This document shows positions 1-64,000 of a stretch of 64,000 nt of DNA, piece by piece. The DNA comes from Mycobacterium sp. ITM-2016-00318 (GTDB lineage Bacteria > Actinomycetota > Actinomycetes > Mycobacteriales > Mycobacteriaceae). Position 1 is the stretch's first letter; the number at the start of each line of letters is the position of its first letter. A program made the translations under genes and the position numbers. Where the stretch lies: the NCBI RefSeq assembly GCF_002968285.2, contig NZ_CP134400.1, positions 1,674,001-1,738,000 of the forward strand, read 5' to 3'. Under the pieces are notes generated by a model. That model made no database searches. It saw nothing but the letters and a program-made list of their open reading frames with translations, and was not told the DNA's origin.

Positions 1-692
1 GCCGAGGCACACGCCGTCAGCGCCACCGTGATGCAGTGAGCACGAACGGCGTCGATCCTCGATATCTCCGAACCGGCCTCGACGAAGTAGTCCTCGAGTT
101 CGAGCACGCCCACGTCGGTCGACAGGTCGGTCCCGCGCTGAGGATGTATCGACAACCCCTGGGCCGGTGCGCCCTTCGCCTCCAGTGCGAACCAGTGCAG
201 GCCGCCGTCCTGCGAGCGTGCTGACAACAGGATCCGCTGCGCCGCACAGACTCCCAAGATCGACGACGACGAACCGCGCAGGCGCCAGCCGTCTGCGTTT
301 GGGATGGCGCGGACATCGGACTGATCCGGCAGCACCAGGGCGGCGGTGGTCCCCGCCGCGAGTTCGGCGACCAACGGCGCGCCCGACTCGTCGGCCGTGT
401 TAGCCACCGCACTTGCCGTCACGGTGGACAGGAGAGGCCCTGGCAGCAAGGCCGCGGCGGCCGTCTCGACGACGCATGCCAGATCGGTGAGCGTGCCGCC
501 CTGGCCACCGGCCTCCTCGGGAAGGTGCACTGCGTGAAATCCATGCGCGGTCAACTCTTCCCACCATGTCGGCAACTCACCGGCGGCGATCGAGTCGAGG
601 GCGGCCCTCGTCTTCTCTATGGGCGCGTGGCGAGCCGCAAAGCGACCCACTGCGTCGCTCAGATCTTCCTGTTCACTCGTGATGGCAAGCAT
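1..692 (-). CDS. Acyl-CoA dehydrogenase, 3' end cut by window edge
   Basis: Flavin-dependent alpha,beta-dehydrogenation of an acyl-CoA thioester is the expected activity. Reading down from an ATG at 692 the frame stays open to base 1, giving about 230 residues of a family usually near 370-400. It begins MLAITSEQEDL and contains LPEEAGGQGG, typical of the N-terminal helical domain of FadE-type proteins. The beta-domain follows; the C-terminal helical domain with the catalytic Glu lies outside the window. It starts 6 bases after the amidohydrolase stop, so the two are co-transcribed. The substrate is unknown; mycobacteria have many FadE paralogues, some acting as heteromeric pairs on steroid side chains. 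Confidence 0.85.
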   Translation of the reverse strand, partial: MLAITSEQEDLSDAVGRFAARHAPIEKTRAALDSIAAGELPTWWEELTAHGFHAVHLPEEAGGQGGTLTDLACVVETAAAALLPGPLLSTVTASAVANTADESGAPLVAELAAGTTAALVLPDQSDVRAIPNADGWRLRGSSSSILGVCAAQRILLSARSQDGGLHWFALEAKGAPAQGLSIHPQRGTDLSTDVGVLELEDYFVEAGSEISRIDAVRAHCITVALTACAS

Positions 693-698
693 GGACCG

Positions 699-1565
699 TC
701 AGCCGTCCAGGCCGAGGATGCGTGCGGCATTGCCGTACAGGAACTTCGGCCACACTTCGTCCTTCAGGGGAACGCCGGGTAGCTCGCCGAAGATCCTCTC
801 GAGGGACAGTCCCATCGGGAAGTAGCCGGCGTAGAGCACCTTGTCCGCGCCGCGCGAGTTCGCGTAATCGAGGATGGCCTTCGGGTAGTACTTGGGAGCG
901 AACGCCGACGTGGAGTAGTACAGGTTCGGCCACTTCACCATCAGCTTCACGGCGAGGTCCTCCCAGGGTTCACAGCCGTGGCGGGTGACGAACACCAGAT
1001 CGGGAAAGTCGAACATCACAACGTCGATCCGGTACACCTCTTGCGGCTTGAACGGAACTCGCGGACCGGGCACGCCCGCGCACACGAAGATCGGGATGCC
1101 GAGTTCGACGCAGGTGGCGTAGATAGGATACATCTTCGGGTCGTCGATCGGGACCTGCGGGAAGGTGCCGGCCGGGAAAACCGACGTCGCCCGTATGCCG
1201 TACTGCTCGTACTCGCGACGGATCGCGTTCACCGAGCCCATCACGTCATTCGGGTCGGAGATCGCGCCGGAGGGGATGAAGCGATCGGGGAACGTCTTCA
1301 GCGCGAGGGCGGCCGAGGCCTCGCTCACGCCGATCATCGCCTTCTCGATTCCGAATCGGTCCATCTGCTGCAACACCAGCGATACGGGGTCGTCTGTCGG
1401 CAGGCCGGTTGGCACGTCTTTGAACATGTACTGGACCGGGAACTCGAAATTCTCCTTGGATTCCCGGTCCTTCGTCTGCCTGCGGATGAAGTCGTACTGC
1501 GCCGAACCGTCGTGCGGGAAACCGATCATGGTGTCGATGACCGGCAGACCGACGGGTCCCGCCAT
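699..1565 (-). CDS. Amidohydrolase family protein
   Basis: 288 residues, the normal length for amidohydrolase-2 (PF04909) TIM-barrel proteins, which hydrolyse or decarboxylate cyclic and carboxylated substrates. The usual N-terminal HxH metal motif is replaced by VIDTMIGFPHDG. The C-terminal metal-Asp region, normally like GSDYP, reads LYAGYFPMGLS, so the standard metal set looks incomplete. The internal FVTRHGCEPWEDL segment is kept. It is first in an operon with the acyl-CoA dehydrogenase. Its ATG follows TTGGGAGGAAGC on the minus strand, a good ribosome site. It shares a promoter region with the divergent TetR gene, which probably regulates it. The fold is clear; the reaction is not. Confidence 0.8.
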   Translation of the reverse strand: MAGPVGLPVIDTMIGFPHDGSAQYDFIRRQTKDRESKENFEFPVQYMFKDVPTGLPTDDPVSLVLQQMDRFGIEKAMIGVSEASAALALKTFPDRFIPSGAISDPNDVMGSVNAIRREYEQYGIRATSVFPAGTFPQVPIDDPKMYPIYATCVELGIPIFVCAGVPGPRVPFKPQEVYRIDVVMFDFPDLVFVTRHGCEPWEDLAVKLMVKWPNLYYSTSAFAPKYYPKAILDYANSRGADKVLYAGYFPMGLSLERIFGELPGVPLKDEVWPKFLYGNAARILGLDG

Positions 1566-1608
1566 TGCTTCCTCCCAATTGAAAACGACCGTGGTGCGAC
1601 CACTTCTC

Positions 1609-1665
1609 GACCATATTGAAACATGGTTCTACCGATGTCAAACCATCTAGCTGGGGATATGGTTT
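1609..1665. promoter_or_regulatory. Divergent promoter with three phased ATGGTT/AACCAT half-sites
   Basis: Half-sites ATGGTT (1623-1628), AACCAT (1641-1646) and ATGGTT (1659-1664) alternate in orientation with a constant 18-base period and 12-base spacers. The second pair extends to AAACCAT/ATGGTTT. They fill the short gap between the amidohydrolase start and the TetR start. This is a likely operator for the adjacent TetR protein; binding is inferred. Confidence 0.6.
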
Positions 1666-1668
1666 ACA

Positions 1669-2349
1669 GTGCTGCATAGGAGAAGAATCCTGTTCTCGGA
1701 ATCGGGAGGTGCGATCGTCGCCACAAGGGCTCCCGACCACGCTCAGAGCGACATCGTCTCGCTGGCCGACATGACCAGCGGGCAGTTGGCGCGGCGCGCC
1801 AAGATTATCGAGGCGGTGATCGATCTGATCGCCGACGTCGGCGCCGATGCCGTGCAGATGCGCGACGTGGCGCAGCGATCAGGAGTCGCGCTGGCGACCG
1901 TGTACCGATACTTCAGCTCCAAGGAGCATCTGCTGGCCGCAGCGCTCGAGGACTGGCAGAAGCGACTCACCCGCCGTGTGCTGGCCGCAGCCGGTCCCGC
2001 CGAGCAGGGACCGCTACCCGGGGTATTGGATTATCTGCAACGCGCCCAGCGTGCTTTTCATCGCAACCCCAAGATGACTGCACTGATGCTTCAGGCGATG
2101 ACCTCGACCGACCCCGAGGCGAAGACCGCGATCGACCACATGGGTCGCACGAACGTCGAGATGTTCGACCGCCTGCTCGAAGGCGTTGCGCCGGAGCAGA
2201 TCCCAGATGTCAGCTTCGGCCTCAATGCCGCGCTGACCAGTGCACTCACCGCGGTGCTCACCGGTGCGCTGACCCTCGACGAGTCGCTGCGGCGGGTCGA
2301 GTGGGTCGCGCGCACGCTCATCGAGGCCGCGACTCGGCGATCCGGCTGA
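1669..2349 (+). CDS. TetR family regulator, KstR-like C-terminal half
   Basis: About 226 residues from a GTG at 1669, or about 192 from ATG 1771 (MTSGQLARR). The helix-turn-helix is at about residues 35-80 (VQMRDVAQRSGVALATVYRY), followed by FSSKEHLL, typical of TetR proteins. The region after it, with YLQRAQRAFHRNP, resembles the C-terminal domain of mycobacterial KstR-type lipid-responsive regulators. The start is uncertain: GTG 1669 has no ribosome site and lies just after the last operator half-site, which would suit a leaderless transcript. It is divergent from the amidohydrolase/acyl-CoA dehydrogenase operon and most likely controls it, probably in response to an acyl-CoA. Confidence 0.8.
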   Translation: MLHRRRILFSESGGAIVATRAPDHAQSDIVSLADMTSGQLARRAKIIEAVIDLIADVGADAVQMRDVAQRSGVALATVYRYFSSKEHLLAAALEDWQKRLTRRVLAAAGPAEQGPLPGVLDYLQRAQRAFHRNPKMTALMLQAMTSTDPEAKTAIDHMGRTNVEMFDRLLEGVAPEQIPDVSFGLNAALTSALTAVLTGALTLDESLRRVEWVARTLIEAATRRSG

Positions 2350-2351
2350 GG

Positions 2352-5237
2352 TCAGACCGGCGTCGGTGTGCGCGGTGACGGCCACGGCGACGGCACAGGC
2401 CTCTCACGTACCCGCATCGGCCACCAGAACCACTTGCCCATCAGCGCCGCGATGGACGGCGTCATGAACGACCGGATCACCAGGGTGTCGAACAGCAGGC
2501 CGAGGCCGATCGTTGTGCCCACCTGCCCGATCACCGTCAACTCGCTCACCGCCATCGAGATCATCGTGAACGCGAACACCAGACCGGCCGACGTCACCAC
2601 CGAGCCCGTGCCGCCCATCGACCGGATGATCCCCGTGCGTAGTCCGGCATGGATCTCTTCTTTGAATCGTGACACCAGTAGCAGGTTGTAGTCCGCACCC
2701 ACCGCAAGCAGGATGATGACCGACATGGCGAGCACCATCCAGTGCAGTTCGGTGCCAAGAAGATGCTGCCAGATCAGCACTGAAAGGCCGAATGAGGCGC
2801 CGAGTGACAGCACGACCGTGCCGACGATGACCGCCGAGGCCACGATGGCGCGGGTGATGAGCAACATGATGATGAAGATCAAGGCCAACGCGGCGACAGC
2901 GGCGATCACGAGGTCGTATGTGTTGCCGTCGGACAGGTCCTTGAATGTCGCCGCGGTGCCGCCGAGGTAGATCGTCGACCCCTCCAGCGGAGTGCCCTTG
3001 ATGGCTTCCTTGGCTGCCTTCTTGATGGCGTCGATCCGCGCGATGCCCTCGGGCGACAGGGGATCCCCGTCGTGGCTGATGATGAACCGCACGGCGTGTC
3101 CGTCGGGGGAAAGGAACTGTTCCATACCGCGTTTGAAGTCAGGGTTGTCGAATACCTCGGGCGGCAGATAGAAGGAGTCGTCGTTCATCGACGCGTCGAA
3201 CGCCTCACCCATGGCCGACGAGTTGTCCTGCGCCGCCGCCATCTGATCCTGCATGCCCTTCTGCGAGGCGTACATCGTCAGCATCATCGACTTCATGCTC
3301 TTCATGGTCTCGATCATCTCGGGCATCATCGCGACCATCTGCGGCATGAGGGAGTCGAGCCGCTCCATCTCCGGGATCAGCTGCTGGATGTCGTCGGTCA
3401 TGATGTCGATACCGTCGAGCGTGTCGAAGATCGCCCGGATCGAGTGGCAGACCGGGATGTTGTAGCAGTGCGGTTCCCAGTAGAAGTAGTTGCGGATCGG
3501 CCGGAAGAAATCGTCGAAATCGGCGATATTATCCCGCAATTCGGCGACGTCGGCGGTCATGTCCTTCATCTTGACCACCATGTTGTGGGTGGTGTCGGCC
3601 ATCTCGGCGGTCAGGTTGGACATCCGCGTCATGGTGTCGATGGTGTTCTGCATCTCGTCGGCCTGCACGAGCATGTCGGCCATCCGGTCCTGCATGTACT
3701 TCTGGTTCAGCTGCTGGGTGGTGCCCTGCATGCTGATCTGGAACGGGATCGAGGTGTGCTCGATCGGCTTACCGCTTGGACGGGTGATCGCCTGCACCCG
3801 GGAGATGCCCTCGACGCGGAAGATGGACTTGGCGATCTTGTCGATCACCAGGAAGTCGGTCGAGTTGCGCAGATCGTGGTCGCTTTCGACCATGAGCAGT
3901 TCGGGGTTCATTCTGGCGGGGGAGAAGTGCCGGTCGGCGGCAGCGTAGCCCTGGTTGGCCGGCAGGTCGGCCGGTAAATAGCTGCGGTCGTTGTAGTTGG
4001 TCTTGTAGCCGGGCAGCGTCAGCAGCCCGACGAGCGACAACGCGATGGTGGCCACCAGTATCGCGCCGGGCCACCGCACGACCATCGCGCCGACCTTGCG
4101 CCAACCGCGGGTGCGCAGCGCCCGCTTCGGTTCGAGTGCCTTTCCGAACCGGCTTGCGACGGAAATGATCGCCGGCCCGAGCGTGAGGGCGGCAAGCACG
4201 GTGATGAACATGCCGATAGCCAGCGGTACGCCCATCGTCTGGAAGTACGGCAGCCGGGTGAAGGACAGGCAGAAGACGGCGCCCGCGATGGTCAGGCCGG
4301 AGCCGAGCACCACGTGCGCGGTGCCCCGGATCATCGTGTAGTAGGCCTGTTCTCGCTCTTCGCCGACGGAGCGCGCCTCTTGATATCGGCCTATCAGGAA
4401 GATCGCGTAGTCCGTTGCGGCGGCTATCGCCAGCGTCACCAGGAGGTTGGTGGCGAAGGTGGAGAGCCCGATGATCTCGTGATAGCCGAGGAACGCCACG
4501 AGCCCGCGCGACGCGGCCAGTTCGAGAACCACCATCACCAGCACCAGCAGCACGGTGACGATCGACCGGTAGACCAGCAGCAACATGATGATGATGACGC
4601 TGAACGTGACCGCCTCGATCAGCTGCATGCTGCGGTCGCCTGCGATGTGCTGATCTGCGGCCAGCGCCGCGGGGCCTGTCACGTATGCCGTGACGCCCTG
4701 CGGTGGCGAAAGGCTCTCGACGATCGCCTGCACGGACTCGACCGACTCGTTCGCCAACGCCTCGCCCTGGTTGCCCGCCAACTTGACCTGGACGTACGCC
4801 GATTTGCCGTCGTTGCTCTGTGCGCCAGTGGCGGTCAGCGGATCGCCCCAGAAGTCCTGCACCGACTGCACGTGGGCGTTGTCGGCCTCGAGATTGCGGA
4901 CCATCTCGTCGTAGAAGGCGTGCGCCTCGTCGTCAAGCGGTTCCTGGCCTTCGAGCACAACCATGACCGAGCTGTCGGAATCGCCCTCGGCGAAAAGCTC
5001 GCCGACTTTCTTCATCGAGATCATCGAGGGTGCGTCGTTCGGGCTCATCGACACCGCGCGCATCTGGCCGACGGTCTCCAACTGCGGGACCATCACGTTG
5101 GCGACGGCGATGACCGCGATCCAGCCGAGGATGATCGGCACCGCAAAGGCGCGGATGAGGCGCGGAATCAGCGGGCGCCCAGCATGTCTGGCGGGAGGGA
5201 AGGCGTCGGTGGGCGCGTCGATGCTGTGTGCGCTCAT
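2352..5237 (-). CDS. mmpL: MmpL family RND transporter
   Basis: 961 residues, matching MmpL4/MmpL5-type proteins (about 965). It has an N-terminal membrane segment, a periplasmic domain, a first bundle of membrane helices at about 205-400 (including [14 protein letters not shown]), a second large periplasmic domain with a methionine- and aspartate-rich helical hairpin at about 520-680, and a final bundle at about 770-930 ([16 protein letters not shown]). Members export lipids, glycopeptidolipids or siderophores using the proton gradient. Its ATG overlaps the mmpS stop by 4 bases, so the two are translationally coupled. The mmpL-mmpS-divergent TetR order matches Rv0450c-Rv0451c-Rv0452, pointing to the MmpS4/L4 class; the cargo cannot be told. 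Confidence 0.93.
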
Positions 5238-5677
5238 GCGGACTTCACAAAGCAGAAGGTCTGGGCGTTCAAGCCGTCGGACGTCCTCTCGTCTTTGACT
5301 TCGTCATCGACCGTGATCCGGCAGGTGATCGAGCTGCTGTCGCCCTGGGCGACGATGTTCGGCGCGGCGGACGGTGCCGTCGTCTCCAGCGTCAGCGACC
5401 AGGGCAGCGGTGCGCCGTCGATGCGCTGCGGTTTGGCGTCGAGGTCGAGGTAGTTGATGTCGACGTATGTTCCGGTGCCGAAGACCTCGTACTTGACCAC
5501 CTTGGGGTCGAACGGTTCGGGGTCGTCGGCGAAGTTCCGCGGCGTCACCGTTACCCCTTCTGCGCCGAAGAAGGTGCGGACGCGCGAGACCGTCATGCCC
5601 GCGATGACGAGGACTGCCACGATCAGTAGCGGCAACCAAGCCTTCTTGAGGAAGGTCAGTGGCGAATTGCCGCTCAT
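5234..5677 (-). CDS. mmpS: MmpS family membrane protein
   Basis: 147 residues from ATG 5677 ([14 protein letters not shown]), chosen because AAGGAC lies just upstream; a longer reading to 5743 would run into the operator. It has one N-terminal membrane helix ([16 protein letters not shown]) and a periplasmic beta-rich domain with the family pattern VKYEVFGTG and ending in CFVKSA. MmpS proteins are accessory subunits of the paired MmpL transporter. It is the first gene of the mmpS-mmpL operon, with a strong inverted-repeat operator immediately upstream. Confidence 0.92.
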
Positions 5678-5720
5678 CAACCGTTGTCCTTCCACGTGGC
5701 AGACGTCACCGGGAAACTTA

Positions 5721-5770
5721 TACGGTCGGCTAAGTAGCGACAAGCCGTATGGCTAAGATCACTTAGCCGA
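5721..5770. promoter_or_regulatory. Operator cluster in the mmpS/TetR divergent promoter
   Basis: TCGGCTAAGT (5726-5735) is the exact reverse complement of ACTTAGCCGA (5761-5770). Between them GGCTAAG (5751-5757) pairs with CTTAGCC (5762-5768) across 4 bases, giving a compact 18-base palindrome. TACGG (5721-5725) and CCGTA (5745-5749) form a further short dyad. Three copies of the GGCTAAG half-site therefore sit 50-100 bases upstream of mmpS, the pattern expected for a TetR repressor site. Confidence 0.65.
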
Positions 5771-5889
5771 ACGTTCTGTTACCTCAGCCACACGGCTGAC
5801 GTTTTCGGCCGGCGATCGACGTTGGCGTGTTTAGGATCGGGAGCCACAAAAGGGGGTACGGTCAGCGGCACGAAGCTGAAGGGACGCGC

Positions 5890-6459
5890 GTGACGAAGTT
5901 GGCATCGCCCCGAGGTGTGGTCCGCGACCGAGTGCTGCAAGCCGCCCTTGACCTCTTCGCCGAGTACGGCGTCAGCGGGACGTCGCTGCAGATGATCGCC
6001 GACCGCGTCGGGGTGGCCAAGGCCTCGGTCTACTACCAGTTCCACACCAAAGAGGACATCGTACTGACGTTGATCAGCCCGGTGTTCGACGACATCGCCC
6101 GTCTGGTGAAGATTGCCGACGCGGTCGGTTCGGATGCGGCCAGGCGAGACGTCGCGATCAGCGGCCTTGTCGAACTCGCGGTACGTAACCGCCGTCTCAC
6201 GACGGTGTTCTTCGGAGATCCGGCGATCGACCCGCTGGTTCGGTCACATGACGAATTCGCCTCCGCCATCGAGGGTTTCGACGCCCTGCTCGTCGGTCCG
6301 GCGCCCGGCGAAGCGATGCGGGTTGCGATGTCGGTGATCACAGCGGGGATTTACGGCACCGCGATGAACCCCCAACTGGTCGACATGTCCGACGACGACC
6401 TGCACCGATTGCTTTTGGAGACGACCCATCGCCTGTTGATCGCGCTCGACGGCGACTGA
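5890..6459 (+). CDS. TetR family regulator of the mmpS-mmpL operon
   Basis: 189 residues from GTG 5890 (VTKLASPRGVVRDR). The frame is open upstream to an ATG at 5827, but that extra 21 residues does not look like a TetR N-terminus and GTG 5890 is preceded by GAAGGGAC. The helix-turn-helix is at about residues 30-65 (LQMIADRVGVAKASVYYQF) with HTKEDIVL after it. The C-terminal ligand domain is divergent. It is transcribed away from mmpS with the GGCTAAG operators between, the same arrangement as Rv0452 beside mmpS4-mmpL4, so it is the likely repressor of the transporter. Confidence 0.85.
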   Translation: MTKLASPRGVVRDRVLQAALDLFAEYGVSGTSLQMIADRVGVAKASVYYQFHTKEDIVLTLISPVFDDIARLVKIADAVGSDAARRDVAISGLVELAVRNRRLTTVFFGDPAIDPLVRSHDEFASAIEGFDALLVGPAPGEAMRVAMSVITAGIYGTAMNPQLVDMSDDDLHRLLLETTHRLLIALDGD

Positions 6460-6504
6460 ATAGTCGATTCACCCGTACGCAGAACTGGGTACACACCATC
6501 CGAT

Positions 6505-7962
6505 ATGACAGACGACCGATTGCTCATCCAGGACCAGACGTGCTGGCGCGTCGCCCGCACCGATCAGTTCGCATGCATCGTGGACGCAGCCGATTACTTC
6601 CGGCACGTCAAAACGGCGATGATGCGGGCGCAACACCGGGTGATGCTCATCGGTTGGGATCTTGACGCCCGGATGACCTTCGAACGCGGCAAGAAGACGC
6701 TGCCCGGTCCGAACCAGTTGGGCGCCTTCCTCTACTGGCTGCTGTGGAAGCGACCCCGTCTCGAGGTCTACCTGTTGAAGTCCAACCTGCGACTGCTGCC
6801 GGCCTTTGACGGCATCTGGTTCGGGCTGACGCCGGTGTCGGTGGTAAATCAGATGAGCAGCAGAAGAATGCATTTCGCCATCGACGGTGCCCGTCCCATG
6901 GGCGCCGTGCATCACCAGAAGATCGCCGTCGTCGACGACGCCGTGGCGTTCTGCGGTGGTCTCGACCTCACCGTCGACCGGTGGGACACCTGTGCACACG
7001 AGCACGACAGCCGTGCCCGCCGCACGGTCGGCCGCAGCTACGGGCCGCGCCACGAGGTGGCCGCCGCGGTCGACGGCGAAGCTGCCCGCGCGCTCGGTGA
7101 AGTGGCACGGCAGCGATGGACGACGGCGACCGGGAAGCAGCTGGAACCGGTCGACGCGCGACACGTCGCGTGGCCGAGCAAGCTCAGGCCGAGCCTTCGC
7201 GACGTCGAGGTCGGTATCGCGCGAACGCTTCCCGAACTCGACGATCGCGACGAGGTTCGCGAGGTCGAGGCGCTCAACCTCGCGGCTATCGCGGGCGCCC
7301 GTCACACCATCTTTCTGGAGAACCAGTATCTGGCGGCGCGGCGCCTTGTCGATGCGCTGGCCGGCCGCTTACGGGAAAACGACGGTCCGGAGATCGTCAT
7401 CGTTCTTCCCCGCCGTGGCAACAATCGTCTGGAACAGCAGACGATGGACGGCGCACGTCACCGCCTCATCCAGCAGCTGTGGGCGGCAGACGAACACCAT
7501 CGACTGGGCATTTATTACCCGGTGACCGACGGCGGGGCGCCCATCTACGTGCACTCGAAGGTCATGACGATCGACGACCGGTTGTTGCGCATCGGTTCGT
7601 CGAACCTCAACAACCGGTCGATGGGATTCGACAGCGAATGCGACGTGGCCATCGAGGCGGACTCGAACAACGTGGACAGTGACTCCGTCCGCCGCGAAGT
7701 CACCTCGATGCGGAACCGACTCCTGTCGGAGCATCTAGGCGTCCCGGTCGGCGACTTCGAGCACGCCGTGGCCCGGCATCGGTCGTTGCACGCCGCCGTC
7801 GAGGAACTTCGCGGTGACGGCAGAACCCTGCGGCCCTTCACGGAGGAGACCATCGCCGGTGAGGCGAGCCCGCTGGCGGAGAACGACCTGATGGATCCCG
7901 ATCACGTGCCGCGGTCGCTGAGCCAGAGCATGCAACGCTTCATCACGGGTCTGAGGCGATGA
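6505..7962 (+). CDS. Phospholipase D superfamily protein
   Basis: 485 residues with two HKD motifs: HHQKIAVVDDAVAFCGG (about residue 135) and HSKVMTIDDRLLRIGSSN (about residue 350). These form the paired active site of phospholipase D and cardiolipin-synthase-like enzymes that act on phosphodiester bonds. No signal peptide or membrane helix is evident, unlike typical cardiolipin synthases, so a soluble or peripheral phospholipase D or transphosphatidylase is more likely. ATG 6505 has only a weak ribosome site. It stands alone between the TetR gene and the oppositely oriented small gene at 8121. Confidence 0.88.
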   Translation: MTDDRLLIQDQTCWRVARTDQFACIVDAADYFRHVKTAMMRAQHRVMLIGWDLDARMTFERGKKTLPGPNQLGAFLYWLLWKRPRLEVYLLKSNLRLLPAFDGIWFGLTPVSVVNQMSSRRMHFAIDGARPMGAVHHQKIAVVDDAVAFCGGLDLTVDRWDTCAHEHDSRARRTVGRSYGPRHEVAAAVDGEAARALGEVARQRWTTATGKQLEPVDARHVAWPSKLRPSLRDVEVGIARTLPELDDRDEVREVEALNLAAIAGARHTIFLENQYLAARRLVDALAGRLRENDGPEIVIVLPRRGNNRLEQQTMDGARHRLIQQLWAADEHHRLGIYYPVTDGGAPIYVHSKVMTIDDRLLRIGSSNLNNRSMGFDSECDVAIEADSNNVDSDSVRREVTSMRNRLLSEHLGVPVGDFEHAVARHRSLHAAVEELRGDGRTLRPFTEETIAGEASPLAENDLMDPDHVPRSLSQSMQRFITGLRR

Positions 7963-7966
7963 AGCG

Positions 7967-8121
7967 CTAGGCCCGCGTCAAGGCGACCGTGATGCCGTCG
8001 ATGACGACAGGAAACCCTTCGCACCCGACAGGAAACTTGCCGCTCGAGCGGGTGACGCCAATCCGACTGGCACCAAAGACAATGCGATGGCCACCGCCGC
8101 GGCGCGAGTGACGAGCGCCAT
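7967..8121 (-). pseudogene. Small secreted protein gene, apparently frameshifted
   Basis: An ATG at 8121 preceded by AGAGGGCAAC opens with a convincing signal peptide (MALVTRAAAVAIALSLVPVG then ASPARA). In that frame the protein stops at 7978 after 47 residues with a serine-rich tail that looks like noise. In another frame the same DNA reads GKFPVGCEGFPVVIDG followed by ITVALTRA and a stop at 7967, which looks like real protein. The simplest reading is a short exported protein whose signal and mature parts have been put out of frame by a small indel. It lies at the distal end of the minus-strand cluster. It may instead be an intact 47-residue gene. Confidence 0.4.
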
Positions 8122-8195
8122 GTTGCCCTCTCTGTTTCCGGTCATCCCATCCCGTCGGGAATTATCGCAGCCAGAATCGCAGCAATTTCACAGTG

Positions 8196-8498
8196 TCAGC
8201 AACCGGCGGCCACACCGCGACTGACGTATTGCTTGATGGCCGGCGAGCCGTCAATGAGTCCGAGGAACTTCGGCACCGATTCGGTGACCCAGGTGCTCTG
8301 TCCGTGAGAGTCGACGGCTCCCTGATCGCGATAGACCTCGACAACGGAGTAGAAGCCGGGTTCGTCGATGCTCTCGGCGAAGCCGTAGTAGACGACGCCC
8401 GGTTCGGTGTTCGACATCGTGGCGACGTAGGTCAGCAGCTCTTCAAAAGCCGACGCGTTCGCGGGCGGCACCGTGAAGTGAGCGATGAATGTGATCAA
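8196..8498 (-). CDS. Antibiotic biosynthesis monooxygenase (ABM) domain protein
   Basis: 100 residues, the size of a single dimeric ferredoxin-like ABM domain (PF03992). It begins MITFIAHFTVPP and contains EPGVVYYGFAESIDEPG and FYSVVEVYRD, the usual pattern of beta strands around a small cavity. Members include quinol monooxygenases and heme-degrading enzymes, but many are uncharacterised. No heme-binding motif can be assigned. Its ATG is 9 bases after the epimerase stop, so it is part of the minus-strand cluster with the epimerase, SnoaL-like and VOC genes. Confidence 0.75.
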   Translation of the reverse strand: MITFIAHFTVPPANASAFEELLTYVATMSNTEPGVVYYGFAESIDEPGFYSVVEVYRDQGAVDSHGQSTWVTESVPKFLGLIDGSPAIKQYVSRGVAAGC

Positions 8499-8507
8499 TG
8501 GAAGTGT

Positions 8508-9437
8508 CTACACTTTCGCCGGTTCACCGATGACGTGATGCGATGTGGGGAGCCGGTTCTGCGCTGCTTCGATCGTCCGGCGCACCCCTTCGCGCACTGT
8601 GATCTTGCTCGGACCTAAGAGCCCGACCATCTTGGTGGTGTCGGCCCAGATCGGCCAGGCCTTGCTGTCCTCGGCGAAAACCGGTTCGACGCCGAGTATT
8701 TCACCCGCCATCCGGCAGTATTCCTGCGTCGTCACCGGTTCGGTTCCGCCGACGTTCACCACTTCGGCGCCGACTTTCGCGATGCCCGCCGCCGCGATGG
8801 TCTTCTCGACATAGTCGTCCTCGTACAGCGGTGTGTGCACGTTGCGCACGCCCGGATACACCCTCACCGGCTCGCCGCGCATGATCTGGTCGATGCGTTG
8901 GGTCACACCGCCGCCGCGTGGCCCGTAGAAGGAGAAGATCCGCACAACGGTCGCCGGCAGTTGATAATCGGCGCTGAGATGCTTCACCAGGAACTCGGCG
9001 GCGATCTTGCTCGCCGCATAGTTCTCCGCCGAGGAATGAAGGCCGTAGGGGTCGTCTTCCCGCAGCGGCCGCTCGCCCTGATACGCGTAGAGCGATCCCG
9101 TACTGCCGTGGACGAAAGCCTCGCAATCGCGGTACCGCCTCGCGAGGCGTCCGGTTGCGCCCGCGTTGACTTCGTAGGCGTCTTTGTGGGTCGGTGGTAG
9201 GACCGCGTAATTGATCACCACGTCGACCGAATCGGGCAGCGGCGAAAGATCGTGATCCGCCAGGTCGAACGCTATCGGAGTGGCACCGGCTTGTTCGAGG
9301 CTCCGGCTCTGCGCGGGATCGGAGAATCGGGCGACCGCGAAAACCTCGTTGGCTTTAGCCAACTCGACTGCGACCGGATAGGCCACTACGCCGCTGGCAC
9401 CGGTGACGAGAACTCGTCGTCCGGAAAGAGACGTCAT
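8508..9437 (-). CDS. NAD-dependent epimerase/dehydratase (extended SDR)
   Basis: 309 residues from ATG 9437 (MTSLSGRRVLVTGASGVVAY), chosen for the upstream AAGGGG and the position of the nucleotide-binding glycines; the frame is open further upstream but not protein-like. The N-terminal Rossmann motif is VTGASGVVAYPVA. The catalytic YxxxK lies in ENYAASKIAAEFLV, after the Ser/Thr segment VHGSTGSLYAYQG. Extended SDRs act on nucleotide sugars or on hydroxysteroid-like alcohols; the product is unclear. It sits 20 bases after the SnoaL-like gene and 9 before the ABM gene, clearly in one operon. Confidence 0.85.
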   Translation of the reverse strand: MTSLSGRRVLVTGASGVVAYPVAVELAKANEVFAVARFSDPAQSRSLEQAGATPIAFDLADHDLSPLPDSVDVVINYAVLPPTHKDAYEVNAGATGRLARRYRDCEAFVHGSTGSLYAYQGERPLREDDPYGLHSSAENYAASKIAAEFLVKHLSADYQLPATVVRIFSFYGPRGGGVTQRIDQIMRGEPVRVYPGVRNVHTPLYEDDYVEKTIAAAGIAKVGAEVVNVGGTEPVTTQEYCRMAGEILGVEPVFAEDSKAWPIWADTTKMVGLLGPSKITVREGVRRTIEAAQNRLPTSHHVIGEPAKV

Positions 9438-9457
9438 CAAAACCCCTTCAGTCGTAG

Positions 9458-9961
9458 CTAATCCGTCACCGTTGAAGTGCGACGGGCCAACTTCGCCGCG
9501 GCCACGCGCAGCCTGGTGGAAATACGTTGCGGCAGCGATGTGGTGATGTCTTCGCGCAGCCGCGTTACCGTGGAGGTCTTGATACGCCAGCGGCCACCGG
9601 CTTTCACATACGTTTCGTGATAGTGGCCGTAGCCGTGCAGAACCACCGCGGGCAGCAACCGCACCACGTCCGCGAGGGCCCATACACCGGTCGCCGTCGT
9701 CTCCGAGGTCAAGGTGATCTCGGGTGCATAGACCTGGTGCACCGTTGGCTGCGACGGCTTGCCGAGGGTACGGCGGACGTAGAGCACGAAATCGTCCGCA
9801 CCAACGGTCTGCCTGCCGCCGGCGCCCGCGATGGTGCTTGTGAAGTCGTCGTCGAACAGCCTGCGCCAGGCGCCCCAGTCCTTGGCATCGAGATACCGGC
9901 AGTACTCGGCCTTCAACTGTTTGATGGCCTCGATCTCGAGCAGGGCCGCGACGTCGTCCAT
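9458..9961 (-). CDS. SnoaL-like/nuclear transport factor 2 fold protein
   Basis: 167 residues from ATG 9961 (MDDVAALLEIEAIKQLKAEY). The opening LEIEAIKQLKAEYCRYLDAKD and then WGAWRRLFDDDF is the hallmark of SnoaL_4 / NTF2-like cone-barrel proteins, which act as isomerases, dehydratases or ring-hydroxylating oxygenase beta subunits. The later HGYGHYHETYVKAGGRWRI is the typical closing strand pair. An AAAGGA ribosome site precedes the start. Genes of this kind recur in mycobacterial steroid and terpenoid clusters beside SDRs, as here. No specific reaction can be assigned. Confidence 0.8.
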   Translation of the reverse strand: MDDVAALLEIEAIKQLKAEYCRYLDAKDWGAWRRLFDDDFTSTIAGAGGRQTVGADDFVLYVRRTLGKPSQPTVHQVYAPEITLTSETTATGVWALADVVRLLPAVVLHGYGHYHETYVKAGGRWRIKTSTVTRLREDITTSLPQRISTRLRVAAAKLARRTSTVTD

Positions 9962-9986
9962 CCTTCGATCCTTTGCGAAACGGCGC

Positions 9987-10439
9987 TCAGTGGCCGTCGT
10001 CGCTCGCCGCTGTGGCCGGAGTGCCTGCGGCGTCATAGCTGCCCATGAACTCGATCGGCACGCCGCCCATGGTGCAGAAGAAGAGGTTGACCCCCGGCAC
10101 GTCACCGAAGAGCACTGTGACGTCGCTTGCCATGGTCCTGGCTTTCTCCTGCACGCCGCTGTAGTCGTCGGTGAGAAACGACAGCGCGGCGAGCCCTTCG
10201 GGGGCGACATCGCGCAGATTCTCGGGCACGTCGAGGACCTCGACCAGGCCGGCGTCGCCACTGCCGAGCATCGTCACGTCGGCGCCATCGGACGGCGGCC
10301 AGCCCAGCGTCGTCTCCAGCACCTCGCCGGGCACCCGGAACTGTGTCTGCATTTCCATGCCGACGACATCGGTGAGGAACGAGATGAAAGTGCTCGCCGC
10401 ATGGCTGCGCATGACCACATGGTGAAGTTGATTCGGCAA
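9987..10439 (-). CDS. VOC family (glyoxalase-like) protein
   Basis: 150 residues with the vicinal-oxygen-chelate fold: MPNQLHHVVMRSHAASTFIS, then FLTDVVGMEMQTQF, and a second half ending CTMGGVPIEFMGSYD. The two beta-alpha-beta-beta-beta modules normally bind one divalent metal. Here a His near residue 6 and the Glu of PIEFMG are plausible ligands; the other positions are less clear. It lies 25 bases upstream of the SnoaL-like start in the minus-strand cluster. It could be a lyase, isomerase or dioxygenase; nothing narrows it further. Confidence 0.75.
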   Translation of the reverse strand: MPNQLHHVVMRSHAASTFISFLTDVVGMEMQTQFRVPGEVLETTLGWPPSDGADVTMLGSGDAGLVEVLDVPENLRDVAPEGLAALSFLTDDYSGVQEKARTMASDVTVLFGDVPGVNLFFCTMGGVPIEFMGSYDAAGTPATAASDDGH

Positions 10440-10543
10440 GTCGAAACCTCGCTGTACGTGAGCCCACGGCGCTTCCCGGAGGCTCCCGCCATGCTAAGCG
10501 ACTGCCCAGCACGTGAAGCTGGTTTCGTCAGACTCAAACCGCC

Positions 10544-11353
10544 TCAGCGTGCCGTGCCTGACGCTGTCGTCGCAATACCACCGTCGACGGGGATCACCGC
10601 ACCGGTCAAATAGGAGCCGGCCCGGCTGGCGAGAAACACCGCGATGCCTGCCATATCGTCGTCGCGTCCGATCCTCCGCAGCGGCGCGGCGGCGGCGATC
10701 GAGTCGCCGAAGGCCTCCAACGTCGCCGCCATCATCTTCGATTCGAACGGACCGGGCGCGACGGCGTTGACGGTGATGTGCGCAGGCCCGAGTTCACGGG
10801 CGAGCACCCGCGTCAGCTGGTGCACGGCGGCCTTGCTGCTGGCGTAGGAGTACGTGGGCATGGGGCTGACGTGAATCCCGTCGATACTGCCGACGTTGAT
10901 GACACGGGCCGGGTCATCGGCCGTGCCCGCCTGGCGCAGAGCCGGCAGCAACGCCTGGACCAGCCAGAACGGCGACTTGACGTTGAGGTCGAGAACCTTG
11001 TCCCAGGCGGAGTCGGGAAAGCTCTCCAGCGCCTCGCCCCAGGTCGCGCCGGCGTTGTTGACCAGGATGTGCAGGTCGTTCATCTCGGCGGTGACGAGGC
11101 CGGCGAGCCGAATGCATTCGTCGTGCTGGGACAGGTCGGCCGGTACCGCCTTCACGTCCCCGAATGCCGAGAGCTGCGCCTCGGCAGCGGCGCAGGCATC
11201 GGCCTTGCGGGAGCTGATGACCACCCGGGCGCCCGCCTGCAGCAGCCCGCGCGCCATCATCATGCCGATACCTCTTGTGCCGCCGGTGACCAGCGCGTTC
11301 TTCCCGGTGAGATCGAAAAGTTGTGCGTGCGTGCTGATTTGACCGTCGGTCAT
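10544..11353 (-). CDS. Short-chain dehydrogenase/reductase
   Basis: 269 residues from ATG 11353 (MTDGQISTHAQLFDLTGKNA); a GTG six bases further upstream is also possible. Classical SDR motifs are present: cofactor motif TGGTRGIGMMMARG, NNAG in ILVNNAGATWG, catalytic Ser in NVGSIDGIH, and YASSK in YSYASSKAAVHQ. Arg residues just after the second strand (SSRKAD) favour NADP(H). It is the promoter-proximal gene of the 11353-8196 cluster and faces the hydroxyacid-oxoacid transhydrogenase across only 49 bases, so the two promoters overlap. The substrate is unknown. Confidence 0.88.
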   Translation of the reverse strand: MTDGQISTHAQLFDLTGKNALVTGGTRGIGMMMARGLLQAGARVVISSRKADACAAAEAQLSAFGDVKAVPADLSQHDECIRLAGLVTAEMNDLHILVNNAGATWGEALESFPDSAWDKVLDLNVKSPFWLVQALLPALRQAGTADDPARVINVGSIDGIHVSPMPTYSYASSKAAVHQLTRVLARELGPAHITVNAVAPGPFESKMMAATLEAFGDSIAAAAPLRRIGRDDDMAGIAVFLASRAGSYLTGAVIPVDGGIATTASGTAR

Positions 11354-11402
11354 GACCACCGCTCTTTCGTTATAAGCTCGGCTTCAGGCGTTGGGAGGCT
11401 CG

Positions 11403-12710
11403 ATGAGCTGCTGTCATTATCAACCCACCGGTGACGGCCTGGACACCGCATTCACCGTCGATGCATCCAGGATCACCTTCGGCAGGGGTTGCCTGAACGA
11501 ACTCGGAGATCGCGCCACGGCGCTGGGGATGGCGCGGGTGGCGTTGTTCACCGACCCTGTCGTGGCCGAACTGGAGATCTTCGACACGGCGCGGCGGTCA
11601 CTGCGCGAAGCAGGCATCGATGTGCTCACCTACACCGAAGTTCACGTCGAGCCCACCGACGAATCGTTGACCCGCGCAGCGGCATTCGCGTCGGAGGCCA
11701 ATCCCGACGGCTACGTGTCGGTCGGCGGCGGATCGGCGATCGACACCGCCAAGGCGGCGAACCTGTACGCCAGTCATCCGGCTGATTTCCTGACCTATGT
11801 CAACCCACCGGTGGGCGAGGGGACACCCGTGCCAGGCCCGCTGAAACCGCACATCGCATGCCCGACGACGTCGGGCACCGGCAGCGAGGTGACCGGCATC
11901 GCCATCTTCGACCTGCTGTCGATGTCGGCGAAGACGGGCATCGCCTCACCCGCGCTGCGCCCGACCGAGGCCCTGGTCGACCCCGACTGCACGGACACAC
12001 TGCCCGCTCAGGTCGTCGCCTGCTCAGGGCTCGACGTGCTGTCGCACGCGGTGGAGTCGTTCACCGCGCGACCCTTCGTGCGCCGTCCCGCCCCTGACGC
12101 GCCGAGCCAGCGTCCGATGAGTCAGGGCGCGAACCCGTGGAGCGACCTCGGCAGCCGCGAAGCCATGCGACTGCTGGGGCGATACCTGGAGCGTGCCGTT
12201 ACCGATGCGTCGGATCGCGAGGCGCGCGAGCAGACGATGTGGGCTGCGACACTGGCCGGCATTGCGTTCGGGAACGCCGGGGTGCACATCCCGCACGCGA
12301 TGTCGTATGCGGTTGCCGGACAGGTGCGCGCCTTTCACCCTGACGGCTACCCGGGAGCCGAAGCCATGGTCCCGCACGGGATGTCGGTGATCCTCAACGC
12401 GCCAGCCGTTTTCCGGACCACCGCGAGTACCGATCCGCGACGCCACATCGAGGCTGCAGGTCACCTCGGCGCAGACGTCACCGATGTCGCAGAGCAGGAT
12501 GCCGGTGCTGTCCTCGCCGAAGAGCTCGTTCGAATCATGCGCGCAGTGCGGATGCCCAGCGGGTTGGCCGCCGTGGGTTACGTGGAGGCGGATTGCGCCA
12601 AGCTCGCCGAGGGGGCGTGGCCGCAACAGCGGTTGTTGCAGAACGCGCCGGTCGAAAGCGACCAGGCGATGCTGGCGGAGTTGTTCGGCGGCGCGCTGCG
12701 CTATTGGTGA
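11403..12710 (+). CDS. Iron-containing alcohol dehydrogenase, hydroxyacid-oxoacid transhydrogenase type
   Basis: 435 residues from ATG 11403, preceded by GGGAGG; the frame extends 4 codons upstream through the ribosome site. This is a group III iron ADH: the glycine-rich NAD site is [14 protein letters not shown], the threonine-rich stretch is [13 protein letters not shown], and the metal ligands lie in [22 protein letters not shown] and VPHGMSV. The extra insert around residue 230 and the overall length match hydroxyacid-oxoacid transhydrogenases (ADHFE1-like), which pass hydride between 4-hydroxybutyrate-type acids and 2-oxoglutarate without free cofactor. It is divergent from the SDR-led cluster. 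Confidence 0.85.
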
Positions 12711-12719
12711 GTCGAGGAG

Positions 12720-13169
12720 TCAGTCGGCGGTCTCGACGACCATCACCTCGGTGTTCGCGCGACGCCGCACCGCCCTCGGCACCGATCCCAGCAACCGGCC
12801 CGCGATGGACTTGACCCCGACGTTGCCGACAACCAGCAGGTCGGCGTCGACGTCGTCGACCAGCTTGACCAACACCTCGACCGGGGCGCCCGAGAGGGCC
12901 TTCTCCTCGATGTCCGTCGCGCCGGCCGCCCGGGCCCGATCGGCGGCCTCCCGGAGCATTCCGTAGACCGGTGCGTTGCCCTCGGTCCGATACTGTTCAC
13001 CCCTGGGCTGGTCCGGTTCGCCGGACCGCAACTCCTCTTCTGGCAGGTACGCCGTCGCCACGATGAGCTTCGCGTTCGATTCGGCGGCGATCGCCGCAGC
13101 TCGATCGACTGCTCGAAAGGACGATTCCGAGCCGTCGGTTCCGACGACCACAACCTTGGGTTCGCTCAT
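12720..13169 (-). CDS. Universal stress protein (copy 1)
   Basis: 149 residues from ATG 13169 (MSEPKVVVVGTDGSESS), chosen because GGAGTG lies upstream. It is a single UspA domain with the ATP-binding signature: VVGTDGSESS at the start and GNVGVKSIAGRLLGSVP near the end, which matches G-x2-G-x9-G-S. ATP-binding Usp proteins in mycobacteria are linked to slow growth and cyclic-AMP or ATP sensing. It is closely similar to the Usp at 15880-16371, so the two are paralogues on either side of the FHA-ABC gene. No DosR box was found upstream. Confidence 0.92.
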   Translation of the reverse strand: MSEPKVVVVGTDGSESSFRAVDRAAAIAAESNAKLIVATAYLPEEELRSGEPDQPRGEQYRTEGNAPVYGMLREAADRARAAGATDIEEKALSGAPVEVLVKLVDDVDADLLVVGNVGVKSIAGRLLGSVPRAVRRRANTEVMVVETAD

Positions 13170-13263
13170 CAGCACTCCATTCCGATCTTGTATCAACTAC
13201 CCGGGACGTAGCGTTTTCACGCTTTTCGCGGAGAATGGGCAGCAAAGCCGATGAGGAGGATCG

Positions 13264-13548
13264 ATGCTTGCCGAGCTGGGCCGCAGGGCAGACGCCGCGT
13301 TGAGACGGGGAATCGACGCCGCGGGTGAGGCCGTGTACGCCACGGTGCTGCACGCGCGCAGGATCGTCGGCGCGGTCTCGGTGGCGGCCCACCGGGTGAA
13401 GCGTGAAACGAAAGACCTGGTGTGGGATTACCAGGATGTCGCCACCGATCTGCGCCGCCCCGGTGACGGACGAGCCAGTCAGGTGGAGGCCGACAGTGCT
13501 ACCACGGAGGAGCGGCCAAGGTTGCGCGTCGTCGGGTCCGACGACTGA
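13264..13548 (+). CDS. Small conserved-looking hypothetical protein
   Basis: 94 residues. A strong AGGAGG ribosome site precedes the ATG. The first 75 residues are strongly helical and alanine/arginine rich (RRADAALRRGIDAAG, then HARRIVGAVSVAAHRVKRET), followed by a polar tail. There is no clear signal peptide and no true membrane helix, though the middle helix is amphipathic. I do not recognise a family. It is divergent from the upstream Usp gene and convergent with the FHA-ABC exporter, whose stop is 6 bases away. Confidence 0.6.
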   Translation: MLAELGRRADAALRRGIDAAGEAVYATVLHARRIVGAVSVAAHRVKRETKDLVWDYQDVATDLRRPGDGRASQVEADSATTEERPRLRVVGSDD

Positions 13549-13553
13549 CCGCC

Positions 13554-15821
13554 TCAAGCGTCGGTCTGCCGTCGCAGCCGCCACCGCACGAATCCGGCGT
13601 ACACCAATGCCAGTAGGCCGAGCATCGCGATATCGAGCAGCCACGTCGAGGCGGTGTGCTGCCACAGCGGATCATGCGCCGCCGGAACAAGGTTTGGCAG
13701 GTCGATCGTCGACGCGGTCGCGGCGACACCCCATCGCACCGGTGTAAGCCCGGCGACCACCTCGAGCACCGGACGCCCGGTGATCGGTATTAAACTCCCC
13801 GCGAGCACGAGCTGTGCGACGCAGGCGGCGGCCAGCAGCGGAATGTACTGATTGCTGCTGCGCGAGACCGCCGAAATCACCAGGCCGAGGATCGCCGCGA
13901 CCGAAGCCGTCGCGGCCACATCGACGAACAGCTCGGCGGTGGGAACGCCGAGAACTGCGGCCGTCTGCGGCGCGCGTTTACCGACGCCGGGTGCGGTGAC
14001 TGCCAGCACGAGAAGCGCCGACTGGGCGACGGCGACGGTACTGAACACCAGTATTTTGGCCAGCAGGTACGCCGACGGGGAGAGCCCAGCGCCCTGCTCG
14101 TGGCGGTAGATCGCCCGCTCGCCGACCAGGTCGCGCACTGACAGCGTCAACCCCATCAGGACTGCGCCGAAGGTGAGCAGTACGACGAGCTGCCTCGGCT
14201 CGAACGGTGCGGCGGATCCCGCTGCGGGTTTCGTGAAACCAGCGTCACCGCCGACCGCGAGCGGCAGCAGGCCGACGATGATCGGCGCCAGCACGAGGAA
14301 GACGAGGTAGCGCCGGTCGGCGACGACCAGCTGCAGCTGGCGCTGCGCGACCGCCGCGACCTGACGCCAGAAGCTTGTCCGCTTCAACTGTCTTGGCGGC
14401 GATGACGGCACCGGCTGTGCGACGGGCTCCGCGGCCGCGCCGTGGCGTTCGAAGAAACGTCGTTGCGCTCCTTCGGGATCCGCGCCGATGTCGTGGTAGA
14501 TGTCAGCCCAGTCGTAGCTGCCCATCGCCTCGCCGACACCGTCGGGTGAGCCGCGGTATGCAGCCCTGCCGCCGGGGGCGAGCAGCAGCACCTGATCGCA
14601 ATCGTCGAGGAACCTCAGCGAATGCGTCACCACGACGATCGCGCGACCGGCATCGGCGAGCCCGCGCAGCATCGTCATCACCCGTTGGTCGAGTGCGGGA
14701 TCCAGGCCGGTGGTCGGTTCGTCGAGCACCAGCAGCGACGGTTCGGTCAGCAACTCCATCGCGATCGAAACGCGTTTGCGCTGCCCGCCCGACAGTTGGT
14801 CGATGCGCGTGCCGGCGTGGCTTTCCATCTCGAGTTCGTCGAGCACCCGCGAGATCACTTGCCGCCGTTCGCCTTCGCTGATGTCGGGTGGCATTCGCAG
14901 TTTGGCCGCGATGTCCAGCGCCTGCGCGACGGTCAGCCCACGGTGTACGGCGTCTTCCTGCGGCACCATGCCGATTCGACTTCGCAGCGACTCGTACTCG
15001 GCGTGCAGATCGCGACCGTCGAACTTCACCGCACCGCTGGTCGGCCGCCACACTCCGACGATGACTTTCAGCAGCGTCGACTTACCCGAGCCGGACGGCC
15101 CGATCACCGCGGTCAGCGCGCCGGGCCGCACAGTGAGCGACACGCGATCCAGCAGCGTGATGTCGCCGTCGGAGAGGGTCAATCCGACGCCGCGCACCTC
15201 GAGACCGCCCGTCGTCGTTGCTGGTCCGGTGCGGTGGACGAGAGTGCCTGCGGCGAAGACGAAGTCGACATTGCCGATCGTGACGATATCGTTGTCTTGC
15301 AAGACTTTGGACTGGACCCCCTCGCCGTTGACGAAGGTGCCGTTGACGCTGTTCGCGTCTTGAATCTGCACACCCGACGGTGTTGTCACCAACGTTGCGT
15401 GATGCCGCGCCGCCAGCATGTCGGAGATACCGATGTCGGCGTCGGCGCCGCGACCGATCGTCATCGATTGCACCGACGGCCGCTTGGTGTCCACGCTCGG
15501 CCGTTCATCAGGCGGGGCACCGAGTTCGAACGTCACCGCTGGGCCCTCGGGGTTTCCGAGATGCAAAACGCCGCCGTCGCTGACCGGTGTCGATTCGACC
15601 CGCTCGGTGGCGACGAACATGCCGTTGAGGCTGTCGTTGTCGACTGCGGTCCACTGCCCGTCAACGCATCTCAGGATCACATGGGCCCGCGAGATCGCCG
15701 GGTGCAAGATACGCAGATCCGCGCGAACGTCGCGGCCGACGACGACATCGCGTCCCGGCGGAAAGGTGCGTCGGATCTCACCGGCGCGAACGGTGATCAA
15801 CGGCGGTAGCGGCTCGCCCAT
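13554..15821 (-). CDS. FHA-domain ABC exporter, Rv1747-like
   Basis: 755 residues. Two FHA phosphopeptide-binding domains (about 20-100, with AISRAHVIL and NDSLNGMFV; about 118-195, with GRGADADIGIS and ANSVNGTFVNG) precede an ABC ATPase (about 205-425: Walker A GPSGSGKST at 241-249, signature LSGGQRKRVS, Walker B LLVLDEPTTG). An ABC-2 type permease with about six helices follows (490-755). The layout is that of Mycobacterium tuberculosis Rv1747 (865 residues), linked to lipooligosaccharide or PIM export and controlled by PknF through its FHA domains. The linkers are shorter here and no kinase gene is adjacent. It is flanked by two Usp genes. Confidence 0.9.
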   Translation of the reverse strand: MGEPLPPLITVRAGEIRRTFPPGRDVVVGRDVRADLRILHPAISRAHVILRCVDGQWTAVDNDSLNGMFVATERVESTPVSDGGVLHLGNPEGPAVTFELGAPPDERPSVDTKRPSVQSMTIGRGADADIGISDMLAARHHATLVTTPSGVQIQDANSVNGTFVNGEGVQSKVLQDNDIVTIGNVDFVFAAGTLVHRTGPATTTGGLEVRGVGLTLSDGDITLLDRVSLTVRPGALTAVIGPSGSGKSTLLKVIVGVWRPTSGAVKFDGRDLHAEYESLRSRIGMVPQEDAVHRGLTVAQALDIAAKLRMPPDISEGERRQVISRVLDELEMESHAGTRIDQLSGGQRKRVSIAMELLTEPSLLVLDEPTTGLDPALDQRVMTMLRGLADAGRAIVVVTHSLRFLDDCDQVLLLAPGGRAAYRGSPDGVGEAMGSYDWADIYHDIGADPEGAQRRFFERHGAAAEPVAQPVPSSPPRQLKRTSFWRQVAAVAQRQLQLVVADRRYLVFLVLAPIIVGLLPLAVGGDAGFTKPAAGSAAPFEPRQLVVLLTFGAVLMGLTLSVRDLVGERAIYRHEQGAGLSPSAYLLAKILVFSTVAVAQSALLVLAVTAPGVGKRAPQTAAVLGVPTAELFVDVAATASVAAILGLVISAVSRSSNQYIPLLAAACVAQLVLAGSLIPITGRPVLEVVAGLTPVRWGVAATASTIDLPNLVPAAHDPLWQHTASTWLLDIAMLGLLALVYAGFVRWRLRRQTDA

Positions 15822-15879
15822 CGTCTAAAGAGCCCTCCGCCGGTCGCCGGCGTGCGTCACCGGCACACGATAAACCGGG

Positions 15880-16371
15880 CTAGTCGGCTGTGTGGACGAT
15901 CAAGATGTCGATTCTCGCCTTGCGCGCGACTTCGGCGGGTACCGAGCCGAGCAGGCGCCCGGCGACGGAATCCAGGCCGACGTCGCCGACGACGAGAAGA
16001 TCGGCGTTCACCTCGTTGACCAGTTTCACGAGTGCGGGAACCGCGGCGCCCGAGATCGCGCGCTCTTCGACGCTCGGAGCGCCCGCGGCCCTGGCCTTGT
16101 CGTGCGCTTCACGAAGGATGCCGTACACGGGGGCGTTGCCGTGCAAGATGTAGCCCTCGCCGCCGAGGGCGTCCGCCGCGCGGGGGTCGGAGACATGGTC
16201 GTGCGACGGAGCCCGCGACCAACCGCCCTTCTCGACCTCCTCCACGTGTGCGCTGGCGATGATCAGCTGTGCGTGCTCCTGAGCGGCTGCGACCTCGGCC
16301 GCGCGCACAACCGCGCGCATCGAGGACTCCGAGCCGTCGGTTCCGACCACAATGGTCCGATATCCGTCCAC
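15880..16371 (-). CDS. Universal stress protein (copy 2)
   Basis: 163 residues, one UspA domain, starting MDGYRTIVVGTDGSESSMRA. The ATP-binding motif near the end is GDVGLDSVAGRLLGSVP. Compared with the 12720 copy it has a longer insert after the second strand (HVEEVEKGGWSRAPSHDHV), while the C-terminal half is almost the same (ARAAGAPSVEERAISGA against ARAAGATDIEEKALSGA). It lies just upstream of the FHA-ABC exporter in the same direction, with a 58-base gap, and may be co-transcribed with it. Confidence 0.92.
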   Translation of the reverse strand: MDGYRTIVVGTDGSESSMRAVVRAAEVAAAQEHAQLIIASAHVEEVEKGGWSRAPSHDHVSDPRAADALGGEGYILHGNAPVYGILREAHDKARAAGAPSVEERAISGAAVPALVKLVNEVNADLLVVGDVGLDSVAGRLLGSVPAEVARKARIDILIVHTAD

Positions 16372-16424
16372 GCCGAGACGCTAACCCCGGTTCGTCGGCA
16401 GTGGGCCGGATTCGCCCGATGCCC

Positions 16425-16691
16425 TCATCTGCCGCTGCGCTCGCGGTGCTTGCATCCCGGCCAGCAGCAGGGCCTGCGCATCCCTTCCTCCAGCTCCTCC
16501 TGGGTTCGCCGGATGCGGCGCTCGCGCGTCTTCTCCTGTTTGGCGTCGGTGACCCAGCAGATGAACTCGTTGCGTGCCAGCGGCGTGATGTCTTTCCACG
16601 CCGCCAGTGCGGTGGAGTTGCCGATCAGTGCGGCTCGTAGATCTGCGGGCAACGTGTGTACCACCCCGCCGGGTACTCGCTGGCTGCTCAC
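16425..16691 (-). CDS. YdeI/OmpD-associated family protein
   Basis: 88 residues. It has the core of the YdeI/OmdA (bacteriocin-protection) domain: LPADLRAALIGNSTALAAW, then ITPLARNEFICWVTDAK and KTRERRIRRTQEELEEG. Family members are small, poorly understood proteins linked to cell-envelope stress resistance. The C-terminus is cysteine-containing (RRPCCWPGCKHRE), unusual for the family and possibly metal-binding. Its ATG overlaps the stop of the membrane protein upstream by 4 bases, so they are translationally coupled. Confidence 0.75.
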   Translation of the reverse strand: MSSQRVPGGVVHTLPADLRAALIGNSTALAAWKDITPLARNEFICWVTDAKQEKTRERRIRRTQEELEEGMRRPCCWPGCKHRERSGR

Positions 16692-17515
16692 GGGGACAGG
16701 GTAGTCGGCGCCCGCTCGGCCCCGCTTCGATCGCCGCCCATGTCCGCCGCGAGCCCGCGGAGCCGGTGTTCGCAGTGCTCGAGGACGGAAAGATCGACGT
16801 CCGCGGCTCCTGGCTTGCCGTTGCGGTACTCGAAGGGGTTGTCGATGTCGCGGATCATCGCGATCACGTACGCCAACAGATAGGTGATCACGCCGACCAC
16901 GAGCAGAGTCGAGGCCAGCTGTCCGATGTCGGTGATGAGCAGCAGCACCAGGATCATCAGCCCCGTGACCTCCGCGATGAGATAGGCAGCTGACACATAC
17001 GACGTGCGCCGCATTGTGTCCATCCGCAGCACGAGCTTGCGAATGGTCGACTGCTCGGACTTCAACCGGGTGGTGAAGCCCGCCTGGATTTTGGGGGCGA
17101 AGACGATGAAGAGCGGATTGAGCTCCCGCAGACGGCCGAGAACGTCGTCGAGACCGTCATTGTGCAGGAGCCATCGTCGAATCGAGGCGTTCGTGTCGGC
17201 CAACAGCGAGACACAGTGGCGTGCTTCTGGCAGATCGAGTTCGGCGTGCACGATGAGGCATTCGTCGGCGATCGAGTCGAGACTGCCCGCCAATTCACCT
17301 GGGAGCCGCTCGGCCTCCTTGAAGTCGGCGGCCGTGCCGCTGAGGATGAAGCCGACGATGAAAACCTCTGCGGCGATCAGACCGGTGAGCAACGGGCTGA
17401 GTTCGAGGTGCCGCAGCGGGCTCACGTCGTAGAGCCACTTGAGGATGATCACCGCAGCGGCCACGGGCAAGACCTGCAAGAGGAGTCTCGGGTTGCCCCG
17501 CAAAACCTTCGTCAT
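16688..17515 (-). CDS. Integral membrane protein, unknown function
   Basis: 275 residues with two pairs of membrane helices: about 12-30 (LLLQVLPVAAAVIILKWLY) and 40-62 (LLTGLIAAEVFIVGFILSG) near the start, and about 180-225 (AAYLIAEVTGLMILVLLLI, then LVVGVITYLLAYVIAMI) after a long soluble helical stretch. This two-plus-two pattern recalls bestrophin/DUF4239-like membrane proteins, but I cannot assign it firmly. The C-terminus after YRNGKPG is cytosolic and charged. It is the first gene of a two-gene unit with the YdeI-like protein. No ribosome site stands out; ATG 17515 is the natural start. Confidence 0.6.
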   Translation of the reverse strand: MTKVLRGNPRLLLQVLPVAAAVIILKWLYDVSPLRHLELSPLLTGLIAAEVFIVGFILSGTAADFKEAERLPGELAGSLDSIADECLIVHAELDLPEARHCVSLLADTNASIRRWLLHNDGLDDVLGRLRELNPLFIVFAPKIQAGFTTRLKSEQSTIRKLVLRMDTMRRTSYVSAAYLIAEVTGLMILVLLLITDIGQLASTLLVVGVITYLLAYVIAMIRDIDNPFEYRNGKPGAADVDLSVLEHCEHRLRGLAADMGGDRSGAERAPTTLSP

Positions 17516-17582
17516 TTCCCGAGGATGCGATATTCAGCCGGCTTTTTTCGCCATTTTGCACGGACGGGCCTGCACAAACGGT

Positions 17583-17613
17583 TCGGCCCGCCACGGTGTA
17601 GGTGGCGGGCCGA
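17583..17613. terminator. Perfect 12-bp stem-loop between divergent genes
   Basis: TCGGCCCGCCAC (17583-17594) pairs exactly with GTGGCGGGCCGA (17602-17613) across a 7-base loop. No T-run follows on either side, so it is not a classical intrinsic terminator. It lies 68 bases upstream of the minus-strand membrane gene and 157 bases upstream of threonine aldolase, where a structured 5' leader or a U-less terminator are both possible. The rest of 17516-17769 holds no gene. Confidence 0.45.
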
Positions 17614-17769
17614 GTACAGCTCTCTGTTGAACTGCAAGAGTCGCGGACCGTTTGGACTCCGGGAATGACGTTAGGGTCAGACGGCGCGCGAAGAAATCGG
17701 GTGTTTCCCTATGTTTTTCACAGGTTGCGGGCCGCGACTGCTGAGAACGACGACCTAGATTGATCTGCC

Positions 17770-18837
17770 GTGACGACATTGCACGACACCACCGTCCGTG
17801 GCTTCGCCTCCGACAACTACTCGGGTGTGCACCCCGAAGTGCTCGCCGCGATCGCCGCAGCCAACGACGGACACCAGGTCTCGTACGGCGAGGACGTCTA
17901 CACCGACCGGCTGCAGCAGGTGGTCGCGCGCCATTTCGGCGACGGTGTCCAGACGTATCCCGTCTTCAACGGCACCGGCGCCAACGTGCTCGGAATGCTG
18001 TCGATGCTGCCCCGCTGGGGAGCCGTCATCTGCGCCAGGACCGCCCACATCCACGCAGACGAAGGCGGGGCGCCCGAGAAGGTCGCCGGCATCAAGCTGC
18101 TTCCGATCGCGACCACCGACGGCAAGCTCACGCCCGACCTGATCGCGCAGGAGGCCTGGGGATGGGCCGATGAACACCGAGCCCAGCCGCGGGTGGTCTA
18201 CATCACGCAGTCCAGCGAGTTGGGCACCGTCTATACGCCTCCTGAGGTGCAGGCCATCACCGACTTCGCGCATGAGCGCGGGATGCGCGTCTTCATGGAC
18301 GGTGCCCGACTGTCGAACGCCGCCGCGGCGCTCGACGCGCCCCTGCGTGCCTTCACCACCGACGCGGGCGTCGACGTCCTCAGCTTCGGCGGCACGAAGA
18401 ACGGCGCGCTCGGCGCTGAGGCGATAGTCGTGCTCGACACCGCCGCCTCCGACGGGCTGATCCGGCTGCGCAAGAGCCTGATGCAGCTGGCCTCGAAGAT
18501 GCGGTTCGTCTCCGCGCAGCTGCTTGCACTGCTCGACGGCGACCTTTATCTGCGCACGGCCCGGCACGCGAACGAGATGGCTTCGCGGTTGCGCTCGCGC
18601 ATCGAGGCGGGCATTGCCGACGGAAGCATCCGCGGCGTCGAATTCACGCAGCCGACGCAGGCCAACGCCGTGTTCGCCCGCCTGCCGTCCGGCGTCGCAG
18701 ATCGGTTGCGCGAGAGCTTTCGGTTCTACGACTGGGACGCCGCGACGGGCGAAGTGCGCTGGGTGTGCAGTTTCGACACCGATCCCGAAGACGTCGACGC
18801 CTTCGTCGCGGAAGCCGCGCGCCTGACGTCGACGTAA
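17770..18837 (+). CDS. Low-specificity L-threonine aldolase family protein (PLP)
   Basis: 355 residues, fold-type I PLP enzyme of the beta-eliminating lyase family (PF01212). It cleaves L-threonine or L-allo-threonine to glycine and acetaldehyde, or a related beta-hydroxy amino acid. The PLP lysine is in SFGGTKNGALGAEAIV; the conserved Asp/Arg pair that binds the cofactor is in VFMDGARLSNAAAAL. HIHADEGGAPEKV near residue 95 is also characteristic. The start is GTG 17770 (VTTLHDTTVRGFASDNYSG) with no strong ribosome site. It is a single-gene unit; the next gene is on the other strand. Confidence 0.88.
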   Translation: MTTLHDTTVRGFASDNYSGVHPEVLAAIAAANDGHQVSYGEDVYTDRLQQVVARHFGDGVQTYPVFNGTGANVLGMLSMLPRWGAVICARTAHIHADEGGAPEKVAGIKLLPIATTDGKLTPDLIAQEAWGWADEHRAQPRVVYITQSSELGTVYTPPEVQAITDFAHERGMRVFMDGARLSNAAAALDAPLRAFTTDAGVDVLSFGGTKNGALGAEAIVVLDTAASDGLIRLRKSLMQLASKMRFVSAQLLALLDGDLYLRTARHANEMASRLRSRIEAGIADGSIRGVEFTQPTQANAVFARLPSGVADRLRESFRFYDWDAATGEVRWVCSFDTDPEDVDAFVAEAARLTST

Positions 18838-18851
18838 CGGGACGTGGTGGG

Positions 18852-19124
18852 TCAGGGTTGTGCGGTGTAGCGGCGCAGGAACGCCAGCGACCAGAAGACC
18901 CCGAGTGCGGCGATTGCGCCCCACCAGAGGAGCGCCACGATCAGCCAGAGCCCGGAGAAGCCGACGTATCCGAGCCCGGACAGCGTCGCCGCGCCGAAGA
19001 CCACCCAGAAGATCTTCCACAGCGCGAAGACGGCGGCCAGGCCGGACAGGATTCCCATCACGAGGGCGCGGGTGCGATCGACGCCGTTGACTGCCTCCTG
19101 AACGCGGGTGGGCACGATGTTCAT
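18852..19124 (-). CDS. Small two-helix membrane protein
   Basis: 90 residues from ATG 19124 (MNIVPTRVQEAVNGVD), preceded by AAGGAAC. Two or three hydrophobic segments are visible: about 20-40 (LVMGILSGLAAVFALWKIFW), 45-70 and 68-85 (LLWWGAIAALGVFWSLAFL). The tail is RRYTAQP. No family is recognised; similar tiny membrane proteins are common in mycobacteria. It is convergent with the threonine aldolase, whose stop is 15 bases away. Confidence 0.65.
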   Translation of the reverse strand: MNIVPTRVQEAVNGVDRTRALVMGILSGLAAVFALWKIFWVVFGAATLSGLGYVGFSGLWLIVALLWWGAIAALGVFWSLAFLRRYTAQP

Positions 19125-19246
19125 TGCTTGTTCCTTGTCGTCATGCGTCGCCGGGTCGGCGTCGTCATGGCGCAAGTACATCCAGCCGAGGCGGCTACCG
19201 ATCAGTACAGCATGCGCGCCGCGGGAAACGTTGTGGCCACCTCATT

Positions 19247-19648
19247 AAGTCGTCAGGTCCCTTGCTTTCGGTGGTGAGCGCATCGGGGGTAGGAGTTCCG
19301 GACTGGTTGTTCAGTGCCATCGCGTTGGTGGCGGTCACCAACGGTGCGCTTCTGACGATGATCATGGCGAGCGGGCTGACCTACGGAATGGCCGAGGCCG
19401 GCTTGTTGCCCGGCGTGCTGAGAAGGGTTCTGCGGCAGCGGCGGACACCTTGGGTGGCGATCGTGGCGACGACGGCGGTGGCGATGGTGCTCACGCTGAT
19501 CGGAGACCTGTCCACACTGGCGGAGACCGTGGTTCTGCTACTGCTGTTCGTCTTCATCTCCACCAATGTGGCGGTGTTGGTGCTGCGTCGCGACAGCGTG
19601 GAGCATCAGCACTTCCGCGTGTGGACGTTCGTGCCGGTGCTGTACCTC
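19247..19648 (+). pseudogene. Remnant of an APC-family amino-acid permease
   Basis: About 130 residues of clear permease sequence: GPLLSVVSASGVGVPDWLFS, then LVAVTNGALLTMIMASGLTY, RRTPWVAIVATTAVAMVL, and VFISTNVAVLVLRRDSVEH. These are helices from the second half of an APC transporter, including the RRTPW loop typical of amino-acid permeases. The protein should be about 450-500 residues. There is no upstream half, and after WTFVPVL the reading turns to arginine-rich noise before stopping at 19771 inside the R2lox region. Boundaries are approximate. It is a degraded fragment, not a functional gene. Confidence 0.7.
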
Positions 19649-19705
19649 ACCGCGCACGGCGACGCGGAGCGAAACCGACGTCGCCGCACGCGAAGACGAA
19701 ACGGT

Positions 19706-20650
19706 CTAGGCGGTAGCGGCCAGCGTCTTCGCGTCCTCGTCGGCGAACGTGTCCTCGAGTTGCAGTGGTGAGTAGTCGACGTCGATCTCCTCGAGCGGGC
19801 GGCCCCGTGCGCTGCTGATCGTGCCGAACCGTCGCATTCCTTTGTCGGCCGCGTACTGCTGGAACTCTTCCTTCTGCAGGTTGAACGGAATTTCCTCGTA
19901 CAGGTCATAGGCATCGTCGGTGTTCTGCAGCGCCATCGGAATCAACTGGTTCATCCGGTCCTCGAAGACTTTCCAATTGGAGTCGTCGGCGGCGACATGG
20001 CGACGGCAGGTGAAGGTGCCCCATGCCATGTGACGACGCTCGTCATCGCCGATCCGCCGGACCAGCTCCTGCATACCCGGGAGGATGTTGTTGTCGACGC
20101 AAATGCGGTGCCAGGCATAGTATCCCGTCAGCGCCATCATGCCCTCGATGACGTGGTTGTAGGTCGCCGATGCGCGCACCTGAGCGGCAGGGGAGGGATC
20201 GGAGACCAACGTGTCGAGCGACTCGGGCAACTCTTCGTAGAAGATCTTCCGATAGGTGGGGAGGTCGTCGAGAAGGACCTGGATGTCGTCGGTCACACCG
20301 ACCGCGTCCAGCCACAGCCGGAACACCTGGGTGTGCTTGGCCTCCTCGAATGCGAACTGGGTCAGATACATCTCGTCGCCGAGCCGTCCTTCCGCCCGCA
20401 TGGCCGCCATGAACGGCTGGATGTCCTGAGTGACCGCTTCTTCGCCGGCGATGAACTGCGCGCACAGCCGGGTTGCCCATTCGCGCTCCAGGTCCGTGAG
20501 CGCTTCCCAGTCGGCCCGGTCGCGGGAGAAGTCGATGTCCGCGGGATTCCAGAACTTGGCGTTGCCGCCCGCGAAGAGTTTGAGGGGCAGGCTGTCCCAT
20601 TTCAGGCCGCCTCGCGCGAGTGACGCTGAGCGGCTTCGTGTCGTTGTCAT
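19706..20650 (-). CDS. R2-like ligand-binding oxidase (R2lox)
   Basis: 314 residues, the same length as the M. tuberculosis R2lox (Rv0233). It is a ferritin-like four-helix protein holding a Mn/Fe cofactor and a bound fatty acid. All metal ligands can be placed: Glu70, Glu103, His106, Glu169, Glu204 and His207. The residues that form the family's Val-Tyr ether crosslink are also present (Val73, Tyr164). Key segments are [31 protein letters not shown] and [12 protein letters not shown]. Homologues look like ribonucleotide reductase R2 but are thought to be two-electron oxidases. It overlaps the TetR gene by 4 bases. Confidence 0.95.
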
Positions 20651-21324
20651 CTGTTGACCTCCTTGATTTTTCGGGCTGAGCTGGTGGAAGCGAATGCGTC
20701 GGCCAGGACGGCGACCAGCCTGCGCACGGCGAGTGCGGGCTGCTCGGGTGAGGGTTCGTCGAGTCCGAGGATGGGATCCATCCCGCGCACGTACGGCGCC
20801 AGCGCCATGTGCGGAAAGATCATCAATAGGAGTGACAGCAGCGCCTCGGTGTCGCAGTCCGCGCGCAGATTACCGCGCACGTGGGCGTCGCGGACAAGCG
20901 GCCGCAGTACCTCCAGGTAGTGGCGATGGATGACGGTGCGCACGCTGACGCGGGCATCGGTGTCGACTTCGAAACTCGAGGCGGCGTGCAATGCACGGTC
21001 CTGCGGATGGTCGGCGTAGTAGGCGACCCACGTGTCGAGCAAGTCGGTAAGGAACTCGAAGAACGGCCTGCTCGGGTCGAGTTCCCTGATGCGGTCCTCC
21101 ATGTAGCGGCGCACCCGCTGGCTGCCGATCTCGGCGATGTAGGCGTAGAGGTCACGTTTGTCCGCGAAGTACTGGAACAGGCTGCCCTTGGCGACGCCCG
21201 CCCGACGTGCGATGACATTGAGGCTGCCTTGCGAGAAGCCGTGCGCGCCGAACTCTGCCTCGGCGGCTTCGATCACGGCGGCGCGTCGATTCGGGTCGAC
21301 GCGGGCCCATGTCACCGTCGGCAT
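20647..21324 (-). CDS. TetR family regulator of R2lox (Rv0232-like)
   Basis: 225 residues from ATG 21324 ([17 protein letters not shown]), chosen because GGAGGA precedes it and a longer reading would start inside the operator palindrome. The helix-turn-helix is at about 25-60 ([19 protein letters not shown]) followed by [10 protein letters not shown]. The C-terminal half is a lipid-type TetR ligand domain. Its stop overlaps the R2lox start (ATGA), so regulator and oxidase are made from one message, as in Rv0232-Rv0233. The palindrome just upstream suggests that the protein represses its own operon. Confidence 0.9.
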
Positions 21325-21343
21325 CGGGTCCTCCCAGGAGTCG

Positions 21344-21358
21344 ATGACCACTGGTCAT
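21344..21358. promoter_or_regulatory. 15-bp palindromic operator upstream of the TetR-R2lox operon
   Basis: ATGACCA (21344-21350), a single central C, and TGGTCAT (21352-21358) form a perfect odd palindrome 20 bases upstream of the TetR start. A single strong dyad at this position is typical of TetR autoregulation and would control R2lox as well. Confidence 0.65.
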
Positions 21359-21406
21359 TTTACTGTGAGCCGCGTCACGGTCAAGACCCCGTGAGCAGCC
21401 GCGCTG

Positions 21407-22210
21407 TCAGACGAAGTCTGAGCCGCCGTCGACGTTTACGGTCGCCCCGGTCACGTAGCCGTTGCGCTTGGAGGCGAGGTAGGCGGTGATCGAGGCGATC
21501 TCCTCTGGCAACCCGGCGCGGCCGAGATCGCAGGGCTGGTGAAAGTTGTTGTCGATCCACTCCATGACGTCGTGCGGATCGCTGGCGTCGAGACCGTCGG
21601 CGGCGAGAATGTCTCTCAGGTTCTCGGTGAAGCTGGCGGTAACAACCGTTCCGGGGCACACGCAGTTGACCAGGATTCCGTCTTTCGCGAGGCTTTTGGA
21701 CAGGTTCTTCGTCACGCTGCACAGCGCTGCCTTCGATGCGGTGTAGGCGACGATGCGGGGGTTCTGCCGCTGAATCGAATGTGCGGACAGGGTGACGATG
21801 CGCGCCCATCCCGCGGCGCGGAGCAGGGGTAGGGCCGCGCGGATCGAACGAACGCCGGACATGGTGCCAAGGTCGAACGCGTCGTGCCATTGCGCGTCGT
21901 CCATCTCCTCGAAATACCCGTCGCCCGGACCTATCGTGTGGACCAAGCTGTTCAGCTTTCCCCAGCGTTCCGTGACGGCAGAGAAGCCCGCGGCTATCGA
22001 GTCCGCATCGGCCATGTCGACACTGATGCCGACGGCGTCGGGGGCGCCCGCCCCGCGCAGAGTTTCCTCTGCGGCGTCGAGAGCGGCTCTGCTCCTTGCC
22101 ATCAGCGCTACGCTGGCGCCTTCGGCGGCTAGGGTCTCGGCGATCGCCAGGCCCATCCCTTTACTGCCGCCTGTGACGACAGCTGTCGATCCGGTGAAGC
22201 CGAGGTCCAT
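21407..22210 (-). CDS. Short-chain dehydrogenase/reductase
   Basis: 267 residues from ATG 22210 (MDLGFTGSTAVVTGGSKGMG), with AGGAGGAACC directly upstream. Motifs: TGGSKGMGLAIAE for the cofactor, a degenerate NNAG region (LVHTIGPGDGYFEEMD), catalytic Ser in TLSAHSIQRQ and YTASKAALC. The replacement of NNAG by HTIGPG is notable and recalls enoyl-reductase-like SDRs. It is the last gene of a minus-strand run with the TetR, sulfotransferase and DUF1214 genes (25254 to 21407). The substrate is unknown. Confidence 0.85.
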   Translation of the reverse strand: MDLGFTGSTAVVTGGSKGMGLAIAETLAAEGASVALMARSRAALDAAEETLRGAGAPDAVGISVDMADADSIAAGFSAVTERWGKLNSLVHTIGPGDGYFEEMDDAQWHDAFDLGTMSGVRSIRAALPLLRAAGWARIVTLSAHSIQRQNPRIVAYTASKAALCSVTKNLSKSLAKDGILVNCVCPGTVVTASFTENLRDILAADGLDASDPHDVMEWIDNNFHQPCDLGRAGLPEEIASITAYLASKRNGYVTGATVNVDGGSDFV

Positions 22211-22226
22211 GGTTCCTCCTGGGAAG

Positions 22227-22889
22227 TCAGCCGCTGGGGTGTCCGGAAGCGGCGATTCGTCTGATCGCCTCGGGTGCGACACCGAGGCCGCGAAGGCAGA
22301 AGCGGAGCGTGTGTCGGCGGACATCACTGCGTTCGCAATCGCCTGCCGCCCATTGGCGTTCGGTGTTCGCCCACACCACACCCTGTATGGACAGCGCCTC
22401 GGTCAGCGGGTCGATGCCGCGGAACACGCCCTGATCGAGACCGCGCTCGAGCTGTTCGGTGAGCGGTTCGAGCATCGCGGTGTACGCCGGCTGGATCATC
22501 TCCGGGGAGGCGAACATCTGCGATTGGGCCTCCAGCGAGAGGCGACGAAGGTCGGATTTGATGTGATCGTCGAACGCCAGGTCGAGCCGTGCGTCGATCC
22601 AAGCCGCTACCGCATCGATGGCGCCGGGGGCGTCGGCCATCTTCTTCCTCAACCGCCGGGTTTCAACACGTGCCATCTCCAGGAAGACCGCAGCGACCAG
22701 CTGATCCTTGGATTGGAAGTGGCGGTAGAAGGCACGGGTGCCGAGCTGGGTGTGCGCCAGGACGGTTGCCACGCTGAGCCCCCGGACGCCCTGTTCCCGA
22801 ATGCTTTCCGAGGCGGCCGCGAGAATGGCGCGACGGACCTCGGGGTCGGGGGCGAGTTTCTCCCGTCGCCGAGTGGCCGGGCGAGTCAT
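22227..22889 (-). CDS. TetR family regulator within the sulfotransferase operon
   Basis: 220 residues, beginning MTRPATRRREKLAPDPEVRR. The helix-turn-helix region is at about 35-75 (LSVATVLAHTQLGTRAFYRH then FQSKDQLVAAV). The ligand domain after it is divergent. Its ATG overlaps the sulfotransferase stop by 4 bases and its stop is 16 bases before the SDR start, so it is co-transcribed with the enzymes rather than divergent from them. It is a plausible repressor acting at the palindrome at 25286-25316. Confidence 0.85.
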   Translation of the reverse strand: MTRPATRRREKLAPDPEVRRAILAAASESIREQGVRGLSVATVLAHTQLGTRAFYRHFQSKDQLVAAVFLEMARVETRRLRKKMADAPGAIDAVAAWIDARLDLAFDDHIKSDLRRLSLEAQSQMFASPEMIQPAYTAMLEPLTEQLERGLDQGVFRGIDPLTEALSIQGVVWANTERQWAAGDCERSDVRRHTLRFCLRGLGVAPEAIRRIAASGHPSG

Positions 22890-24031
22890 GCTGTCGCGTC
22901 GTAGGTGCGCAGGTACTGAGTGAAACGTTCGCGGACGGACTCGGGTGTCAGACCGTAGTCAGCCAGGTCGTAGTCATGTGAGCCGCGGGTGCCGGGCTTG
23001 TGCTCGCGGGCCCAGTGCGCGACAGAACGTGCTGCGGCATCGGTGAACTCGAGTCCAAGCGACTCGTAGCCGGCGGCCAACGTCGTCACCGGGTCGGCCT
23101 GCAGGTCTGCGAAGGCGACATCGGAGAAGCGCTCGTCGCCGACACGTTTGCGGAAGTCCATCGCTCGTCGAATACCTTCAGACCAGCTGTCGAGCTGCTC
23201 GGTGCCGAGTTCGACCGGATCGTCGCGGTCACTGCTCCAGCTGCGCACATACCGGATCAGGCTGCAGACGGAACCCATGACCCTGGCCGGATCTCGATGG
23301 CTCCACAAGAATTTGGCGTTGGGGTACGCCTCGACGAGTGCATCGAGGGCGAACACGTGCACCGGCGTTTTTAGGTGCCAGAGGCTCGGCGGGCAGTGCC
23401 ACTGAAGCAGCTTGAGCACCCGCCGATGGAACAGGTAGGTCTCACCCATGTCGCAGGTCATCAGCCATGCCAGATAGCCCGGGACGCGGACAACGCCATC
23501 GAAGTGGAAGGTCCGGAAGCTCATTCCCATCAGGTCTTGGCATTCAGTTGGCGCAGTCGGCTCGGAGTTGTACAGCGACTTCATCAACGGGAACATGTCG
23601 TTCAGCATCTGCAAGCCGGCCTCGGCCTGCGCGATGCGCGGGTCGCAATCCTGGGTGGCGGCCTCTGGCGGCGGAGTAGGCGCCTGCGACTCCCACATCC
23701 GCAGGGAGCGGAACTGCGGGTCGGCGGCCACAAGCTGACTCAGCGCCGTGGTGCCGGTCCGCGGCAGGCCGATGACGAAGACCGGTCCGCCGACGATCTC
23801 GTCATCGATCTCTGGGTGGCGCGCGTAGGTCTCCTCGATCTTGAGACGCTGGATCAGGGCATTGCTGATGGTGGCGTGCTGGATCACCGCGCCCATCTCC
23901 GAGAGGTCGGCCTCGATGTTCAACGACTCGACAGTGCGCTCGAGCCCCTCTCTGTAATACCGGGAACCGAAGTCGTCGAGACCTGTTGCGGCGCGCGCAC
24001 CGTCTTCGAGTTCATCCGCGCAGAACGTCAT
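22886..24031 (-). CDS. Sulfotransferase family protein
   Basis: 381 residues, Sulfotransfer_3-like. The 5'-phosphosulfate loop is VFVIGLPRTGTTALSQL at about residue 85 and the 3'-phosphate region is LWSHRDPARVMGSVCSLIRY near 240. These bind PAPS, the sulfate donor; the acceptor would be a hydroxylated lipid or sterol-like compound. The N-terminal 75 residues are helical and typical of the large mycobacterial sulfotransferase paralogues. It overlaps the DUF1214 gene upstream and the TetR gene downstream by 4 bases each, so all three are tightly coupled. Pairing of this type with DUF1214 proteins recurs in mycobacteria. Confidence 0.88.
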   Translation of the reverse strand: MTFCADELEDGARAATGLDDFGSRYYREGLERTVESLNIEADLSEMGAVIQHATISNALIQRLKIEETYARHPEIDDEIVGGPVFVIGLPRTGTTALSQLVAADPQFRSLRMWESQAPTPPPEAATQDCDPRIAQAEAGLQMLNDMFPLMKSLYNSEPTAPTECQDLMGMSFRTFHFDGVVRVPGYLAWLMTCDMGETYLFHRRVLKLLQWHCPPSLWHLKTPVHVFALDALVEAYPNAKFLWSHRDPARVMGSVCSLIRYVRSWSSDRDDPVELGTEQLDSWSEGIRRAMDFRKRVGDERFSDVAFADLQADPVTTLAAGYESLGLEFTDAAARSVAHWAREHKPGTRGSHDYDLADYGLTPESVRERFTQYLRTYDATA

Positions 24032-25254
24032 CGCGCGAACCGCTTGTTCACGGCGTGCCTGCGTCGCTCGAGCACCGAAGCCCTCTCAGCCGGTGTGACC
24101 ATCGCGGTATCTGCGGGCAGCGTCGATGCCACCTCGTCGAACGACACCAGTCGAGAGGTCGGTGTCGGTGCCGTTTCGGTACGCACACACCGCAGGATCA
24201 TGGCGCCGTTGCTGTGCCCGGCGGTGTCCAGCCAATTGGCGACACCGGGATCGCGTCCGCACAGAACAACCCGTACCAGGCCGTCGGAATCCACCGCGGT
24301 CTGATGTGCGTTGAGGCTCGACTGGTGACGACCGTAGTGGATGGTCTCCCACCAGGGGTTGCCCAGCGAAAAGCTCCAATAGACGCCGACGGGCGGGTCG
24401 ATTTCCAGGATGAGGGCCTCGTCGGGAGCCAGTTCCCAGCGGCCGATCACCGGCTTGTTCTCGGCTGCCGCTCCCATCGCGGTCCGGTCTATCGGTGGCA
24501 GGAACCCGTTGGATGGCGGCGCAGCACCGAATTGGAGGAAGAACTGGAGGTTGTCGCTGACGAAGTCGCCGAGCGCAACCAGCTGCCTTGACACCGTGAC
24601 GTCGAGATCCCTTGTGAAACGGGCTGTCTCGACGGGTTCGCCAATCCGCTCGATGTGCAATGTCGACGGCACCTCGGTCTCCCAGTCGTAGAAGAAGTGC
24701 CTCACCGTCAACGTCGGATGATCGCCGTCGATCAGCATCCAGTTGCCCTCCTGCTGCTGCGCCGACAGCGCGACCTCGAAGCAGCCGTCGTCGCCGACAT
24801 CGAGCTCGTCAACCAAAGCATTTGCGGTCGAGGCCATCCCGTTCATCGTCTGAAGGCCGACATACCGTGCAGTGCCACGATTGCCGGATAGCCGGTAGCT
24901 CTCGCCGCCTCGCATCGTGGCCCGGGTGTAGAGGCAGTCGGGACACTCCATTCCCCAGGTCACGACGTCGTCGGTGCTCGTGCGGCGCACCTGAAGGATC
25001 GGATCCGGATCGAAACGCAGTGCTTCGTCGACGCCTGCCGCGAGCAGCACCAGCAGGTGCCGTAGCCCGGCTGCGCGATCGAGTGGGCTTCGACTCGTCT
25101 GGTCCCCGTCCACCGTTTGTGCTGCGCCTTCCAGCCTGCCCAGAAGCTGCGACCAGGCCGAAGCGACATCGAGGTCGTCGTCCTCGTCTCCGGTGAGCAC
25201 CGCCTCCGCTATCGAATGCGGCAACCACGTCGGAGACCCTTGCCCAGCGCTCAC
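24028..25254 (-). CDS. DUF1214 domain protein
   Basis: 408 residues. The C-terminal part (about 230-360) is the DUF1214 beta-sandwich (YWSFSLGNPWWETIHYGRHQ, then SDGLVRVVLCGRDPG). The middle contains CPDCLYTRATMRGGESYRLS, with a CxxC pair, which is typical of the large mycobacterial members. No signal peptide or membrane helix is visible. Function is unknown; family members sit beside sulfotransferases, SDRs or P450s, suggesting a role in lipid or steroid conversion. It is the first gene of the operon, with the palindrome at 25286-25316 upstream. Confidence 0.8.
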   Translation of the reverse strand: MSAGQGSPTWLPHSIAEAVLTGDEDDDLDVASAWSQLLGRLEGAAQTVDGDQTSRSPLDRAAGLRHLLVLLAAGVDEALRFDPDPILQVRRTSTDDVVTWGMECPDCLYTRATMRGGESYRLSGNRGTARYVGLQTMNGMASTANALVDELDVGDDGCFEVALSAQQQEGNWMLIDGDHPTLTVRHFFYDWETEVPSTLHIERIGEPVETARFTRDLDVTVSRQLVALGDFVSDNLQFFLQFGAAPPSNGFLPPIDRTAMGAAAENKPVIGRWELAPDEALILEIDPPVGVYWSFSLGNPWWETIHYGRHQSSLNAHQTAVDSDGLVRVVLCGRDPGVANWLDTAGHSNGAMILRCVRTETAPTPTSRLVSFDEVASTLPADTAMVTPAERASVLERRRHAVNKRFAR

Positions 25255-25285
25255 GTTTCCTCCGACCGTGCGGGTGCGATGGCGC

Positions 25286-25316
25286 CGTTAAATGAAAACA
25301 ATGTTTTCGCTTAACG
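25286..25316. promoter_or_regulatory. 31-bp inverted repeat upstream of the DUF1214-sulfotransferase operon
   Basis: CGTTAAATGAAAAC (25286-25299) and GTTTTCGCTTAACG (25303-25316) are inverted repeats matching at 12 of 14 positions, with 3 bases between. The site is AT-rich against the GC-rich background. It lies 32 bases upstream of the DUF1214 start and behind the stop of the thiolase-like gene, so its target is most likely the DUF1214 operon. The TetR at 22227 is the obvious candidate binder. Confidence 0.6.
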
Positions 25317-25373
25317 AGCCTCGACTATCACAGGCGCGGAGGGTTGTTGTCAATGGTCGACCGCGGACCGACC

Positions 25374-26564
25374 TCAGGCGGTCAGCACCATGCAGGCGGC
25401 GATGGGGCCGCCACCAGCGGCCGCGACGGCGACCTCGGGACGGCGGCCCAATTGGCGCTCGCCGGCCTGGCCGCGCAGCTGCAGGCACGCTTCGTGCAGC
25501 AGCCAGTAGCCGTGCATGCGCCCCGCGGACAGTTGACCGCCGTAGGTGTTCAGCGGCAGCGCACCGTCGAGCGCGATGCGCGTCGCGCCGTCCACGAACG
25601 GGCCCGCCTCGCCGTCGGCGCAGAAGCCCAGCGCCTCCAACCACGCGAATGTCAGATAGGTGAAGCCGTCATAAAGTTCGGCGACGTCGACATCCGACGG
25701 GGTGAGATCGGTGCGCGACCACATCTCGGCGGCCGCCTCGACCGACGCCATCTTGGGGAAGTCGTCGCGGTGGAACCACCCTCCCGAGCCGTATGTCCCG
25801 CCGATCGCTTGCACCGCCACGGGGCGACTCGGGCAGTCGGCCGTGTAATCGGCCCGGGACACCACCAGGGCGATTGACCCGTCGATGGGCACGTCGCAGT
25901 CGAAGAGCCCGAATGGCGTCGACACCGGCCGTGCCGACAGGTAGTCCTCCATCGTCATCGGGTCCCGGAAGGCGGCGCGCGGGTTGAGCCCGGCGTTGCG
26001 CCTGCTGTTGACCGCCAGCCAGCCCAGCTGTTCTTTCGTCGTGCCGTAGAGCTCCATGTGCCGCCGGCAGTGCATGGCCAGCCAGTTGGCCGCGGAGTAG
26101 GAGTGCGCGGCCACCAGTTCGTCGATGTCCTCGAACGGTTTGAGCTTGCGCCTGGTGCCCGGCACGTGCGGCTCCACCGGCGGCGAAGCCAGGGGAGCGA
26201 GCATCGGCGACGCCTCCTGGTTCATCGAACCGCCGAGCATCGCGACCGTCCGGTACACCAACACATGACGTGACTGCCGCTCCGACACGGCACGGAAGGC
26301 CGACATCACCGGGATGAGGACCCCGCCGGTATCGAACCCTTTCGTCCGGTCTGCAGCTTGAATGCCGAGCGCCTCAAGCAAATCGGCGGGCACGGTGTCA
26401 CCGAATGTCGCGATCCCGTCGATGTCCGAAGGCGTCAGGCCCGCGTCGTCGATGGCTGCACGCACTGCCTCCATCGTCAGGTCCAGGCCGGGGATGCCCA
26501 TACGCCTGCCGATCCGCGAGATGCCGAGGCCGCTGATGATGGCGTCCTTCTCGAAATGGCTCAT
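25374..26564 (-). CDS. Thiolase-like lipid-transfer protein, Ltp2-type
   Basis: 396 residues, SCP-x/thiolase fold. The region that normally holds the nucleophilic Cys reads FDTGGVLIPVMSAFRAV, without cysteine. The usual GHPxGATG motif is replaced by LSAGRMHGYWLLHEACLQL. Thiolase-fold proteins of this kind (Ltp2, SCP-2-like) act as retro-aldolases on steroid side-chain CoA esters rather than as thiolases, and need a DUF35 partner. A DUF35 gene lies divergently 58 bases away. AELYDGFTYLTFAWLEALGF is the other family signature. Its ATG (MSHFEKDAII) follows a short promoter region with a palindrome. Confidence 0.85.
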   Translation of the reverse strand: MSHFEKDAIISGLGISRIGRRMGIPGLDLTMEAVRAAIDDAGLTPSDIDGIATFGDTVPADLLEALGIQAADRTKGFDTGGVLIPVMSAFRAVSERQSRHVLVYRTVAMLGGSMNQEASPMLAPLASPPVEPHVPGTRRKLKPFEDIDELVAAHSYSAANWLAMHCRRHMELYGTTKEQLGWLAVNSRRNAGLNPRAAFRDPMTMEDYLSARPVSTPFGLFDCDVPIDGSIALVVSRADYTADCPSRPVAVQAIGGTYGSGGWFHRDDFPKMASVEAAAEMWSRTDLTPSDVDVAELYDGFTYLTFAWLEALGFCADGEAGPFVDGATRIALDGALPLNTYGGQLSAGRMHGYWLLHEACLQLRGQAGERQLGRRPEVAVAAAGGGPIAACMVLTA

Positions 26565-26593
26565 CGCGCTCCCGAATGTCTATTTTTGTAATG

Positions 26594-26610
26594 ACAGTCG
26601 ATCGGACTGT
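26594..26610. promoter_or_regulatory. Palindrome in the thiolase/DUF35 divergent promoter
   Basis: ACAGTC (26594-26599), GATCG, GACTGT (26605-26610) form a 17-base dyad in the middle of the 58-base gap between the two starts. It could control both genes at once. The binding protein is not identifiable; no regulator is adjacent. Confidence 0.5.
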
Positions 26611-26622
26611 ACTTTGCTCCCT

Positions 26623-27057
26623 ATGGCCGACGACGCCGCACCCGAAATTCCGGCCCGGATGCTGCCCAAGCTCACCGACGACAATCGCGCCTTCTGGACG
26701 GGCGGTGCCGACGGGCAGCTGCACATCGCATGGTGTGCGCGGTGTGAAAAATGGGTGCAGCCCCCCGCCGCGAAGTGCCCCGACTGTCAGGGGGAACTGG
26801 TCGCGCGCGCGGTTTCGGGCCGGGGCACCGTTCTCACCTACACGGTGAACCACCAGCGGTTCATGCCGACGGTTCCGGTGCCCTACGTGATCGCGATCGT
26901 CGAACTCGAGGAGCAGGAAGACCTGCGCGTCGCCACGAACATCGTTGACTGCGAACCGGGTTCGGTACACATCGGGCTGCCGGTCGACGTGCGCTTCGAA
27001 CGCCATGAGGTCGACGGTGACACCGTGTACTTCCCGCTGTTCGCGCCGCGGGCCTGA
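26623..27057 (+). CDS. DUF35 OB-fold/zinc-ribbon protein
   Basis: 144 residues from ATG 26623 (MADDAAPEIPARMLPKL). The zinc ribbon is CARCEKWVQPPAAKCPDC (two CxxC pairs) at about residues 38-56, followed by the OB-fold with GRGTVLTYTVNHQRF and VPYVIAIVELEE. DUF35 proteins pair with thiolase-fold enzymes: ChsH2 with the Ltp2 aldolase, and the acetoacetyl-CoA thiolase/HMG-CoA synthase complex in archaea. The partner here is the divergent 25374-26564 gene. The frame is open upstream, but ATG 26623 gives the normal N-terminus. Confidence 0.88.
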   Translation: MADDAAPEIPARMLPKLTDDNRAFWTGGADGQLHIAWCARCEKWVQPPAAKCPDCQGELVARAVSGRGTVLTYTVNHQRFMPTVPVPYVIAIVELEEQEDLRVATNIVDCEPGSVHIGLPVDVRFERHEVDGDTVYFPLFAPRA

Positions 27058-27395
27058 TGGCCGGCCTATGAGTGCTTGTTCGAATGACGGAGTGCGTCGA
27101 ACTGCATGTAGTCGGTATGTCGGAACATCAACACTCCTAGCTGAGTATGGGGTCCGCCCGTCAAGCCCGGCCGCTATCACGCCAAACTGCCGATGACGGA
27201 GCCAATTAACGAAGAGTAACAACGTGTTTCGATACGTTAAGCGAAGCTGCCCGGAACGATGAGTCGCGACAATTTTGTGTGTGCGGTAGCGTGGGTGCCG
27301 CGGTTGAGTTCCCAGCCTGCAACGACAAGAGCAGGCAACAAGTGACGGGCGTCTCCCGCTATCGCGTGGAATCATCGCCCGGTCGAAGGTGTGAA
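27058..27395. other. Intergenic region, no gene seen
   Basis: 338 bases between the DUF35 stop and the STAS start. No good coding frame, repeat or terminator stands out. The AT-richer part at 27205-27275 probably holds the STAS promoter, but no clear sigma-factor consensus could be fixed. Confidence 0.5.
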
Positions 27396-27848
27396 ATGAC
27401 CGTCATCAGCAGTACCGAATACATCAGGGATGTGGGAAACGCCGGCCTCCCGAACGCGTCCATATCGGTGGAATCGCGGGGGCGGACGACGCTGCTCACC
27501 GTCGCGGGCGAGGTCGATGCCTCGAACGCGGAATTCTTGGAGATGGTGCTTCGTGGGTTCACCGGAAGAAGCGGAGCAGTGGTTGTCGACCTGAGCGGCA
27601 GCAGCCTTTTCGGCGCGCGACCCTTGAGGGCGCTATCCGACTGCGATCGCCGCTGCCGTCGCGACGGCGTGCCGTTCGTCGTCGTGACTTCCCCTATGCA
27701 GCAGACACTGTTGAGTCGAGTCGACGGCAGCGCCGGCATTCGGACCGCCACTTCCGTCGCCGTCGCTGTTGAACTGTCGGAGCACGAGATGTCGATGGGA
27801 ACCGGGTCGTCGATTTCTCGAGTCGACCCGGAAAAACTGCGTTGTTGA
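27396..27848 (+). CDS. STAS-domain protein (anti-sigma factor antagonist type)
   Basis: 150 residues from ATG 27396 (MTVISSTEYIRDVGNAG), preceded by GAAGGTG. The STAS fold spans about 30-130: TTLLTVAGEVDASNAEFLE, then VVVDLSGSSLFGARPL. The phosphorylatable Ser of classic antagonists (DSSG) is replaced: the loop reads SLFGARPLRA, with no Ser in the usual place. It may therefore be locked in one state or act as a docking protein. It stands alone, with a conserved-looking tail (GSSISRVDPEKLRC). It is probably part of the SigF-type stress network. Confidence 0.75.
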   Translation: MTVISSTEYIRDVGNAGLPNASISVESRGRTTLLTVAGEVDASNAEFLEMVLRGFTGRSGAVVVDLSGSSLFGARPLRALSDCDRRCRRDGVPFVVVTSPMQQTLLSRVDGSAGIRTATSVAVAVELSEHEMSMGTGSSISRVDPEKLRC

Positions 27849-27893
27849 CCGGCGGGCCGATTCAAGGCGGCGCGACTGGGTAGACGCCGGTAC

Positions 27894-29258
27894 GTGGCTC
27901 AAACGACTGATCTGACCGTGCTTGACCCGCGCACCGGCGCGGTGGTGACCCGAATCCCGACCGCCGACGTCAACGCGTGTGAACGCGCCGTTGTCAATGC
28001 TCAAAATGCCCGGGAGGGCTGGGCTCGCGCCGGGGCGGGGGAACGTGCCGCCCGTATCAGAGACGCAGCCGCGTCCGTCGAAGCGGAGGCCAAGGAACTC
28101 GCCGAGCTAATCGAGCGCGAAACGGGCAAGCCGGTGGACGATGCCCTCGGCGGTGTGCAGGCAGGCGTCGACACGCTGCGTCAGTACGCCGAGCTCGGGC
28201 CGCTCCATCGCGGTCGTAGCCTCCAAGGTGGTTGGGAGGCAACCGATTTGATGATCGCCGAGCCTCGCGGTGTGGTCGCGGTCCTTTCGCCGTGGAACGA
28301 CCCGATCGCGGTCGCGGCCGGATTGCTCGGCGCCGCCTTGGTAACCGGTAACACCGTGGTGCACAAGCCGAGTGAACGCTGTCCGTCTGCTGGCAGGCGG
28401 TTCGCCGAACTGCTGGCCGCGCAACTTCCGGATGGTGTGCTCGAAATTGTCGATGGCGACGGATCTGTCGGCGCCATGCTCGCAGGCGCTGACGGCGTCG
28501 ACGTAGTGGCCCACGTGGGCAGCTCGGCGACCGGCCGCGAGATCGCCATGGCCTGCGCTGCGCGCGGGGCCAAGGCTCTGTTGGAGAACGGCGGCAACGA
28601 TGCGCCCATCGTCGACAATGACATCGATCCCCGTTGGGCCGCCGAGAAGATCGCCACCGGCGCGTTCGCCAACGCCGGGCAGATCTGTGTCTCGGTCGAG
28701 CGGGTCTACGTCGTCGAGTCAGTCGCCACGCGCTTCCTCGACGAACTCGTTCGCGAAGCCCGTGAATGGGCGGCTCGCATCGGACCGCTCGTCGACGAAC
28801 GTCATCGCACCCAGGTGCACCAGCATGTCACCGACGCGGTCGACAAGGGGGCTGCGGTATTGGTCGGCGGCCAGATGGACACCGGACCCGGCTCGTTCTA
28901 TTCGCCGACGGTGCTCGCCGACTGTCGGCCGGACATGTTGGTGATGAGCGAGGAAACGTTCGGTCCTGTCGCACCGGTCCGCGTGGTGCCCGACTTCCCG
29001 ACGGCGCTCGCCGAGGCGGCACAGGATCGCTACGGTCTGGCGGCGACGGTGCTGACGTCAGACATGAGCCACGCCCAGCAGGCGTGGCGGACGCTTCCCG
29101 TCGGAACCGTCAAGATCAACGCCGTTTTCGGTGGCGCACCCGGCGGGGCCTCCGAACCGAGGAAGGCCAGCGGCACCGGGTTCGGCTTCGGACCTGAACT
29201 GCTCGATGAGATGACGGCCATGAAGGTCGTGCATTGGACGGCGCCTGGACCAGCGTGA
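27894..29258 (+). CDS. Aldehyde dehydrogenase family protein
   Basis: 454 residues from GTG 27894 (VAQTTDLTVLDPRTGAV). NAD(P)-dependent oxidation of an aldehyde to an acid is expected. The catalytic Cys is in FANAGQICVSVERVYV and the general-base Glu in ALLENGGNDAPIVDND. PWNDPIAVAAGLLG and HVGSSATGREIAMA are the cofactor-binding segments. Its length is slightly short for the family (480-500), with a trimmed N-terminus. It is convergent with the P450 gene, stops 20 bases apart. No ribosome site is strong at the GTG. Confidence 0.9.
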   Translation: MAQTTDLTVLDPRTGAVVTRIPTADVNACERAVVNAQNAREGWARAGAGERAARIRDAAASVEAEAKELAELIERETGKPVDDALGGVQAGVDTLRQYAELGPLHRGRSLQGGWEATDLMIAEPRGVVAVLSPWNDPIAVAAGLLGAALVTGNTVVHKPSERCPSAGRRFAELLAAQLPDGVLEIVDGDGSVGAMLAGADGVDVVAHVGSSATGREIAMACAARGAKALLENGGNDAPIVDNDIDPRWAAEKIATGAFANAGQICVSVERVYVVESVATRFLDELVREAREWAARIGPLVDERHRTQVHQHVTDAVDKGAAVLVGGQMDTGPGSFYSPTVLADCRPDMLVMSEETFGPVAPVRVVPDFPTALAEAAQDRYGLAATVLTSDMSHAQQAWRTLPVGTVKINAVFGGAPGGASEPRKASGTGFGFGPELLDEMTAMKVVHWTAPGPA

Positions 29259-29277
29259 CGCCTCGACGCCACTAAAT

Positions 29278-30636
29278 TCAGGTGGTTGTGCCTGGCAGCC
29301 TGGCCGCTGTGGTCACGGCGAAGTTCAGGGTGAGCTGGTTCAGCGTCATCGGCAGCGGCTCGCCTGGCAACAGTTGCGGCTGTGACGACAGTCGAATATC
29401 GAAGGTGGCCAACAGATGCGCCAGCACGCTGCTGGTGGCGAACAGCACGAGATCCCGGCCGGGACATTCGGCGGGACCGGCCGAGAACGGTACCAACTGG
29501 GGATAGTTCATGGCGCTGCCGTCGAGCCAGATGTCGGGCACGAACTGGTGGGCGAAGGGCAGCAGATCGTCGTCGCGGTGAAACGCGGGTGTGACGATCA
29601 TCAGCCCGGCGCCCGGCGCGACCGAGAACCGCTCGACACCGTCGCGCCATTCGGTGACCGCCGTCGTGTCGCGCAGGATGGTGGGCGTTGTCGGCCACAG
29701 CCGAACCGACTCCAAGACGCAACTGCGCAGATATGACCGCACCAGTGGGACATTCGGGGTCACCGAATCTTCGATGGCGCGCGTCATCTGGGCGGGGTGG
29801 GTGGCGAGCAACGCCAGCGTACGGAGCAGGGCCATCCCCGCGGCGTCGAATGCGAACAGCCACTGGGGCATCTGTCCGACCGGGTCGACCGCTCCGCTTG
29901 CCGAAGCCGATGCGACCTGCGCCACCAGCGTGTCGGGCTCGGGGTCTTCTGCGTAGCGGTACAGCTGCTCGAAGAATTTGGCGCGTTCCCGATAGTGCGG
30001 CAGCGACAGGAACGACCAGTTGCCCGCCTTGCGCAGCCGCAGCAGCGAGTCGGTGACCTGTTCGTCGTCGCGCGCTGCGCGCCCGAACATCAGCCGGCGC
30101 ACGAGCTGCCACCACGCGGTCATGAAGTGGGCCGAATCGATCGAGCCGTCGCGGGTGACGTCGTCAATGAGGCCGGCGACCTCCTCGCTGATCACCTCGA
30201 TGAACGCCGGGGCCAGCCGGTGCAGGTCGCTTCCGGAGTCCAGGACTGCCTCGTTGACCTGCCGACGTCGCTGGCGAATCGGTCCCTGCGAGATCAGCAC
30301 GCCGTGTGGCTGAAACCACTGCAAGGCCTTGCGCTTCTCTCGGTTGGCCGGGTGGAAGGGTTCCGGTGCCCCGGCCAGCACGCGGCCGACGTCTTCGGCG
30401 TCGAGGATCACCACGATGCGACGGCCCGGAAGGACGAGTTCCACCGGCCCCCGGCCGAACGCCCGTCGCAGCTTCTTCATCCGGGCGACGGCACGGGCGT
30501 CGGCCTGAACGCGCTCGAGTAGCCGAACTACGGGACGACGCCGCGCGATCACCCCCGCAGCAATCGATGAGCCCCCGAGGTCGACGAGGGCGGCGAGCGC
30601 CCTGGTGCCGGACAACCGGTGCGGTTGCGACTTCAC
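29278..30636 (-). CDS. Cytochrome P450
   Basis: 452 residues. The heme-thiolate loop is VPFSAGPAECPGRDLVLF, where the usual FxxGxxxCxG is kept. The K-helix ExxR is ESVRLWP. The I-helix reads LFAFDAAGMALLRTLALL, where the usual acid-Thr pair for oxygen activation is not obvious. The N-terminus has no membrane anchor. It monooxygenates a hydrophobic substrate using ferredoxin-type partners; none is adjacent, although a small Rieske protein lies at 32463. It begins MKSQPHRLSGTRALAAL and is divergent from the zinc alcohol dehydrogenase. Confidence 0.9.
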   Translation of the reverse strand: MKSQPHRLSGTRALAALVDLGGSSIAAGVIARRRPVVRLLERVQADARAVARMKKLRRAFGRGPVELVLPGRRIVVILDAEDVGRVLAGAPEPFHPANREKRKALQWFQPHGVLISQGPIRQRRRQVNEAVLDSGSDLHRLAPAFIEVISEEVAGLIDDVTRDGSIDSAHFMTAWWQLVRRLMFGRAARDDEQVTDSLLRLRKAGNWSFLSLPHYRERAKFFEQLYRYAEDPEPDTLVAQVASASASGAVDPVGQMPQWLFAFDAAGMALLRTLALLATHPAQMTRAIEDSVTPNVPLVRSYLRSCVLESVRLWPTTPTILRDTTAVTEWRDGVERFSVAPGAGLMIVTPAFHRDDDLLPFAHQFVPDIWLDGSAMNYPQLVPFSAGPAECPGRDLVLFATSSVLAHLLATFDIRLSSQPQLLPGEPLPMTLNQLTLNFAVTTAARLPGTTT

Positions 30637-30737
30637 AATGCGGTGGCGTACCCGGGCCGCCTCCGGCTAAACGGCCGCCGTGTCGTTTCGACCATCGGAC
30701 ACGGGGTAGTCCGCAGAACCGGTCGAAGGGAGACGTT

Positions 30738-31886
30738 ATGCGGGCAATGGTCTATCGAGGGCCCTACAAGGTGCGCGTCGAAGAGAAGGACACGCCGCCC
30801 ATCGAGCACCCCAACGACGCCATCGTGCGCGTCACCATGGCCGCGATCTGCGGATCGGACCTGCACCTCTACCACGGCATGATGCCGGACACCCGCATAG
30901 GAATGACCTTCGGTCACGAGTTCATCGGCGTGGTCGAAGAGGTCGGTGCATCGGTGCAGACTCTGAAACCCGGCGACAGGGTGATGGTGCCGTTCAACGT
31001 CTACTGCGGATCGTGTTACTTCTGCGCCCGAGGCTTGTACTCCAACTGCCACAACGTGAATCCCAACGCCACCGCGGTCGGCGGCATCTACGGGTACTCG
31101 CACACGTGCGGAGGCTACGACGGCGGCCAAGCCGAGTTCGTCCGTGTGCCGTTCGCCGACGTCGGTCCTGCGCTGATCCCGGACTGGATGGATGACGAGG
31201 ACGCGTTGCTGTGTACCGACGCGCTCGCCACTGGGTACTTCGGCGCCCAACTGGCCGACATCGTCGAGGGCGACGCCGTGATCGTCTTCGGCGCGGGGCC
31301 GGTCGGGCTGTACGCGGCGAAGTCGGCATGGCTGATGGGCGCGGGCAGGGTGATCGTGATCGACCATCTGGAGAACCGGCTGGCGATGGCGCGGACGTTC
31401 GCCCACGCCGAGACCTTCAACTTCGCCGAATACGACGACATCGTGGTGGCGATGAAGAAGGCGACTGGCGGCCTTGGTGCGGACTCGGTGATCGACGCCG
31501 TGGGCGCCGAAGCCGACGGCAACCTCCTTCAACACGTCGCCGCCACGAAGTTCAAACTGCAGGGCGGCTCGCCGATCGCGCTGAACTGGGCCATTGATTC
31601 GGTGCGCAAAGGCGGAACGGTTTCGGTGATGGGCGCTTACGGGCCGATGTTCAGCGCCGTGAAGTTCGGCGACGCGATGAACAAAGGACTGACGTTGCGG
31701 ATGAACCAGTGCCCGGTGAAAAGGCAGTGGCCGCGGCTGTTCTCACATATCCAGAACGGCTATCTGAAGCCCAACGACATTGTCACTCACCGCATTCCGC
31801 TGGAACACATTGCTGACGGCTACCACATCTTCTCCGCCAAGCTCGACAACTGTGTCAAGCCGATCATTCTGCCGCAAGCCAGCTGA
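30738..31886 (+). CDS. Zinc-dependent alcohol dehydrogenase
   Basis: 382 residues from ATG 30738 (MRAMVYRGPYKVRVEEK), with GAAGGGAG upstream. Medium-chain dehydrogenase: catalytic zinc Cys in ICGSDLHLYHG, His in TFGHEFIGVVEEVG, structural zinc CGSCYFCARGLYSNC, and cofactor loop VIVFGAGPVGLYAAKS followed by VIVIDH, whose Asp favours NAD. It resembles the glutathione-independent formaldehyde dehydrogenase-like branch often paired with the small protein encoded next (31899). The two genes are 12 bases apart. Confidence 0.9.
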   Translation: MRAMVYRGPYKVRVEEKDTPPIEHPNDAIVRVTMAAICGSDLHLYHGMMPDTRIGMTFGHEFIGVVEEVGASVQTLKPGDRVMVPFNVYCGSCYFCARGLYSNCHNVNPNATAVGGIYGYSHTCGGYDGGQAEFVRVPFADVGPALIPDWMDDEDALLCTDALATGYFGAQLADIVEGDAVIVFGAGPVGLYAAKSAWLMGAGRVIVIDHLENRLAMARTFAHAETFNFAEYDDIVVAMKKATGGLGADSVIDAVGAEADGNLLQHVAATKFKLQGGSPIALNWAIDSVRKGGTVSVMGAYGPMFSAVKFGDAMNKGLTLRMNQCPVKRQWPRLFSHIQNGYLKPNDIVTHRIPLEHIADGYHIFSAKLDNCVKPIILPQAS

Positions 31887-31898
31887 TAGGAGCGAACC

Positions 31899-32456
31899 AT
31901 GGTGTACACCGCCGATCACCCGCCGACCCGGAACGCCGAGGAACTCCGGGCCCGCATCCCCGGCTGGGGTGTCGACCTCGATCCGAAAGATCGCCCGGCG
32001 GTGCCGCGATTGAAATTCGAGACGACCGGAGCGCATTGGGACTTTCCCGAGCGGCAGGAGCAGAAGTGGCCACGCGAGAAGTCGATCGAACACGAGATGT
32101 TGCCGCCGGTGTTCGGCACGTCGACGCCGCCTCGCGGACTGTCGGGTGTGGTACGCCGATACGCGTACCGCTACAGCGAAGGGCGGGCCGCTCATTGGCT
32201 CCTGCTGCTGGGTGCGGACCGAATCAACTCGATCGAGAGCCACCTCGTATCGTTCACGACTCTTCGACCGGACAACCCCATCACCCAGACCGGCATCAGG
32301 AGCGAATGGACCCACCACGGCTGGCGGTCTCGGGTCGGCACGAAGCGGGTCGACAGGTCACACACGTGGATGGACCCGATCATCGTCGGCGGGCCGTGGG
32401 TGCTCGCGGCGGCCATGGTTGTCAAGGCGGGCCGGCGGCTGGCCCGACGGCGCTGA
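31899..32456 (+). CDS. Hypothetical protein linked to the zinc alcohol dehydrogenase
   Basis: 185 residues with a clear GATAGGAGCGAACC ribosome site. The N-terminal part is proline-rich and charged (DLDPKDRPAVPRLKFET, then GAHWDFPERQEQKWPRE), the middle has ARRYAYRYSEG-like basic sequence followed by HWLLLLGADRINSIES, and a hydrophobic segment near the end (VGGPWVLAAAMVVKAG) could anchor it to the membrane. I do not recognise a named family. Proteins of this kind are seen next to this type of dehydrogenase, suggesting a shared function. Confidence 0.6.
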   Translation: MVYTADHPPTRNAEELRARIPGWGVDLDPKDRPAVPRLKFETTGAHWDFPERQEQKWPREKSIEHEMLPPVFGTSTPPRGLSGVVRRYAYRYSEGRAAHWLLLLGADRINSIESHLVSFTTLRPDNPITQTGIRSEWTHHGWRSRVGTKRVDRSHTWMDPIIVGGPWVLAAAMVVKAGRRLARRR

Positions 32457-32462
32457 GGGGTC

Positions 32463-32918
32463 TCAGCCCGTCAGCCAGATGGCACCGTCGCGCACCTCGA
32501 CATCGAAGCTCCGCAGCTTGGCAGCGTTGCCGAACGCTCTGACGGCAGCGGAATATGGCTTGAAGCCGAAAATTCGCCCCTTCGGACCGGATGTCATAGC
32601 ACCCCTTGTGACGTCGTAATCGGCTCGATGCCAAGGACATTCGAGGCATCCCTGGCCATTGACACGCCCTCGCCCCAGCTTCGCGAACTGGTGCCTGCAC
32701 AGGTTGCTCACCGCGAAGGGGCTGCCGTCGGGCGTCAAACCGACGGCGAGCACGCCATGAGCCACTGTGCGGACCTCGACGACGCGGCGTTCGTCGAGGC
32801 GATCGATCGCGACCAGTCGCCTGCCGTCCGCGGACACGGGGTCGTCATGCGTGACCGGTGGAAATGGGCTGGCCGTGTCGACTCCCCGGCGGTGCGGATC
32901 GTTGCGAAGCTTCCTCAT
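32463..32918 (-). CDS. Rieske [2Fe-2S] protein
   Basis: 151 residues from ATG 32918 (MRKLRNDPHRRGVDTAS), chosen for the upstream GAGGG; a GTG at 32978 would add 20 residues. The Rieske cluster ligands are C-x-H in NLCRHQFAKLGRG and C-x2-H in CPWHRADYD, about 17 residues apart, the usual spacing for ferredoxin-type Rieske proteins. No membrane anchor or catalytic iron domain is present, so it is an electron carrier or a small component of an oxygenase. The nearby P450 and flavin monooxygenase are possible partners. Confidence 0.85.
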   Translation of the reverse strand: MRKLRNDPHRRGVDTASPFPPVTHDDPVSADGRRLVAIDRLDERRVVEVRTVAHGVLAVGLTPDGSPFAVSNLCRHQFAKLGRGRVNGQGCLECPWHRADYDVTRGAMTSGPKGRIFGFKPYSAAVRAFGNAAKLRSFDVEVRDGAIWLTG

Positions 32919-33004
32919 CGACCAGCGGTACCCTCGGCCCGCGGCGGCTAACCGATATCTCCTGTGACGTGTTGGCACCCTCAGTCGTGGGTAGATGCAG
33001 CCGC

Positions 33005-34081
33005 ATGCGAATCGTTATCACCGGGGCCTCTGGGAACGTCGGCACCGCCCTGCTTCGCCGGCTCGCCGGGCCGGAGGCGGGACACGAACTGGTCGGCATT
33101 GTGCGCAGGCCGCCGCGGGAGGCCGGCGTATACGCGCACGTGCAATGGCATGAACTCGACCTGGCCGATGCCGATGCGGCCGCTGCGCTGACGCACATCT
33201 TCGACGGTTCGGACGCTGTCGTGCACCTGGCGTGGGGTTTTCAACCGACGCGCAACACCGATTACCTGTCCAGGCAAGGGGTCGGCGGCACTACCGCGGT
33301 CCTGCGCGCGGCCCACGAGGCGTCGGTCGGCCAATTGCTGCACATGTCGTCAGTTGGCACTTATGCCGCGGGCCGCTACGGCGAGCGCGTCGACGAATCA
33401 TGGTCGACCGCAGGCATTCCGACGTCACCGTACAGCCGCAACAAGTCGGCGGCCGAGGCGCTGCTCGACTCCTACGCGTCCGAGCACGGGGAGTCGGGTG
33501 TGCCGATCGCCAGGATGCGACCCGGTTTCATCGTGCAGCGCTTGGCGGCCAGCGGACTGATGCGGTACGCGCTTCCCGGCTACGTGCCGATGCTCGCAGT
33601 GCCGCTCCTTCCGCTCCTCCCGTTGGATCGCCGGCTGTGCATTCCCCTCGTCCACGCCGATGATGTCGCAGACGCATTTGCGCGCGCGATCGAGCGACGG
33701 GCCTCAGGACCGTTCAACCTCGCCGCAGAGCCGCCCCTCGGCCGCGACGATGTCGCGAAAGTGTTGAAAGCAAAGCCGATTCACCTGCCGTCGGCCGTGC
33801 TGGGAGCACTCGTCGACGTCAGTTGGCGCGCGCGCTTGCAGCCGATCGACCGCGGCTGGCTCGACATGGCGTTCAGCGTGCCGTTGCTGGACTGCTCGCG
33901 GGCGGCCGCGGAGTTGGGCTGGAGTCCGACGTGGTCGTCGGTCGATGCACTGGCTGACGTCATGGAGGGGGTGGGACAACAGGCGCATGCCGAGAGCCCG
34001 CCGCTGCGGCGGCGATCGATGGTCGAGCAGTTGCACCGCGATCTCACCAAGGGCCTGATGACCACCAGGCGCCTGCCGTAG
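33005..34081 (+). CDS. NAD-dependent epimerase/dehydratase (extended SDR)
   Basis: 358 residues from ATG 33005 (MRIVITGASGNVGTALL). The Rossmann motif is TGASGNVGTALLRRL; the Ser segment is LLHMSSVGTYAAGRYG and YxxxK is SPYSRNKSAAEAL. The C-terminal third has a proline-leucine-rich loop (MLAVPLLPLLPLDRR) and an extended tail. Extended SDRs like this are common in mycobacterial steroid or polyketide loci. Its TAG stop is directly followed by the ATG of the broken flavin monooxygenase (34082). Confidence 0.85.
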   Translation: MRIVITGASGNVGTALLRRLAGPEAGHELVGIVRRPPREAGVYAHVQWHELDLADADAAAALTHIFDGSDAVVHLAWGFQPTRNTDYLSRQGVGGTTAVLRAAHEASVGQLLHMSSVGTYAAGRYGERVDESWSTAGIPTSPYSRNKSAAEALLDSYASEHGESGVPIARMRPGFIVQRLAASGLMRYALPGYVPMLAVPLLPLLPLDRRLCIPLVHADDVADAFARAIERRASGPFNLAAEPPLGRDDVAKVLKAKPIHLPSAVLGALVDVSWRARLQPIDRGWLDMAFSVPLLDCSRAAAELGWSPTWSSVDALADVMEGVGQQAHAESPPLRRRSMVEQLHRDLTKGLMTTRRLP

Positions 34082-35220
34082 ATGACAGCCGACGAGCGGA
34101 TCGTCGTCGTCGGCGCAGGGCCGTGCGGTCTGGGCATCGCCCGTCAGCTCAAATACGAGCAGGCATCGATGCGCTCGTCGCCGACCGCGCCGACGCCCCC
34201 GCCGCCGCGTGGCGCAGTCGCTATGACGGCTTCCGCCTGGACACCTGCGGCTTCTGGTCCCACCTTCCGGGACAGCGCATCCCGCGCCGCTACGGTCGCT
34301 GGCCGAAGCGTGACGACATCGTGGACTACTTCGACGACTACGTGCGACGCCAAGGTTTGCGCCTGGCGCAGAAGGTTGAGGTCAGCCGGCTCAGCCGAAT
34401 CGATGACGGCTGGCGTATCGATACCGAAAGTGACGTGCTGACCGCCGAGGCGGTGCTCGTTGCGACCGGCAACTTCCACACCCCGATAGTGCCGCCGTGG
34501 CCGGGCACAGAGGATTTCAGCGGCGCACTCCTTCACTCGGCGCACTACCGGAACGCGCGGCCGTTCATCGACCGCGACGTGCTGGTGGTCGGATCGGGCA
34601 ATTCCGCGACCGACATCGCCCTGCAGTTGGCAGACGCAGAGGCGCGGCGGGTCCGGATGGCTGTCCGCAGGCCGCCGCAACTGGTGCCCCGCTCAGCGGC
34701 CGGCGTGCCCGTCGATGCGTTCTCGCCGGGGTTCAGCCGGTTGCCCGCACCGATCCTCGACAACGCCGCCCGAGTGATGCAGCGGCTGTGGTTCGGCGAA
34801 GTGCGGAAGGCGGGGCTGCCCGTGCCGGAGAAGGGCATCTATACGGCCCTTCTTGAGGACGGCCAGATCCCGACGTTGGGCGACGAACTGGCGCGAAACG
34901 TTGTGCACGGCCGCATCGAGGTGGTGGCCGCCGTGCAGTCGTTCGACCGCACCTGCGTTGTGTTGGCCGATGAAACAACGATCGAGCCGGACGTCGTCAT
35001 CGCGGCTACCGGATACCGGCGAGGCCTTGAGCCTTTGGTCGGCCATCTCGGGGTACTCGATGGCAAGGGGCGTCCGGTGAGCAACGGAGTGCCCTCTGCG
35101 GCAGCGGGTTTGTGGTTCGCGGGCTACGAGGAGCCGTTGATCGGCCCCCTGCGGTCTTTTCGGCTGCAAGCCTCCGGCATCGCGCGGGACATCGCCGGCT
35201 ACCTCGAAGCCGCCAGCTGA
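34082..35220 (+). pseudogene. Flavin-dependent monooxygenase with a one-base frameshift
   Basis: The N-terminus in the 34082 frame (MTADERIVVVGAGPCGLGIA then RQLKYEQ) is a normal FAD-binding start with GxGxxG. Near 34162 the frame breaks. The rest of the protein continues one frame over (GIDALVADRADAPAAAW, then SRYDGFRLDTCGFWSHLPG) to the stop at 35220. Adding one G to the agg run after the Glu codon restores LKYEQGIDALVADR without loss. The downstream part carries a second dinucleotide motif (VLVVGSGNSATDIALQLAD) and ATGNFHTP, as in flavin-containing and Baeyer-Villiger-like monooxygenases. Either a real mutation or a sequencing error in a short homopolymer. Confidence 0.8.
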
Positions 35221-37391
35221 CCGGGGCTTTCGCGCGCTTCCAGCTTCGTTCCCTCGATGTCGACGTCGGGGACGTAGGTGTCGAACCACTTCGAGTGCGC
35301 CCACATCCTGTTGCCCAGAATGCTCATGATCGCCGGAATCAAGGTGAGCCGGACGACGAACGCGTCCAAGAAGACGCCGACGGCCAACGTCAGCCCAACC
35401 GATTTGATGATGGGATCGCCTCCGGCGAGGAAGGCGACGAAGACGCCGAACATGATCAGGGCCGCGGCGGTGACGACACGTGCGGAGAGGCCGACGCCGT
35501 TGCGCACCGCTTCCAACGCATCGTCGGTCTTGGTCAGCTCTTCCTTCATCCGGGAGACCACGAACACCTGATAGTCGCTGGACAGGCCGAAGATGATCGC
35601 CAGCACGATGATCGGAAGAAAGCTGATCGTTTCGCCGGGCGTGACACCGAGAAGATCAGCGCCCCAGCCCCATTGGAAGATCGCGACCTGAACGCCCAAT
35701 GCCGCGAACACCGAGAGGAGGAAGCCGACGATCGAGGTGACGGGCACGAGCGCAGCCCGGAAGGCAACGGTCAGCAGGATGAACGCGAGCCCGACGACCA
35801 CCACGAGGAAGATCGGCAGCGCAGCGGCGAGCTTGTCCGAGGTGTCGATGTTGGACGCGGTGGTGCCGCCCACGAGAATCGTCGCGCCGGTGTCGCCCTC
35901 GATGGTGGCCCGGTCGTCCCGGATTCGGTTGACCAGATCGGCGGTCGCGGTGTCATTCGGTCCCGTCGTCGGGATGACCTGGATGATGGCGGCGCCGTTC
36001 TGGCTGGCCGCGGGTGCGGCGGTGACCACTCCGGGTTCCTGGCGGAGACGCGATGCGATGGCCGCGACCGCATTGGGATCGTCGGCCCTTGTGACGTCGG
36101 CCACCACGAGAAGAGGACCGTTGAAGCCCGCGCCCATGTGCTCCGAGGTCAGATCGTAGGCCTTGCGCGAGGTGTTCGACTCCGGTTGCGAGGCGCCGCT
36201 GGGCAATCCGAGATGCATTCCGAAGGCGGGCAGGCCGAGCACGACGAGTGCGGCGGTTCCAGCGATCAGCAGCCGCTTGCGCGTGGCCACGACGAAGCGT
36301 CCCCATTGGGCGCCGAGGGTGCGGTGCGGGGTGAACGCCGCCACCTGAGCCGTTTCCTTCGCGCGGTCGAACGGCGTCGGGATGAACTTCGCGACGCGAT
36401 CTCCCGCGAAACCGAGCAGCGCCGGCAGAAGCGTCACCGCGATGAGCAAGGCGATGAGGACCGACACGGCGGCCGCGACGCCCATATAGGTGAGGAAGGG
36501 AATGCCGACGATCGACAATCCGCACAGCGCGATGATCACCGTCAACGCGGCGAATACCACCGCCCCGCCGGCAGTGCCGACCGCCAGCGCGGCAGACTCC
36601 TCCTTTGGTCTCAGCAGGAGCAGATTGTTGCGGTAGCGGTTCAGGATGAACAGCGCGTAATCGACGCCGCACGACAGCCCCAGCATCAGCGCAAGAGACA
36701 GCGCGGCGGTCGGCATATCGACGAGGGCGGCGACGGCGAAAATGCCGAGCGCGCCGATGCCGACACCGATGCACGCCGTGATGATGGGCAGCCCGGCGGC
36801 GACGACGGCGCCGAATGTGAGCAGCAGGATCAGGAACGCGACGACGATGCCGATGATCTCGGGCAGCTCGGGAACGCTGACCTTGTAGCCGGGAAACACG
36901 CTGCCGGAATACTCGACCTGCACCCCGGCCAGCTGTGCGGGTCGCATGGCGGCCTGCACCGCTGCGAGCGGGCCGTCATCGACTTCACCCGGCTGGGCCT
37001 TCCATTGCACCGTTCCCAGCGCGACCTGGCCATCCGGTGATACCAGCCGAGTCTGCGTGGGCCCCGCCGCGACCGCGATCTGGGGAATCGAGCGCAGGTT
37101 TGCGATCGATTCGTCGATGCCGGCGGCCAGCATGGGATCGCTCAGCCGGGCCCCGGGCCCGGCGGCGAAGGTGACCTGCGTCTGCGCGCCGCTGAAAGCG
37201 GGCAACTTCTGCTGAAGCTGCTCGACGGCCCGTTGCGATTCGGTGCCCGGAATCGTGAAGTCGTCGCTGGGCTCACCTCGCAGGCCGACGCCGGCGAGGG
37301 CGACGCCGACGAGCACGGCAAGCCATGCGCCGAGCACCAACCGGCGACGACGAAAGCAAAAGCCGCCGATGGCGTACAGGTACTTCGACAT
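35199..37391 (-). CDS. MMPL/RND family transporter
   Basis: 730 residues from ATG 37391 (MSKYLYAIGGFCFRRRR), preceded by GAGGTGAAACGA. It has one helix, a periplasmic domain, a bundle of five or six helices at about 160-350 (MLGLSCGVDYALFILNRYRN), a second periplasmic domain at about 390-510, and a final bundle including IFGLSSDYQVFVVSRMKEEL. It is shorter than MmpL4/5 and closer to the YdfJ-type MMPL exporters found in many actinobacteria. No MmpS or regulator is adjacent. It runs into the frameshifted monooxygenase convergently, with 22 bases of overlap at the stops. Confidence 0.9.
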   Translation of the reverse strand: MSKYLYAIGGFCFRRRRLVLGAWLAVLVGVALAGVGLRGEPSDDFTIPGTESQRAVEQLQQKLPAFSGAQTQVTFAAGPGARLSDPMLAAGIDESIANLRSIPQIAVAAGPTQTRLVSPDGQVALGTVQWKAQPGEVDDGPLAAVQAAMRPAQLAGVQVEYSGSVFPGYKVSVPELPEIIGIVVAFLILLLTFGAVVAAGLPIITACIGVGIGALGIFAVAALVDMPTAALSLALMLGLSCGVDYALFILNRYRNNLLLLRPKEESAALAVGTAGGAVVFAALTVIIALCGLSIVGIPFLTYMGVAAAVSVLIALLIAVTLLPALLGFAGDRVAKFIPTPFDRAKETAQVAAFTPHRTLGAQWGRFVVATRKRLLIAGTAALVVLGLPAFGMHLGLPSGASQPESNTSRKAYDLTSEHMGAGFNGPLLVVADVTRADDPNAVAAIASRLRQEPGVVTAAPAASQNGAAIIQVIPTTGPNDTATADLVNRIRDDRATIEGDTGATILVGGTTASNIDTSDKLAAALPIFLVVVVGLAFILLTVAFRAALVPVTSIVGFLLSVFAALGVQVAIFQWGWGADLLGVTPGETISFLPIIVLAIIFGLSSDYQVFVVSRMKEELTKTDDALEAVRNGVGLSARVVTAAALIMFGVFVAFLAGGDPIIKSVGLTLAVGVFLDAFVVRLTLIPAIMSILGNRMWAHSKWFDTYVPDVDIEGTKLEARESPGQLAASR

Positions 37392-37462
37392 TCGTTTCAC
37401 CTCGGGGTACATAGGAGAGGGGGAAAATGTTGAGTCGTTCATTCCCGAGTGGGGGGAGTCTT

Positions 37463-38347
37463 ATGCGCCGGTCGGCTGCGTTGCGGTGTGAGCTTTCACA
37501 CTGGACTTCGGTGGTTGCGGTGATCGCTGTGCTTGCGTGCTTCGGGTTCTACGGCGGCGCCAGGGCCTCGGCGAGCGGTGTCGACACCACAGGTGCACTG
37601 CCGTACGGGGGCCTGAACCGTACCTATGTGCTGCACGTTCCTCCGGGCGTCGAACGCCCAACGGGTCTGGTCATCAACATGCACGGAGCGGGGATGACCG
37701 CAGGGGAACAGGCCGCGCTGTCGAACTACAACGCCGTCGCCGACCAGCACGGATTCGCGGTGGTTTACCCGGACGGGATCGACCTGAGCTGGGCGGACGG
37801 TCGCGGCGCATCGACACCCGACCGTCAGGGCGTCGACGATGTCGGCTTTCTCGCGGCGCTGGCCGATCGGCTGACCGCGGATTACAACATCGAGCCCGGC
37901 CATGTGTTCGCGACCGGGATGTCAGCCGGGGCGTTCATGGCAGGGCGGCTGGCCTGCCAGCGTGCCGACCTCGTGTCGGCCATCGCCCCGGTGGCCGGAT
38001 CGCTCGGTTCCGCCTACCCCTGCAATCCGTCGGAGCCGGTGTCCGTCTTCGCGACCAACGGCGTCGCGGATCCTGTCGTGCCGTACGCGGGCGGCACCAT
38101 GGTGGGCCGCGGCGGAGCCAGCGACATCGTCGCACCGGCGGCGCTGGCCGGTCGGTGGCGCGCTCTGGACAACTGCCCGGGTGCGCCCGTCGAGGATTCT
38201 CCGAGCGCCGGAGTGCGGCGTTCGATGGCCGCAGGATGCGCCGGCGGCACCCAGGTCGTGTTCGTCAGCGTCGAGGGCGGCGGACACGAGTGGTTCGGGG
38301 GCACGTCGCAGGCGAGCGGCCAGTTCTTCGCCGATCAGCTGCGGTGA
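37463..38347 (+). CDS. Secreted esterase, PHB depolymerase/LpqC-like
   Basis: 294 residues from ATG 37463, preceded by GGGGGGAG. A signal peptide is clear (VVAVIAVLACFGFYGGARAS). The alpha/beta hydrolase has nucleophile Ser in FATGMSAGAFMAG, acid Asp in NGVADPVVPYAG and His in VEGGGHEWFGG. The oxyanion region is VINMHGAGMTAGEQ. The family includes polyhydroxybutyrate depolymerases, feruloyl and acetylxylan esterases and mycobacterial LpqC-like proteins. No lipobox Cys follows the signal, so it is probably released or loosely bound. It stands between the MMPL gene and the DUF808 gene. Confidence 0.85.
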   Translation: MRRSAALRCELSHWTSVVAVIAVLACFGFYGGARASASGVDTTGALPYGGLNRTYVLHVPPGVERPTGLVINMHGAGMTAGEQAALSNYNAVADQHGFAVVYPDGIDLSWADGRGASTPDRQGVDDVGFLAALADRLTADYNIEPGHVFATGMSAGAFMAGRLACQRADLVSAIAPVAGSLGSAYPCNPSEPVSVFATNGVADPVVPYAGGTMVGRGGASDIVAPAALAGRWRALDNCPGAPVEDSPSAGVRRSMAAGCAGGTQVVFVSVEGGGHEWFGGTSQASGQFFADQLR

Positions 38348-38387
38348 CCGCGGAGCCGGTAACCTCCAATTCGATGAGGGAAATGCG

Positions 38388-39332
38388 ATGAGCGCCGGAC
38401 TGTTCGGCCTCCTTGACGATGTCGCCGCGATTGCCCGGCTGGCCGCAGCCTCGGTAGATGACATCGGAGCCGCCGCCGGGCGGGCGACGGCGAAGGCCGC
38501 GGGGGTTGTGATCGATGACACCGCGGTCACCCCTCAGTACGTGCACGGCATCGCCGCAGCACGCGAGCTGCCGATCATCAAGCGGATCGCCATCGGATCG
38601 CTGCGCAACAAGTTGCTGTTCATCTTGCCCGCGGCGCTGCTGCTCAGTCAGTTCGTGCCGTGGCTGCTGACCCCGATCCTCATGCTGGGCGCGACCTACC
38701 TTTGCTACGAGGGCGCCGAGAAGGTGTGGGGTCGTATCAGCGGACACGACGCGCACGCCGGACCGGTGGCGGTGCGGGGCGAGGACGCCGAGAAGCTCAT
38801 GGTCACCGGCGCCATCAGGACGGACTTCATCCTGTCCGCCGAGATCATGGTGATCGCCCTCAATGAAGTCGCGGACCAGCCATTCCTGCCCAGACTCATC
38901 ATCCTTGTCATCGTCGCCCTCGTGATCACCGCCGTCGTCTACGGCGTCGTGGCCGGCATCGTCAAGATGGACGACGTGGGGTTGAGCCTGACCCAGCGTT
39001 CGTCGGCGTTCGCGCAACGCGTCGGTCGCGGCCTGGTTGCCGGCATGCCGAAGCTGCTCGCGGCACTGTCGACGATCGGCACCGTGGCGATGCTCTGGGT
39101 GGGCGGCCACATCCTGTTGGTGGGAGCTGACGAGCTCGGCTGGCATGCGCCCTACGGCGTCGTGCACCACTGGGAGGAAGCCGTTCATCACATCGGTGGC
39201 GTCGGCGGGGTGCTGGCGTGGCTGATCAACACCGCCGCGTCAGCGGTGATCGGCTTGGTCGTCGGCGCCGTCGTCGTCGCGATCATGGGGGTGATCCACC
39301 GGATCAAAGGGCGCTCGCAGCAACCGAACTGA
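38388..39332 (+). CDS. DUF808 membrane protein (YedI-like)
   Basis: 314 residues from ATG 38388 with GAGGGAAA upstream. The opening MSAGLFGLLDDVAAIARLAA is the DUF808 signature, followed by DDTAVTPQYVHGIAAARELP. Four to six membrane helices follow (FILPAALLLSQFVPWLLTPI, FLPRLIILVIVALVITAVVY, LSTIGTVAMLWVGGHILL and others). Function is unknown. It is 40 bases downstream of the esterase and 15 bases before the PAS-ANTAR gene, and may be read through into the signalling island. Confidence 0.85.
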   Translation: MSAGLFGLLDDVAAIARLAAASVDDIGAAAGRATAKAAGVVIDDTAVTPQYVHGIAAARELPIIKRIAIGSLRNKLLFILPAALLLSQFVPWLLTPILMLGATYLCYEGAEKVWGRISGHDAHAGPVAVRGEDAEKLMVTGAIRTDFILSAEIMVIALNEVADQPFLPRLIILVIVALVITAVVYGVVAGIVKMDDVGLSLTQRSSAFAQRVGRGLVAGMPKLLAALSTIGTVAMLWVGGHILLVGADELGWHAPYGVVHHWEEAVHHIGGVGGVLAWLINTAASAVIGLVVGAVVVAIMGVIHRIKGRSQQPN

Positions 39333-39347
39333 TGTAAGAATCGCCTC

Positions 39348-40031
39348 ATGACGAAGCCGAATCCGGCCCGCCGCGGGGAGGCCGAGCTATCGCCTTCCGC
39401 GGCTCCGCACCTGAACGTCGGCAGTTTCCGTTTCTGGTTCGTCGGACAACGGTGGGAGTGGTCCGACGAGGTGGCCCGGATGCATGGCTATGAGCCCGGC
39501 TCCGTCGTGCCCACCACCGAGCTGCTGCTCTCGCATAAACACCCCGACGACCGTCAGCACGTGCAGGACCTCCTGGATCACCTTCTGCATTTCGGCGGGT
39601 CGTTCTCCAGCCGCCACCGCTTCATCGACACCGCGGGCGGTCAACACACCGTGATTGTGCTGGCCGATCGGATGCTGGACAGCAACGGCGCGGTGGTGGG
39701 CAGCGAGGGTTATTTCATCGACCTCACGGACACGTTCCATCAGGCTCGTCGGCAGGTCCTCGACGACTCGCTGCCAGAACTGTTCGAGGCGCGTGCGGCC
39801 ATCGAACAAGCGAAGGGTGCCCTGATGCTCGTCTATCGCATAAGCGCCGACGCCGCCTTCGAGATCCTGCTGTGGCGCTCGCAGCAGACCAACACCAAAC
39901 TGCGGGCGCTGGCCAGTCAGGTCGTCGCCGAACTCGACACTCTGCGGTACCAGCCTGACAGCCTGCGGCGGGAATTCGATCATCTGCTGCTGACCGTGCA
40001 CGACCGCGTCGGCAAACCCCGCGAACGTTAG
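39348..40031 (+). CDS. PAS-ANTAR signalling protein
   Basis: 227 residues. A PAS-like fold covers about 25-130 (FRFWFVGQRWEWSDEVARM, then YFIDLTDTF) and a C-terminal ANTAR domain about 150-205 (EARAAIEQAKGALMLVYRIS then AFEILLWRSQQTN). ANTAR domains bind RNA hairpins and relieve transcription termination, so this is a one-component sensor acting on mRNA, a common mycobacterial type. The ligand of the PAS domain is unknown. It begins MTKPNPARRGEAEL and lies just upstream of the STAS / hybrid-kinase cluster. Confidence 0.85.
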   Translation: MTKPNPARRGEAELSPSAAPHLNVGSFRFWFVGQRWEWSDEVARMHGYEPGSVVPTTELLLSHKHPDDRQHVQDLLDHLLHFGGSFSSRHRFIDTAGGQHTVIVLADRMLDSNGAVVGSEGYFIDLTDTFHQARRQVLDDSLPELFEARAAIEQAKGALMLVYRISADAAFEILLWRSQQTNTKLRALASQVVAELDTLRYQPDSLRREFDHLLLTVHDRVGKPRER

Positions 40032-40167
40032 CGACGGTGTTGTTGTCCACCGAAGCGTCACAAACCTGCAGGTTTCGGCCACAACGATCTTGGTCATAAG
40101 GCTTAATGTGAAATCTGGGGTGGCAACGGGGGCTGTGCTGGCCGGATGAGCGGAGGTGAACGGGCGC

Positions 40168-40533
40168 GTGGCGCTCCTGGAAGTGAAGAAGGATGTTCGC
40201 GAAGCGGGGGTCATCGTGTTCGCGGACGGCGAAATCGACTCCGGCACGGTCGACACCTTGGTCTCCCACCTCGACGCCGCGCTCGAGGAGGCTTCCGGCC
40301 ATCCCACCCGAATCCTTATCCTCGAGTTGGGTGACGTGACCTACTTCGGGAGCGCGGGCCTCAACGCCGTCCTCGGTTGTTACAAGAAGGGTCTGGCCGA
40401 CGACGTGTCGGTACGTGTCGTCGCCAGCAACGCCGAAGTGATCATGCCGATCGAGGTCACCAAGCTCGACAGACTGCTCAAGCCTTACCCAACCGTGATG
40501 GACGCGCTCGACGGCACTGACGGAACGCAATGA
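40168..40533 (+). CDS. STAS-domain anti-sigma factor antagonist
   Basis: 121 residues from GTG 40168 (VALLEVKKDVREAG); GGAGG lies 11 bases upstream and an alternative GTG at 40156 falls inside it. The STAS fold shows VIVFADGEIDSGTVDTLVSH, and the phosphorylation loop reads VTYFGSAGLNAVLGCYK, where the Ser of the (D/G)SAGL element is kept. Such proteins bind RsbW-like kinases when unphosphorylated and release a sigma factor. It overlaps the giant hybrid gene by 4 bases (ATGA), so the two are coupled and probably partners. Confidence 0.88.
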   Translation: MALLEVKKDVREAGVIVFADGEIDSGTVDTLVSHLDAALEEASGHPTRILILELGDVTYFGSAGLNAVLGCYKKGLADDVSVRVVASNAEVIMPIEVTKLDRLLKPYPTVMDALDGTDGTQ

Positions 40534-43500
40534 CCGGCGACGCAGAGCGCGGTTTTCCGACCGCGGTCTTCGGCGCTGACCTTGATGTGGGCCGAGACCT
40601 GGCGCAAGTGGATTGGTCGGCGACGCCGCTGGGTTCTCCGTCAGGCTGGCCGCAAAGCTTGCAGACCGCCGTTTCCATCCTCCTGTCATCCCGCTTCCCG
40701 ATGTGGATGGCGTGGGGGCCGGATCTGACCTTCTTCTGCAATGCCGCCTATCGGCGCGACACGCTGGGCCGGAAGTATCCCTGGGCGTTGGGTAGGCCAG
40801 CCAGCGAGGTGTGGTCGGAGATCTGGGACGACATCGGCCCGCGCATCGACCGGGTGCTCTCCACGGAGCAGGCCACCTGGGATGTCGGACTTCTGCTTTT
40901 TCTCGAGCGGTCCGGCTACCCCGAGGAGACCTACCACACGTTCTCCTACAGCCCACTGCGAGACGACGACGGCCGCGTCGTCGGTATGTTGTGCGTCGTA
41001 AGCGAGGACACCCTGCAGGTGATCGGCGAGCGCCGAATGGCCACGCTGCGAGACCTCGGGTCGGATCCGAGCGTGATCCGCTCCGAACAGGAGAGCGTGA
41101 CGTTCGCCCATCGGCAACTCGAGCAGAACCAACGCGACCTTCCGTTCACGGCAACCTATCTCTTCGACGACGGTGGGGACGCCCGCCTGGCGGGAGCGAG
41201 TGGAATCGCCGCCGGGCATCCCGCCGCGCCAGCGGTGCTGCCGGCAGACGGGGCGGCGGTCTGGCCGGTGCAGCAGGTGTCGCGCGGCGAGTCGATGCTG
41301 GTCGACCTTGTCGGCGCACCGTTCGCCGATCTGCCGACCGGTGACTGGCCCGAGCCGCCGGTCAAGGCTTACGTGGTTCCGCTGACAGTTCAGGGTGGGG
41401 CGCCCAGCGGCTTCCTGGTGGCCGGGCTGAACCGCTACCGGCCGATCAACGAGCGCAATACCGGCTTCGTCGCATTGGTGGCGGCCTACATCGCCGCGGG
41501 GATCGGCAGTGCGAGAAGCTTCCGGGCTCAACAGCGACGAGCCGAAGAGCTCGCGGAGCTGGACAGGGCGAAGACCACGTTCTTCTCCAACATCAGCCAC
41601 GAGTTCCGTACCCCGCTGACGTTGATACTCGATCCCATCGCCGAGCTGCGCGGCCGGTCCGGCGGGCTTGCCGATGACGTACGGCAAGACCTGGATGTCG
41701 TGTGGCGCAATGGCCTACGGCTCACCAAACTCGTCAACACGCTGCTGGATTTCTCCCGTATCGAGGCGGGAAAAGAGCAGGCCCGCTACGAACCGGTGGA
41801 TCTCGCGGCCGTCACCGCCGAATTGGCCAGCGTCTTCCGGTCCGCGGTCGACCGCGCCGGACTCGAGTTCGTCGTCGACTGCCCTCCGCTCGACGAACCC
41901 GTCTACGTCGACCGCGATATGTGGGAGAAGGTGGTGCTCAACCTGCTTTCGAATGCGCTGAAGTTCACCTTCGACGGTTCCGTCGGGGTCATGGTGCGCA
42001 GGCAGGGTGAGGAGGCGGTCGTCACCGTCGTCGACACGGGTATCGGCGTGGCGCAGGACGAGATGCCGCGACTCTTCGAGCGATTCCACCGCATCGAGTC
42101 CGCTCATGCGCGCTCGAATGAGGGCAGTGGAATCGGGTTGGCGTTGGTGCAGGAGTTGGTGAACCTGCACGGCGGCACCATCTCGGCCGAGAGCACCGAA
42201 GGCAGCGGAACGTCGTTCACCGTCCGGTTGCCGTTCGGGTTCGCACATCTGCCCGTAGACGCCGTCGTCTCGACGCGACAGACGCGGGCGGCGTCGGGTC
42301 TCGCCGAACCGTTTGTCCAAGAAGCACTTCGATGGATGCCAGGTGATGTTTCCGACGCAAGTACCGAAGGCGTCGTTGATCTCCTTTCCGACGCCACCGT
42401 GGCTCATGCGCCTGGAGCCGCATCGACGACACATGTGCTGATCGCCGACGACAACGCCGATATGCGGGAATACCTCGGGCGACTGTTGAGAGGCGCCGGT
42501 CACCGCGTCGACGCGGTCAGCGACGGCCAGGAAGCCTTGGAGGCCATCCGTGCCGACGTTCCCGATCTGGTCGTCAGCGACGTGATGATGCCGAGGCTGG
42601 ACGGGCTGGCGCTTGTCGCCACGTTGCGCTCAGATCCACGGACTGCTGCGGTACCGGTTCTGCTGCTGTCGGCGCGCGCCGGGCAGGAGGCGTCGATCGA
42701 AGGGTTGCAAGCCGGCGCAGACGACTACCTCGTCAAGCCCTTCGCGGCCGCTGAACTGCTTGCCCGGGTGCGGGGAATCATCGAGTTGGCGCGACTGCGC
42801 AACCACCACGCCCGTTGGCGCACCGCACTTGTCGACTCTCTGCAGGAGGGGTTCTTCGTGTGCGACGAGGTCGGCGCTGTCATCGAGATCAATGCCGCGT
42901 TCGCCGAGATCACGGGTTACGGCACCGAGGGGTTGCCCTATCAACCGCCGTTCGCCTGGTGGCCGTCGGCCGAGAGCGACCCTGAGGCGCGCAGGCAGAT
43001 CGACGCCGCGTTCGCGGAGATGCTGGAAGAGGAGCACGGCAGCTTTACGATCCCGATCAACCACCGCGAAGGGCACCGCTTGTGGGTGACGGTGAACTTC
43101 AATCACGCCGAGGATCCGGACACCGGACGGCGAGTCATGGTCGGCACATTCCGTGACGTCACCGCCGAGCACTACACCGTCCAGCGCGAAAGCGCGCTTG
43201 CCTCTCTCAATCAGCAACTCGCTCAAGCGGACACACTCGACGACGCGATGCGCGCAGCCGCAGAGGAACTGCGGCGGCTGTGGCGGGCGCATCGCGTATG
43301 CGTCGTAACTGTGTCGCCCGATAGCGCGGAAACCGACGCGCCGCAGTTCATGTCTGTAGGTGAGCCTGCGCAGTGGTCGCATCTGCCGCCGCGCACGCAG
43401 CAGATGATCAGGGCGCTCGGAGAGGGCGATCTGCTCACGCCCGACACGTCGCAGCCCGGGATGGCGGGCATCGCACTGCAACACCCCCGCGGGATCCTTG

Positions 43501-44690
43501 TGCTGCACATCGAACTCGCCGAGCGGCGGCCGTTCACCGACGAGGACGACATGTTGCTCACGGTGCTGGCAGGCAGGCTCGGCCAGGGTCTGCAGCGGGT
43601 GCATCAGCTCGACCAGCAGCGGGAGACGGCGCTGGCGCTGCAGAACGCGATCCTGGGTCCGTCCAACCTGCCGAAGGGATTCGCGGTGCGCTACCAGCCC
43701 GCCGCCCGCCCGCTGCAAATCGGTGGCGACTGGTACGACGTCGTCGATCTCGACGACGGCCGTATCGCGCTGATCGTCGGCGACTGCGTCGGGCACGGGC
43801 TGCCCGCGGCGACGGTGATGGGCCAGCTCCGGAGCGCCTGTCGCGCGTTGCTTCTCGAGGAACGAAGCCCCAGCGCCGCGCTGTTGGCGATGGATCGGTT
43901 CGCCGCCCGGCTCTCCGGCGCGCGATGTACCACCGCCTTCTGCGCGGTGCTCAGCCCCGACACCGGTGAGCTGGTGTACTCCAGCGCGGGTCATCCACCC
44001 CCGATCATGGTGTTGGCCGACGGCACGACCCGATTGCTCGACGGTGCGCGCGCCACGCCGCTAGGGCTGTCTCTCGATCGATCGCGGCCCGAGCGCCGGG
44101 AGACCCTGCCTCCGCGCGCAACCCTGCTGCTCTATACCGACGGACTGGTCGAGCGCCGCCGCGAACCGCTGGACACCGGCATCGCCCGCGCCGTCGAACT
44201 CGTTGCGAAGAACCGCTCCAGCGCGCTCGACGACCTCGCCATGCAGGTGATGTCACGGCTGGCGCCCGGCGATGGCTATCAGGACGACGTCGCGCTTCTG
44301 CTGTACCGCCAGCCCGCCCCGCTCGAACTCGAGTTCCCCGCTGAGGCAAGCAATCTCGCCCCGACCCGCGCGGCGCTTAAGGGCTGGCTGTCCCGCGTGG
44401 GGATGGACGAGGATCAGACGCTCAAGGTGCTCATCGCCACCGGTGAGGCGCTCGCCAACTCGATCGAACACGGGCACCGGGTGATCACCGGGGGAGCGAT
44501 CAGCCTGCGAGCGATCGCGCTCGCCGATCGGGTGCACGTCACGGTCGTCGACGCGGGTTCGTGGAAGCCGCCCGTGGCGGCTGCGCATCGGGGCCGCGGC
44601 ATCGCGCTGATGCGTGCTCTGATGCAGGACGTCACCATCTCGCCGCGTGCCAGCGGCACCACCGTTCACATGCACACAAGGATCGCGTGA
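40530..44690 (+). CDS. Hybrid sensor kinase / receiver / SpoIIE phosphatase / RsbW-like protein
   Basis: 1386 residues. Order read from the sequence: PAS (about 20-165, LGSPSGWPQSLQTAVSIL), GAF (190-335), HisKA (His357 in ISHEFRTPLTLIL), HATPase (455-575, NLLSNALKFT), receiver (634-750, DD640-641, Asp684 in VVSDVMMPRLDG, Lys in YLVKPF), PAS (757-885), GAF (890-1035), PP2C/SpoIIE phosphatase (1040-1245: GGDWYDV with Asp1067, GDCVGHGLPAA, YTDGLVERR, QDDVALLLY), and an RsbW-type HATPase (1255-1386, Asn1310 in GEALANSIEHG). All catalytic motifs look intact. It joins phosphorelay sensing to sigma-factor partner switching in one chain, beyond the PAS-phosphatase-kinase-STAS plan of Rv1364c. STAS genes overlap both ends. 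Confidence 0.92.
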   Translation: MTGDAERGFPTAVFGADLDVGRDLAQVDWSATPLGSPSGWPQSLQTAVSILLSSRFPMWMAWGPDLTFFCNAAYRRDTLGRKYPWALGRPASEVWSEIWDDIGPRIDRVLSTEQATWDVGLLLFLERSGYPEETYHTFSYSPLRDDDGRVVGMLCVVSEDTLQVIGERRMATLRDLGSDPSVIRSEQESVTFAHRQLEQNQRDLPFTATYLFDDGGDARLAGASGIAAGHPAAPAVLPADGAAVWPVQQVSRGESMLVDLVGAPFADLPTGDWPEPPVKAYVVPLTVQGGAPSGFLVAGLNRYRPINERNTGFVALVAAYIAAGIGSARSFRAQQRRAEELAELDRAKTTFFSNISHEFRTPLTLILDPIAELRGRSGGLADDVRQDLDVVWRNGLRLTKLVNTLLDFSRIEAGKEQARYEPVDLAAVTAELASVFRSAVDRAGLEFVVDCPPLDEPVYVDRDMWEKVVLNLLSNALKFTFDGSVGVMVRRQGEEAVVTVVDTGIGVAQDEMPRLFERFHRIESAHARSNEGSGIGLALVQELVNLHGGTISAESTEGSGTSFTVRLPFGFAHLPVDAVVSTRQTRAASGLAEPFVQEALRWMPGDVSDASTEGVVDLLSDATVAHAPGAASTTHVLIADDNADMREYLGRLLRGAGHRVDAVSDGQEALEAIRADVPDLVVSDVMMPRLDGLALVATLRSDPRTAAVPVLLLSARAGQEASIEGLQAGADDYLVKPFAAAELLARVRGIIELARLRNHHARWRTALVDSLQEGFFVCDEVGAVIEINAAFAEITGYGTEGLPYQPPFAWWPSAESDPEARRQIDAAFAEMLEEEHGSFTIPINHREGHRLWVTVNFNHAEDPDTGRRVMVGTFRDVTAEHYTVQRESALASLNQQLAQADTLDDAMRAAAEELRRLWRAHRVCVVTVSPDSAETDAPQFMSVGEPAQWSHLPPRTQQMIRALGEGDLLTPDTSQPGMAGIALQHPRGILVLHIELAERRPFTDEDDMLLTVLAGRLGQGLQRVHQLDQQRETALALQNAILGPSNLPKGFAVRYQPAARPLQIGGDWYDVVDLDDGRIALIVGDCVGHGLPAATVMGQLRSACRALLLEERSPSAALLAMDRFAARLSGARCTTAFCAVLSPDTGELVYSSAGHPPPIMVLADGTTRLLDGARATPLGLSLDRSRPERRETLPPRATLLLYTDGLVERRREPLDTGIARAVELVAKNRSSALDDLAMQVMSRLAPGDGYQDDVALLLYRQPAPLELEFPAEASNLAPTRAALKGWLSRVGMDEDQTLKVLIATGEALANSIEHGHRVITGGAISLRAIALADRVHVTVVDAGSWKPPVAAAHRGRGIALMRALMQDVTISPRASGTTVHMHTRIA

Positions 44691-44989
44691 TGGCCACGGC
44701 GCTGAACATCGAAACCCAGGACCGCGGTGACGGCACCCTTGTGCTGACAGCGACGGGTGAGATCGACCTGAGCAACATCGATGCGTTCTCCGGGGCCCTC
44801 TCGGCGGCAGGGACCGACGGCGCGTCTCTCATCGTCGACCTCAGTGACGTGCTGTATCTGGACAGCGGCGCGATCAACGTGTTGTTCGCCAATGCGGGCC
44901 GAATACGCTTGATCGCCAATCCTGTTCTGATGCCGGTGTTGCAGATCAGCGGGCTCACCGACGTTGCCTCGGTCGAACCTGCCGCTTAG
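44690..44989 (+). CDS. STAS-domain anti-sigma factor antagonist
   Basis: 99 residues. Its ATG shares a base with the hybrid kinase stop (TGATG), a sign of translational coupling. The STAS fold shows TLVLTATGEIDLSNIDAFSG and the phosphorylation loop is VLYLDSGAINVLFANA, where one residue of the usual DSSGL element is missing. It may be the substrate of the RsbW-like domain of its neighbour or of the SpoIIE phosphatase. With the 40168 protein this gives two STAS partners for one hybrid enzyme. Confidence 0.85.
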   Translation: MATALNIETQDRGDGTLVLTATGEIDLSNIDAFSGALSAAGTDGASLIVDLSDVLYLDSGAINVLFANAGRIRLIANPVLMPVLQISGLTDVASVEPAA

Positions 44990-45001
44990 GCCGTCAGATT
45001 C

Positions 45002-45760
45002 TCAGGTGGCATTTCGGATGCGCGGCGACAGCTGCACGATCTCGGGCACGACGCTCGGGTTCTGGTGTGCGGTGATGACGAGGGACACCAGCGTGTTGGC
45101 GACGTCGTTGAGTGTCGACATCTGCGCCGGAAGCTGGCCGTGCTCAACCCATGATCGGAAGAGCAGCGACAGCAGATCGCGATCCGCGCCGCGCAGGATC
45201 TCGGTGTCGGCGGTCGGGCCGATGCCGACGCGCACGAGCGAAAGCTCAGGATGTTCGCTGCGCCACGAGTGCAGAATCTCGTCGAGGGCGGCCTTGCTCG
45301 CACTGTAGGCCGAGACGCCGGCACGAGGACGGCCGACGTCGTGGCTCGACGCGATCAGCACGACACCGTCCTCCGAGAGGTGGGGAAGCGCGGCGCGCAG
45401 CACGTTGTTGGCGCCGACGGCATTGACGGAAAACGCATGCACCCATGTCGTGACATCGGTGTCCTCGATGTTCGCGAACGGCACGACGGTGCTGGTGAAC
45501 ACGACGGCGTCGAGTCCGCCGAGTGTTTCGGCCGCCTCGGCCACGACCCGGTTGATCGCGCCCGCGTCTTCGACGTCGAGTTCCAAAGCGGTGCCGCCGA
45601 CGGCATCTGCCAGCTTGGTCAGCAGATCCATCCGTCGCGCCGCAACAGCCACCTTGGCGCCGGCCGCCGCGGCGCTCTCCGCGACCGCGTGGCCGATGCC
45701 CGACGAAGCGCCCACCACGAGGAGGCGAAGTCCGGCGGCGTACATCGGTCGACCGTCCAT
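45002..45760 (-). CDS. Short-chain dehydrogenase/reductase
   Basis: 252 residues from ATG 45760 (MDGRPMYAAGLRLLVVGASS). The cofactor motif is VVGASSGIGHAVAES, the Asn region is VFTSTVVPFANIED instead of the usual NNAG, catalytic Ser lies in LIASSHDVGRP and YxxxK is SAYSASKAALDEI. It starts 2 bases after the VTT membrane protein stop, so they are co-transcribed. The substrate is unknown. It is convergent with the second STAS gene, 12 bases apart. Confidence 0.85.
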   Translation of the reverse strand: MDGRPMYAAGLRLLVVGASSGIGHAVAESAAAAGAKVAVAARRMDLLTKLADAVGGTALELDVEDAGAINRVVAEAAETLGGLDAVVFTSTVVPFANIEDTDVTTWVHAFSVNAVGANNVLRAALPHLSEDGVVLIASSHDVGRPRAGVSAYSASKAALDEILHSWRSEHPELSLVRVGIGPTADTEILRGADRDLLSLLFRSWVEHGQLPAQMSTLNDVANTLVSLVITAHQNPSVVPEIVQLSPRIRNAT

Positions 45761-45762
45761 TG

Positions 45763-46521
45763 CTACTGCCCTTCGCTCTCGGGTGTTAGCCCACCCTTTG
45801 TTTGACGGACAGTACCTGGTCCGTCGGTCGTCGTATGACGACGCCCACGCCAATGGCGGTAGCCATGGTGGGTCGCCAACGCGCCGATGACGGCGGTAAT
45901 GCACCAGATCGCGATGGCGACATACGCCAGCGGTGACGACAGATCGCCGATCGATGCGCCCAACGCGGTGTAGACGAACGCCCGCGGTACCGAACCGATG
46001 AACGCACCGGCGGCGATCTGCCACAGCGGCATTCCGAAGGCACCGAACGCGTACGACGCGAGCGCATCGGAGACGCCCGGGATGAACTTCTGGCCGACGA
46101 CTGCCCACAGCCCACGCCGTTCGATCAGGCCGTCCAGGCGGTCGGAGCGCTCGGTGCCGAGGAGTGTGCGCGCGCTCGTCCTGCCTACCCGCCGCCCGAT
46201 CAGACCGGCGATGACCGCCGTACCGACCGTCGCGCCGAGAGTGACGAACAGCCCGAGCACTGGACCGAAAAGCAGGCCGCTGCCCGCGGCGAGGATCGGG
46301 CCCGGCACGAAGATCGCCCCGAGCAGCGCCGACACCACGACATACGTCAGTGGCGCGAGCGGGCCCGTTGCGGTGACCGTGCGCCGGACATCCTCGACGT
46401 CGACCACACGGGTAACGGCAACGAGGTAGAACAGGCCGAGCAGAAACGCCGCGAACACGGCCAGCCGAATGATGTGTCCGCGTCGGGAAACGGCGGGCGC
46501 CTCGTCGTCGTCGTCGATCAT
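45763..46521 (-). CDS. VTT (TVP38/TMEM64) family membrane protein
   Basis: 252 residues with about six membrane helices (LAVFAAFLLGLFYLVAV, then PLTYVVVSALLGAIFVPG, and VTLGATVGTAVIAGLIGRR). The VTT core includes FIPGVSDALASYAFGAFGM, and the long re-entrant hairpin is the family hallmark. VTT/DedA proteins act on lipid flipping or membrane energetics. It is the first gene of a two-gene unit with the SDR and is divergent from the SDR/KstD-like unit at 46563. Confidence 0.85.
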   Translation of the reverse strand: MIDDDDEAPAVSRRGHIIRLAVFAAFLLGLFYLVAVTRVVDVEDVRRTVTATGPLAPLTYVVVSALLGAIFVPGPILAAGSGLLFGPVLGLFVTLGATVGTAVIAGLIGRRVGRTSARTLLGTERSDRLDGLIERRGLWAVVGQKFIPGVSDALASYAFGAFGMPLWQIAAGAFIGSVPRAFVYTALGASIGDLSSPLAYVAIAIWCITAVIGALATHHGYRHWRGRRHTTTDGPGTVRQTKGGLTPESEGQ

Positions 46522-46562
46522 CTTGGAGACGATTCTTCCGCACGCCGCGTATGGTCCGGCGA

Positions 46563-47411
46563 ATGACCGGTGACGGCGTCCCGCCCATCGATGACTGGAA
46601 CAGGCTTCTCGACGGGCGGGTCGCGGTGGTCACCGGGGGAGGCGCGGGCATCGGCGCAGGGATCGCGCGCCTGTTCGCCCAGCACGGAGCGCTCGTCGAG
46701 GTCGCCGAGATCGATCGCGAACTCGGTGATGCGATCCGCGACGAGGTCAGCGGCGCGGGCGGACGTATCCGAAGCCACGTCGTCGATGTGACCGACGACG
46801 GTGACGTCGCCCGGATGGCCGACGCCGTGCTGACCGAGCACGGCCGGGTCGACGTGCTGGTGAACAACGTCGGCGACTACCGCCCGCTGGTGCCCTTCGC
46901 CGAGTCGACTCCCGACTCGTGGCAGCAGATGTACGACGTCAACCTGCGCCACGTCTTTGCGGTGACCAGGGCGTTCGTGCCGTCGATGATGGAGGCGGGA
47001 CGCGGCAGCGTCGTCACCGTGCACTCGGTCGAGGGGATGCGCGGATACCCGAAGGACCCGGTGTACGGCGCGATGAAAGCGGCCGCCGCGCACTTCACCA
47101 CCTGTCTGGCCGTCGACCTCGGACGGCACGGTATCCGCGTCAACGGCATCGGCACCGACTTGGCCCAGACGCCGCAGGTCGACTACCTGACCGGCTATCA
47201 GGATGTCGGCGAACTATGGGCGTCATGGGCGCCGGTCGGACGGGTGGGCTGGCCGGAGGACCAGGCGCGGGTGGCGCTGTTCCTGGCCTCCGACCAGTCC
47301 GCGTTCGTCACCGGGCACAACATTCCCGTCGACGGCGGCACGAAAGCCGGTGGCGGCTGGCTGTTCTCACCGCGCGAGGGCCGCTTCGTCAACAGGTCGA
47401 GGAACCTGTGA
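46563..47411 (+). CDS. Short-chain dehydrogenase/reductase
   Basis: 282 residues from ATG 46563 (MTGDGVPPIDDWNRLLDG). A TATGGT box ends 7 bases before this ATG, so a leaderless transcript is likely; an ATG at 46551 is inside that box. Motifs: VTGGGAGIGAGIAR for the cofactor, LVNNVGDYRPLVPF, Ser in TVHSVEGMRG, YxxxK in PVYGAMKAAAAH, and the C-terminal FLASDQSAFVTG. Its stop overlaps the KstD-like start (GTGA). The pair probably oxidises ring alcohols and ketones in a steroid-like substrate. Confidence 0.85.
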   Translation: MTGDGVPPIDDWNRLLDGRVAVVTGGGAGIGAGIARLFAQHGALVEVAEIDRELGDAIRDEVSGAGGRIRSHVVDVTDDGDVARMADAVLTEHGRVDVLVNNVGDYRPLVPFAESTPDSWQQMYDVNLRHVFAVTRAFVPSMMEAGRGSVVTVHSVEGMRGYPKDPVYGAMKAAAAHFTTCLAVDLGRHGIRVNGIGTDLAQTPQVDYLTGYQDVGELWASWAPVGRVGWPEDQARVALFLASDQSAFVTGHNIPVDGGTKAGGGWLFSPREGRFVNRSRNL

Positions 47412-48940
47412 CCGTGCCCGAGGAAACCGTCGACGTCCTCGTCGCAGGGTCCGGCGGTGGAATCGCCGGTGCCTACACCGCTGCGCGGGAGGGGCTTTCG
47501 GTCGCGCTGGTTGAGGCGACCGACCGATTCGGCGGCACGTTCGCCTATTCCGGCGGCGGCGGGATGTGGTACCCGTGCAATCCGGTTCTCGCTCGTGCCG
47601 GCAGCGACGACACCATCGAAGACGCGTTGCGTTACTACCGCGGCGTCGTCGGTGACCGCACGCCCGCCGAACTTCAGGAGACGTACGTGCGGGGCGGTGC
47701 TGCGCTGATCGAATACCTGGAGCGCGACGATCACTTCGCGTTCAAGGTGCTGCCGTGGCCGGACTATTACAGCTCGGTGTCGGGCGCCCGCACCGACGGG
47801 ATGCGCCACATCGTGTCGCGGGCGGTGCCCGACGACCGGCTCGGCCGATTCCGTGGACTGGTCCGAGGACCGCTGGACCACGAACGCCTCGGCGCACCGA
47901 AGCCCGACCTGCTCACCGGCGGTCGCGCGGTCATCGGCCGCTTCCTGTCTGCGATGGCCGACAATCCCGCCGTCACCGCGCATCTGAACACCAGCCTCGT
48001 CGAGCTGATCGTCCACGACGGCCGCGTCGTCGGCGCCGGCGTGGAGACCGCCGGGGTGCGGAGGGTGATCCGGACCCGGCGTGGAGTACTGCTCGCCGCG
48101 GGCGGGTTCGAACAAAACGATGCGATGCGATCCGAATTCGGCGTTCCCGGAGCCGCATTGGACACGATGGGCGCGCCCGGCAACGTGGGGCACGCCCATC
48201 GCGCCGCGATGCTCGTCGGCGCGAGCACGGACCTGATGGACCAGGCGTGGTGGTCACCGGGACTGGTTCACCCCGACGGCAGGGCTGCGTTCGCGCTGTG
48301 TTTCACCGGCGGCATCTTCGTCGACCGCGCCGGTCGCCGGTTCGTCAACGAGTCCGCCGCCTACGACAGGTCGGGCCGCGAGATCATTCGGGCGATGCGC
48401 GAGGGCACCGTCGGCCCGCGGTACTGGATGATCTATGACAGCCGGGCAGGCGAGGCGCCGCCGGTGATGGCGACCAACGTGTCGCTGTCGCCCACGAGCG
48501 AGTACGTGTCCGCGGGATTGTGGCGAGAGGCCGATACCGTGGCGGGCCTCGCCGGCCAGATCGGCGTTCCGGCAACCAATCTCGAGGCCACGGTGCACCG
48601 CTTCAACGAGTTCGCAGCGCGCGACGATGACGCGGACTTCGGCCGCGGCAGGGAGTCGTTCGACCGTGCGTTCACCGGCGGTGCATCACCGCTGGTGCCG
48701 ATCGACACCCCGCCCTACCGGGCGGCGGCGTTCGGCATATCGGACCTCGGCACCAAGGGCGGGCTGCGCACCGACGTCGACGCGCGGGTGCTGGACGCCG
48801 ACGGGGATTCGATTTTCGGACTCTACGCGGCGGGCAACACGATGGCCGCGGTGTCGGGCACGACGTATCCGGGTGGCGGCAATCCGATCGGCGCGTCGAT
48901 GTTGTTCAGCCACCTCGCGGCACTGCACATGGCCCGCTAA
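47408..48940 (+). CDS. FAD-dependent oxidoreductase, 3-ketosteroid delta1-dehydrogenase-like
   Basis: 510 residues from GTG 47408 (VTVPEETVDVLVAGSGGGIA). The FAD motif is VAGSGGGIAGAYTAAREG with an acidic residue after (LVEATDR). FAYSGGGGMWYP and SGTTYPGGGNPIGASM match the substrate-side motifs of KstD-type 3-ketosteroid dehydrogenases, where Tyr and Gly of TYPGGG act in catalysis. It is about 50 residues shorter than KstD1 and could act on another ring. It forms a unit with the upstream SDR. Its stop overlaps the convergent VOC stop by 3 bases. Confidence 0.88.
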   Translation: MTVPEETVDVLVAGSGGGIAGAYTAAREGLSVALVEATDRFGGTFAYSGGGGMWYPCNPVLARAGSDDTIEDALRYYRGVVGDRTPAELQETYVRGGAALIEYLERDDHFAFKVLPWPDYYSSVSGARTDGMRHIVSRAVPDDRLGRFRGLVRGPLDHERLGAPKPDLLTGGRAVIGRFLSAMADNPAVTAHLNTSLVELIVHDGRVVGAGVETAGVRRVIRTRRGVLLAAGGFEQNDAMRSEFGVPGAALDTMGAPGNVGHAHRAAMLVGASTDLMDQAWWSPGLVHPDGRAAFALCFTGGIFVDRAGRRFVNESAAYDRSGREIIRAMREGTVGPRYWMIYDSRAGEAPPVMATNVSLSPTSEYVSAGLWREADTVAGLAGQIGVPATNLEATVHRFNEFAARDDDADFGRGRESFDRAFTGGASPLVPIDTPPYRAAAFGISDLGTKGGLRTDVDARVLDADGDSIFGLYAAGNTMAAVSGTTYPGGGNPIGASMLFSHLAALHMAR

Positions 48941-49521
48941 GGCGTGCGGTAGCCGTCTCGGGTGAGGATGCGGATCGGGTCGGTGCCGTCCCACTGCGCG
49001 CATGTCTGCGAGATCCTCGACAGGTTGGCCTGAAAGCTCGACTTCTCTTCGGCGACCTCGGTGAAGAACCCGAAATCGTCGACGGTGTCGAAGAACGCGA
49101 CTCGCTGACCCGGCGATGTGAACTCGCATGCGAGCTCGTACCCGAGCGCTTCGTAGTGAGCCTTCTTCCCGTCGTAATCATCTGTCAGGGTGCAAATCTG
49201 GTGGAGACCGGACTTGGCGTTGGCGTGCAGATCGCGGAACACACTCGGCCCGTCGGTGAAGTCGGCGATCAGCTCGATTTGGACCGGCCCGGCTTGCGCG
49301 ACACCGACGTGTATGTCCACCGACGCCGCCGCGCCTCGGTAGCGGCACGCGCTGGAGACCCGCGGCAGGATGTGGAACGGGCCGACGCCTAGGACGTCGA
49401 CCCAGCGGCGGGCGGCCGGTAACAGGTCGTCGACCACGAAGCCGAGTTGGAACATCCGGTACTCGCCCTCGGGCCACGGCTGCTGGAACATCCTGTGGTG
49501 CAGGGGATCAGCGATTGGCAC
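48937..49521 (-). CDS. VOC family protein
   Basis: 194 residues from GTG 49521 (VPIADPLHHRMFQQPWP), chosen because GGAGGT lies 8 bases upstream; an internal ATG at 49491 is possible. One VOC module pair is visible: MFQLGFVVDDLLPAARRWV, then GLHQICTLTDDYDGKKAH, and VAFFDTVDDFGFFTEV. A His in LHQIC and Glu in FFTEV are likely metal ligands. It overlaps the TesB stop by 14 bases, so the two are made from one message. The reaction is unknown. Confidence 0.8.
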   Translation of the reverse strand: MPIADPLHHRMFQQPWPEGEYRMFQLGFVVDDLLPAARRWVDVLGVGPFHILPRVSSACRYRGAAASVDIHVGVAQAGPVQIELIADFTDGPSVFRDLHANAKSGLHQICTLTDDYDGKKAHYEALGYELACEFTSPGQRVAFFDTVDDFGFFTEVAEEKSSFQANLSRISQTCAQWDGTDPIRILTRDGYRTP

Positions 49522-50395
49522 GGATGAGCACCTCCTGGGTGGTGCTGGCCACCAGGTGACCGTCGATGTCGTGGACGGCGCCGCGAACCAGGCCGCGGTG
49601 TCCCGCAACCGCCAACAGTTCCGCGGTGTGGCTGTGCCACCGGTCGAACTGCACCGGCCGGTGCAGCCATATCGAGTGGTCGAGGCTGAACGCGGTCGAC
49701 GACTCGACGCTGACCGGTTCGGGGTGCCCGCGCAGCGCGATGTCGAGCAGCAGGTAGTCGGTGGCGTAGGCGAGCAGGACGCTGTGTAGGACGGGGTCGT
49801 CGCCGACGGTGCGTGGCAATCGCATCCAATGCGATCGCGGGCCGGTGGCACGGGGCCCGCCGAAGAAACATGTCGGCTCGGCGATGCGCATGTCCAGCGG
49901 CGGCGGTCGGCTGATCCAGGTTCGAGCCCGCTCGATCAGGCCTTCCGGCGCGCTTTCCACCCAGTCCTGCAGGCGCGGCAGTTCGTCGGGATCGACCCCC
50001 TGGGGTGCGCGCTCCGCGAACTCCGGTTCCGTCGGGTTGTCGTGGAACGACACCATGGCGATCAGCAATGTGTTCCCGCCCTGTTCGACGGCGACGCGAC
50101 GCGTGGCCATCGACCGGCCGTCGCGCACCCGGTCGACCGCGACGTCGAGCGGATGATCGGGGTTGCCGGACTGCACAAAGTACGCGTGCAGGGAATGCGG
50201 CGGTTTGTCATCGACGGTGGTGGCGGCGGCCTGCATCGCCTGGGCGATCATCTGGCCACCGAAGACCCGCCCGAAGCGGTTGGCCTCGCTGTGCACGCGA
50301 AAACGGTCGTCGCCCATCGGCTCCGGTCGCAACGATGTCAGCAGGCTGTCGAACGCGCGCTCGATGGTGTGCTTCAGATCCGGCAGGTCGGCCAT
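49508..50395 (-). CDS. Acyl-CoA thioesterase II (TesB-like)
   Basis: 295 residues from ATG 50395 (MADLPDLKHTIERAFDSL). Double hot-dog fold: first half with FGRVFGGQMIAQAMQAA and HSLHAYFVQSGNPDHP, second half with DYLLLDIALRGHP, FSLDHSIWLHRPVQF and RGLVRGAVHDIDGHLVAST, close to TesB. TesB-type enzymes use an Asp-Thr-Gln triad to hydrolyse acyl-CoA. It is divergent from the LysR gene across 63 bases and co-transcribed with the VOC gene. Confidence 0.9.
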   Translation of the reverse strand: MADLPDLKHTIERAFDSLLTSLRPEPMGDDRFRVHSEANRFGRVFGGQMIAQAMQAAATTVDDKPPHSLHAYFVQSGNPDHPLDVAVDRVRDGRSMATRRVAVEQGGNTLLIAMVSFHDNPTEPEFAERAPQGVDPDELPRLQDWVESAPEGLIERARTWISRPPPLDMRIAEPTCFFGGPRATGPRSHWMRLPRTVGDDPVLHSVLLAYATDYLLLDIALRGHPEPVSVESSTAFSLDHSIWLHRPVQFDRWHSHTAELLAVAGHRGLVRGAVHDIDGHLVASTTQEVLIRANR

Positions 50396-50458
50396 CTCGA
50401 CGATCTTGCCCGACTGCAACACGGCCTCGACGCCACGGTCGATGGTTATGGTCGAGAG

Positions 50459-51340
50459 GTGAACCTCGAGGAACTGCGCTGGTTCGTGGTACTCGCAGAG
50501 ACCGAACACGTCACCGACGCCGCCGCGCAGTTGTCGGTGAGCCAGCCGACGCTGTCCCGAGCCCTTGCCAGGTTCGAGCGCGAGGCGGGCGCGCCGCTGT
50601 TCGACAGGGTCAATCGAAGGCTCCGGTTGAACGCATACGGCCAGATCATGCTGGAGCACGCCCAGCGCAGCATCGCCGAGATGCGGTCGGCGCGCGAACG
50701 CATCGCCGCACTGCGCGACCCGGACACCGGCCGTGTCCGGCTCGCTTTCCTGCATTCTCTCGCGAGTTGGTATGTGCCAGAACAACTGCGGCGGTTTCGC
50801 CAGTCCGCCCCGGCTATCGGATTCGACCTCGTGCAGGGGTCTGCGCACGAGATCACGCAGCGGGTACTTGACGGTCAGGTGGACATCGCGGTCACCGCGC
50901 CTCGTCCCGAAGGGTCCGACTTCGGTTGGCGGCGATTGTATGTCGACGAGTTGTGCCTGGCCGTCCCGCACGGGCACCGGCTGGCAGCGCGGACGCGGGT
51001 GCGGCTGTCTGCCGTGGCGGGGGAACCCTTCATCGCACTCGCGGAACAAGCCGGCCTGCGACAGCTCACCGACCAACTGCTGGCAGAGGACAACGTCAAA
51101 CCCGACATCGTCTTCGAGGCAACAGAGATCCCCACGGTGGAAGGACTCGTTGCCGCGGGGTTCGGCGTTGCCGTCATTCCCGTTCCCCGCGATGGCGGCA
51201 AGGCCAAGACCGTTCACGTTCCCATCTCGAACGCGGGGGCCAAGCGCGAGGTCGGCCTGGCCTGGGGCACGGCGCGCGATTTGTCGCCGCCCGCGAGACG
51301 GTTTGCGGCCTTCCTCAGCAATGATGCGCTGGATGCATAG
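50459..51340 (+). CDS. LysR family regulator
   Basis: 293 residues from GTG 50459 (VNLEELRWFVVLAETEHVTD). Winged helix-turn-helix: AAAQLSVSQPTLSRALARFE; the effector domain follows (VRLAFLHSLASWYVPEQLRR). The end of the gene runs into the nested palindromes at 51333-51376, which also form the promoter of the downstream MFS gene. It therefore most likely controls the transporter, and perhaps the divergent tesB. The effector is not deducible. Confidence 0.88.
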   Translation: MNLEELRWFVVLAETEHVTDAAAQLSVSQPTLSRALARFEREAGAPLFDRVNRRLRLNAYGQIMLEHAQRSIAEMRSARERIAALRDPDTGRVRLAFLHSLASWYVPEQLRRFRQSAPAIGFDLVQGSAHEITQRVLDGQVDIAVTAPRPEGSDFGWRRLYVDELCLAVPHGHRLAARTRVRLSAVAGEPFIALAEQAGLRQLTDQLLAEDNVKPDIVFEATEIPTVEGLVAAGFGVAVIPVPRDGGKAKTVHVPISNAGAKREVGLAWGTARDLSPPARRFAAFLSNDALDA

Positions 51341-51376
51341 TTAGCGACAAAACTATGCATTGGACACATCAATGCA
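51333..51376. promoter_or_regulatory. Two overlapping inverted repeats at the LysR-MFS junction
   Basis: ATGCATAGTT (51333-51342) pairs perfectly with AACTATGCAT (51351-51360) across 8 bases. The second arm is shared by TGCATTG (51356-51362), which pairs with CAATGCA (51370-51376) across 7 bases. The first arm spans the LysR stop codon. The overlap suggests two competing binding positions for the LysR protein ahead of the MFS gene. Confidence 0.65.
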
Positions 51377-51397
51377 GCTCTTTTAGCGTCTTTGTTC

Positions 51398-52672
51398 ATG
51401 ACCATCCAGCAGACCTCCGCCCGGATGTGGGCAGGACACAGCCGCGGCTCTGCCGAATACCGGCGCCTTCTCGCCGCGCTCTTCTGCGCGGGGGTCGCGA
51501 CCTTCGCTCAGCTCTACTCGCCGCAGGCCGTGCTGCCGCTGATCGCCGCGGACCTGCACGTCGGCGCCGCCACCGCGGCGTTGACGATTTCGGCCTCCAC
51601 CATCGGCCTGGCCCTCGGGGTGATCCCGTGGTCCACCATCGCCGATCGCATCGGCCGTGTGCGAGCGATAACGATGTCGGTCACCGTCGCGGCGGTGGTC
51701 GGTCTGCTCGTCCCGTTCGCGCCCACCTACGAACTTCTGCTCGCCGGGCGATTCCTCGAGGGACTGCTGATCGGCGGCGTGCCCGCGATCGCCATCGCCT
51801 ACCTCACCGAGGAGATCGATCCCACCCACGCGGCACGGGCCGCGGGCACGTTCGTCGCGGGCACCACCATCGGCGGTCTGCTGGGCCGGATCGTGTCCAG
51901 TCCCGTTGCGGAGATCGCCGGCTGGCGCATCGGCGTCTGCACCGTCGCGGCGGTGTGTTGTGTCGCCGCATTCGGCTTTGTCAAGCTCGCCCCCCAACCT
52001 CGTGGTTTCCTTCCGTCGAAGGAGCCAGGGACCAATCCAGAAGGCACGCTTCTCCATCGGCTGGCCGCCAATCTTCGCTCACCGCGACAGCTCGCCCTCT
52101 TCTCGCAGGGCTTTCTGCTCATGGGCGGCTTCGTGGCGCTGTACAACTTCCTCGGCTTCCGGCTGACCGCGGCGCCGTTCCACCTGTCGCCGTTCATCGT
52201 CAGCCTGGTGTTCGTGGCCTATCTCGCCGGGACGTGGGCATCGGCACGTGCCGGTGCGGAGGTGACGCGGTTAGGGCGCAAGCGGGTGCTTCTGGTCTCC
52301 GCCGCGATCATGGCCGCGGGAGTCGCAATCACGATGAGCGACAACCTCTTCGTCGTCCTGGTGGGCCTGTTGATCGCCACGGCGGGCTTCTTCGGCGCCC
52401 ACTCCATCGCGTCCGGGTGGACCGGCCGGTCGGCCCCGGCCGGTAAGGCGCAGGCGTCCTCGCTCTACAACCTCTTCTACTACGGCGGTTCGAGTGTCTT
52501 CGGCTGGTTCGGCGGGGTTGCCTACGACGGATACGGCTGGGGTGCGGTCGCCCTGACCATCATGGCGCTCGTCGTCATTGCAGCGGTCGTGGCCGCAAGA
52601 TTTCTACCCGAAATAGTTCCGGTCCACCGGCTCAGTAAAGGCGCTTCCTCGCCACCTACACGGGTTTCCTGA
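51398..52672 (+). CDS. Major facilitator superfamily transporter
   Basis: 424 residues from ATG 51398 (MTIQQTSARMWAGHSRG); a TTG two codons earlier is inside the promoter. Twelve membrane helices can be placed; the characteristic loop between helices 2 and 3 reads STIADRIGRVRAITMS, and LYSPQAVLPLIAADL opens helix 1. It resembles YnfM/inner-membrane drug or amino-acid transporters of the MFS. The LysR gene directly upstream and the palindromes between them suggest substrate-induced expression. Confidence 0.88.
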   Translation: MTIQQTSARMWAGHSRGSAEYRRLLAALFCAGVATFAQLYSPQAVLPLIAADLHVGAATAALTISASTIGLALGVIPWSTIADRIGRVRAITMSVTVAAVVGLLVPFAPTYELLLAGRFLEGLLIGGVPAIAIAYLTEEIDPTHAARAAGTFVAGTTIGGLLGRIVSSPVAEIAGWRIGVCTVAAVCCVAAFGFVKLAPQPRGFLPSKEPGTNPEGTLLHRLAANLRSPRQLALFSQGFLLMGGFVALYNFLGFRLTAAPFHLSPFIVSLVFVAYLAGTWASARAGAEVTRLGRKRVLLVSAAIMAAGVAITMSDNLFVVLVGLLIATAGFFGAHSIASGWTGRSAPAGKAQASSLYNLFYYGGSSVFGWFGGVAYDGYGWGAVALTIMALVVIAAVVAARFLPEIVPVHRLSKGASSPPTRVS

Positions 52673-52691
52673 TCTCGGGATCCCGCCCCGT

Positions 52692-53198
52692 CTAGGGGGA
52701 CTGATGGTCTGCTTCGGTGAACACGTCAATGGTTTCCACGGGCTCGAGCATGATCACCGGGATGTGACGGGTCGTTGACCTCTGATAGCTGAGATACGGC
52801 GGATACACGGACACCATGAAGTCCCAGATCCGATGTCGCTCTTCGTCTTCGGGCTCGCGCCAGGTTGCGCGGAAGGCCTGCGTCGCGATCTGGACATCGA
52901 CATGGTCGTCGGCGCGCAGATTGAAGTACCAGTCGGGGTGCTGGTCGGCTCCGCCCTTGGACCCGACGATGACGATCTCACCGCCGATGTCACCGTAGAT
53001 CAGTGGGACGATGCGCGTCTTACCGGATTTGCGACCCCGCACCTTGATCAGGCAGTGCGTGGTGAAGGGGTGGCCACCGATCTCCGAGATGTCCATGACA
53101 TGGCCCCGCGTACCACCGGATTGCAGATAGAGCTCGCGGTGCTTGGCCATCCAGTCGCGGCGCTCTTGCCGGATTGCAGCGGCTGAGTCATTGCCCAT
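52692..53198 (-). CDS. Deazaflavin-dependent nitroreductase family protein (Ddn-like)
   Basis: 168 residues from ATG 53198 (MGNDSAAAIRQERRDWM). The F420-binding beta-barrel shows LIKVRGRKSGKTRIVPLIYG and EIVIVGSKGGADQHPDWYFN, matching the Ddn/Rv3547 family. These use the deazaflavin cofactor F420 to reduce nitro compounds or quinones. It is convergent with the MFS gene and divergent from the VOC gene at 53214, starts 15 bases apart. Confidence 0.88.
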   Translation of the reverse strand: MGNDSAAAIRQERRDWMAKHRELYLQSGGTRGHVMDISEIGGHPFTTHCLIKVRGRKSGKTRIVPLIYGDIGGEIVIVGSKGGADQHPDWYFNLRADDHVDVQIATQAFRATWREPEDEERHRIWDFMVSVYPPYLSYQRSTTRHIPVIMLEPVETIDVFTEADHQSP

Positions 53199-53213
53199 GG
53201 CACCATCTTGCAC

Positions 53214-53645
53214 GTGACCGACGGCAACGCTCCAGCAATTACCGGGATCCACCATTTCTCCGTAACCGTCCGCGACATCGAAGCCAGCTTGGCCTGGTAT
53301 CAGCGGGTGTTCTGGGCAGAACACATCCCGATGCAATTTCCACACTACGAACGAGAGGACACCGGTTATGGCGTACTGCTCCTCGAGCCGCGCTCCGGCC
53401 TGGTGATCGGGCTTCACACGAACACCGGCAACGACGGCGCGCCGTTCGACGAGGCCAAGACCGGGCTGGACCACATCGGCTTGAATGTCGCGGGCCGCGA
53501 GCAGCTCGAGGCATGGACGGCGTGGCTCGACGAGCTCGGTGTCGAGCATTCCGGCATCAGGACCGGCGAGACGCCATTTCCCTTCGCGACAGTGGTTTTC
53601 CGCGATCCGGACAATATCCAGCTGGAGTTGTTCGCCGTCGTGTGA
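53214..53645 (+). CDS. VOC family protein
   Basis: 143 residues from GTG 53214 (VTDGNAPAITGIHHFSVTV). Glyoxalase-like module: IHHFSVTVRDIEASLAWYQR, then HIGLNVAGREQLEAWTAWL and DNIQLELFAVV at the end. The His of GIHHF, His of DHIGLN and the final Glu of LELF match the usual metal ligands, so this copy looks catalytically complete, unlike the VOC gene at 9987. It is divergent from the Ddn-like gene and convergent with the PTS gene. Confidence 0.82.
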   Translation: MTDGNAPAITGIHHFSVTVRDIEASLAWYQRVFWAEHIPMQFPHYEREDTGYGVLLLEPRSGLVIGLHTNTGNDGAPFDEAKTGLDHIGLNVAGREQLEAWTAWLDELGVEHSGIRTGETPFPFATVVFRDPDNIQLELFAVV

Positions 53646-53706
53646 CCCGCTCAGGCCATCGAGGGGTTGGGCCGCATGCACCCGTGACGGTGTGACGCTG
53701 TCGTTC

Positions 53707-55290
53707 CTAGAGAACGTCGTTGATGTCGTTCTTCAGCGCCTCGGCGTCCGTGCCGAACACCGCCTGAACGCTGTTGCCGATCTCGACGACGCCCGCCGCC
53801 CCGAGACCCTTCAAACGCGCCTGGTCCACCTTGTCCTTCTCGTGGACCTCGACGCGGAGCCGGGTGATGCAGGCGTCGACGTTGACGAGGTTGTCCCGGC
53901 CGCCGAACGCCGCGATCACCCTCTCGGCCTTGCTGTCGGTCGCCGCGGGTGCGGTGGCCGTAGCGGGGGCGGCGGCTTCTCCGCCCGGCGTGGCCGCGAT
54001 CGCCGATACGGCGCCCGCACCGAGGTTGGCTTCCTCTTCTGCCTCGAACTCGTCCTCGGGCTCACGGCCGGGGGTGCGCAGGTTCCACCTCGTGATCGCG
54101 AACCGGAACAGCAGGTAGTAGAGGACGAAGAAGACCACCCCCATTCCGATGAGCAGCGGGATGTTCTTGGCGGCGGGTGCCGTGCCGTACAAGAGCAGGT
54201 CGATGAGGCCCGCCGAGAACGAGAAGCCGAGGTGTATGTCGAGCAGGTAGGCGATCGCCAGCGACAGGCCCGTCAGCACAGCGTGGATGAGGTACAGCGG
54301 GAAGGCGACGAACATGAACGCAAACTCCAGCGGTTCGGTGATGCCGGTCACGAACGCCGTCAGCGCCGCCGCCGCGAGAATCCCAACCGCGAGCTTGCGC
54401 TGCCTCTTGTTCGCCACATGGATCATCGCCAGCGCGGCGGCCGGCAGCCCGAACATCAGAATCGGGTAGAAGCCCGAGGTCAGGATGCCTGCGGTGGGGT
54501 CGCCCGCGGCGAAGCGGGTCAGTTCACCGGTGACGGCCTCCCCGCCGGGCGGCTGATAGTCGCCGTAAAGAAACCAGATATAGGAGTTCGGGATGTGGTG
54601 CAGCCCGAGCGGGATCAGCATGCGGTTGGCGAAGCCGTACACGAATGCGCCGAGTGCGCCTGCGCCGCCGATGAACTCGCCGAGTGCCGTCAGGCCCGCG
54701 TCGAAGATCGGATAGAAGTAGCTCATGGCAAAGGCCAGGAACAGGCACACGAGCGAAACGATGATGGGCACGAATCGTCTGCCGCCGAAGAATCCGAGGT
54801 AAGAGGGCAGCTTTATGGTGTGGTAGCGGTCGAACAGCCACGCAGTCACAAGACCGACAACGATGCCGGCGAACACGCTGTAGTTGATCTGTGCCTGTTC
54901 CCCCGCCTTGTCCACCTCGCCTGCGAGCACGATCGGCGACATGGTCTTGAAGACCGCCTCGACCACCAGGTAGCCGACGACCGCGGCCAGTGCGGTCGAA
55001 CCGTCCGCCTTCCTCGCGAACCCGATCGCGACGCCGACGGCGAACAGCAGTGGAAGGTTCGAGAAGAGCGCGTCGCCCGCCGCGCTCATCGCCTTGAAGA
55101 AGGGCCCGATGACCGGGGCCTCGATCCTGCCCAGCAGGTCGGGTTGGCCCACGCGCAGGAGGATTCCTGCCGCGGGCAGCACCGCGATCGGGAGCATGAG
55201 GCTCTTGCCGAGCCGCTGCAACTGCGCGAACCCCGGGAAGTGCATACCCGACCTATGCTGAGCCGCTTGAGATTTCGCCGTGTCGCTCAT
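53707..55290 (-). CDS. nagE: PTS transporter subunit EIICB, N-acetylglucosamine type
   Basis: 527 residues. The EIIC domain (about 20-425) has eight or so helices with the substrate motifs ITEPLEFAFMFVAFPLY and GLHHIPNSYIWFLYG; the EIIB domain (about 453-527) carries the phosphocysteine Cys474 in NVDACITRLRV. Between them is an acidic, alanine-rich linker (EPEDEFEAEEEANLGAG). The EIIA gene starts divergently at 55407 and the GlcNAc catabolic genes follow it, so the sugar is most likely N-acetylglucosamine, giving GlcNAc-6-phosphate. General PTS proteins (EI, HPr) are not in the window. Confidence 0.9.
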   Translation of the reverse strand: MSDTAKSQAAQHRSGMHFPGFAQLQRLGKSLMLPIAVLPAAGILLRVGQPDLLGRIEAPVIGPFFKAMSAAGDALFSNLPLLFAVGVAIGFARKADGSTALAAVVGYLVVEAVFKTMSPIVLAGEVDKAGEQAQINYSVFAGIVVGLVTAWLFDRYHTIKLPSYLGFFGGRRFVPIIVSLVCLFLAFAMSYFYPIFDAGLTALGEFIGGAGALGAFVYGFANRMLIPLGLHHIPNSYIWFLYGDYQPPGGEAVTGELTRFAAGDPTAGILTSGFYPILMFGLPAAALAMIHVANKRQRKLAVGILAAAALTAFVTGITEPLEFAFMFVAFPLYLIHAVLTGLSLAIAYLLDIHLGFSFSAGLIDLLLYGTAPAAKNIPLLIGMGVVFFVLYYLLFRFAITRWNLRTPGREPEDEFEAEEEANLGAGAVSAIAATPGGEAAAPATATAPAATDSKAERVIAAFGGRDNLVNVDACITRLRVEVHEKDKVDQARLKGLGAAGVVEIGNSVQAVFGTDAEALKNDINDVL

Positions 55291-55406
55291 CGATCGGTCA
55301 CCCTTCTACTGCCGCAATGGCTCTGCCGCCGAAGCGCCAGCGGTAGCTTAGACGAGAACACCCGAAGTTGAGACCGTCTTGCCGGCACACTCGTATTGTT
55401 TGGGTG

Positions 55407-55877
55407 GTGAGCAAGACGCTGGTCCAAGCCCCGGTGGCGGGGCGCGCAGTTCGGCTAGAGGACGTGCCCGACCCGGTGTTCTCCCAGGGGATGGTGGGCT
55501 ACGGCGCGGCGGTCGACCCGCCACGCGGGCTGGTCGAGGCCGTCGCGCCGGTCAGCGGCAAGCTGCTGAGGCTGATGCCGCACGCCTACATCGTGATGAC
55601 CGCCGACAACGTCGGCATCCTGGTGCACCTGGGACTCGACACGGTCGCTCTGAAGGGGGAGGGCTTCACCGCTCACGCCGCTCAGGGCGACGACGTCACC
55701 GCCGGGCAGGTCATCATCACCTACGACGTCCCGGCAATCGAAGCCAAGGGACTCAATCCCATCGTCCCCGTCGTGGTCATGGATGAACGCGATTCCGGCA
55801 ACGTCGTGCCGTCCGATGCGGTCACCGCAGGGTCCGATATCGCTTCCGGCGCAGACCTTTTCCTCGCAGCCAAGTAA
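55407..55877 (+). CDS. crr: PTS EIIA component, glucose/GlcNAc type
   Basis: 156 residues from GTG 55407; a GTG at 55404 is also possible. A TATTGT box ends 7 bases before 55407, suiting a leaderless transcript. The EIIA-Glc fold shows APVAGRAVRLEDVPDPVFSQ, VEAVAPVSGKLLRLMPHAY, and phosphohistidine His74 in NVGILVHLGLDTVAL. It passes phosphate from HPr to the EIICB at 53707. Its stop shares a base with the nagB start (TAATG), so it heads the crr-nagB-nagA operon. Confidence 0.9.
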   Translation: MSKTLVQAPVAGRAVRLEDVPDPVFSQGMVGYGAAVDPPRGLVEAVAPVSGKLLRLMPHAYIVMTADNVGILVHLGLDTVALKGEGFTAHAAQGDDVTAGQVIITYDVPAIEAKGLNPIVPVVVMDERDSGNVVPSDAVTAGSDIASGADLFLAAK

Positions 55878-56662
55878 TGGAAGTCATCATCCTGGCCGAC
55901 GCCGAGGAAATCGGTGGCATCGCGGCCGACGCGATCGGCGCGCTGTTGGGCCGCAACCCCGCCGCCGTGCTTGGACTGGCCACCGGGTCGTCGCCGCTGG
56001 CGATCTACGACGAGCTGGCGGCGCGCTGCGAGGCAGGCACTATCTCGTTTCGGCAGGCCCGCGGTTTCACCCTCGACGAGTACGTGGGTCTACCCGCCGA
56101 CCATCCGCAGCGGTACCGGACCGTCATCGACGAGGTGTTCGCGTCCCGCGTCGATTTCGTTCCGGGGGCAGTGGAAGGCCCCGACGGCCTGGCGGCCGAC
56201 ATCCCGGCTGCGTGCGCGGCTTACGAGAGCGCGATCCAGGCGGCGGGCGGAGTCGATCTGCAGATCCTCGGAATCGGCACCGACGGGCACATCGGGTTCA
56301 ACGAACCGGGTTCCTCGCTGGCATCCCGTACCCGCATCAAGACTTTGACCAGGCAGACCCGCGTCGACAACGCCCGATTCTTCGACGGCGACCTCGACGC
56401 GGTGCCCACTCACTGTCTGACGCAGGGCCTCGGGACCATCATGGCGGCCAGGCACATCATCCTGGTGGCCACCGGCCGCAGTAAGGCCGAGGCCGTGCAC
56501 CAACTCGTTGAGGGCCCGGTGAGCGCGTTGTGGCCGGCGACGGTGCTGCAGCACCATCCGCACGTCACCGTCCTGCTCGACGACGCCGCCGCGCGACGGC
56601 TTCAGCTCGTCGACTACTACCGCGAGACGTACCGCTCGAAGCCGAAATGGCAGGGCATCTGA
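55877..56662 (+). CDS. nagB: Glucosamine-6-phosphate deaminase
   Basis: 261 residues, the usual NagB length. It converts glucosamine-6-phosphate to fructose-6-phosphate and ammonia. Motifs: VLGLATGSSPLAIYDEL for the phosphate site, FTLDEYVGLPADHPQRY with the catalytic Asp, and LGIGTDGHIGFNEPGSS with the His-Glu pair that opens the ring. The C-terminus with VSALWPATVLQHH is also conserved. It overlaps crr and is followed 10 bases later by nagA. Confidence 0.96.
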   Translation: MEVIILADAEEIGGIAADAIGALLGRNPAAVLGLATGSSPLAIYDELAARCEAGTISFRQARGFTLDEYVGLPADHPQRYRTVIDEVFASRVDFVPGAVEGPDGLAADIPAACAAYESAIQAAGGVDLQILGIGTDGHIGFNEPGSSLASRTRIKTLTRQTRVDNARFFDGDLDAVPTHCLTQGLGTIMAARHIILVATGRSKAEAVHQLVEGPVSALWPATVLQHHPHVTVLLDDAAARRLQLVDYYRETYRSKPKWQGI

Positions 56663-56672
56663 GCCCGCCGCC

Positions 56673-57809
56673 ATGCTGATCACCGCAGATGCGCTGCTGA
56701 CAGGCCGAGAATTGCTGGCACCCGCATGGATTGAGGTTGCCGACGGTTTGGTTACCGCGGTCGGGGCGGGACCTACACCGCGGCCGGCGGATCGCAATCT
56801 TGGTGCGGTGACGGTGGCGCCGGGTTTCGTCGACACGCATCTGCACGGCGGGGGAGGAGCGAACTTCTCCACGGCCGACCACACCGAAACGGCTACCGCT
56901 GCCGCATTTCACCGCAGACACGGCACCACCACCATGGTCGCGTCGCTGGTCACCGCGGGTCCCGCGGATCTGCTGCGCCAGGTCACGGCTTTGGCCGACG
57001 ACGTCCGCTCCGGGGTGATCGACGGGATTCACCTGGAAGGCCCGTGGCTGTCCACGCTGCGGTGCGGGGCCCATCAGCCGTCCCTGATGCGGGATCCCGA
57101 TCCCGGCGAGATCGACCGCGTCCTCGAGGCAGGCGGCGGAGCGATCCGGATGGTCACCATCGCACCGGAACGCGAGGGTGCACTGGCTGCGATTCGACAG
57201 ATTGTCGATGCGGGAGTGGTTGCTGCCGTGGGGCATACCGAGGCGACCTACGAACAGACCAGAACGGCCATCGACGCCGGTGCGACGGTCGGCACGCATC
57301 TGTTCAACGCCATGCGGCCGATCAACACCCGGGAACCCGGTCCGGTCATCGCGTTGCTCGAAGACCCGAGGGTGACAGTGGAGTTGATCACCGACGGCGT
57401 CCATGTCGATCCCGCGCTGTACCGGCATGTCGTGCGTAGCGTCGGGCCGGATCGCGTTTCCTTGGTGACCGATGCGATGGCGGCGGCAGGGATGTCCGAC
57501 GGTCGGTACTGGCTCGGACCGCTGGCTGTGGACGTCGTCGGAGGGGTGGCCCGCGTCGCGGACAGCCAGACCATCGCGGGCAGCACCGCGACGATGGATC
57601 ACCAGTTCCGGTTCGCGGTGCAGCACAGTGGATTGCCGCGTGATGAGGCGCTGATGGCCGCGATGCGGCAGTCGTCGAGCAATCCCGCTCGCGCGCTGGG
57701 GTTACCGGGCGGAGAGCTCGCCGCCGGTACGCCAGCCGACTTGGTGGTACTGGACGCCGATCTCGCGGTGTCGGCCGTCATGCGTCGCGGGTCGTGGGTC
57801 ACCCATTAG
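56673..57809 (+). CDS. nagA: N-acetylglucosamine-6-phosphate deacetylase
   Basis: 378 residues. It removes acetate from GlcNAc-6-phosphate, feeding NagB. Metal motifs: FVDTHLHGGGGANF, HLEGPW (Glu122), VGHTEATYEQTRT, and THLFNAMRPIN; catalytic Asp in LVTDAMAAAG. Cys131 lies in TLRCGAHQPS, the flexible-loop cysteine described in mycobacterial NagA enzymes. The start ATG (MLITADALLTGRELLAP) is 10 bases after nagB. Its TAG stop overlaps the first base of the 53-bp palindromic repeat. Confidence 0.95.
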   Translation: MLITADALLTGRELLAPAWIEVADGLVTAVGAGPTPRPADRNLGAVTVAPGFVDTHLHGGGGANFSTADHTETATAAAFHRRHGTTTMVASLVTAGPADLLRQVTALADDVRSGVIDGIHLEGPWLSTLRCGAHQPSLMRDPDPGEIDRVLEAGGGAIRMVTIAPEREGALAAIRQIVDAGVVAAVGHTEATYEQTRTAIDAGATVGTHLFNAMRPINTREPGPVIALLEDPRVTVELITDGVHVDPALYRHVVRSVGPDRVSLVTDAMAAAGMSDGRYWLGPLAVDVVGGVARVADSQTIAGSTATMDHQFRFAVQHSGLPRDEALMAAMRQSSSNPARALGLPGGELAAGTPADLVVLDADLAVSAVMRRGSWVTH

Positions 57810-57861
57810 CGATTTCGGCGCGCTTACCGACGCTGAGCGTGGATTTCCGCGCCGAATTCGC
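57809..57861. repeat. 53-bp palindromic repeat, copy 1
   Basis: Arms GCGATTTCGGCGCG (57809-57822) and CGCGCCGAATTCGC (57848-57861) pair with one mismatch around a 25-base centre containing CGCTGAGCGTG. It begins on the last base of the nagA stop codon and lies over the expected N-terminal coding region of the DUF998 gene. It matches copy 2 (58410) at 41 of 53 positions, same length and orientation. Confidence 0.85.
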
Positions 57862-57897
57862 GTAGCCGCCGCATGGATATGGCTGGCGGGTGCGGCG

Positions 57898-58428
57898 GTG
57901 TACCTCGTGTGCGAGGCGGTCGCCGCTGCGGGATACCCCGGCTACAGCTATATCGACGACTACATCAGCGACCTCGGCGTGTACGCGATCATGAACATCG
58001 GGTTCACCATGCACGGCGCACTGTTCCTGCTCGGCGCCATCGTCGTATCGCGTGCCTGTCGAGACATCGGTGCGGCCGGTTGGGGTTTCGTGCTTGCCGC
58101 GGCGGCGAATGCGATCGGCAACGCGCTCGTCGGCGCCTTCAGGAGTGGTGACCACTGGCATGTGCTCGGCGCAGGACTGGCGATCGTCGGCGGCAATGTC
58201 GCGGTTGTCATCGCCGGTATCGGCAGTCGCGAGGCATCACGTCGGTACAGCAGCGCAAGCATCGTCATCGGAGCCGTTGGCCTTGCGTGTCTCACGGCAC
58301 TGATCATCGACGGCGCCAGCGGTTCACGGCTCATACCCGTCGGCGTCCTCGAGCGCGGATCCGTCTACTCGATCGTCGTCTGGGAGCTCATGACGGGCGT
58401 CGTGCTCTTGCGATTTCGGCGCGTTTAG
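57898..58428 (+). CDS. DUF998 family membrane protein
   Basis: 176 residues from GTG 57898, but the start is uncertain. The DUF998 core (YSYIDDYISDLGVYAIMNIG, then FTMHGALFLLGAIVV and GGNVAVVIAGIG) has five or six helices. The first helix (AAAWIWLAGAAVYLVCEAV) extends upstream of GTG 57898 in the same frame, and the frame is open through palindromic copy 1 back to 57805 with no ATG, GTG or TTG. Either the helix is truncated or a rare start (ATT 57805) is used. The C-terminus (LLRFRRV) is encoded inside copy 2. Function is unknown. Confidence 0.7.
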   Translation: MYLVCEAVAAAGYPGYSYIDDYISDLGVYAIMNIGFTMHGALFLLGAIVVSRACRDIGAAGWGFVLAAAANAIGNALVGAFRSGDHWHVLGAGLAIVGGNVAVVIAGIGSREASRRYSSASIVIGAVGLACLTALIIDGASGSRLIPVGVLERGSVYSIVVWELMTGVVLLRFRRV

Positions 58429-58462
58429 TACCGCTGAGCGTGACCAAGCGCGCCGAAATCGC
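58410..58462. repeat. 53-bp palindromic repeat, copy 2
   Basis: Arms GCGATTTCGGCGCG (58410-58423) and CGCGCCGAAATCGC (58449-58462) are perfectly complementary around a 25-base centre sharing CGCTGAGCGTG with copy 1. It covers the DUF998 stop and ends on the last base of the convergent LysR stop codon, a position suited to a bidirectional terminator. Confidence 0.88.
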
Positions 58463-59379
58463 TAAGCGCGGGCGATGTTCTCGACGATGATCTCGCAGGC
58501 CGCCTCGTAGAAAGCGCTGATGAGGGTCGAGAAGGACAGCTCGAACGGGTAGATCATGTGCACTTCGAGCGGTTCGAGCTGCCACTCGGGCAGGACCGGC
58601 ACGATGCTGCCCACGCGCAGTTCCTCGGTGCAGATGATCTGCGTCGGCATCGTCCCGATGCCAAGCCCCTGCAGGATGTACTGCTTGCACACCTGAAAGT
58701 TGTTGGCGCGGGCGCGAACCTGTGGGGACAGCTCATGTAATCGTTTGTTCTTCGAGAGGGTGAGCTTGCGCGGGCCCGCGAAGCCGAAGTCGATGAACGG
58801 CACGGTGTCCAACTGCGCGGGGGCGATGACTGGTTCCGGCAGACTTCGCACGAAGTCCGGCGACGCGCACAGGAACAGTTCCAGGTCGAAGACCTTCCTG
58901 GCGATGAGTGTCGAATCCTGTAGCGGCCCCGTCCCGAACACCACATCGAACCCGTCCCTGATCGGGTCGACCATGTTGTCCACCAGCCGGATGTCCAGCC
59001 GTGAGTTGGGATGGCGCGCCAGGAACGTGGCGCCGACTCTCGACGCGTAGTCGATGCCGACGAACACCGGTATCGCGACCCTCAGCTCGCCCTGCGGCTC
59101 CTGCCTGCTGCCCTCGACCAGGGCGCGAACGCCGTTGGCCTCGGCCAGGATGTTCACGGAATGCGCGTAGATCTTCTCGCCGAGGTCGGTGACGGTCAGC
59201 TGGTGGGTGTTCTTGCGCAACAGCTTGATGCCGAGGTCGGATTCGAGCTTGGTCAGCTTGCGGCTCACAGTCGACTTCGGCATGCCGAGCAGTGTGGCCG
59301 CCTTCGACAGGCTCCGGCATTCGACGACCTTGCCGAATACCAGCAGGGCGTCGAGGTCGAACGGCGGGTTCTGTTCCAT
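58462..59379 (-). CDS. LysR family regulator of the Rieske operon
   Basis: 305 residues, beginning MEQNPPFDLDALLVFGKV. The winged helix-turn-helix is LSKAATLLGMPKSTVSRKL; the effector domain follows (GELRVAIPVFVGIDYASRVG). It is divergent from the Rieske oxygenase operon across 170 bases, which hold two palindromes, and most likely activates that operon when its substrate is present. Its C-terminus (EIIVENIARA) ends at the palindromic repeat copy 2. Confidence 0.9.
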   Translation of the reverse strand: MEQNPPFDLDALLVFGKVVECRSLSKAATLLGMPKSTVSRKLTKLESDLGIKLLRKNTHQLTVTDLGEKIYAHSVNILAEANGVRALVEGSRQEPQGELRVAIPVFVGIDYASRVGATFLARHPNSRLDIRLVDNMVDPIRDGFDVVFGTGPLQDSTLIARKVFDLELFLCASPDFVRSLPEPVIAPAQLDTVPFIDFGFAGPRKLTLSKNKRLHELSPQVRARANNFQVCKQYILQGLGIGTMPTQIICTEELRVGSIVPVLPEWQLEPLEVHMIYPFELSFSTLISAFYEAACEIIVENIARA

Positions 59380-59433
59380 GAGCTCCTCCTACTCGATCCT
59401 GCGGTGAGATCGCAACTTCGACGCAGACGACGA

Positions 59434-59489
59434 TCTGCTAGCAGACTCGATGCGGAAGGCGTCGTTCCAAATATGCAACAGGGTGTTGC
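59434..59489. promoter_or_regulatory. Two dyads in the LysR/Rieske divergent promoter
   Basis: TCTGCTAGCAGA (59434-59445) is a perfect 12-base palindrome. GCAACA (59475-59480), GGG, TGTTGC (59484-59489) forms a second dyad 41 bases further. Two sites at this spacing between divergent genes suit LysR recognition and activation sites. The Rieske gene's AAGGAGG ribosome site lies at about 59537-59543. Confidence 0.55.
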
Positions 59490-59549
59490 GCCCATGTATC
59501 TGTTTTCGCAATTTCCGCGAATGTAGTTTTCGGCAAGGAGGTAAGCCTC

Positions 59550-60824
59550 ATGAGTCACAACAGCCTGGTGACCAAACCCGAAAGCGGACACTGGACCGAC
59601 GCCTACCCGGAGTTGGGCCGCGGGCCGGTCTCGCTCGAGGACTGTGTCTCGACGGAGTTCTACGAGAAGGAACGCGAGCACGTCTTCCGCAAGACCTGGC
59701 TCTACATGGGCCGGGTCGAACAGGTTCCCAAGTCGGGCAGCTACTTCACCCGCGAACTGCGGTTCCTCAACACTTCGATCATCATCGTGCGCGGCAAGGA
59801 CGACGTGATCCGCGCGATGCACAACATCTGCCCGCACCGCGGAAACAAGTTGCTGTGGGAGGACGATCCCTTCAAGGAGGTGTCGGGTCGCGCGCCGCTG
59901 CTGTACTGCCGCTTCCACGGCTGGCGCTACAAGCTGGACGGCTCACTGCACTCGGCGACCCGCAAGGATCTGCTTCTCGACTTCGACGCCGACAGTTGCC
60001 GGGTGCCTGCCGTGCAATGTGAAGTGTGGGAAGGCTTCATCTTCGTCAACCTCAACCCGCACAACACCGAGCCTTTGTCGTCGTTCGTCGGTGAGCTGGC
60101 GCACGACATCGAGGGCTATCCGTTCCACGGGCCGCACCAGGTGTACCGATTCAAGGCCGAACTGCAGTGCAACTGGAAGATCTTCCTCGACGGTTTTGCC
60201 GAGAGCTACCACGGTCCATACCTGCACGCGTCGTCATTCGGTGCTCTGACCGCGGAGGCCAGAGAGGCCTTCGACCAACCCAACCCGTTCACCGACGCGC
60301 TGGCCTACCAGCTCAAGGGCCCGCACCGGATGTTCTCGTTCTCCGGTGAACCGTCGCAGAAGACGCCGTACTCCAAGCCCATCGAGTGCGTTTTCGAGGC
60401 CAGCGCGGCGGGTCCGTGGAACAAGAAGATCGATCGCGGGCCGATGCCGCCGGGTATCAATCCCACCGGGTCGGAGAAATACGGCTTCGACTCCTATCAG
60501 TTCTTCCCGAACTTCGTGCTGATCTTCGGCGCGTCCGGGTTCACCGTTCACACGCACTGGCCCACCGGTCCGCATTCGCACATCTTCGAGACGGAGGCGT
60601 ACTACCAACCGCCCACCACTCACAAGGAGCGGCTGGGCCAGGAGCTGACGATGACGTTCCTCAACGACATCATCCTCGAGGACGCCAGCCCCTCGGAGGG
60701 CTTGCAGGCCATGCTGAACAGCGGCGCCCTCACACACTTCACGATGAACGACGAGGAGATCCTGCTGCGTCATCTGCACAAGACCGTCGCGGACTACGTC
60801 GAAGCAGGGGAGGCGGCACGATGA
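59550..60824 (+). CDS. Rieske non-heme iron oxygenase, catalytic (alpha) subunit
   Basis: 424 residues, with AAGGAGG upstream. The Rieske domain has CPHRG in MHNICPHRGNKLLW and CRFHGWRYKLDGS, about 25 residues apart. The catalytic iron site is NWKIFLDGFAESYHGPYLHA (two His), with a third Asp in NDIILEDASPS. It dihydroxylates or monooxygenates an aromatic or cyclic substrate using electrons from a separate reductase; none is in the window. The C-terminus ends YVEAGEAAR. The small gene downstream overlaps by 4 bases. Confidence 0.92.
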   Translation: MSHNSLVTKPESGHWTDAYPELGRGPVSLEDCVSTEFYEKEREHVFRKTWLYMGRVEQVPKSGSYFTRELRFLNTSIIIVRGKDDVIRAMHNICPHRGNKLLWEDDPFKEVSGRAPLLYCRFHGWRYKLDGSLHSATRKDLLLDFDADSCRVPAVQCEVWEGFIFVNLNPHNTEPLSSFVGELAHDIEGYPFHGPHQVYRFKAELQCNWKIFLDGFAESYHGPYLHASSFGALTAEAREAFDQPNPFTDALAYQLKGPHRMFSFSGEPSQKTPYSKPIECVFEASAAGPWNKKIDRGPMPPGINPTGSEKYGFDSYQFFPNFVLIFGASGFTVHTHWPTGPHSHIFETEAYYQPPTTHKERLGQELTMTFLNDIILEDASPSEGLQAMLNSGALTHFTMNDEEILLRHLHKTVADYVEAGEAAR

Positions 60825-61144
60825 ACACGCTACTGCCGCCGGGGTTCTCGCAGCTGGACCACCTCGTCGAGGAATGGGCCATCGAGGACGGACACGAGCG
60901 CTACGTGAAGCGCGTCAACAGCTCGATGGAGGAGATCAAGGCCTTCTACGACGAGGTGTTCCCGTTCGCCGAGGAAGCCGTCGCATACATCGACAAGTTC
61001 GACTACGCCGAACCGCTTCCCGACGACGTGGCGAACCTCCGTAATCTGCTCTACTCGTTGATCACCGTCTCACTCGCGGTGGAGCTTTGGAAGCAGCCGC
61101 GAGTGAAGCACTCCGCCAGCACCATTCTCACGAGAGTGAGCTGA
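60821..61144 (+). CDS. Small partner-like protein of the Rieske operon
   Basis: 107 residues starting MNTLLPPGFSQLDHLVEEWA. It overlaps the oxygenase stop by 4 bases and ends 5 bases before the TauD gene, so it is translationally coupled into the operon. The sequence is largely helical and acidic (ERYVKRVNSSMEEIKAFYDE, then FPFAEEAVAYIDKFDYAEPL). It does not resemble the SnoaL-fold beta subunits of ring-hydroxylating dioxygenases. I do not recognise a family; an accessory or substrate-channel role is possible. Confidence 0.7.
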   Translation: MNTLLPPGFSQLDHLVEEWAIEDGHERYVKRVNSSMEEIKAFYDEVFPFAEEAVAYIDKFDYAEPLPDDVANLRNLLYSLITVSLAVELWKQPRVKHSASTILTRVS

Positions 61145-61149
61145 CGACC

Positions 61150-61980
61150 ATGGGACTCACCTCCGCACAACTCGACGTCATCGACCTCACTCCGAGGATC
61201 GGCAGCGAGATCAGAACCGACGTCGACACATTGCTCCGCGGCAACGAAGCGCAGAACATCCGCGCCACCCTGGAACAGCGCGGCGTCGTGTTCTTCCGCG
61301 GCCTCGACATCGACGACGAGCAGCAGGTCGCGATCGCCAAGACGCTCGGTGCGATTCCCGAGAATGAGGGCCAGGGCGGCATCTACAAGATCTCGCTCGA
61401 CAAAAACGTCAACCAGCGGGCGGAGTACCTGAAGGGCTCGATGTTCTGGCACTTCGACGGCTCTTTGCAGCCCTACCCGAACCTGGCCACGTTGTTGCGC
61501 GCCGTCACGCTGTCGAACTCCGGCGGTGAAACGGAATTCTGCAACACATATGCGGCCTACGACGATCTGCCGCAGGAGGACAAGGACCTGATCGCAGACC
61601 TGCGGGTGGTGCACAGCGCGGAACGGTCGCAGTATTACGTCCGGCCCGAGATGAGCTACGAGGAGCTCACCTTCTGGCAGAAGTCGCCGACCAAGACCTG
61701 CCCGATCGTGTGGACCCATCAGTCCGGGCGGAAATCGCTGCTGCTCGGTGCGACGGCGGACTATGTTATTTCAATGCCGGTCGAGGAAAGCCGCGCTGTG
61801 CTTGCCCGTCTTCGCGATTGGGCTACCCAACCGCAGTACGTCTACCGCCACGAATGGCAACCGGGAGACCTTCTGATGTGGGACAACACCGGCACCATGC
61901 ACCGGGTGCTCCCTTATGCCGCCGACAGCGGACGTCTCATGCATCGCACGATCCTCGCGGGCGAAGAACCGCTGCAGTGA
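61150..61980 (+). CDS. TauD/TfdA-family 2-oxoglutarate dioxygenase
   Basis: 276 residues from ATG 61150 (MGLTSAQLDVIDLTPRIG). Iron ligands: HxD in SMFWHFDGSLQPYP and the distal His in GTMHRVLPYAADSG, with the 2-oxoglutarate Arg in RLMHRTILAGE. It hydroxylates or cleaves an oxidised side chain, releasing succinate and carbon dioxide. The opening VFFRGLDIDDEQQVAIAK is typical of the TauD fold. It follows the small protein by 5 bases and overlaps the LLM gene by 4. Confidence 0.9.
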   Translation: MGLTSAQLDVIDLTPRIGSEIRTDVDTLLRGNEAQNIRATLEQRGVVFFRGLDIDDEQQVAIAKTLGAIPENEGQGGIYKISLDKNVNQRAEYLKGSMFWHFDGSLQPYPNLATLLRAVTLSNSGGETEFCNTYAAYDDLPQEDKDLIADLRVVHSAERSQYYVRPEMSYEELTFWQKSPTKTCPIVWTHQSGRKSLLLGATADYVISMPVEESRAVLARLRDWATQPQYVYRHEWQPGDLLMWDNTGTMHRVLPYAADSGRLMHRTILAGEEPLQ

Positions 61981-62834
61981 AACTCGGCATCGCCACGCCC
62001 GTCGTCACGAACGTTGCGGGCGCACCTCTGACCTGGGAGCAGGACGCGTCCATCGAGGAGATCGGCCGCATCGCCGAGGCTGCCGACCATCTGGGCTATC
62101 ACCACCTGACGTGTAGCGAGCACATCGGTATGCCGGCAACGGAGTCCGGCCGACGCGGGTCGCGGTACTGGGACCCGCTGGCCACCCTGGGCTACGTGTC
62201 GGCGCGCACGACGCAGATCCGGTTGGCGACGATGACCCTGGTGCTCGGCTACCACCACCCGCTGGAGATCGTGAAGCGCTACGGCACACTCGATCACGTC
62301 AGCGGCGGCCGCGTCATCCTCGGTGTCGGTGTCGGCACGTTGAAGGAGGAGTTCGACCTCCTCGGCGCGCCGTTCGAGGACCGCGGTGAACGCGCCGACG
62401 ATGCGCTGCGCGCCCTGCGCGCCGCGCTGCCGAGCAACGAACCGGTGTATGCGGGCAAGTACTACCAGTTCGGCGGGCTCACCGTCGATCCGTGCGCGCT
62501 GCAGGCGCACATGCCGATCTGGATCGGCGGCCGCACGCGACGATCGCTGCGGCGCGCGCTCACACTGGCCGAAGGTTGGTGTCCGTTCGGCATCCCCCTC
62601 GACACTGCCGCCGAGTGGCTGAAAGCGCGAGAGATTCCGCCGGGGTTCGAGGTGGTGCTGCCTGCGGATCAGCCGCTCGACCCAGTGAAGGAACCCGAGG
62701 CGACGGCCGAGACGCTGGCGGCGATGGAGGCGGCGGGAACGACGATCGTTTCCGCGCGGTTCGTCCACCACTCGCTGGAGCACTACCTCGAACAGCTGCA
62801 CGCGCTCGCGGAGGTGCATCGCCCAGGCGGTTAG
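61977..62834 (+). CDS. LLM-class F420-dependent oxidoreductase
   Basis: 285 residues from GTG 61977 (VKLGIATPVVTNVAGAP), whose start overlaps the TauD stop (GTGA). Luciferase-like fold: RIAEAADHLGYHHLTCSEH for the substrate end, TLVLGYHHPLEIVKRYGTL and RVILGVGVGTLKEEFDLLG for the cofactor end. The absence of FMN-type motifs and the organism suggest F420 as cofactor. It is the last gene of the LysR-controlled operon, 9 bases before a small membrane protein. Confidence 0.88.
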   Translation: MKLGIATPVVTNVAGAPLTWEQDASIEEIGRIAEAADHLGYHHLTCSEHIGMPATESGRRGSRYWDPLATLGYVSARTTQIRLATMTLVLGYHHPLEIVKRYGTLDHVSGGRVILGVGVGTLKEEFDLLGAPFEDRGERADDALRALRAALPSNEPVYAGKYYQFGGLTVDPCALQAHMPIWIGGRTRRSLRRALTLAEGWCPFGIPLDTAAEWLKAREIPPGFEVVLPADQPLDPVKEPEATAETLAAMEAAGTTIVSARFVHHSLEHYLEQLHALAEVHRPGG

Positions 62835-62843
62835 CGTGGGTGT

Positions 62844-63071
62844 ATGCGGTTACGCACAGCGGTGGCCCTCGCGGCCATCGTGGTAGCACTCAAGGCCGTG
62901 ATCATCGGTGTGGTGGCGCGCGGCCGCTGCGAGCTCATCGGCCGCTGCGGTGACGGCACCGCCTGGTACGTCGGTTCTGGTATCGCCGCAGCGATACTTC
63001 TGGCCCTACTCGTCGTCGCCATCGCCGATGCGCGTTCTTTCGCTGGCGAGCAGAAGTCAGCGCGCGAGTAG
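62844..63071 (+). CDS. Small two-helix membrane protein
   Basis: 75 residues beginning MRLRTAVALAAIVVALKAVI. Two membrane helices (about 5-25 and 45-62, IAAAILLALLVVAIADA) with a short cysteine-containing loop between (RGRCELIGRCGDG), which could form a disulfide outside the membrane. No family is recognised. It lies 9 bases after the LLM gene and may be co-transcribed, or be independent of the pathway. Confidence 0.6.
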   Translation: MRLRTAVALAAIVVALKAVIIGVVARGRCELIGRCGDGTAWYVGSGIAAAILLALLVVAIADARSFAGEQKSARE

Positions 63072-63075
63072 GACG

Positions 63076-63687
63076 TCAGCGCGTGCGGCCCGACCGGTCC
63101 GGCGCGAACCCACGCACAACGTGCGCGCGCAGGAAGTCGCCGACCACGCGGGCGTCATCCATATCCAACGCCGCCGACGGGGTGCTGAACAGCGAGAACA
63201 ACATCCGCGCATACCACTCGCCTGCGGCAACCACATCAAGATCTTTACGTACCTCGCCGGTGAGCTTCGCCGCGGCGAGGTAAGGGGCAAGAAAATCCGT
63301 GCACTCGCGTAGCAGCACGGCGGCGTTCTTGGTGAGCAGCAGGCTCACTTCGTCCTCGTCGAAGTAGTCTTCCGGCTCGATGACGCGCCGGGCCCTCGTC
63401 ACGAACACTCCCGCGAGAACCAGTTGGTCCTCCAGCGTCTCGCCTTTGCACATCGCAGAGGCCATCTCGCGGTAGAACTTCTGCGAAGCACCCTCCGCAC
63501 ATGCCTCGACGATCTCGGCCTTGTCGCGGAAGTATTCGTACACCGTGCTGCGGGAGACGTCGGCGGCGCGGGCGATGTCGACGACCGTCGTCTTGTCCAG
63601 ACCGTGCCTGCGGAAGCAGTCGAACGCGGACTCGATGATGAGTTGACGCGTATCCGTGGTGGTCGACGCCGAGGTCACGGCTGTCAT
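63076..63687 (-). CDS. TetR family regulator
   Basis: 203 residues, beginning MTAVTSASTTTDTRQLIIES. Helix-turn-helix: TTVVDIARAADVSRSTVYEY then FRDKAEIVEA. The ligand domain is a standard TetR type. Its ATG overlaps the stop of the thiolase-like gene by 4 bases, so it is translated from the same message as that gene. It convergently meets the small membrane protein, 4 bases apart. Confidence 0.88.
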   Translation of the reverse strand: MTAVTSASTTTDTRQLIIESAFDCFRRHGLDKTTVVDIARAADVSRSTVYEYFRDKAEIVEACAEGASQKFYREMASAMCKGETLEDQLVLAGVFVTRARRVIEPEDYFDEDEVSLLLTKNAAVLLRECTDFLAPYLAAAKLTGEVRKDLDVVAAGEWYARMLFSLFSTPSAALDMDDARVVGDFLRAHVVRGFAPDRSGRTR

Positions 63688-64000
63688 TCCGTCGCCAGGA
63701 TCAACGCGCTCGTCGGCACCCCGGTCCCCGAGGTGACCAGGACATGCTCGACATCATCGACCTGGTTGTAAGAGGTGCCGCGTACTTGACGAACTCCCTC
63801 GGTTATTCCGTTCATTCCGTGGATGTATGCCTCGCCGAGAAGGCCGCCATTGGTGTTGATCGGCAGCTCTCCACCGAGCGAGAGTCGCTCGATCGTCGCG
63901 AAGTCCTTCGCCTCCCCGCGCCCGCAGAAGCCGAGCTCTTCCAGTTGTGCGAATACGAACGGGGTGAAGTGGTCGTACAGGAAAGCCGTCTGAATATCCG
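63684..64000 (-). CDS. Thiolase-like lipid-transfer protein, 5' part outside the window
   Basis: About 105 residues of the C-terminal end are visible: FTPFVFAQLEELGFCGRGEA, INTNGGLLGEAYIHGMNG and the final SGTGVPTSALILATE. The region that would hold the GHPxGATG motif reads GGLLGEAYIHGMNGITEG, as in Ltp/SCP-x thiolase-fold aldolases rather than true thiolases. It resembles the 25374 gene. Its stop overlaps the TetR start, so both belong to one transcription unit running leftward from outside the window. Confidence 0.8.
   Translation of the reverse strand, partial: DIQTAFLYDHFTPFVFAQLEELGFCGRGEAKDFATIERLSLGGELPINTNGGLLGEAYIHGMNGITEGVRQVRGTSYNQVDDVEHVLVTSGTGVPTSALILATE

Follow-up and report, generated by a model that had tools for sequence, protein, structure and literature searches.

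A predicted cytosolic hybrid histidine kinase fused to phosphatase and RsbW-type kinase modules, with an overlapping STAS partner gene, is conserved in actinobacteria

Could a histidine kinase be fused, in one polypeptide, to the partner switch that it controls? The question is raised by a gene of Mycobacterium sp. ITM-2016-00318 within the window (the whole stretch of 64,000 nucleotides that was analysed), the 1386-residue product of which had been described from the letters alone (the sequence-only reading) as PAS-GAF-HisKA-HATPase, a receiver, a second PAS-GAF, a PP2C phosphatase and an RsbW-type HATPase. This order was borne out (Table 1): HisKA, HATPase_c, Response_reg, PAS_4, SpoIIE (160.6 bits) and HATPase_c_2 (87.8 bits) exceed the curated Pfam cut-offs, and the N-terminal PAS is assigned because residues 62-166 match the PAS domain of Rv1364c, the structure of which is solved (3k3d, E 2e-4; PDB sequence search). 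The first GAF reaches 37.8 bits against a whole-protein cut-off of 28.6, with no individual stretch over the cut-off by itself, and the second is borderline (22.7 against 22.4 bits). Residues 1021-1386 match the PP2C-RsbW pair of Rv1364c (3ke6, E 6e-53).

Table 1. Genes of the locus and domains of the 1386-residue protein (positions in the window)
Feature	Position	Strand	Basis
PAS-ANTAR gene, 227 aa	39348..40031	+	Pfam PAS_3 and ANTAR
Upstream STAS gene, 121 aa from GTG 40168 (ORF tool start 40156)	40168..40533	+	Pfam STAS
Hybrid histidine kinase / receiver / PP2C phosphatase / RsbW-type kinase gene (predicted), 1386 aa	40530..44690	+	ORF and Pfam
N-terminal PAS region, residues 20-175	40587..41054	+	62-166 matches 3k3d
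GAF domain 1, residues 185-325	41082..41504	+	Pfam GAF_2
HisKA, residues 347-414, phospho-acceptor H357	41568..41771	+	Pfam
Histidine-kinase HATPase_c, residues 461-569	41910..42236	+	Pfam
Receiver (Response_reg), residues 636-748, D684, K736	42435..42773	+	Pfam
Second PAS (PAS_4), residues 768-881	42831..43172	+	Pfam
Second GAF, residues 903-1019, borderline	43236..43586	+	Pfam
PP2C/SpoIIE phosphatase, D1067 to residue 1260 (Pfam SpoIIE 1075-1260)	43728..44309	+	
RsbW-type kinase HATPase_c_2, residues 1269-1381, N1310	44334..44672	+	Pfam
Downstream STAS gene, 99 aa	44690..44989	+	Pfam STAS

The catalytic motifs of the protein are intact and conserved. Across 112 loci, which gave 104 distinct proteins once eight loci with identical proteins had been collapsed, 32 motif sites were checked in the four modules that form the enzymes and the receiver, and 29 of these sites are invariant. 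Each of the following is present in 104/104 sequences: H357 of HisKA; N475, D502, G504, G534 and G536 of the histidine-kinase HATPase_c; D640, D641, D684, S714 and K736 of the receiver; D1067, D1070, D1085, D1204, D1252 and D1253 of the PP2C domain; and E1306, N1310, H1314, D1341, G1343 and G1357 of the RsbW-type domain. His357, Asp684, Asp1067 and Asn1310, on which the sequence-only reading had staked its case, are thus all invariant and lie in intact motifs. H1089, in the GHG motif of the phosphatase, is histidine in 76 sequences and arginine in 28. The HisKA histidine, the N, G1 and G2 boxes of HATPase_c and the fused receiver aspartate are those expected of a hybrid histidine kinase; the family match together with the metal-binding aspartates points to a SpoIIE/RsbU-type PP2C, and HATPase_c_2 with its N, G1 and G2 boxes to a kinase domain of the RsbW/SpoIIAB type. 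The ‘complete phosphorelay’ previously ascribed to the protein was overstated: HPt is absent from the Pfam result for the 1386-residue chain, which therefore appears to be a hybrid kinase that allows a single His-to-Asp step at most, rather than a multi-step phosphorelay.

The maximum hydropathy over 19 residues is 1.55; the protein is therefore judged to be cytosolic rather than anchored in the membrane. The predicted structure of residues 13-345 has a mean pLDDT of 75.5, and all 50 PDB matches listed for it are phytochromes or phytochrome-derived, with TM scores of 0.34-0.42; the PAS part (blocks to residue 150) has a pLDDT of 44-67, and a ligand inference from the matches was dropped. The PAS domain of Rv1364c is listed as a palmitate binder in the accessible part of one source (PMC8694187), and a fatty-acid signal for the N-terminal PAS may be taken only as a lead. 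This PAS has the highest mean identity among the domains compared, in a sampling that included a PAS pattern, FPMWMAWG, held by 83/104 sequences (80 named loci were gathered through exact peptide patterns); in the 23 rows obtained from the whole-genome search only, its 84.5% is barely above the 82.7% of the receiver. In one comparison set of 36 chosen loci, two were skipped as duplicates.

STAS genes had been reported to overlap both the start and the stop codon of the large gene, and both overlaps are present, of 4 bases at the 5' end (ATGA, 40530-40533) and of 1 base at the 3' end (TGATG, 44688-44692). The two are not the equal partners that they were taken for: the downstream gene is the core partner. 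It was found in 111/112 loci, L014 having no STAS within its 1.5 kb flanks, and it overlaps or abuts the large gene in 110/112, lying 1.4 kb away in L110; it overlaps the stop codon in 109/111, by 1 base in 74 and by 4 bases in 35. Similarity to the large protein was the criterion by which the loci behind this count were picked, and a few species stand in two collections; yet, because the whole genome of 5.46 Mb has 10 STAS matches, the adjacency is not due to chance. The DS motif of the downstream protein is present in 101/101 sequences of an alignment without L110, and S59 within it is the candidate phosphoserine. The AF2 model of this protein (pLDDT 94.8) has as its best match RsbV in the RsbV/RsbW complex 6m36, and an RsbV fold is predicted. 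The serines of both STAS proteins align with the serine of RsfB structures, which we take to be the one phosphorylated in RsfB. With a STAS fold and a putatively phosphorylatable serine at the start of helix 2, both proteins resemble antagonists of the RsbV/RsfB type.

The upstream STAS gene and the PAS-ANTAR gene, the latter also correctly placed upstream by the sequence-only reading, are a mycobacterial addition to the operon. PAS-ANTAR is present in 35/37 loci with an upstream STAS gene; a contig end cuts off the other two (L010 and L039). Translation of this STAS protein from GTG 40168, the start chosen in the sequence-only reading, rather than from 40156 is favoured, since 10/32 aligned homologues have Met at the GTG position and few local alignments extend further upstream. 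Over most of its length the protein aligns with the antagonist structures 4qtp and 8ih8 (RsfB), and its FGSAGLN motif is invariant in 32/32 sequences; it is RsfB-like, with the serine of this motif as the candidate phosphoserine. Neither STAS protein had a match in PHROGs, and Rfam at the gathering threshold gave none in positions 37000-47000.

The reading to which we lean, with moderate confidence, is that this cytosolic hybrid histidine kinase carries the partner-switch output within the same chain, acts on the downstream STAS protein and so frees a sigma factor of the SigB/SigF type. Signals at the N-terminal PAS-GAF would set the level of H357 autophosphorylation, and the phosphoryl group would pass to D684 in the receiver of the same chain. 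The state of that receiver, together with input from the second PAS-GAF, would then shift the balance between the PP2C and RsbW-type domains, the former removing phosphate from S59 of the co-translated STAS protein and the latter adding it; the direction of the receiver effect, like the phosphotransfer and the STAS substrate, we infer. Unphosphorylated STAS would bind an anti-sigma or RsbW-type protein, thereby freeing the sigma factor, and in the mycobacterial clade an RsfB-like second STAS and the PAS-ANTAR protein would have joined the operon. Of the earlier proposal, a His-to-Asp signal that sets phosphatase against RsbW-type kinase on STAS is retained, having precedents in trans (HsbR, RsfS/RsfR), and the complete phosphorelay is not.

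The second PAS-GAF sits between receiver and phosphatase, which would also suit an arrangement in which the receiver mainly inhibits or tunes the histidine kinase, as the RsbK receiver does, the kinase signals in trans to a different response regulator, and the second PAS-GAF alone controls PP2C and RsbW. Deletion of the RsbK receiver gives constitutive sigma-B expression, according to the available part of that report (PMC4574943), and among the relatives L118 is a GAF-GAF-PP2C-RsbW protein without HK-REC (Pfam), while L119, of the same set, has an overlapping downstream STAS gene. We nevertheless regard this arrangement as unlikely: the receiver, with a mean identity of 82%, ranks with the best conserved parts of the protein, REC-PP2C and REC-PP2C-kinase coupling is established elsewhere in the partly available literature, and no adjoining response regulator gene was noticed in the ORF list of this locus (four genes scanned).

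Fusion of all modules, the frequency of which in mycobacterial genomes the sequence-only reading had proposed to check, occurs at full length in 59/148 sampled genomes of the genus (own genome included), and 42 full-length loci lie outside it, in Streptomyces, Micromonospora, Actinoplanes, Frankia and others; 15/42 of the latter have a differently placed second STAS, not counting one odd match inside an overlong gene model (L104). The fusion is thus not exceptional but marks an actinobacterial family that is conserved and has relatives with several domain architectures. Because the protein is intact and many actinobacteria have it, it represents a conserved form of a known type of switch and not a one-off. 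In L122 and L133 (~1700 aa), HK-REC-PAS-GAF-PP2C-RsbW and STAS form a single chain, which therefore links STAS to this machinery, and in L122 the STAS part of the chain aligns with the family of the downstream STAS. L121 represents another mycobacterial family, HK-REC-GAF-PP2C-RsbW, in which the start of the gene is overlapped by that of a STAS protein. In L128, L129 and L131 the HK-REC half is joined to RsbW without PP2C, and control of a phosphatase is therefore not the sole possible output. The forms HK-REC-RsbW, HK-REC-PP2C-RsbW and HK-REC-PP2C-RsbW-STAS offer a natural series in which to study how one receiver may control two opposing enzymes.

As the one sigma factor of the SigB/F/G type that exceeds the family cut-off in this genome, SigF is the best candidate target; the firm sigma-factor output of the earlier reading was overstated. 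The sigF gene lies ~340 kb from the locus, directly preceded by an RsbW-type gene of its own. That separate gene argues against the RsbW-type domain being primarily an anti-sigma factor with STAS as its antagonist, so that the fusion itself holds sigma as CrsR holds RpoS. Such a role has models, as far as the sources were available, in CrsR, which has a PP2C domain and sequesters RpoS through an anti-sigma/kinase domain (PMC6482189), and in S. coelicolor OsaC, described as an anti-sigma factor (PMC9739842); in M. smegmatis, the anti-sigma factor is RsbW1 and the RsfB kinase is RsbW2 (PMC7693655, PMC10950880), and we consider it quite improbable here. Very unlikely, in our view, is an output through some STAS-controlled target other than sigma, on the model of phosphorylated HsbA, which binds the diguanylate cyclase HsbD in the accessible description (PMC6482189). 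In favour of it are the small size of the downstream STAS (99 aa) and the scarcity of SigF-like genes nearby: the fetched flanks contain one in 4/112 loci only, all among the 80 named ones, for which flanks of up to 6 kb were taken, and by rough judgement this number may be close to that expected by chance where a genome has many sigma factors of this kind. Set against this, two Paractinoplanes loci (L111 and L102) have a gene for a SigB/F/G-family sigma factor directly upstream, and the upstream STAS has its alignment with RsfB.

Autoregulation of the locus by SigF was unsupported. The pattern GTTT-N14-18-GGGTA, which we take to be that of SigF-type promoters, was found within 300 bases upstream in 0/37 regions before the upstream STAS gene and 0/35 before PAS-ANTAR, and in 1/74 main-gene upstream regions of loci without an upstream STAS (L014 left out). 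Points counted against the main explanation were arginine at position 1089 in 28/104 sequences, the rare promoter motif, the distant SigF, the small number of loci with a SigF-like gene in their flanks, the HK-REC-RsbW relatives without PP2C, the varying sign of the receiver effect among the precedents and the lack of STAS in the L014 flanks.

A partial literature search found no description or functional study of an HK-REC-PP2C-RsbW fusion; prior mention is possible, for example in de Been et al. 2011, which reportedly treats hybrid kinases in sigma-B modules. A 2021 study that drew on 244 mycobacterial genomes concluded, in its available part, that SigF of mycobacteria is also controlled through at least one alternative pathway as yet unknown. 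For M. vaccae, of which it had a draft genome and cautioned accordingly, it detected no RsbRST and no RsbK/RsbM and could offer only a possible RsbPQX route (PMC8115616); RsfSR was described later in M. smegmatis (PMC10950880). In the M. vaccae record (L051) the locus is complete, PAS-ANTAR and the two STAS genes included, and it is therefore a concrete further candidate for the unidentified mycobacterial SigF route. The most far-reaching form of the preferred reading, which we put forward tentatively and hold to be less likely than not, is a self-contained, cytosolic, single-chain converter from two-component signalling to partner switching: it would sense, pass phosphate from His to its own receiver and flip its own phosphatase against its own serine kinase on a translationally coupled STAS, and the RsfB-like second STAS would carry the decision to SigF. 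If true, this would be a so far unrecognized SigF/SigB input common to mycobacteria (M. vaccae included), streptomycetes and actinoplanetes.

Known systems, compared here through the parts of their descriptions that were available, share portions of this design. Rv1364c of M. tuberculosis has the matching PAS (3k3d) and PP2C-RsbW pair (3ke6) and acts on a STAS serine, its chain being PAS, PP2C, kinase and fused STAS without HK-REC (PMC10950880). By contrast, the STAS protein here has a gene of its own that overlaps the large one, and the chain includes HK-REC-PAS-GAF, which would place the protein outside a family defined as PAS-PP2C-RsbW-STAS in one chain without histidine kinase. S. coelicolor OsaC, also compared by description, has a GAF/PAS-regulated PP2C in stress control, with no HK-REC mentioned in the accessible text (PMC12143880). 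SCO7327 of the same species is described as a hybrid kinase without a transmembrane helix and with a phosphorylatable receiver; its cascade is called unclear, since the species seems to lack HPt proteins (PMC9739842). The protein bears the name OsaD, with a suggested role in sensing osmotic stress (PMC9739823), and SCO7325 is an RsbV homologue of the SigB switch (PMC8346170). Because Streptomyces loci L073, L080 and L108 have the order family gene, STAS, second STAS, kinship with SCO7327/OsaD is plausible, as an orthologue likened by description and gene order; in a protein search with a Streptomyces query, none of the 120 matches listed was named S. coelicolor, many names being absent or partial. 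The fused output could explain how a hybrid kinase works in actinobacteria without HPt, a puzzle stated for S. coelicolor (PMC9739842).

RsbK/RsbY of B. cereus likewise sets a hybrid histidine kinase above a receiver-PP2C in the sigma-B partner switch (PMC4574943, PMC10950880), but as two proteins, with RsbK transmembrane and RsbW separate. RsfS/RsfR-RsfB-RsbW2 of M. smegmatis, in which RsfS/RsfR acts on RsfB, unites histidine kinase, receiver-PP2C, RsbW-type kinase and STAS substrate (PMC10950880), but as four separate proteins with a membrane CHASE3 kinase. An RsfSR-like layout exists in this genome as well (C1:5338378-5342517, L033), with SpoIIE, STAS and HATPase_c_2 found by profile and the kinase and receiver genes by eye. 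In HsbR/HsbA of P. aeruginosa and CrsR/CrsA of S. oneidensis, a receiver-PP2C-kinase chain acts on a STAS antagonist, and in the authors' model HsbR removes phosphate from HsbA when it is phosphorylated itself and acts as the HsbA kinase when it is not (PMC6482189). The sign of the receiver effect varies among these precedents, RsfR being inhibited and RsbY and HsbR activated. Likened by description, the order of receiver, PP2C and kinase and the adjacent STAS match the CrsR/HsbR type; there, however, the histidine kinases are separate and signal to HsbR via HptB, and the accessible description has no PAS/GAF between receiver and PP2C (PMC6482189), whereas here the kinase is fused in front and a PAS-GAF is inserted. 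The logic published in trans for HsbR/HsbA, RsfS/RsfR and RsbK/RsbY would thus, by analogy, operate at this locus in cis.

The four genes at the locus lie consecutively on the plus strand of a 5.46-Mb genome assembled as a single contig (C1, of which the window spans C1:1674001-1738000): a PAS-ANTAR gene, an upstream STAS gene, the fusion gene encoding a hybrid histidine kinase-receiver-PP2C-RsbW chain, and a downstream STAS gene. The fusion gene starts in an ATGA of the upstream STAS gene and ends in a TGATG with the downstream one. Pfam places GAF_2, HisKA, HATPase_c, receiver, PAS_4, GAF, SpoIIE and HATPase_c_2 along the chain in this order, with GAF_2 above the whole-protein cut-off and the GAF after PAS_4 borderline; residues 62–166 align with the experimentally solved Rv1364c PAS domain (E 2e-4), and residues 1021–1386 with the PP2C-RsbW part of that protein (3ke6; E 6e-53). 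This order, together with the Rv1364c matches, shows that the sequence-only reading, which had assigned a two-component kinase, receiver, SpoIIE phosphatase and RsbW-like kinase to one polypeptide, had the domain anatomy right.

Genes of the fusion locus (window positions)
Feature	Position	Strand	Basis
PAS-ANTAR gene	39348-40031	+	ORF + Pfam
Upstream STAS gene	40168-40533 (favoured GTG start)	+	ORF + Pfam
Fusion gene, 1386 aa	40530-44690	+	ORF + Pfam
Downstream STAS gene, 99 aa	44690-44989	+	ORF + Pfam

Across 104 distinct orthologous sequences, 29 of the 32 motif sites checked are invariant, including H357, N475, D502, D640, D641, D684, K736, six PP2C aspartates, E1306, N1310, H1314, D1341 and G1343; the three that vary are L1360, M1361 and, in the PP2C GHG motif, H1089 (H in 76, R in 28). 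The N-terminal PAS (residues 20–175, window 40587-41054) is the domain with the highest mean identity to the window protein, 85%, a value that is partly ascertainment because 83 of the 104 sequences contain FPMWMAWG, a peptide of this domain that was used in the search. The receiver (82%), HisKA (76%), HATPase (75%), PP2C (70%) and RsbW (58%) domains follow. In the 23 rows found without the peptide, PAS (84.5%) and receiver (82.7%) are close, and the shares of columns conserved to at least 98% are similar for PAS (44%), HisKA (46%) and receiver (44%). Two PAS cysteines, C70 and C155, are present in all 104 sequences.

Among 148 genomes sampled from the genus, 59, the window's own included, have a near full-length match of at least 65% identity, with one match carrying an internal TGA and another aligning only from residue 70; five further genomes hold partial or broken matches in the same identity class (at least 65%), and one a full-length match at 45%. 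In three congeners (G045, G009 and G076), the fusion-gene copies appear broken or frame-split. Full-length matches of at least 54% identity occur in 45 of 298 genomes of the order sample, which shares some genomes with the genus sample, and in 8 of 396 genomes sampled across the phylum. Among the best 80 of 318 confirmed relatives, named carriers include Mycolicibacterium, Mycobacterium, Streptomyces, Micromonospora, Actinoplanes, Paractinoplanes, Frankia, Thermomonospora, Actinomadura, Planomonospora and Actinokineospora, the nearest named relatives coming from Mycobacteriaceae; the 42 non-mycobacterial loci are 61–67% identical to the window protein. HisKA, receiver, SpoIIE and HATPase_c_2 occur together in the protein-search matches listed (120 of 7985), the sole exception noticed being P0026, without HATPase_c_2.

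The downstream STAS gene is present in 111 of 112 loci, the single exception being L014, where none was found within the 1.5-kb flanks. Its homologous start lies inside the fusion-gene stop by 1 base in 74 loci and by 4 bases in 35, abuts the stop in one, and in L110 is 1377 bases away with another ORF in between. The start of this 401-aa ORF (L110:10133-11338) resembles, by eye, a transposon TnpB-type protein. The candidate phosphorylation site of the downstream STAS is aspartate-serine in 101 of 101 sequences, and among PDB structures its AlphaFold2 model (mean pLDDT 94.8) is closest to RsbV of the RsbV/RsbW complex (6m36; TM 0.84), with further antagonists, RsfB among them, ranking next.

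The upstream STAS gene was found in 37 of 112 loci and is preceded by PAS-ANTAR in 35 of these (L010 and L039, from one and the same contig, end before that position). A tree built by a quick method groups every row with this gene in a single mycobacterial clade (36 rows), of which L014, L016, L045 and L048 lack it in the fetched flank; the simplest reading is thus one gain followed by a few losses. In 15 of the 42 non-mycobacterial loci, a second STAS gene lies within 1.7 kb: it is upstream and divergent in 11, and L073, L080 and L108 have it downstream in the same orientation. A second STAS thus seems to have joined the system repeatedly, at different positions.

Relatives with other architectures, each a single example analyzed with Pfam, show modular assembly. 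L118 encodes an 870-aa GAF-GAF-PP2C-RsbW protein, whose set is 61–71% identical to residues ~892–1385 of the fusion protein; L119, of the same set (Pfam run on L118), has an overlapping STAS gene downstream. L121 is HK-REC-GAF-PP2C-RsbW (1282 aa), with an overlapping STAS gene upstream, and L123 is HK-REC-PP2C-RsbW (1226 aa). In L122:5740-10842 and L133:1619-6730, HK-REC-PAS-GAF-PP2C-RsbW-STAS forms one chain of about 1700 aa; this fusion supports STAS as the probable natural partner of the machinery, and hhalign pairs the L122 STAS with the downstream STAS family at 95% probability. Three HK-REC-RsbW chains (L128:906-3590, L129:826-3624 and L131:20-3553), in which Pfam found no phosphatase domain, suggest that a receiver can couple directly to an RsbW-type kinase.

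Two other SpoIIE-containing loci were seen. L120:2018-6548, from another genome of the genus, is a stressosome-like operon by Pfam (two STAS, HATPase, small SpoIIE, then a 735-aa RsbU_N-PAS-PP2C-RsbW chain); L031:4740-7025, from the window's genome, encodes a SpoIIE protein that combines a GAF domain with a MASE1 membrane sensor at its N-terminus.

Histidine kinases act as dimers. PP2C switches of this class are described as driven by PAS, GAF or receiver domains through dimeric helical linkers (PMC12143880). Together, these make a parallel dimer, with the signal passing down the chain, the natural model for the fusion protein. The nearest tested systems, HsbR, RsfR and RsbK/RsbY, work in trans, whereas the fusion gene is a cis arrangement. 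In the published HsbR model, the unphosphorylated protein phosphorylates HsbA and the phosphorylated form dephosphorylates it (PMC6482189); phosphatase activity is reported to be lowered in RsfR, towards RsfB, upon phosphorylation by RsfS, and raised by phosphorylation in RsbK/RsbY (PMC10950880). From these precedents, coupling of the receiver to the phosphatase or kinase is likely, but its sign is not predictable. The sequence-only proposal that a phosphorelay sets the balance between the two output activities is supported in part, while the observation behind it is confirmed. That the receiver instead inhibits the histidine kinase is a serious rival, the receiver inside RsbK being described as inhibitory (PMC4574943).

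One SigB/F/G-type sigma gene above the family cut-off was found in the genome (C1:1372098-1372772); an RsbW-type gene immediately precedes it and a STAS gene convergent with it follows. A separate locus, C1:5338378-5342517, is arranged like rsfB-rsbW2-rsfS-rsfR. SigF is our best guess for the target of the switch. Two Paractinoplanes species carry a SigB/F/G-family sigma gene immediately upstream of the fusion gene, divergent in L111 (4961-5848) and co-directional in L102 (about 5150-5883); in two Streptomyces loci, a sigma gene lies ~4 kb off, NCBIfam-confirmed as SigB/F/G-family in L099, and found by BLAST only and cut by the contig end in L103. BLAST with the genome's SigF revealed no sigma gene beyond these four in the 112 loci, with flanks up to 6 kb only for the 80 named ones. 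These neighbors are suggestive of a sigma target, not proof. The 300 bases upstream gave no SigF-type promoter (pattern GTTT-N14-18-GGGTA) before the upstream STAS (0 of 37 regions) or before PAS-ANTAR (0 of 35), and one match in 74 regions before fusion genes without an upstream STAS.

A 244-genome mycobacterial study states that unknown SigF routes remain and gives M. vaccae a possible RsbPQX route only (PMC8115616). The M. vaccae record (L051) carries the four-gene locus, and that of M. austroafricanum (L045) the fusion gene and downstream STAS without the upstream STAS. The S. coelicolor protein SCO7327 (OsaD) has been described as a hybrid kinase that lacks a transmembrane helix and, given the apparent absence of an HPt protein, has an unclear cascade (PMC9739842); in the same species, the RsbV homologue SCO7325 is reported to have a role in SigB control (PMC8346170). 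If SCO7327 belongs to the present family, the HPt puzzle would have a simple answer, the output lying in the same chain. The interest of the system lies in its cis arrangement, breadth, near-constant STAS partner and a testable SigF question, not in uniqueness: it is a conserved variant of partner-switch control.
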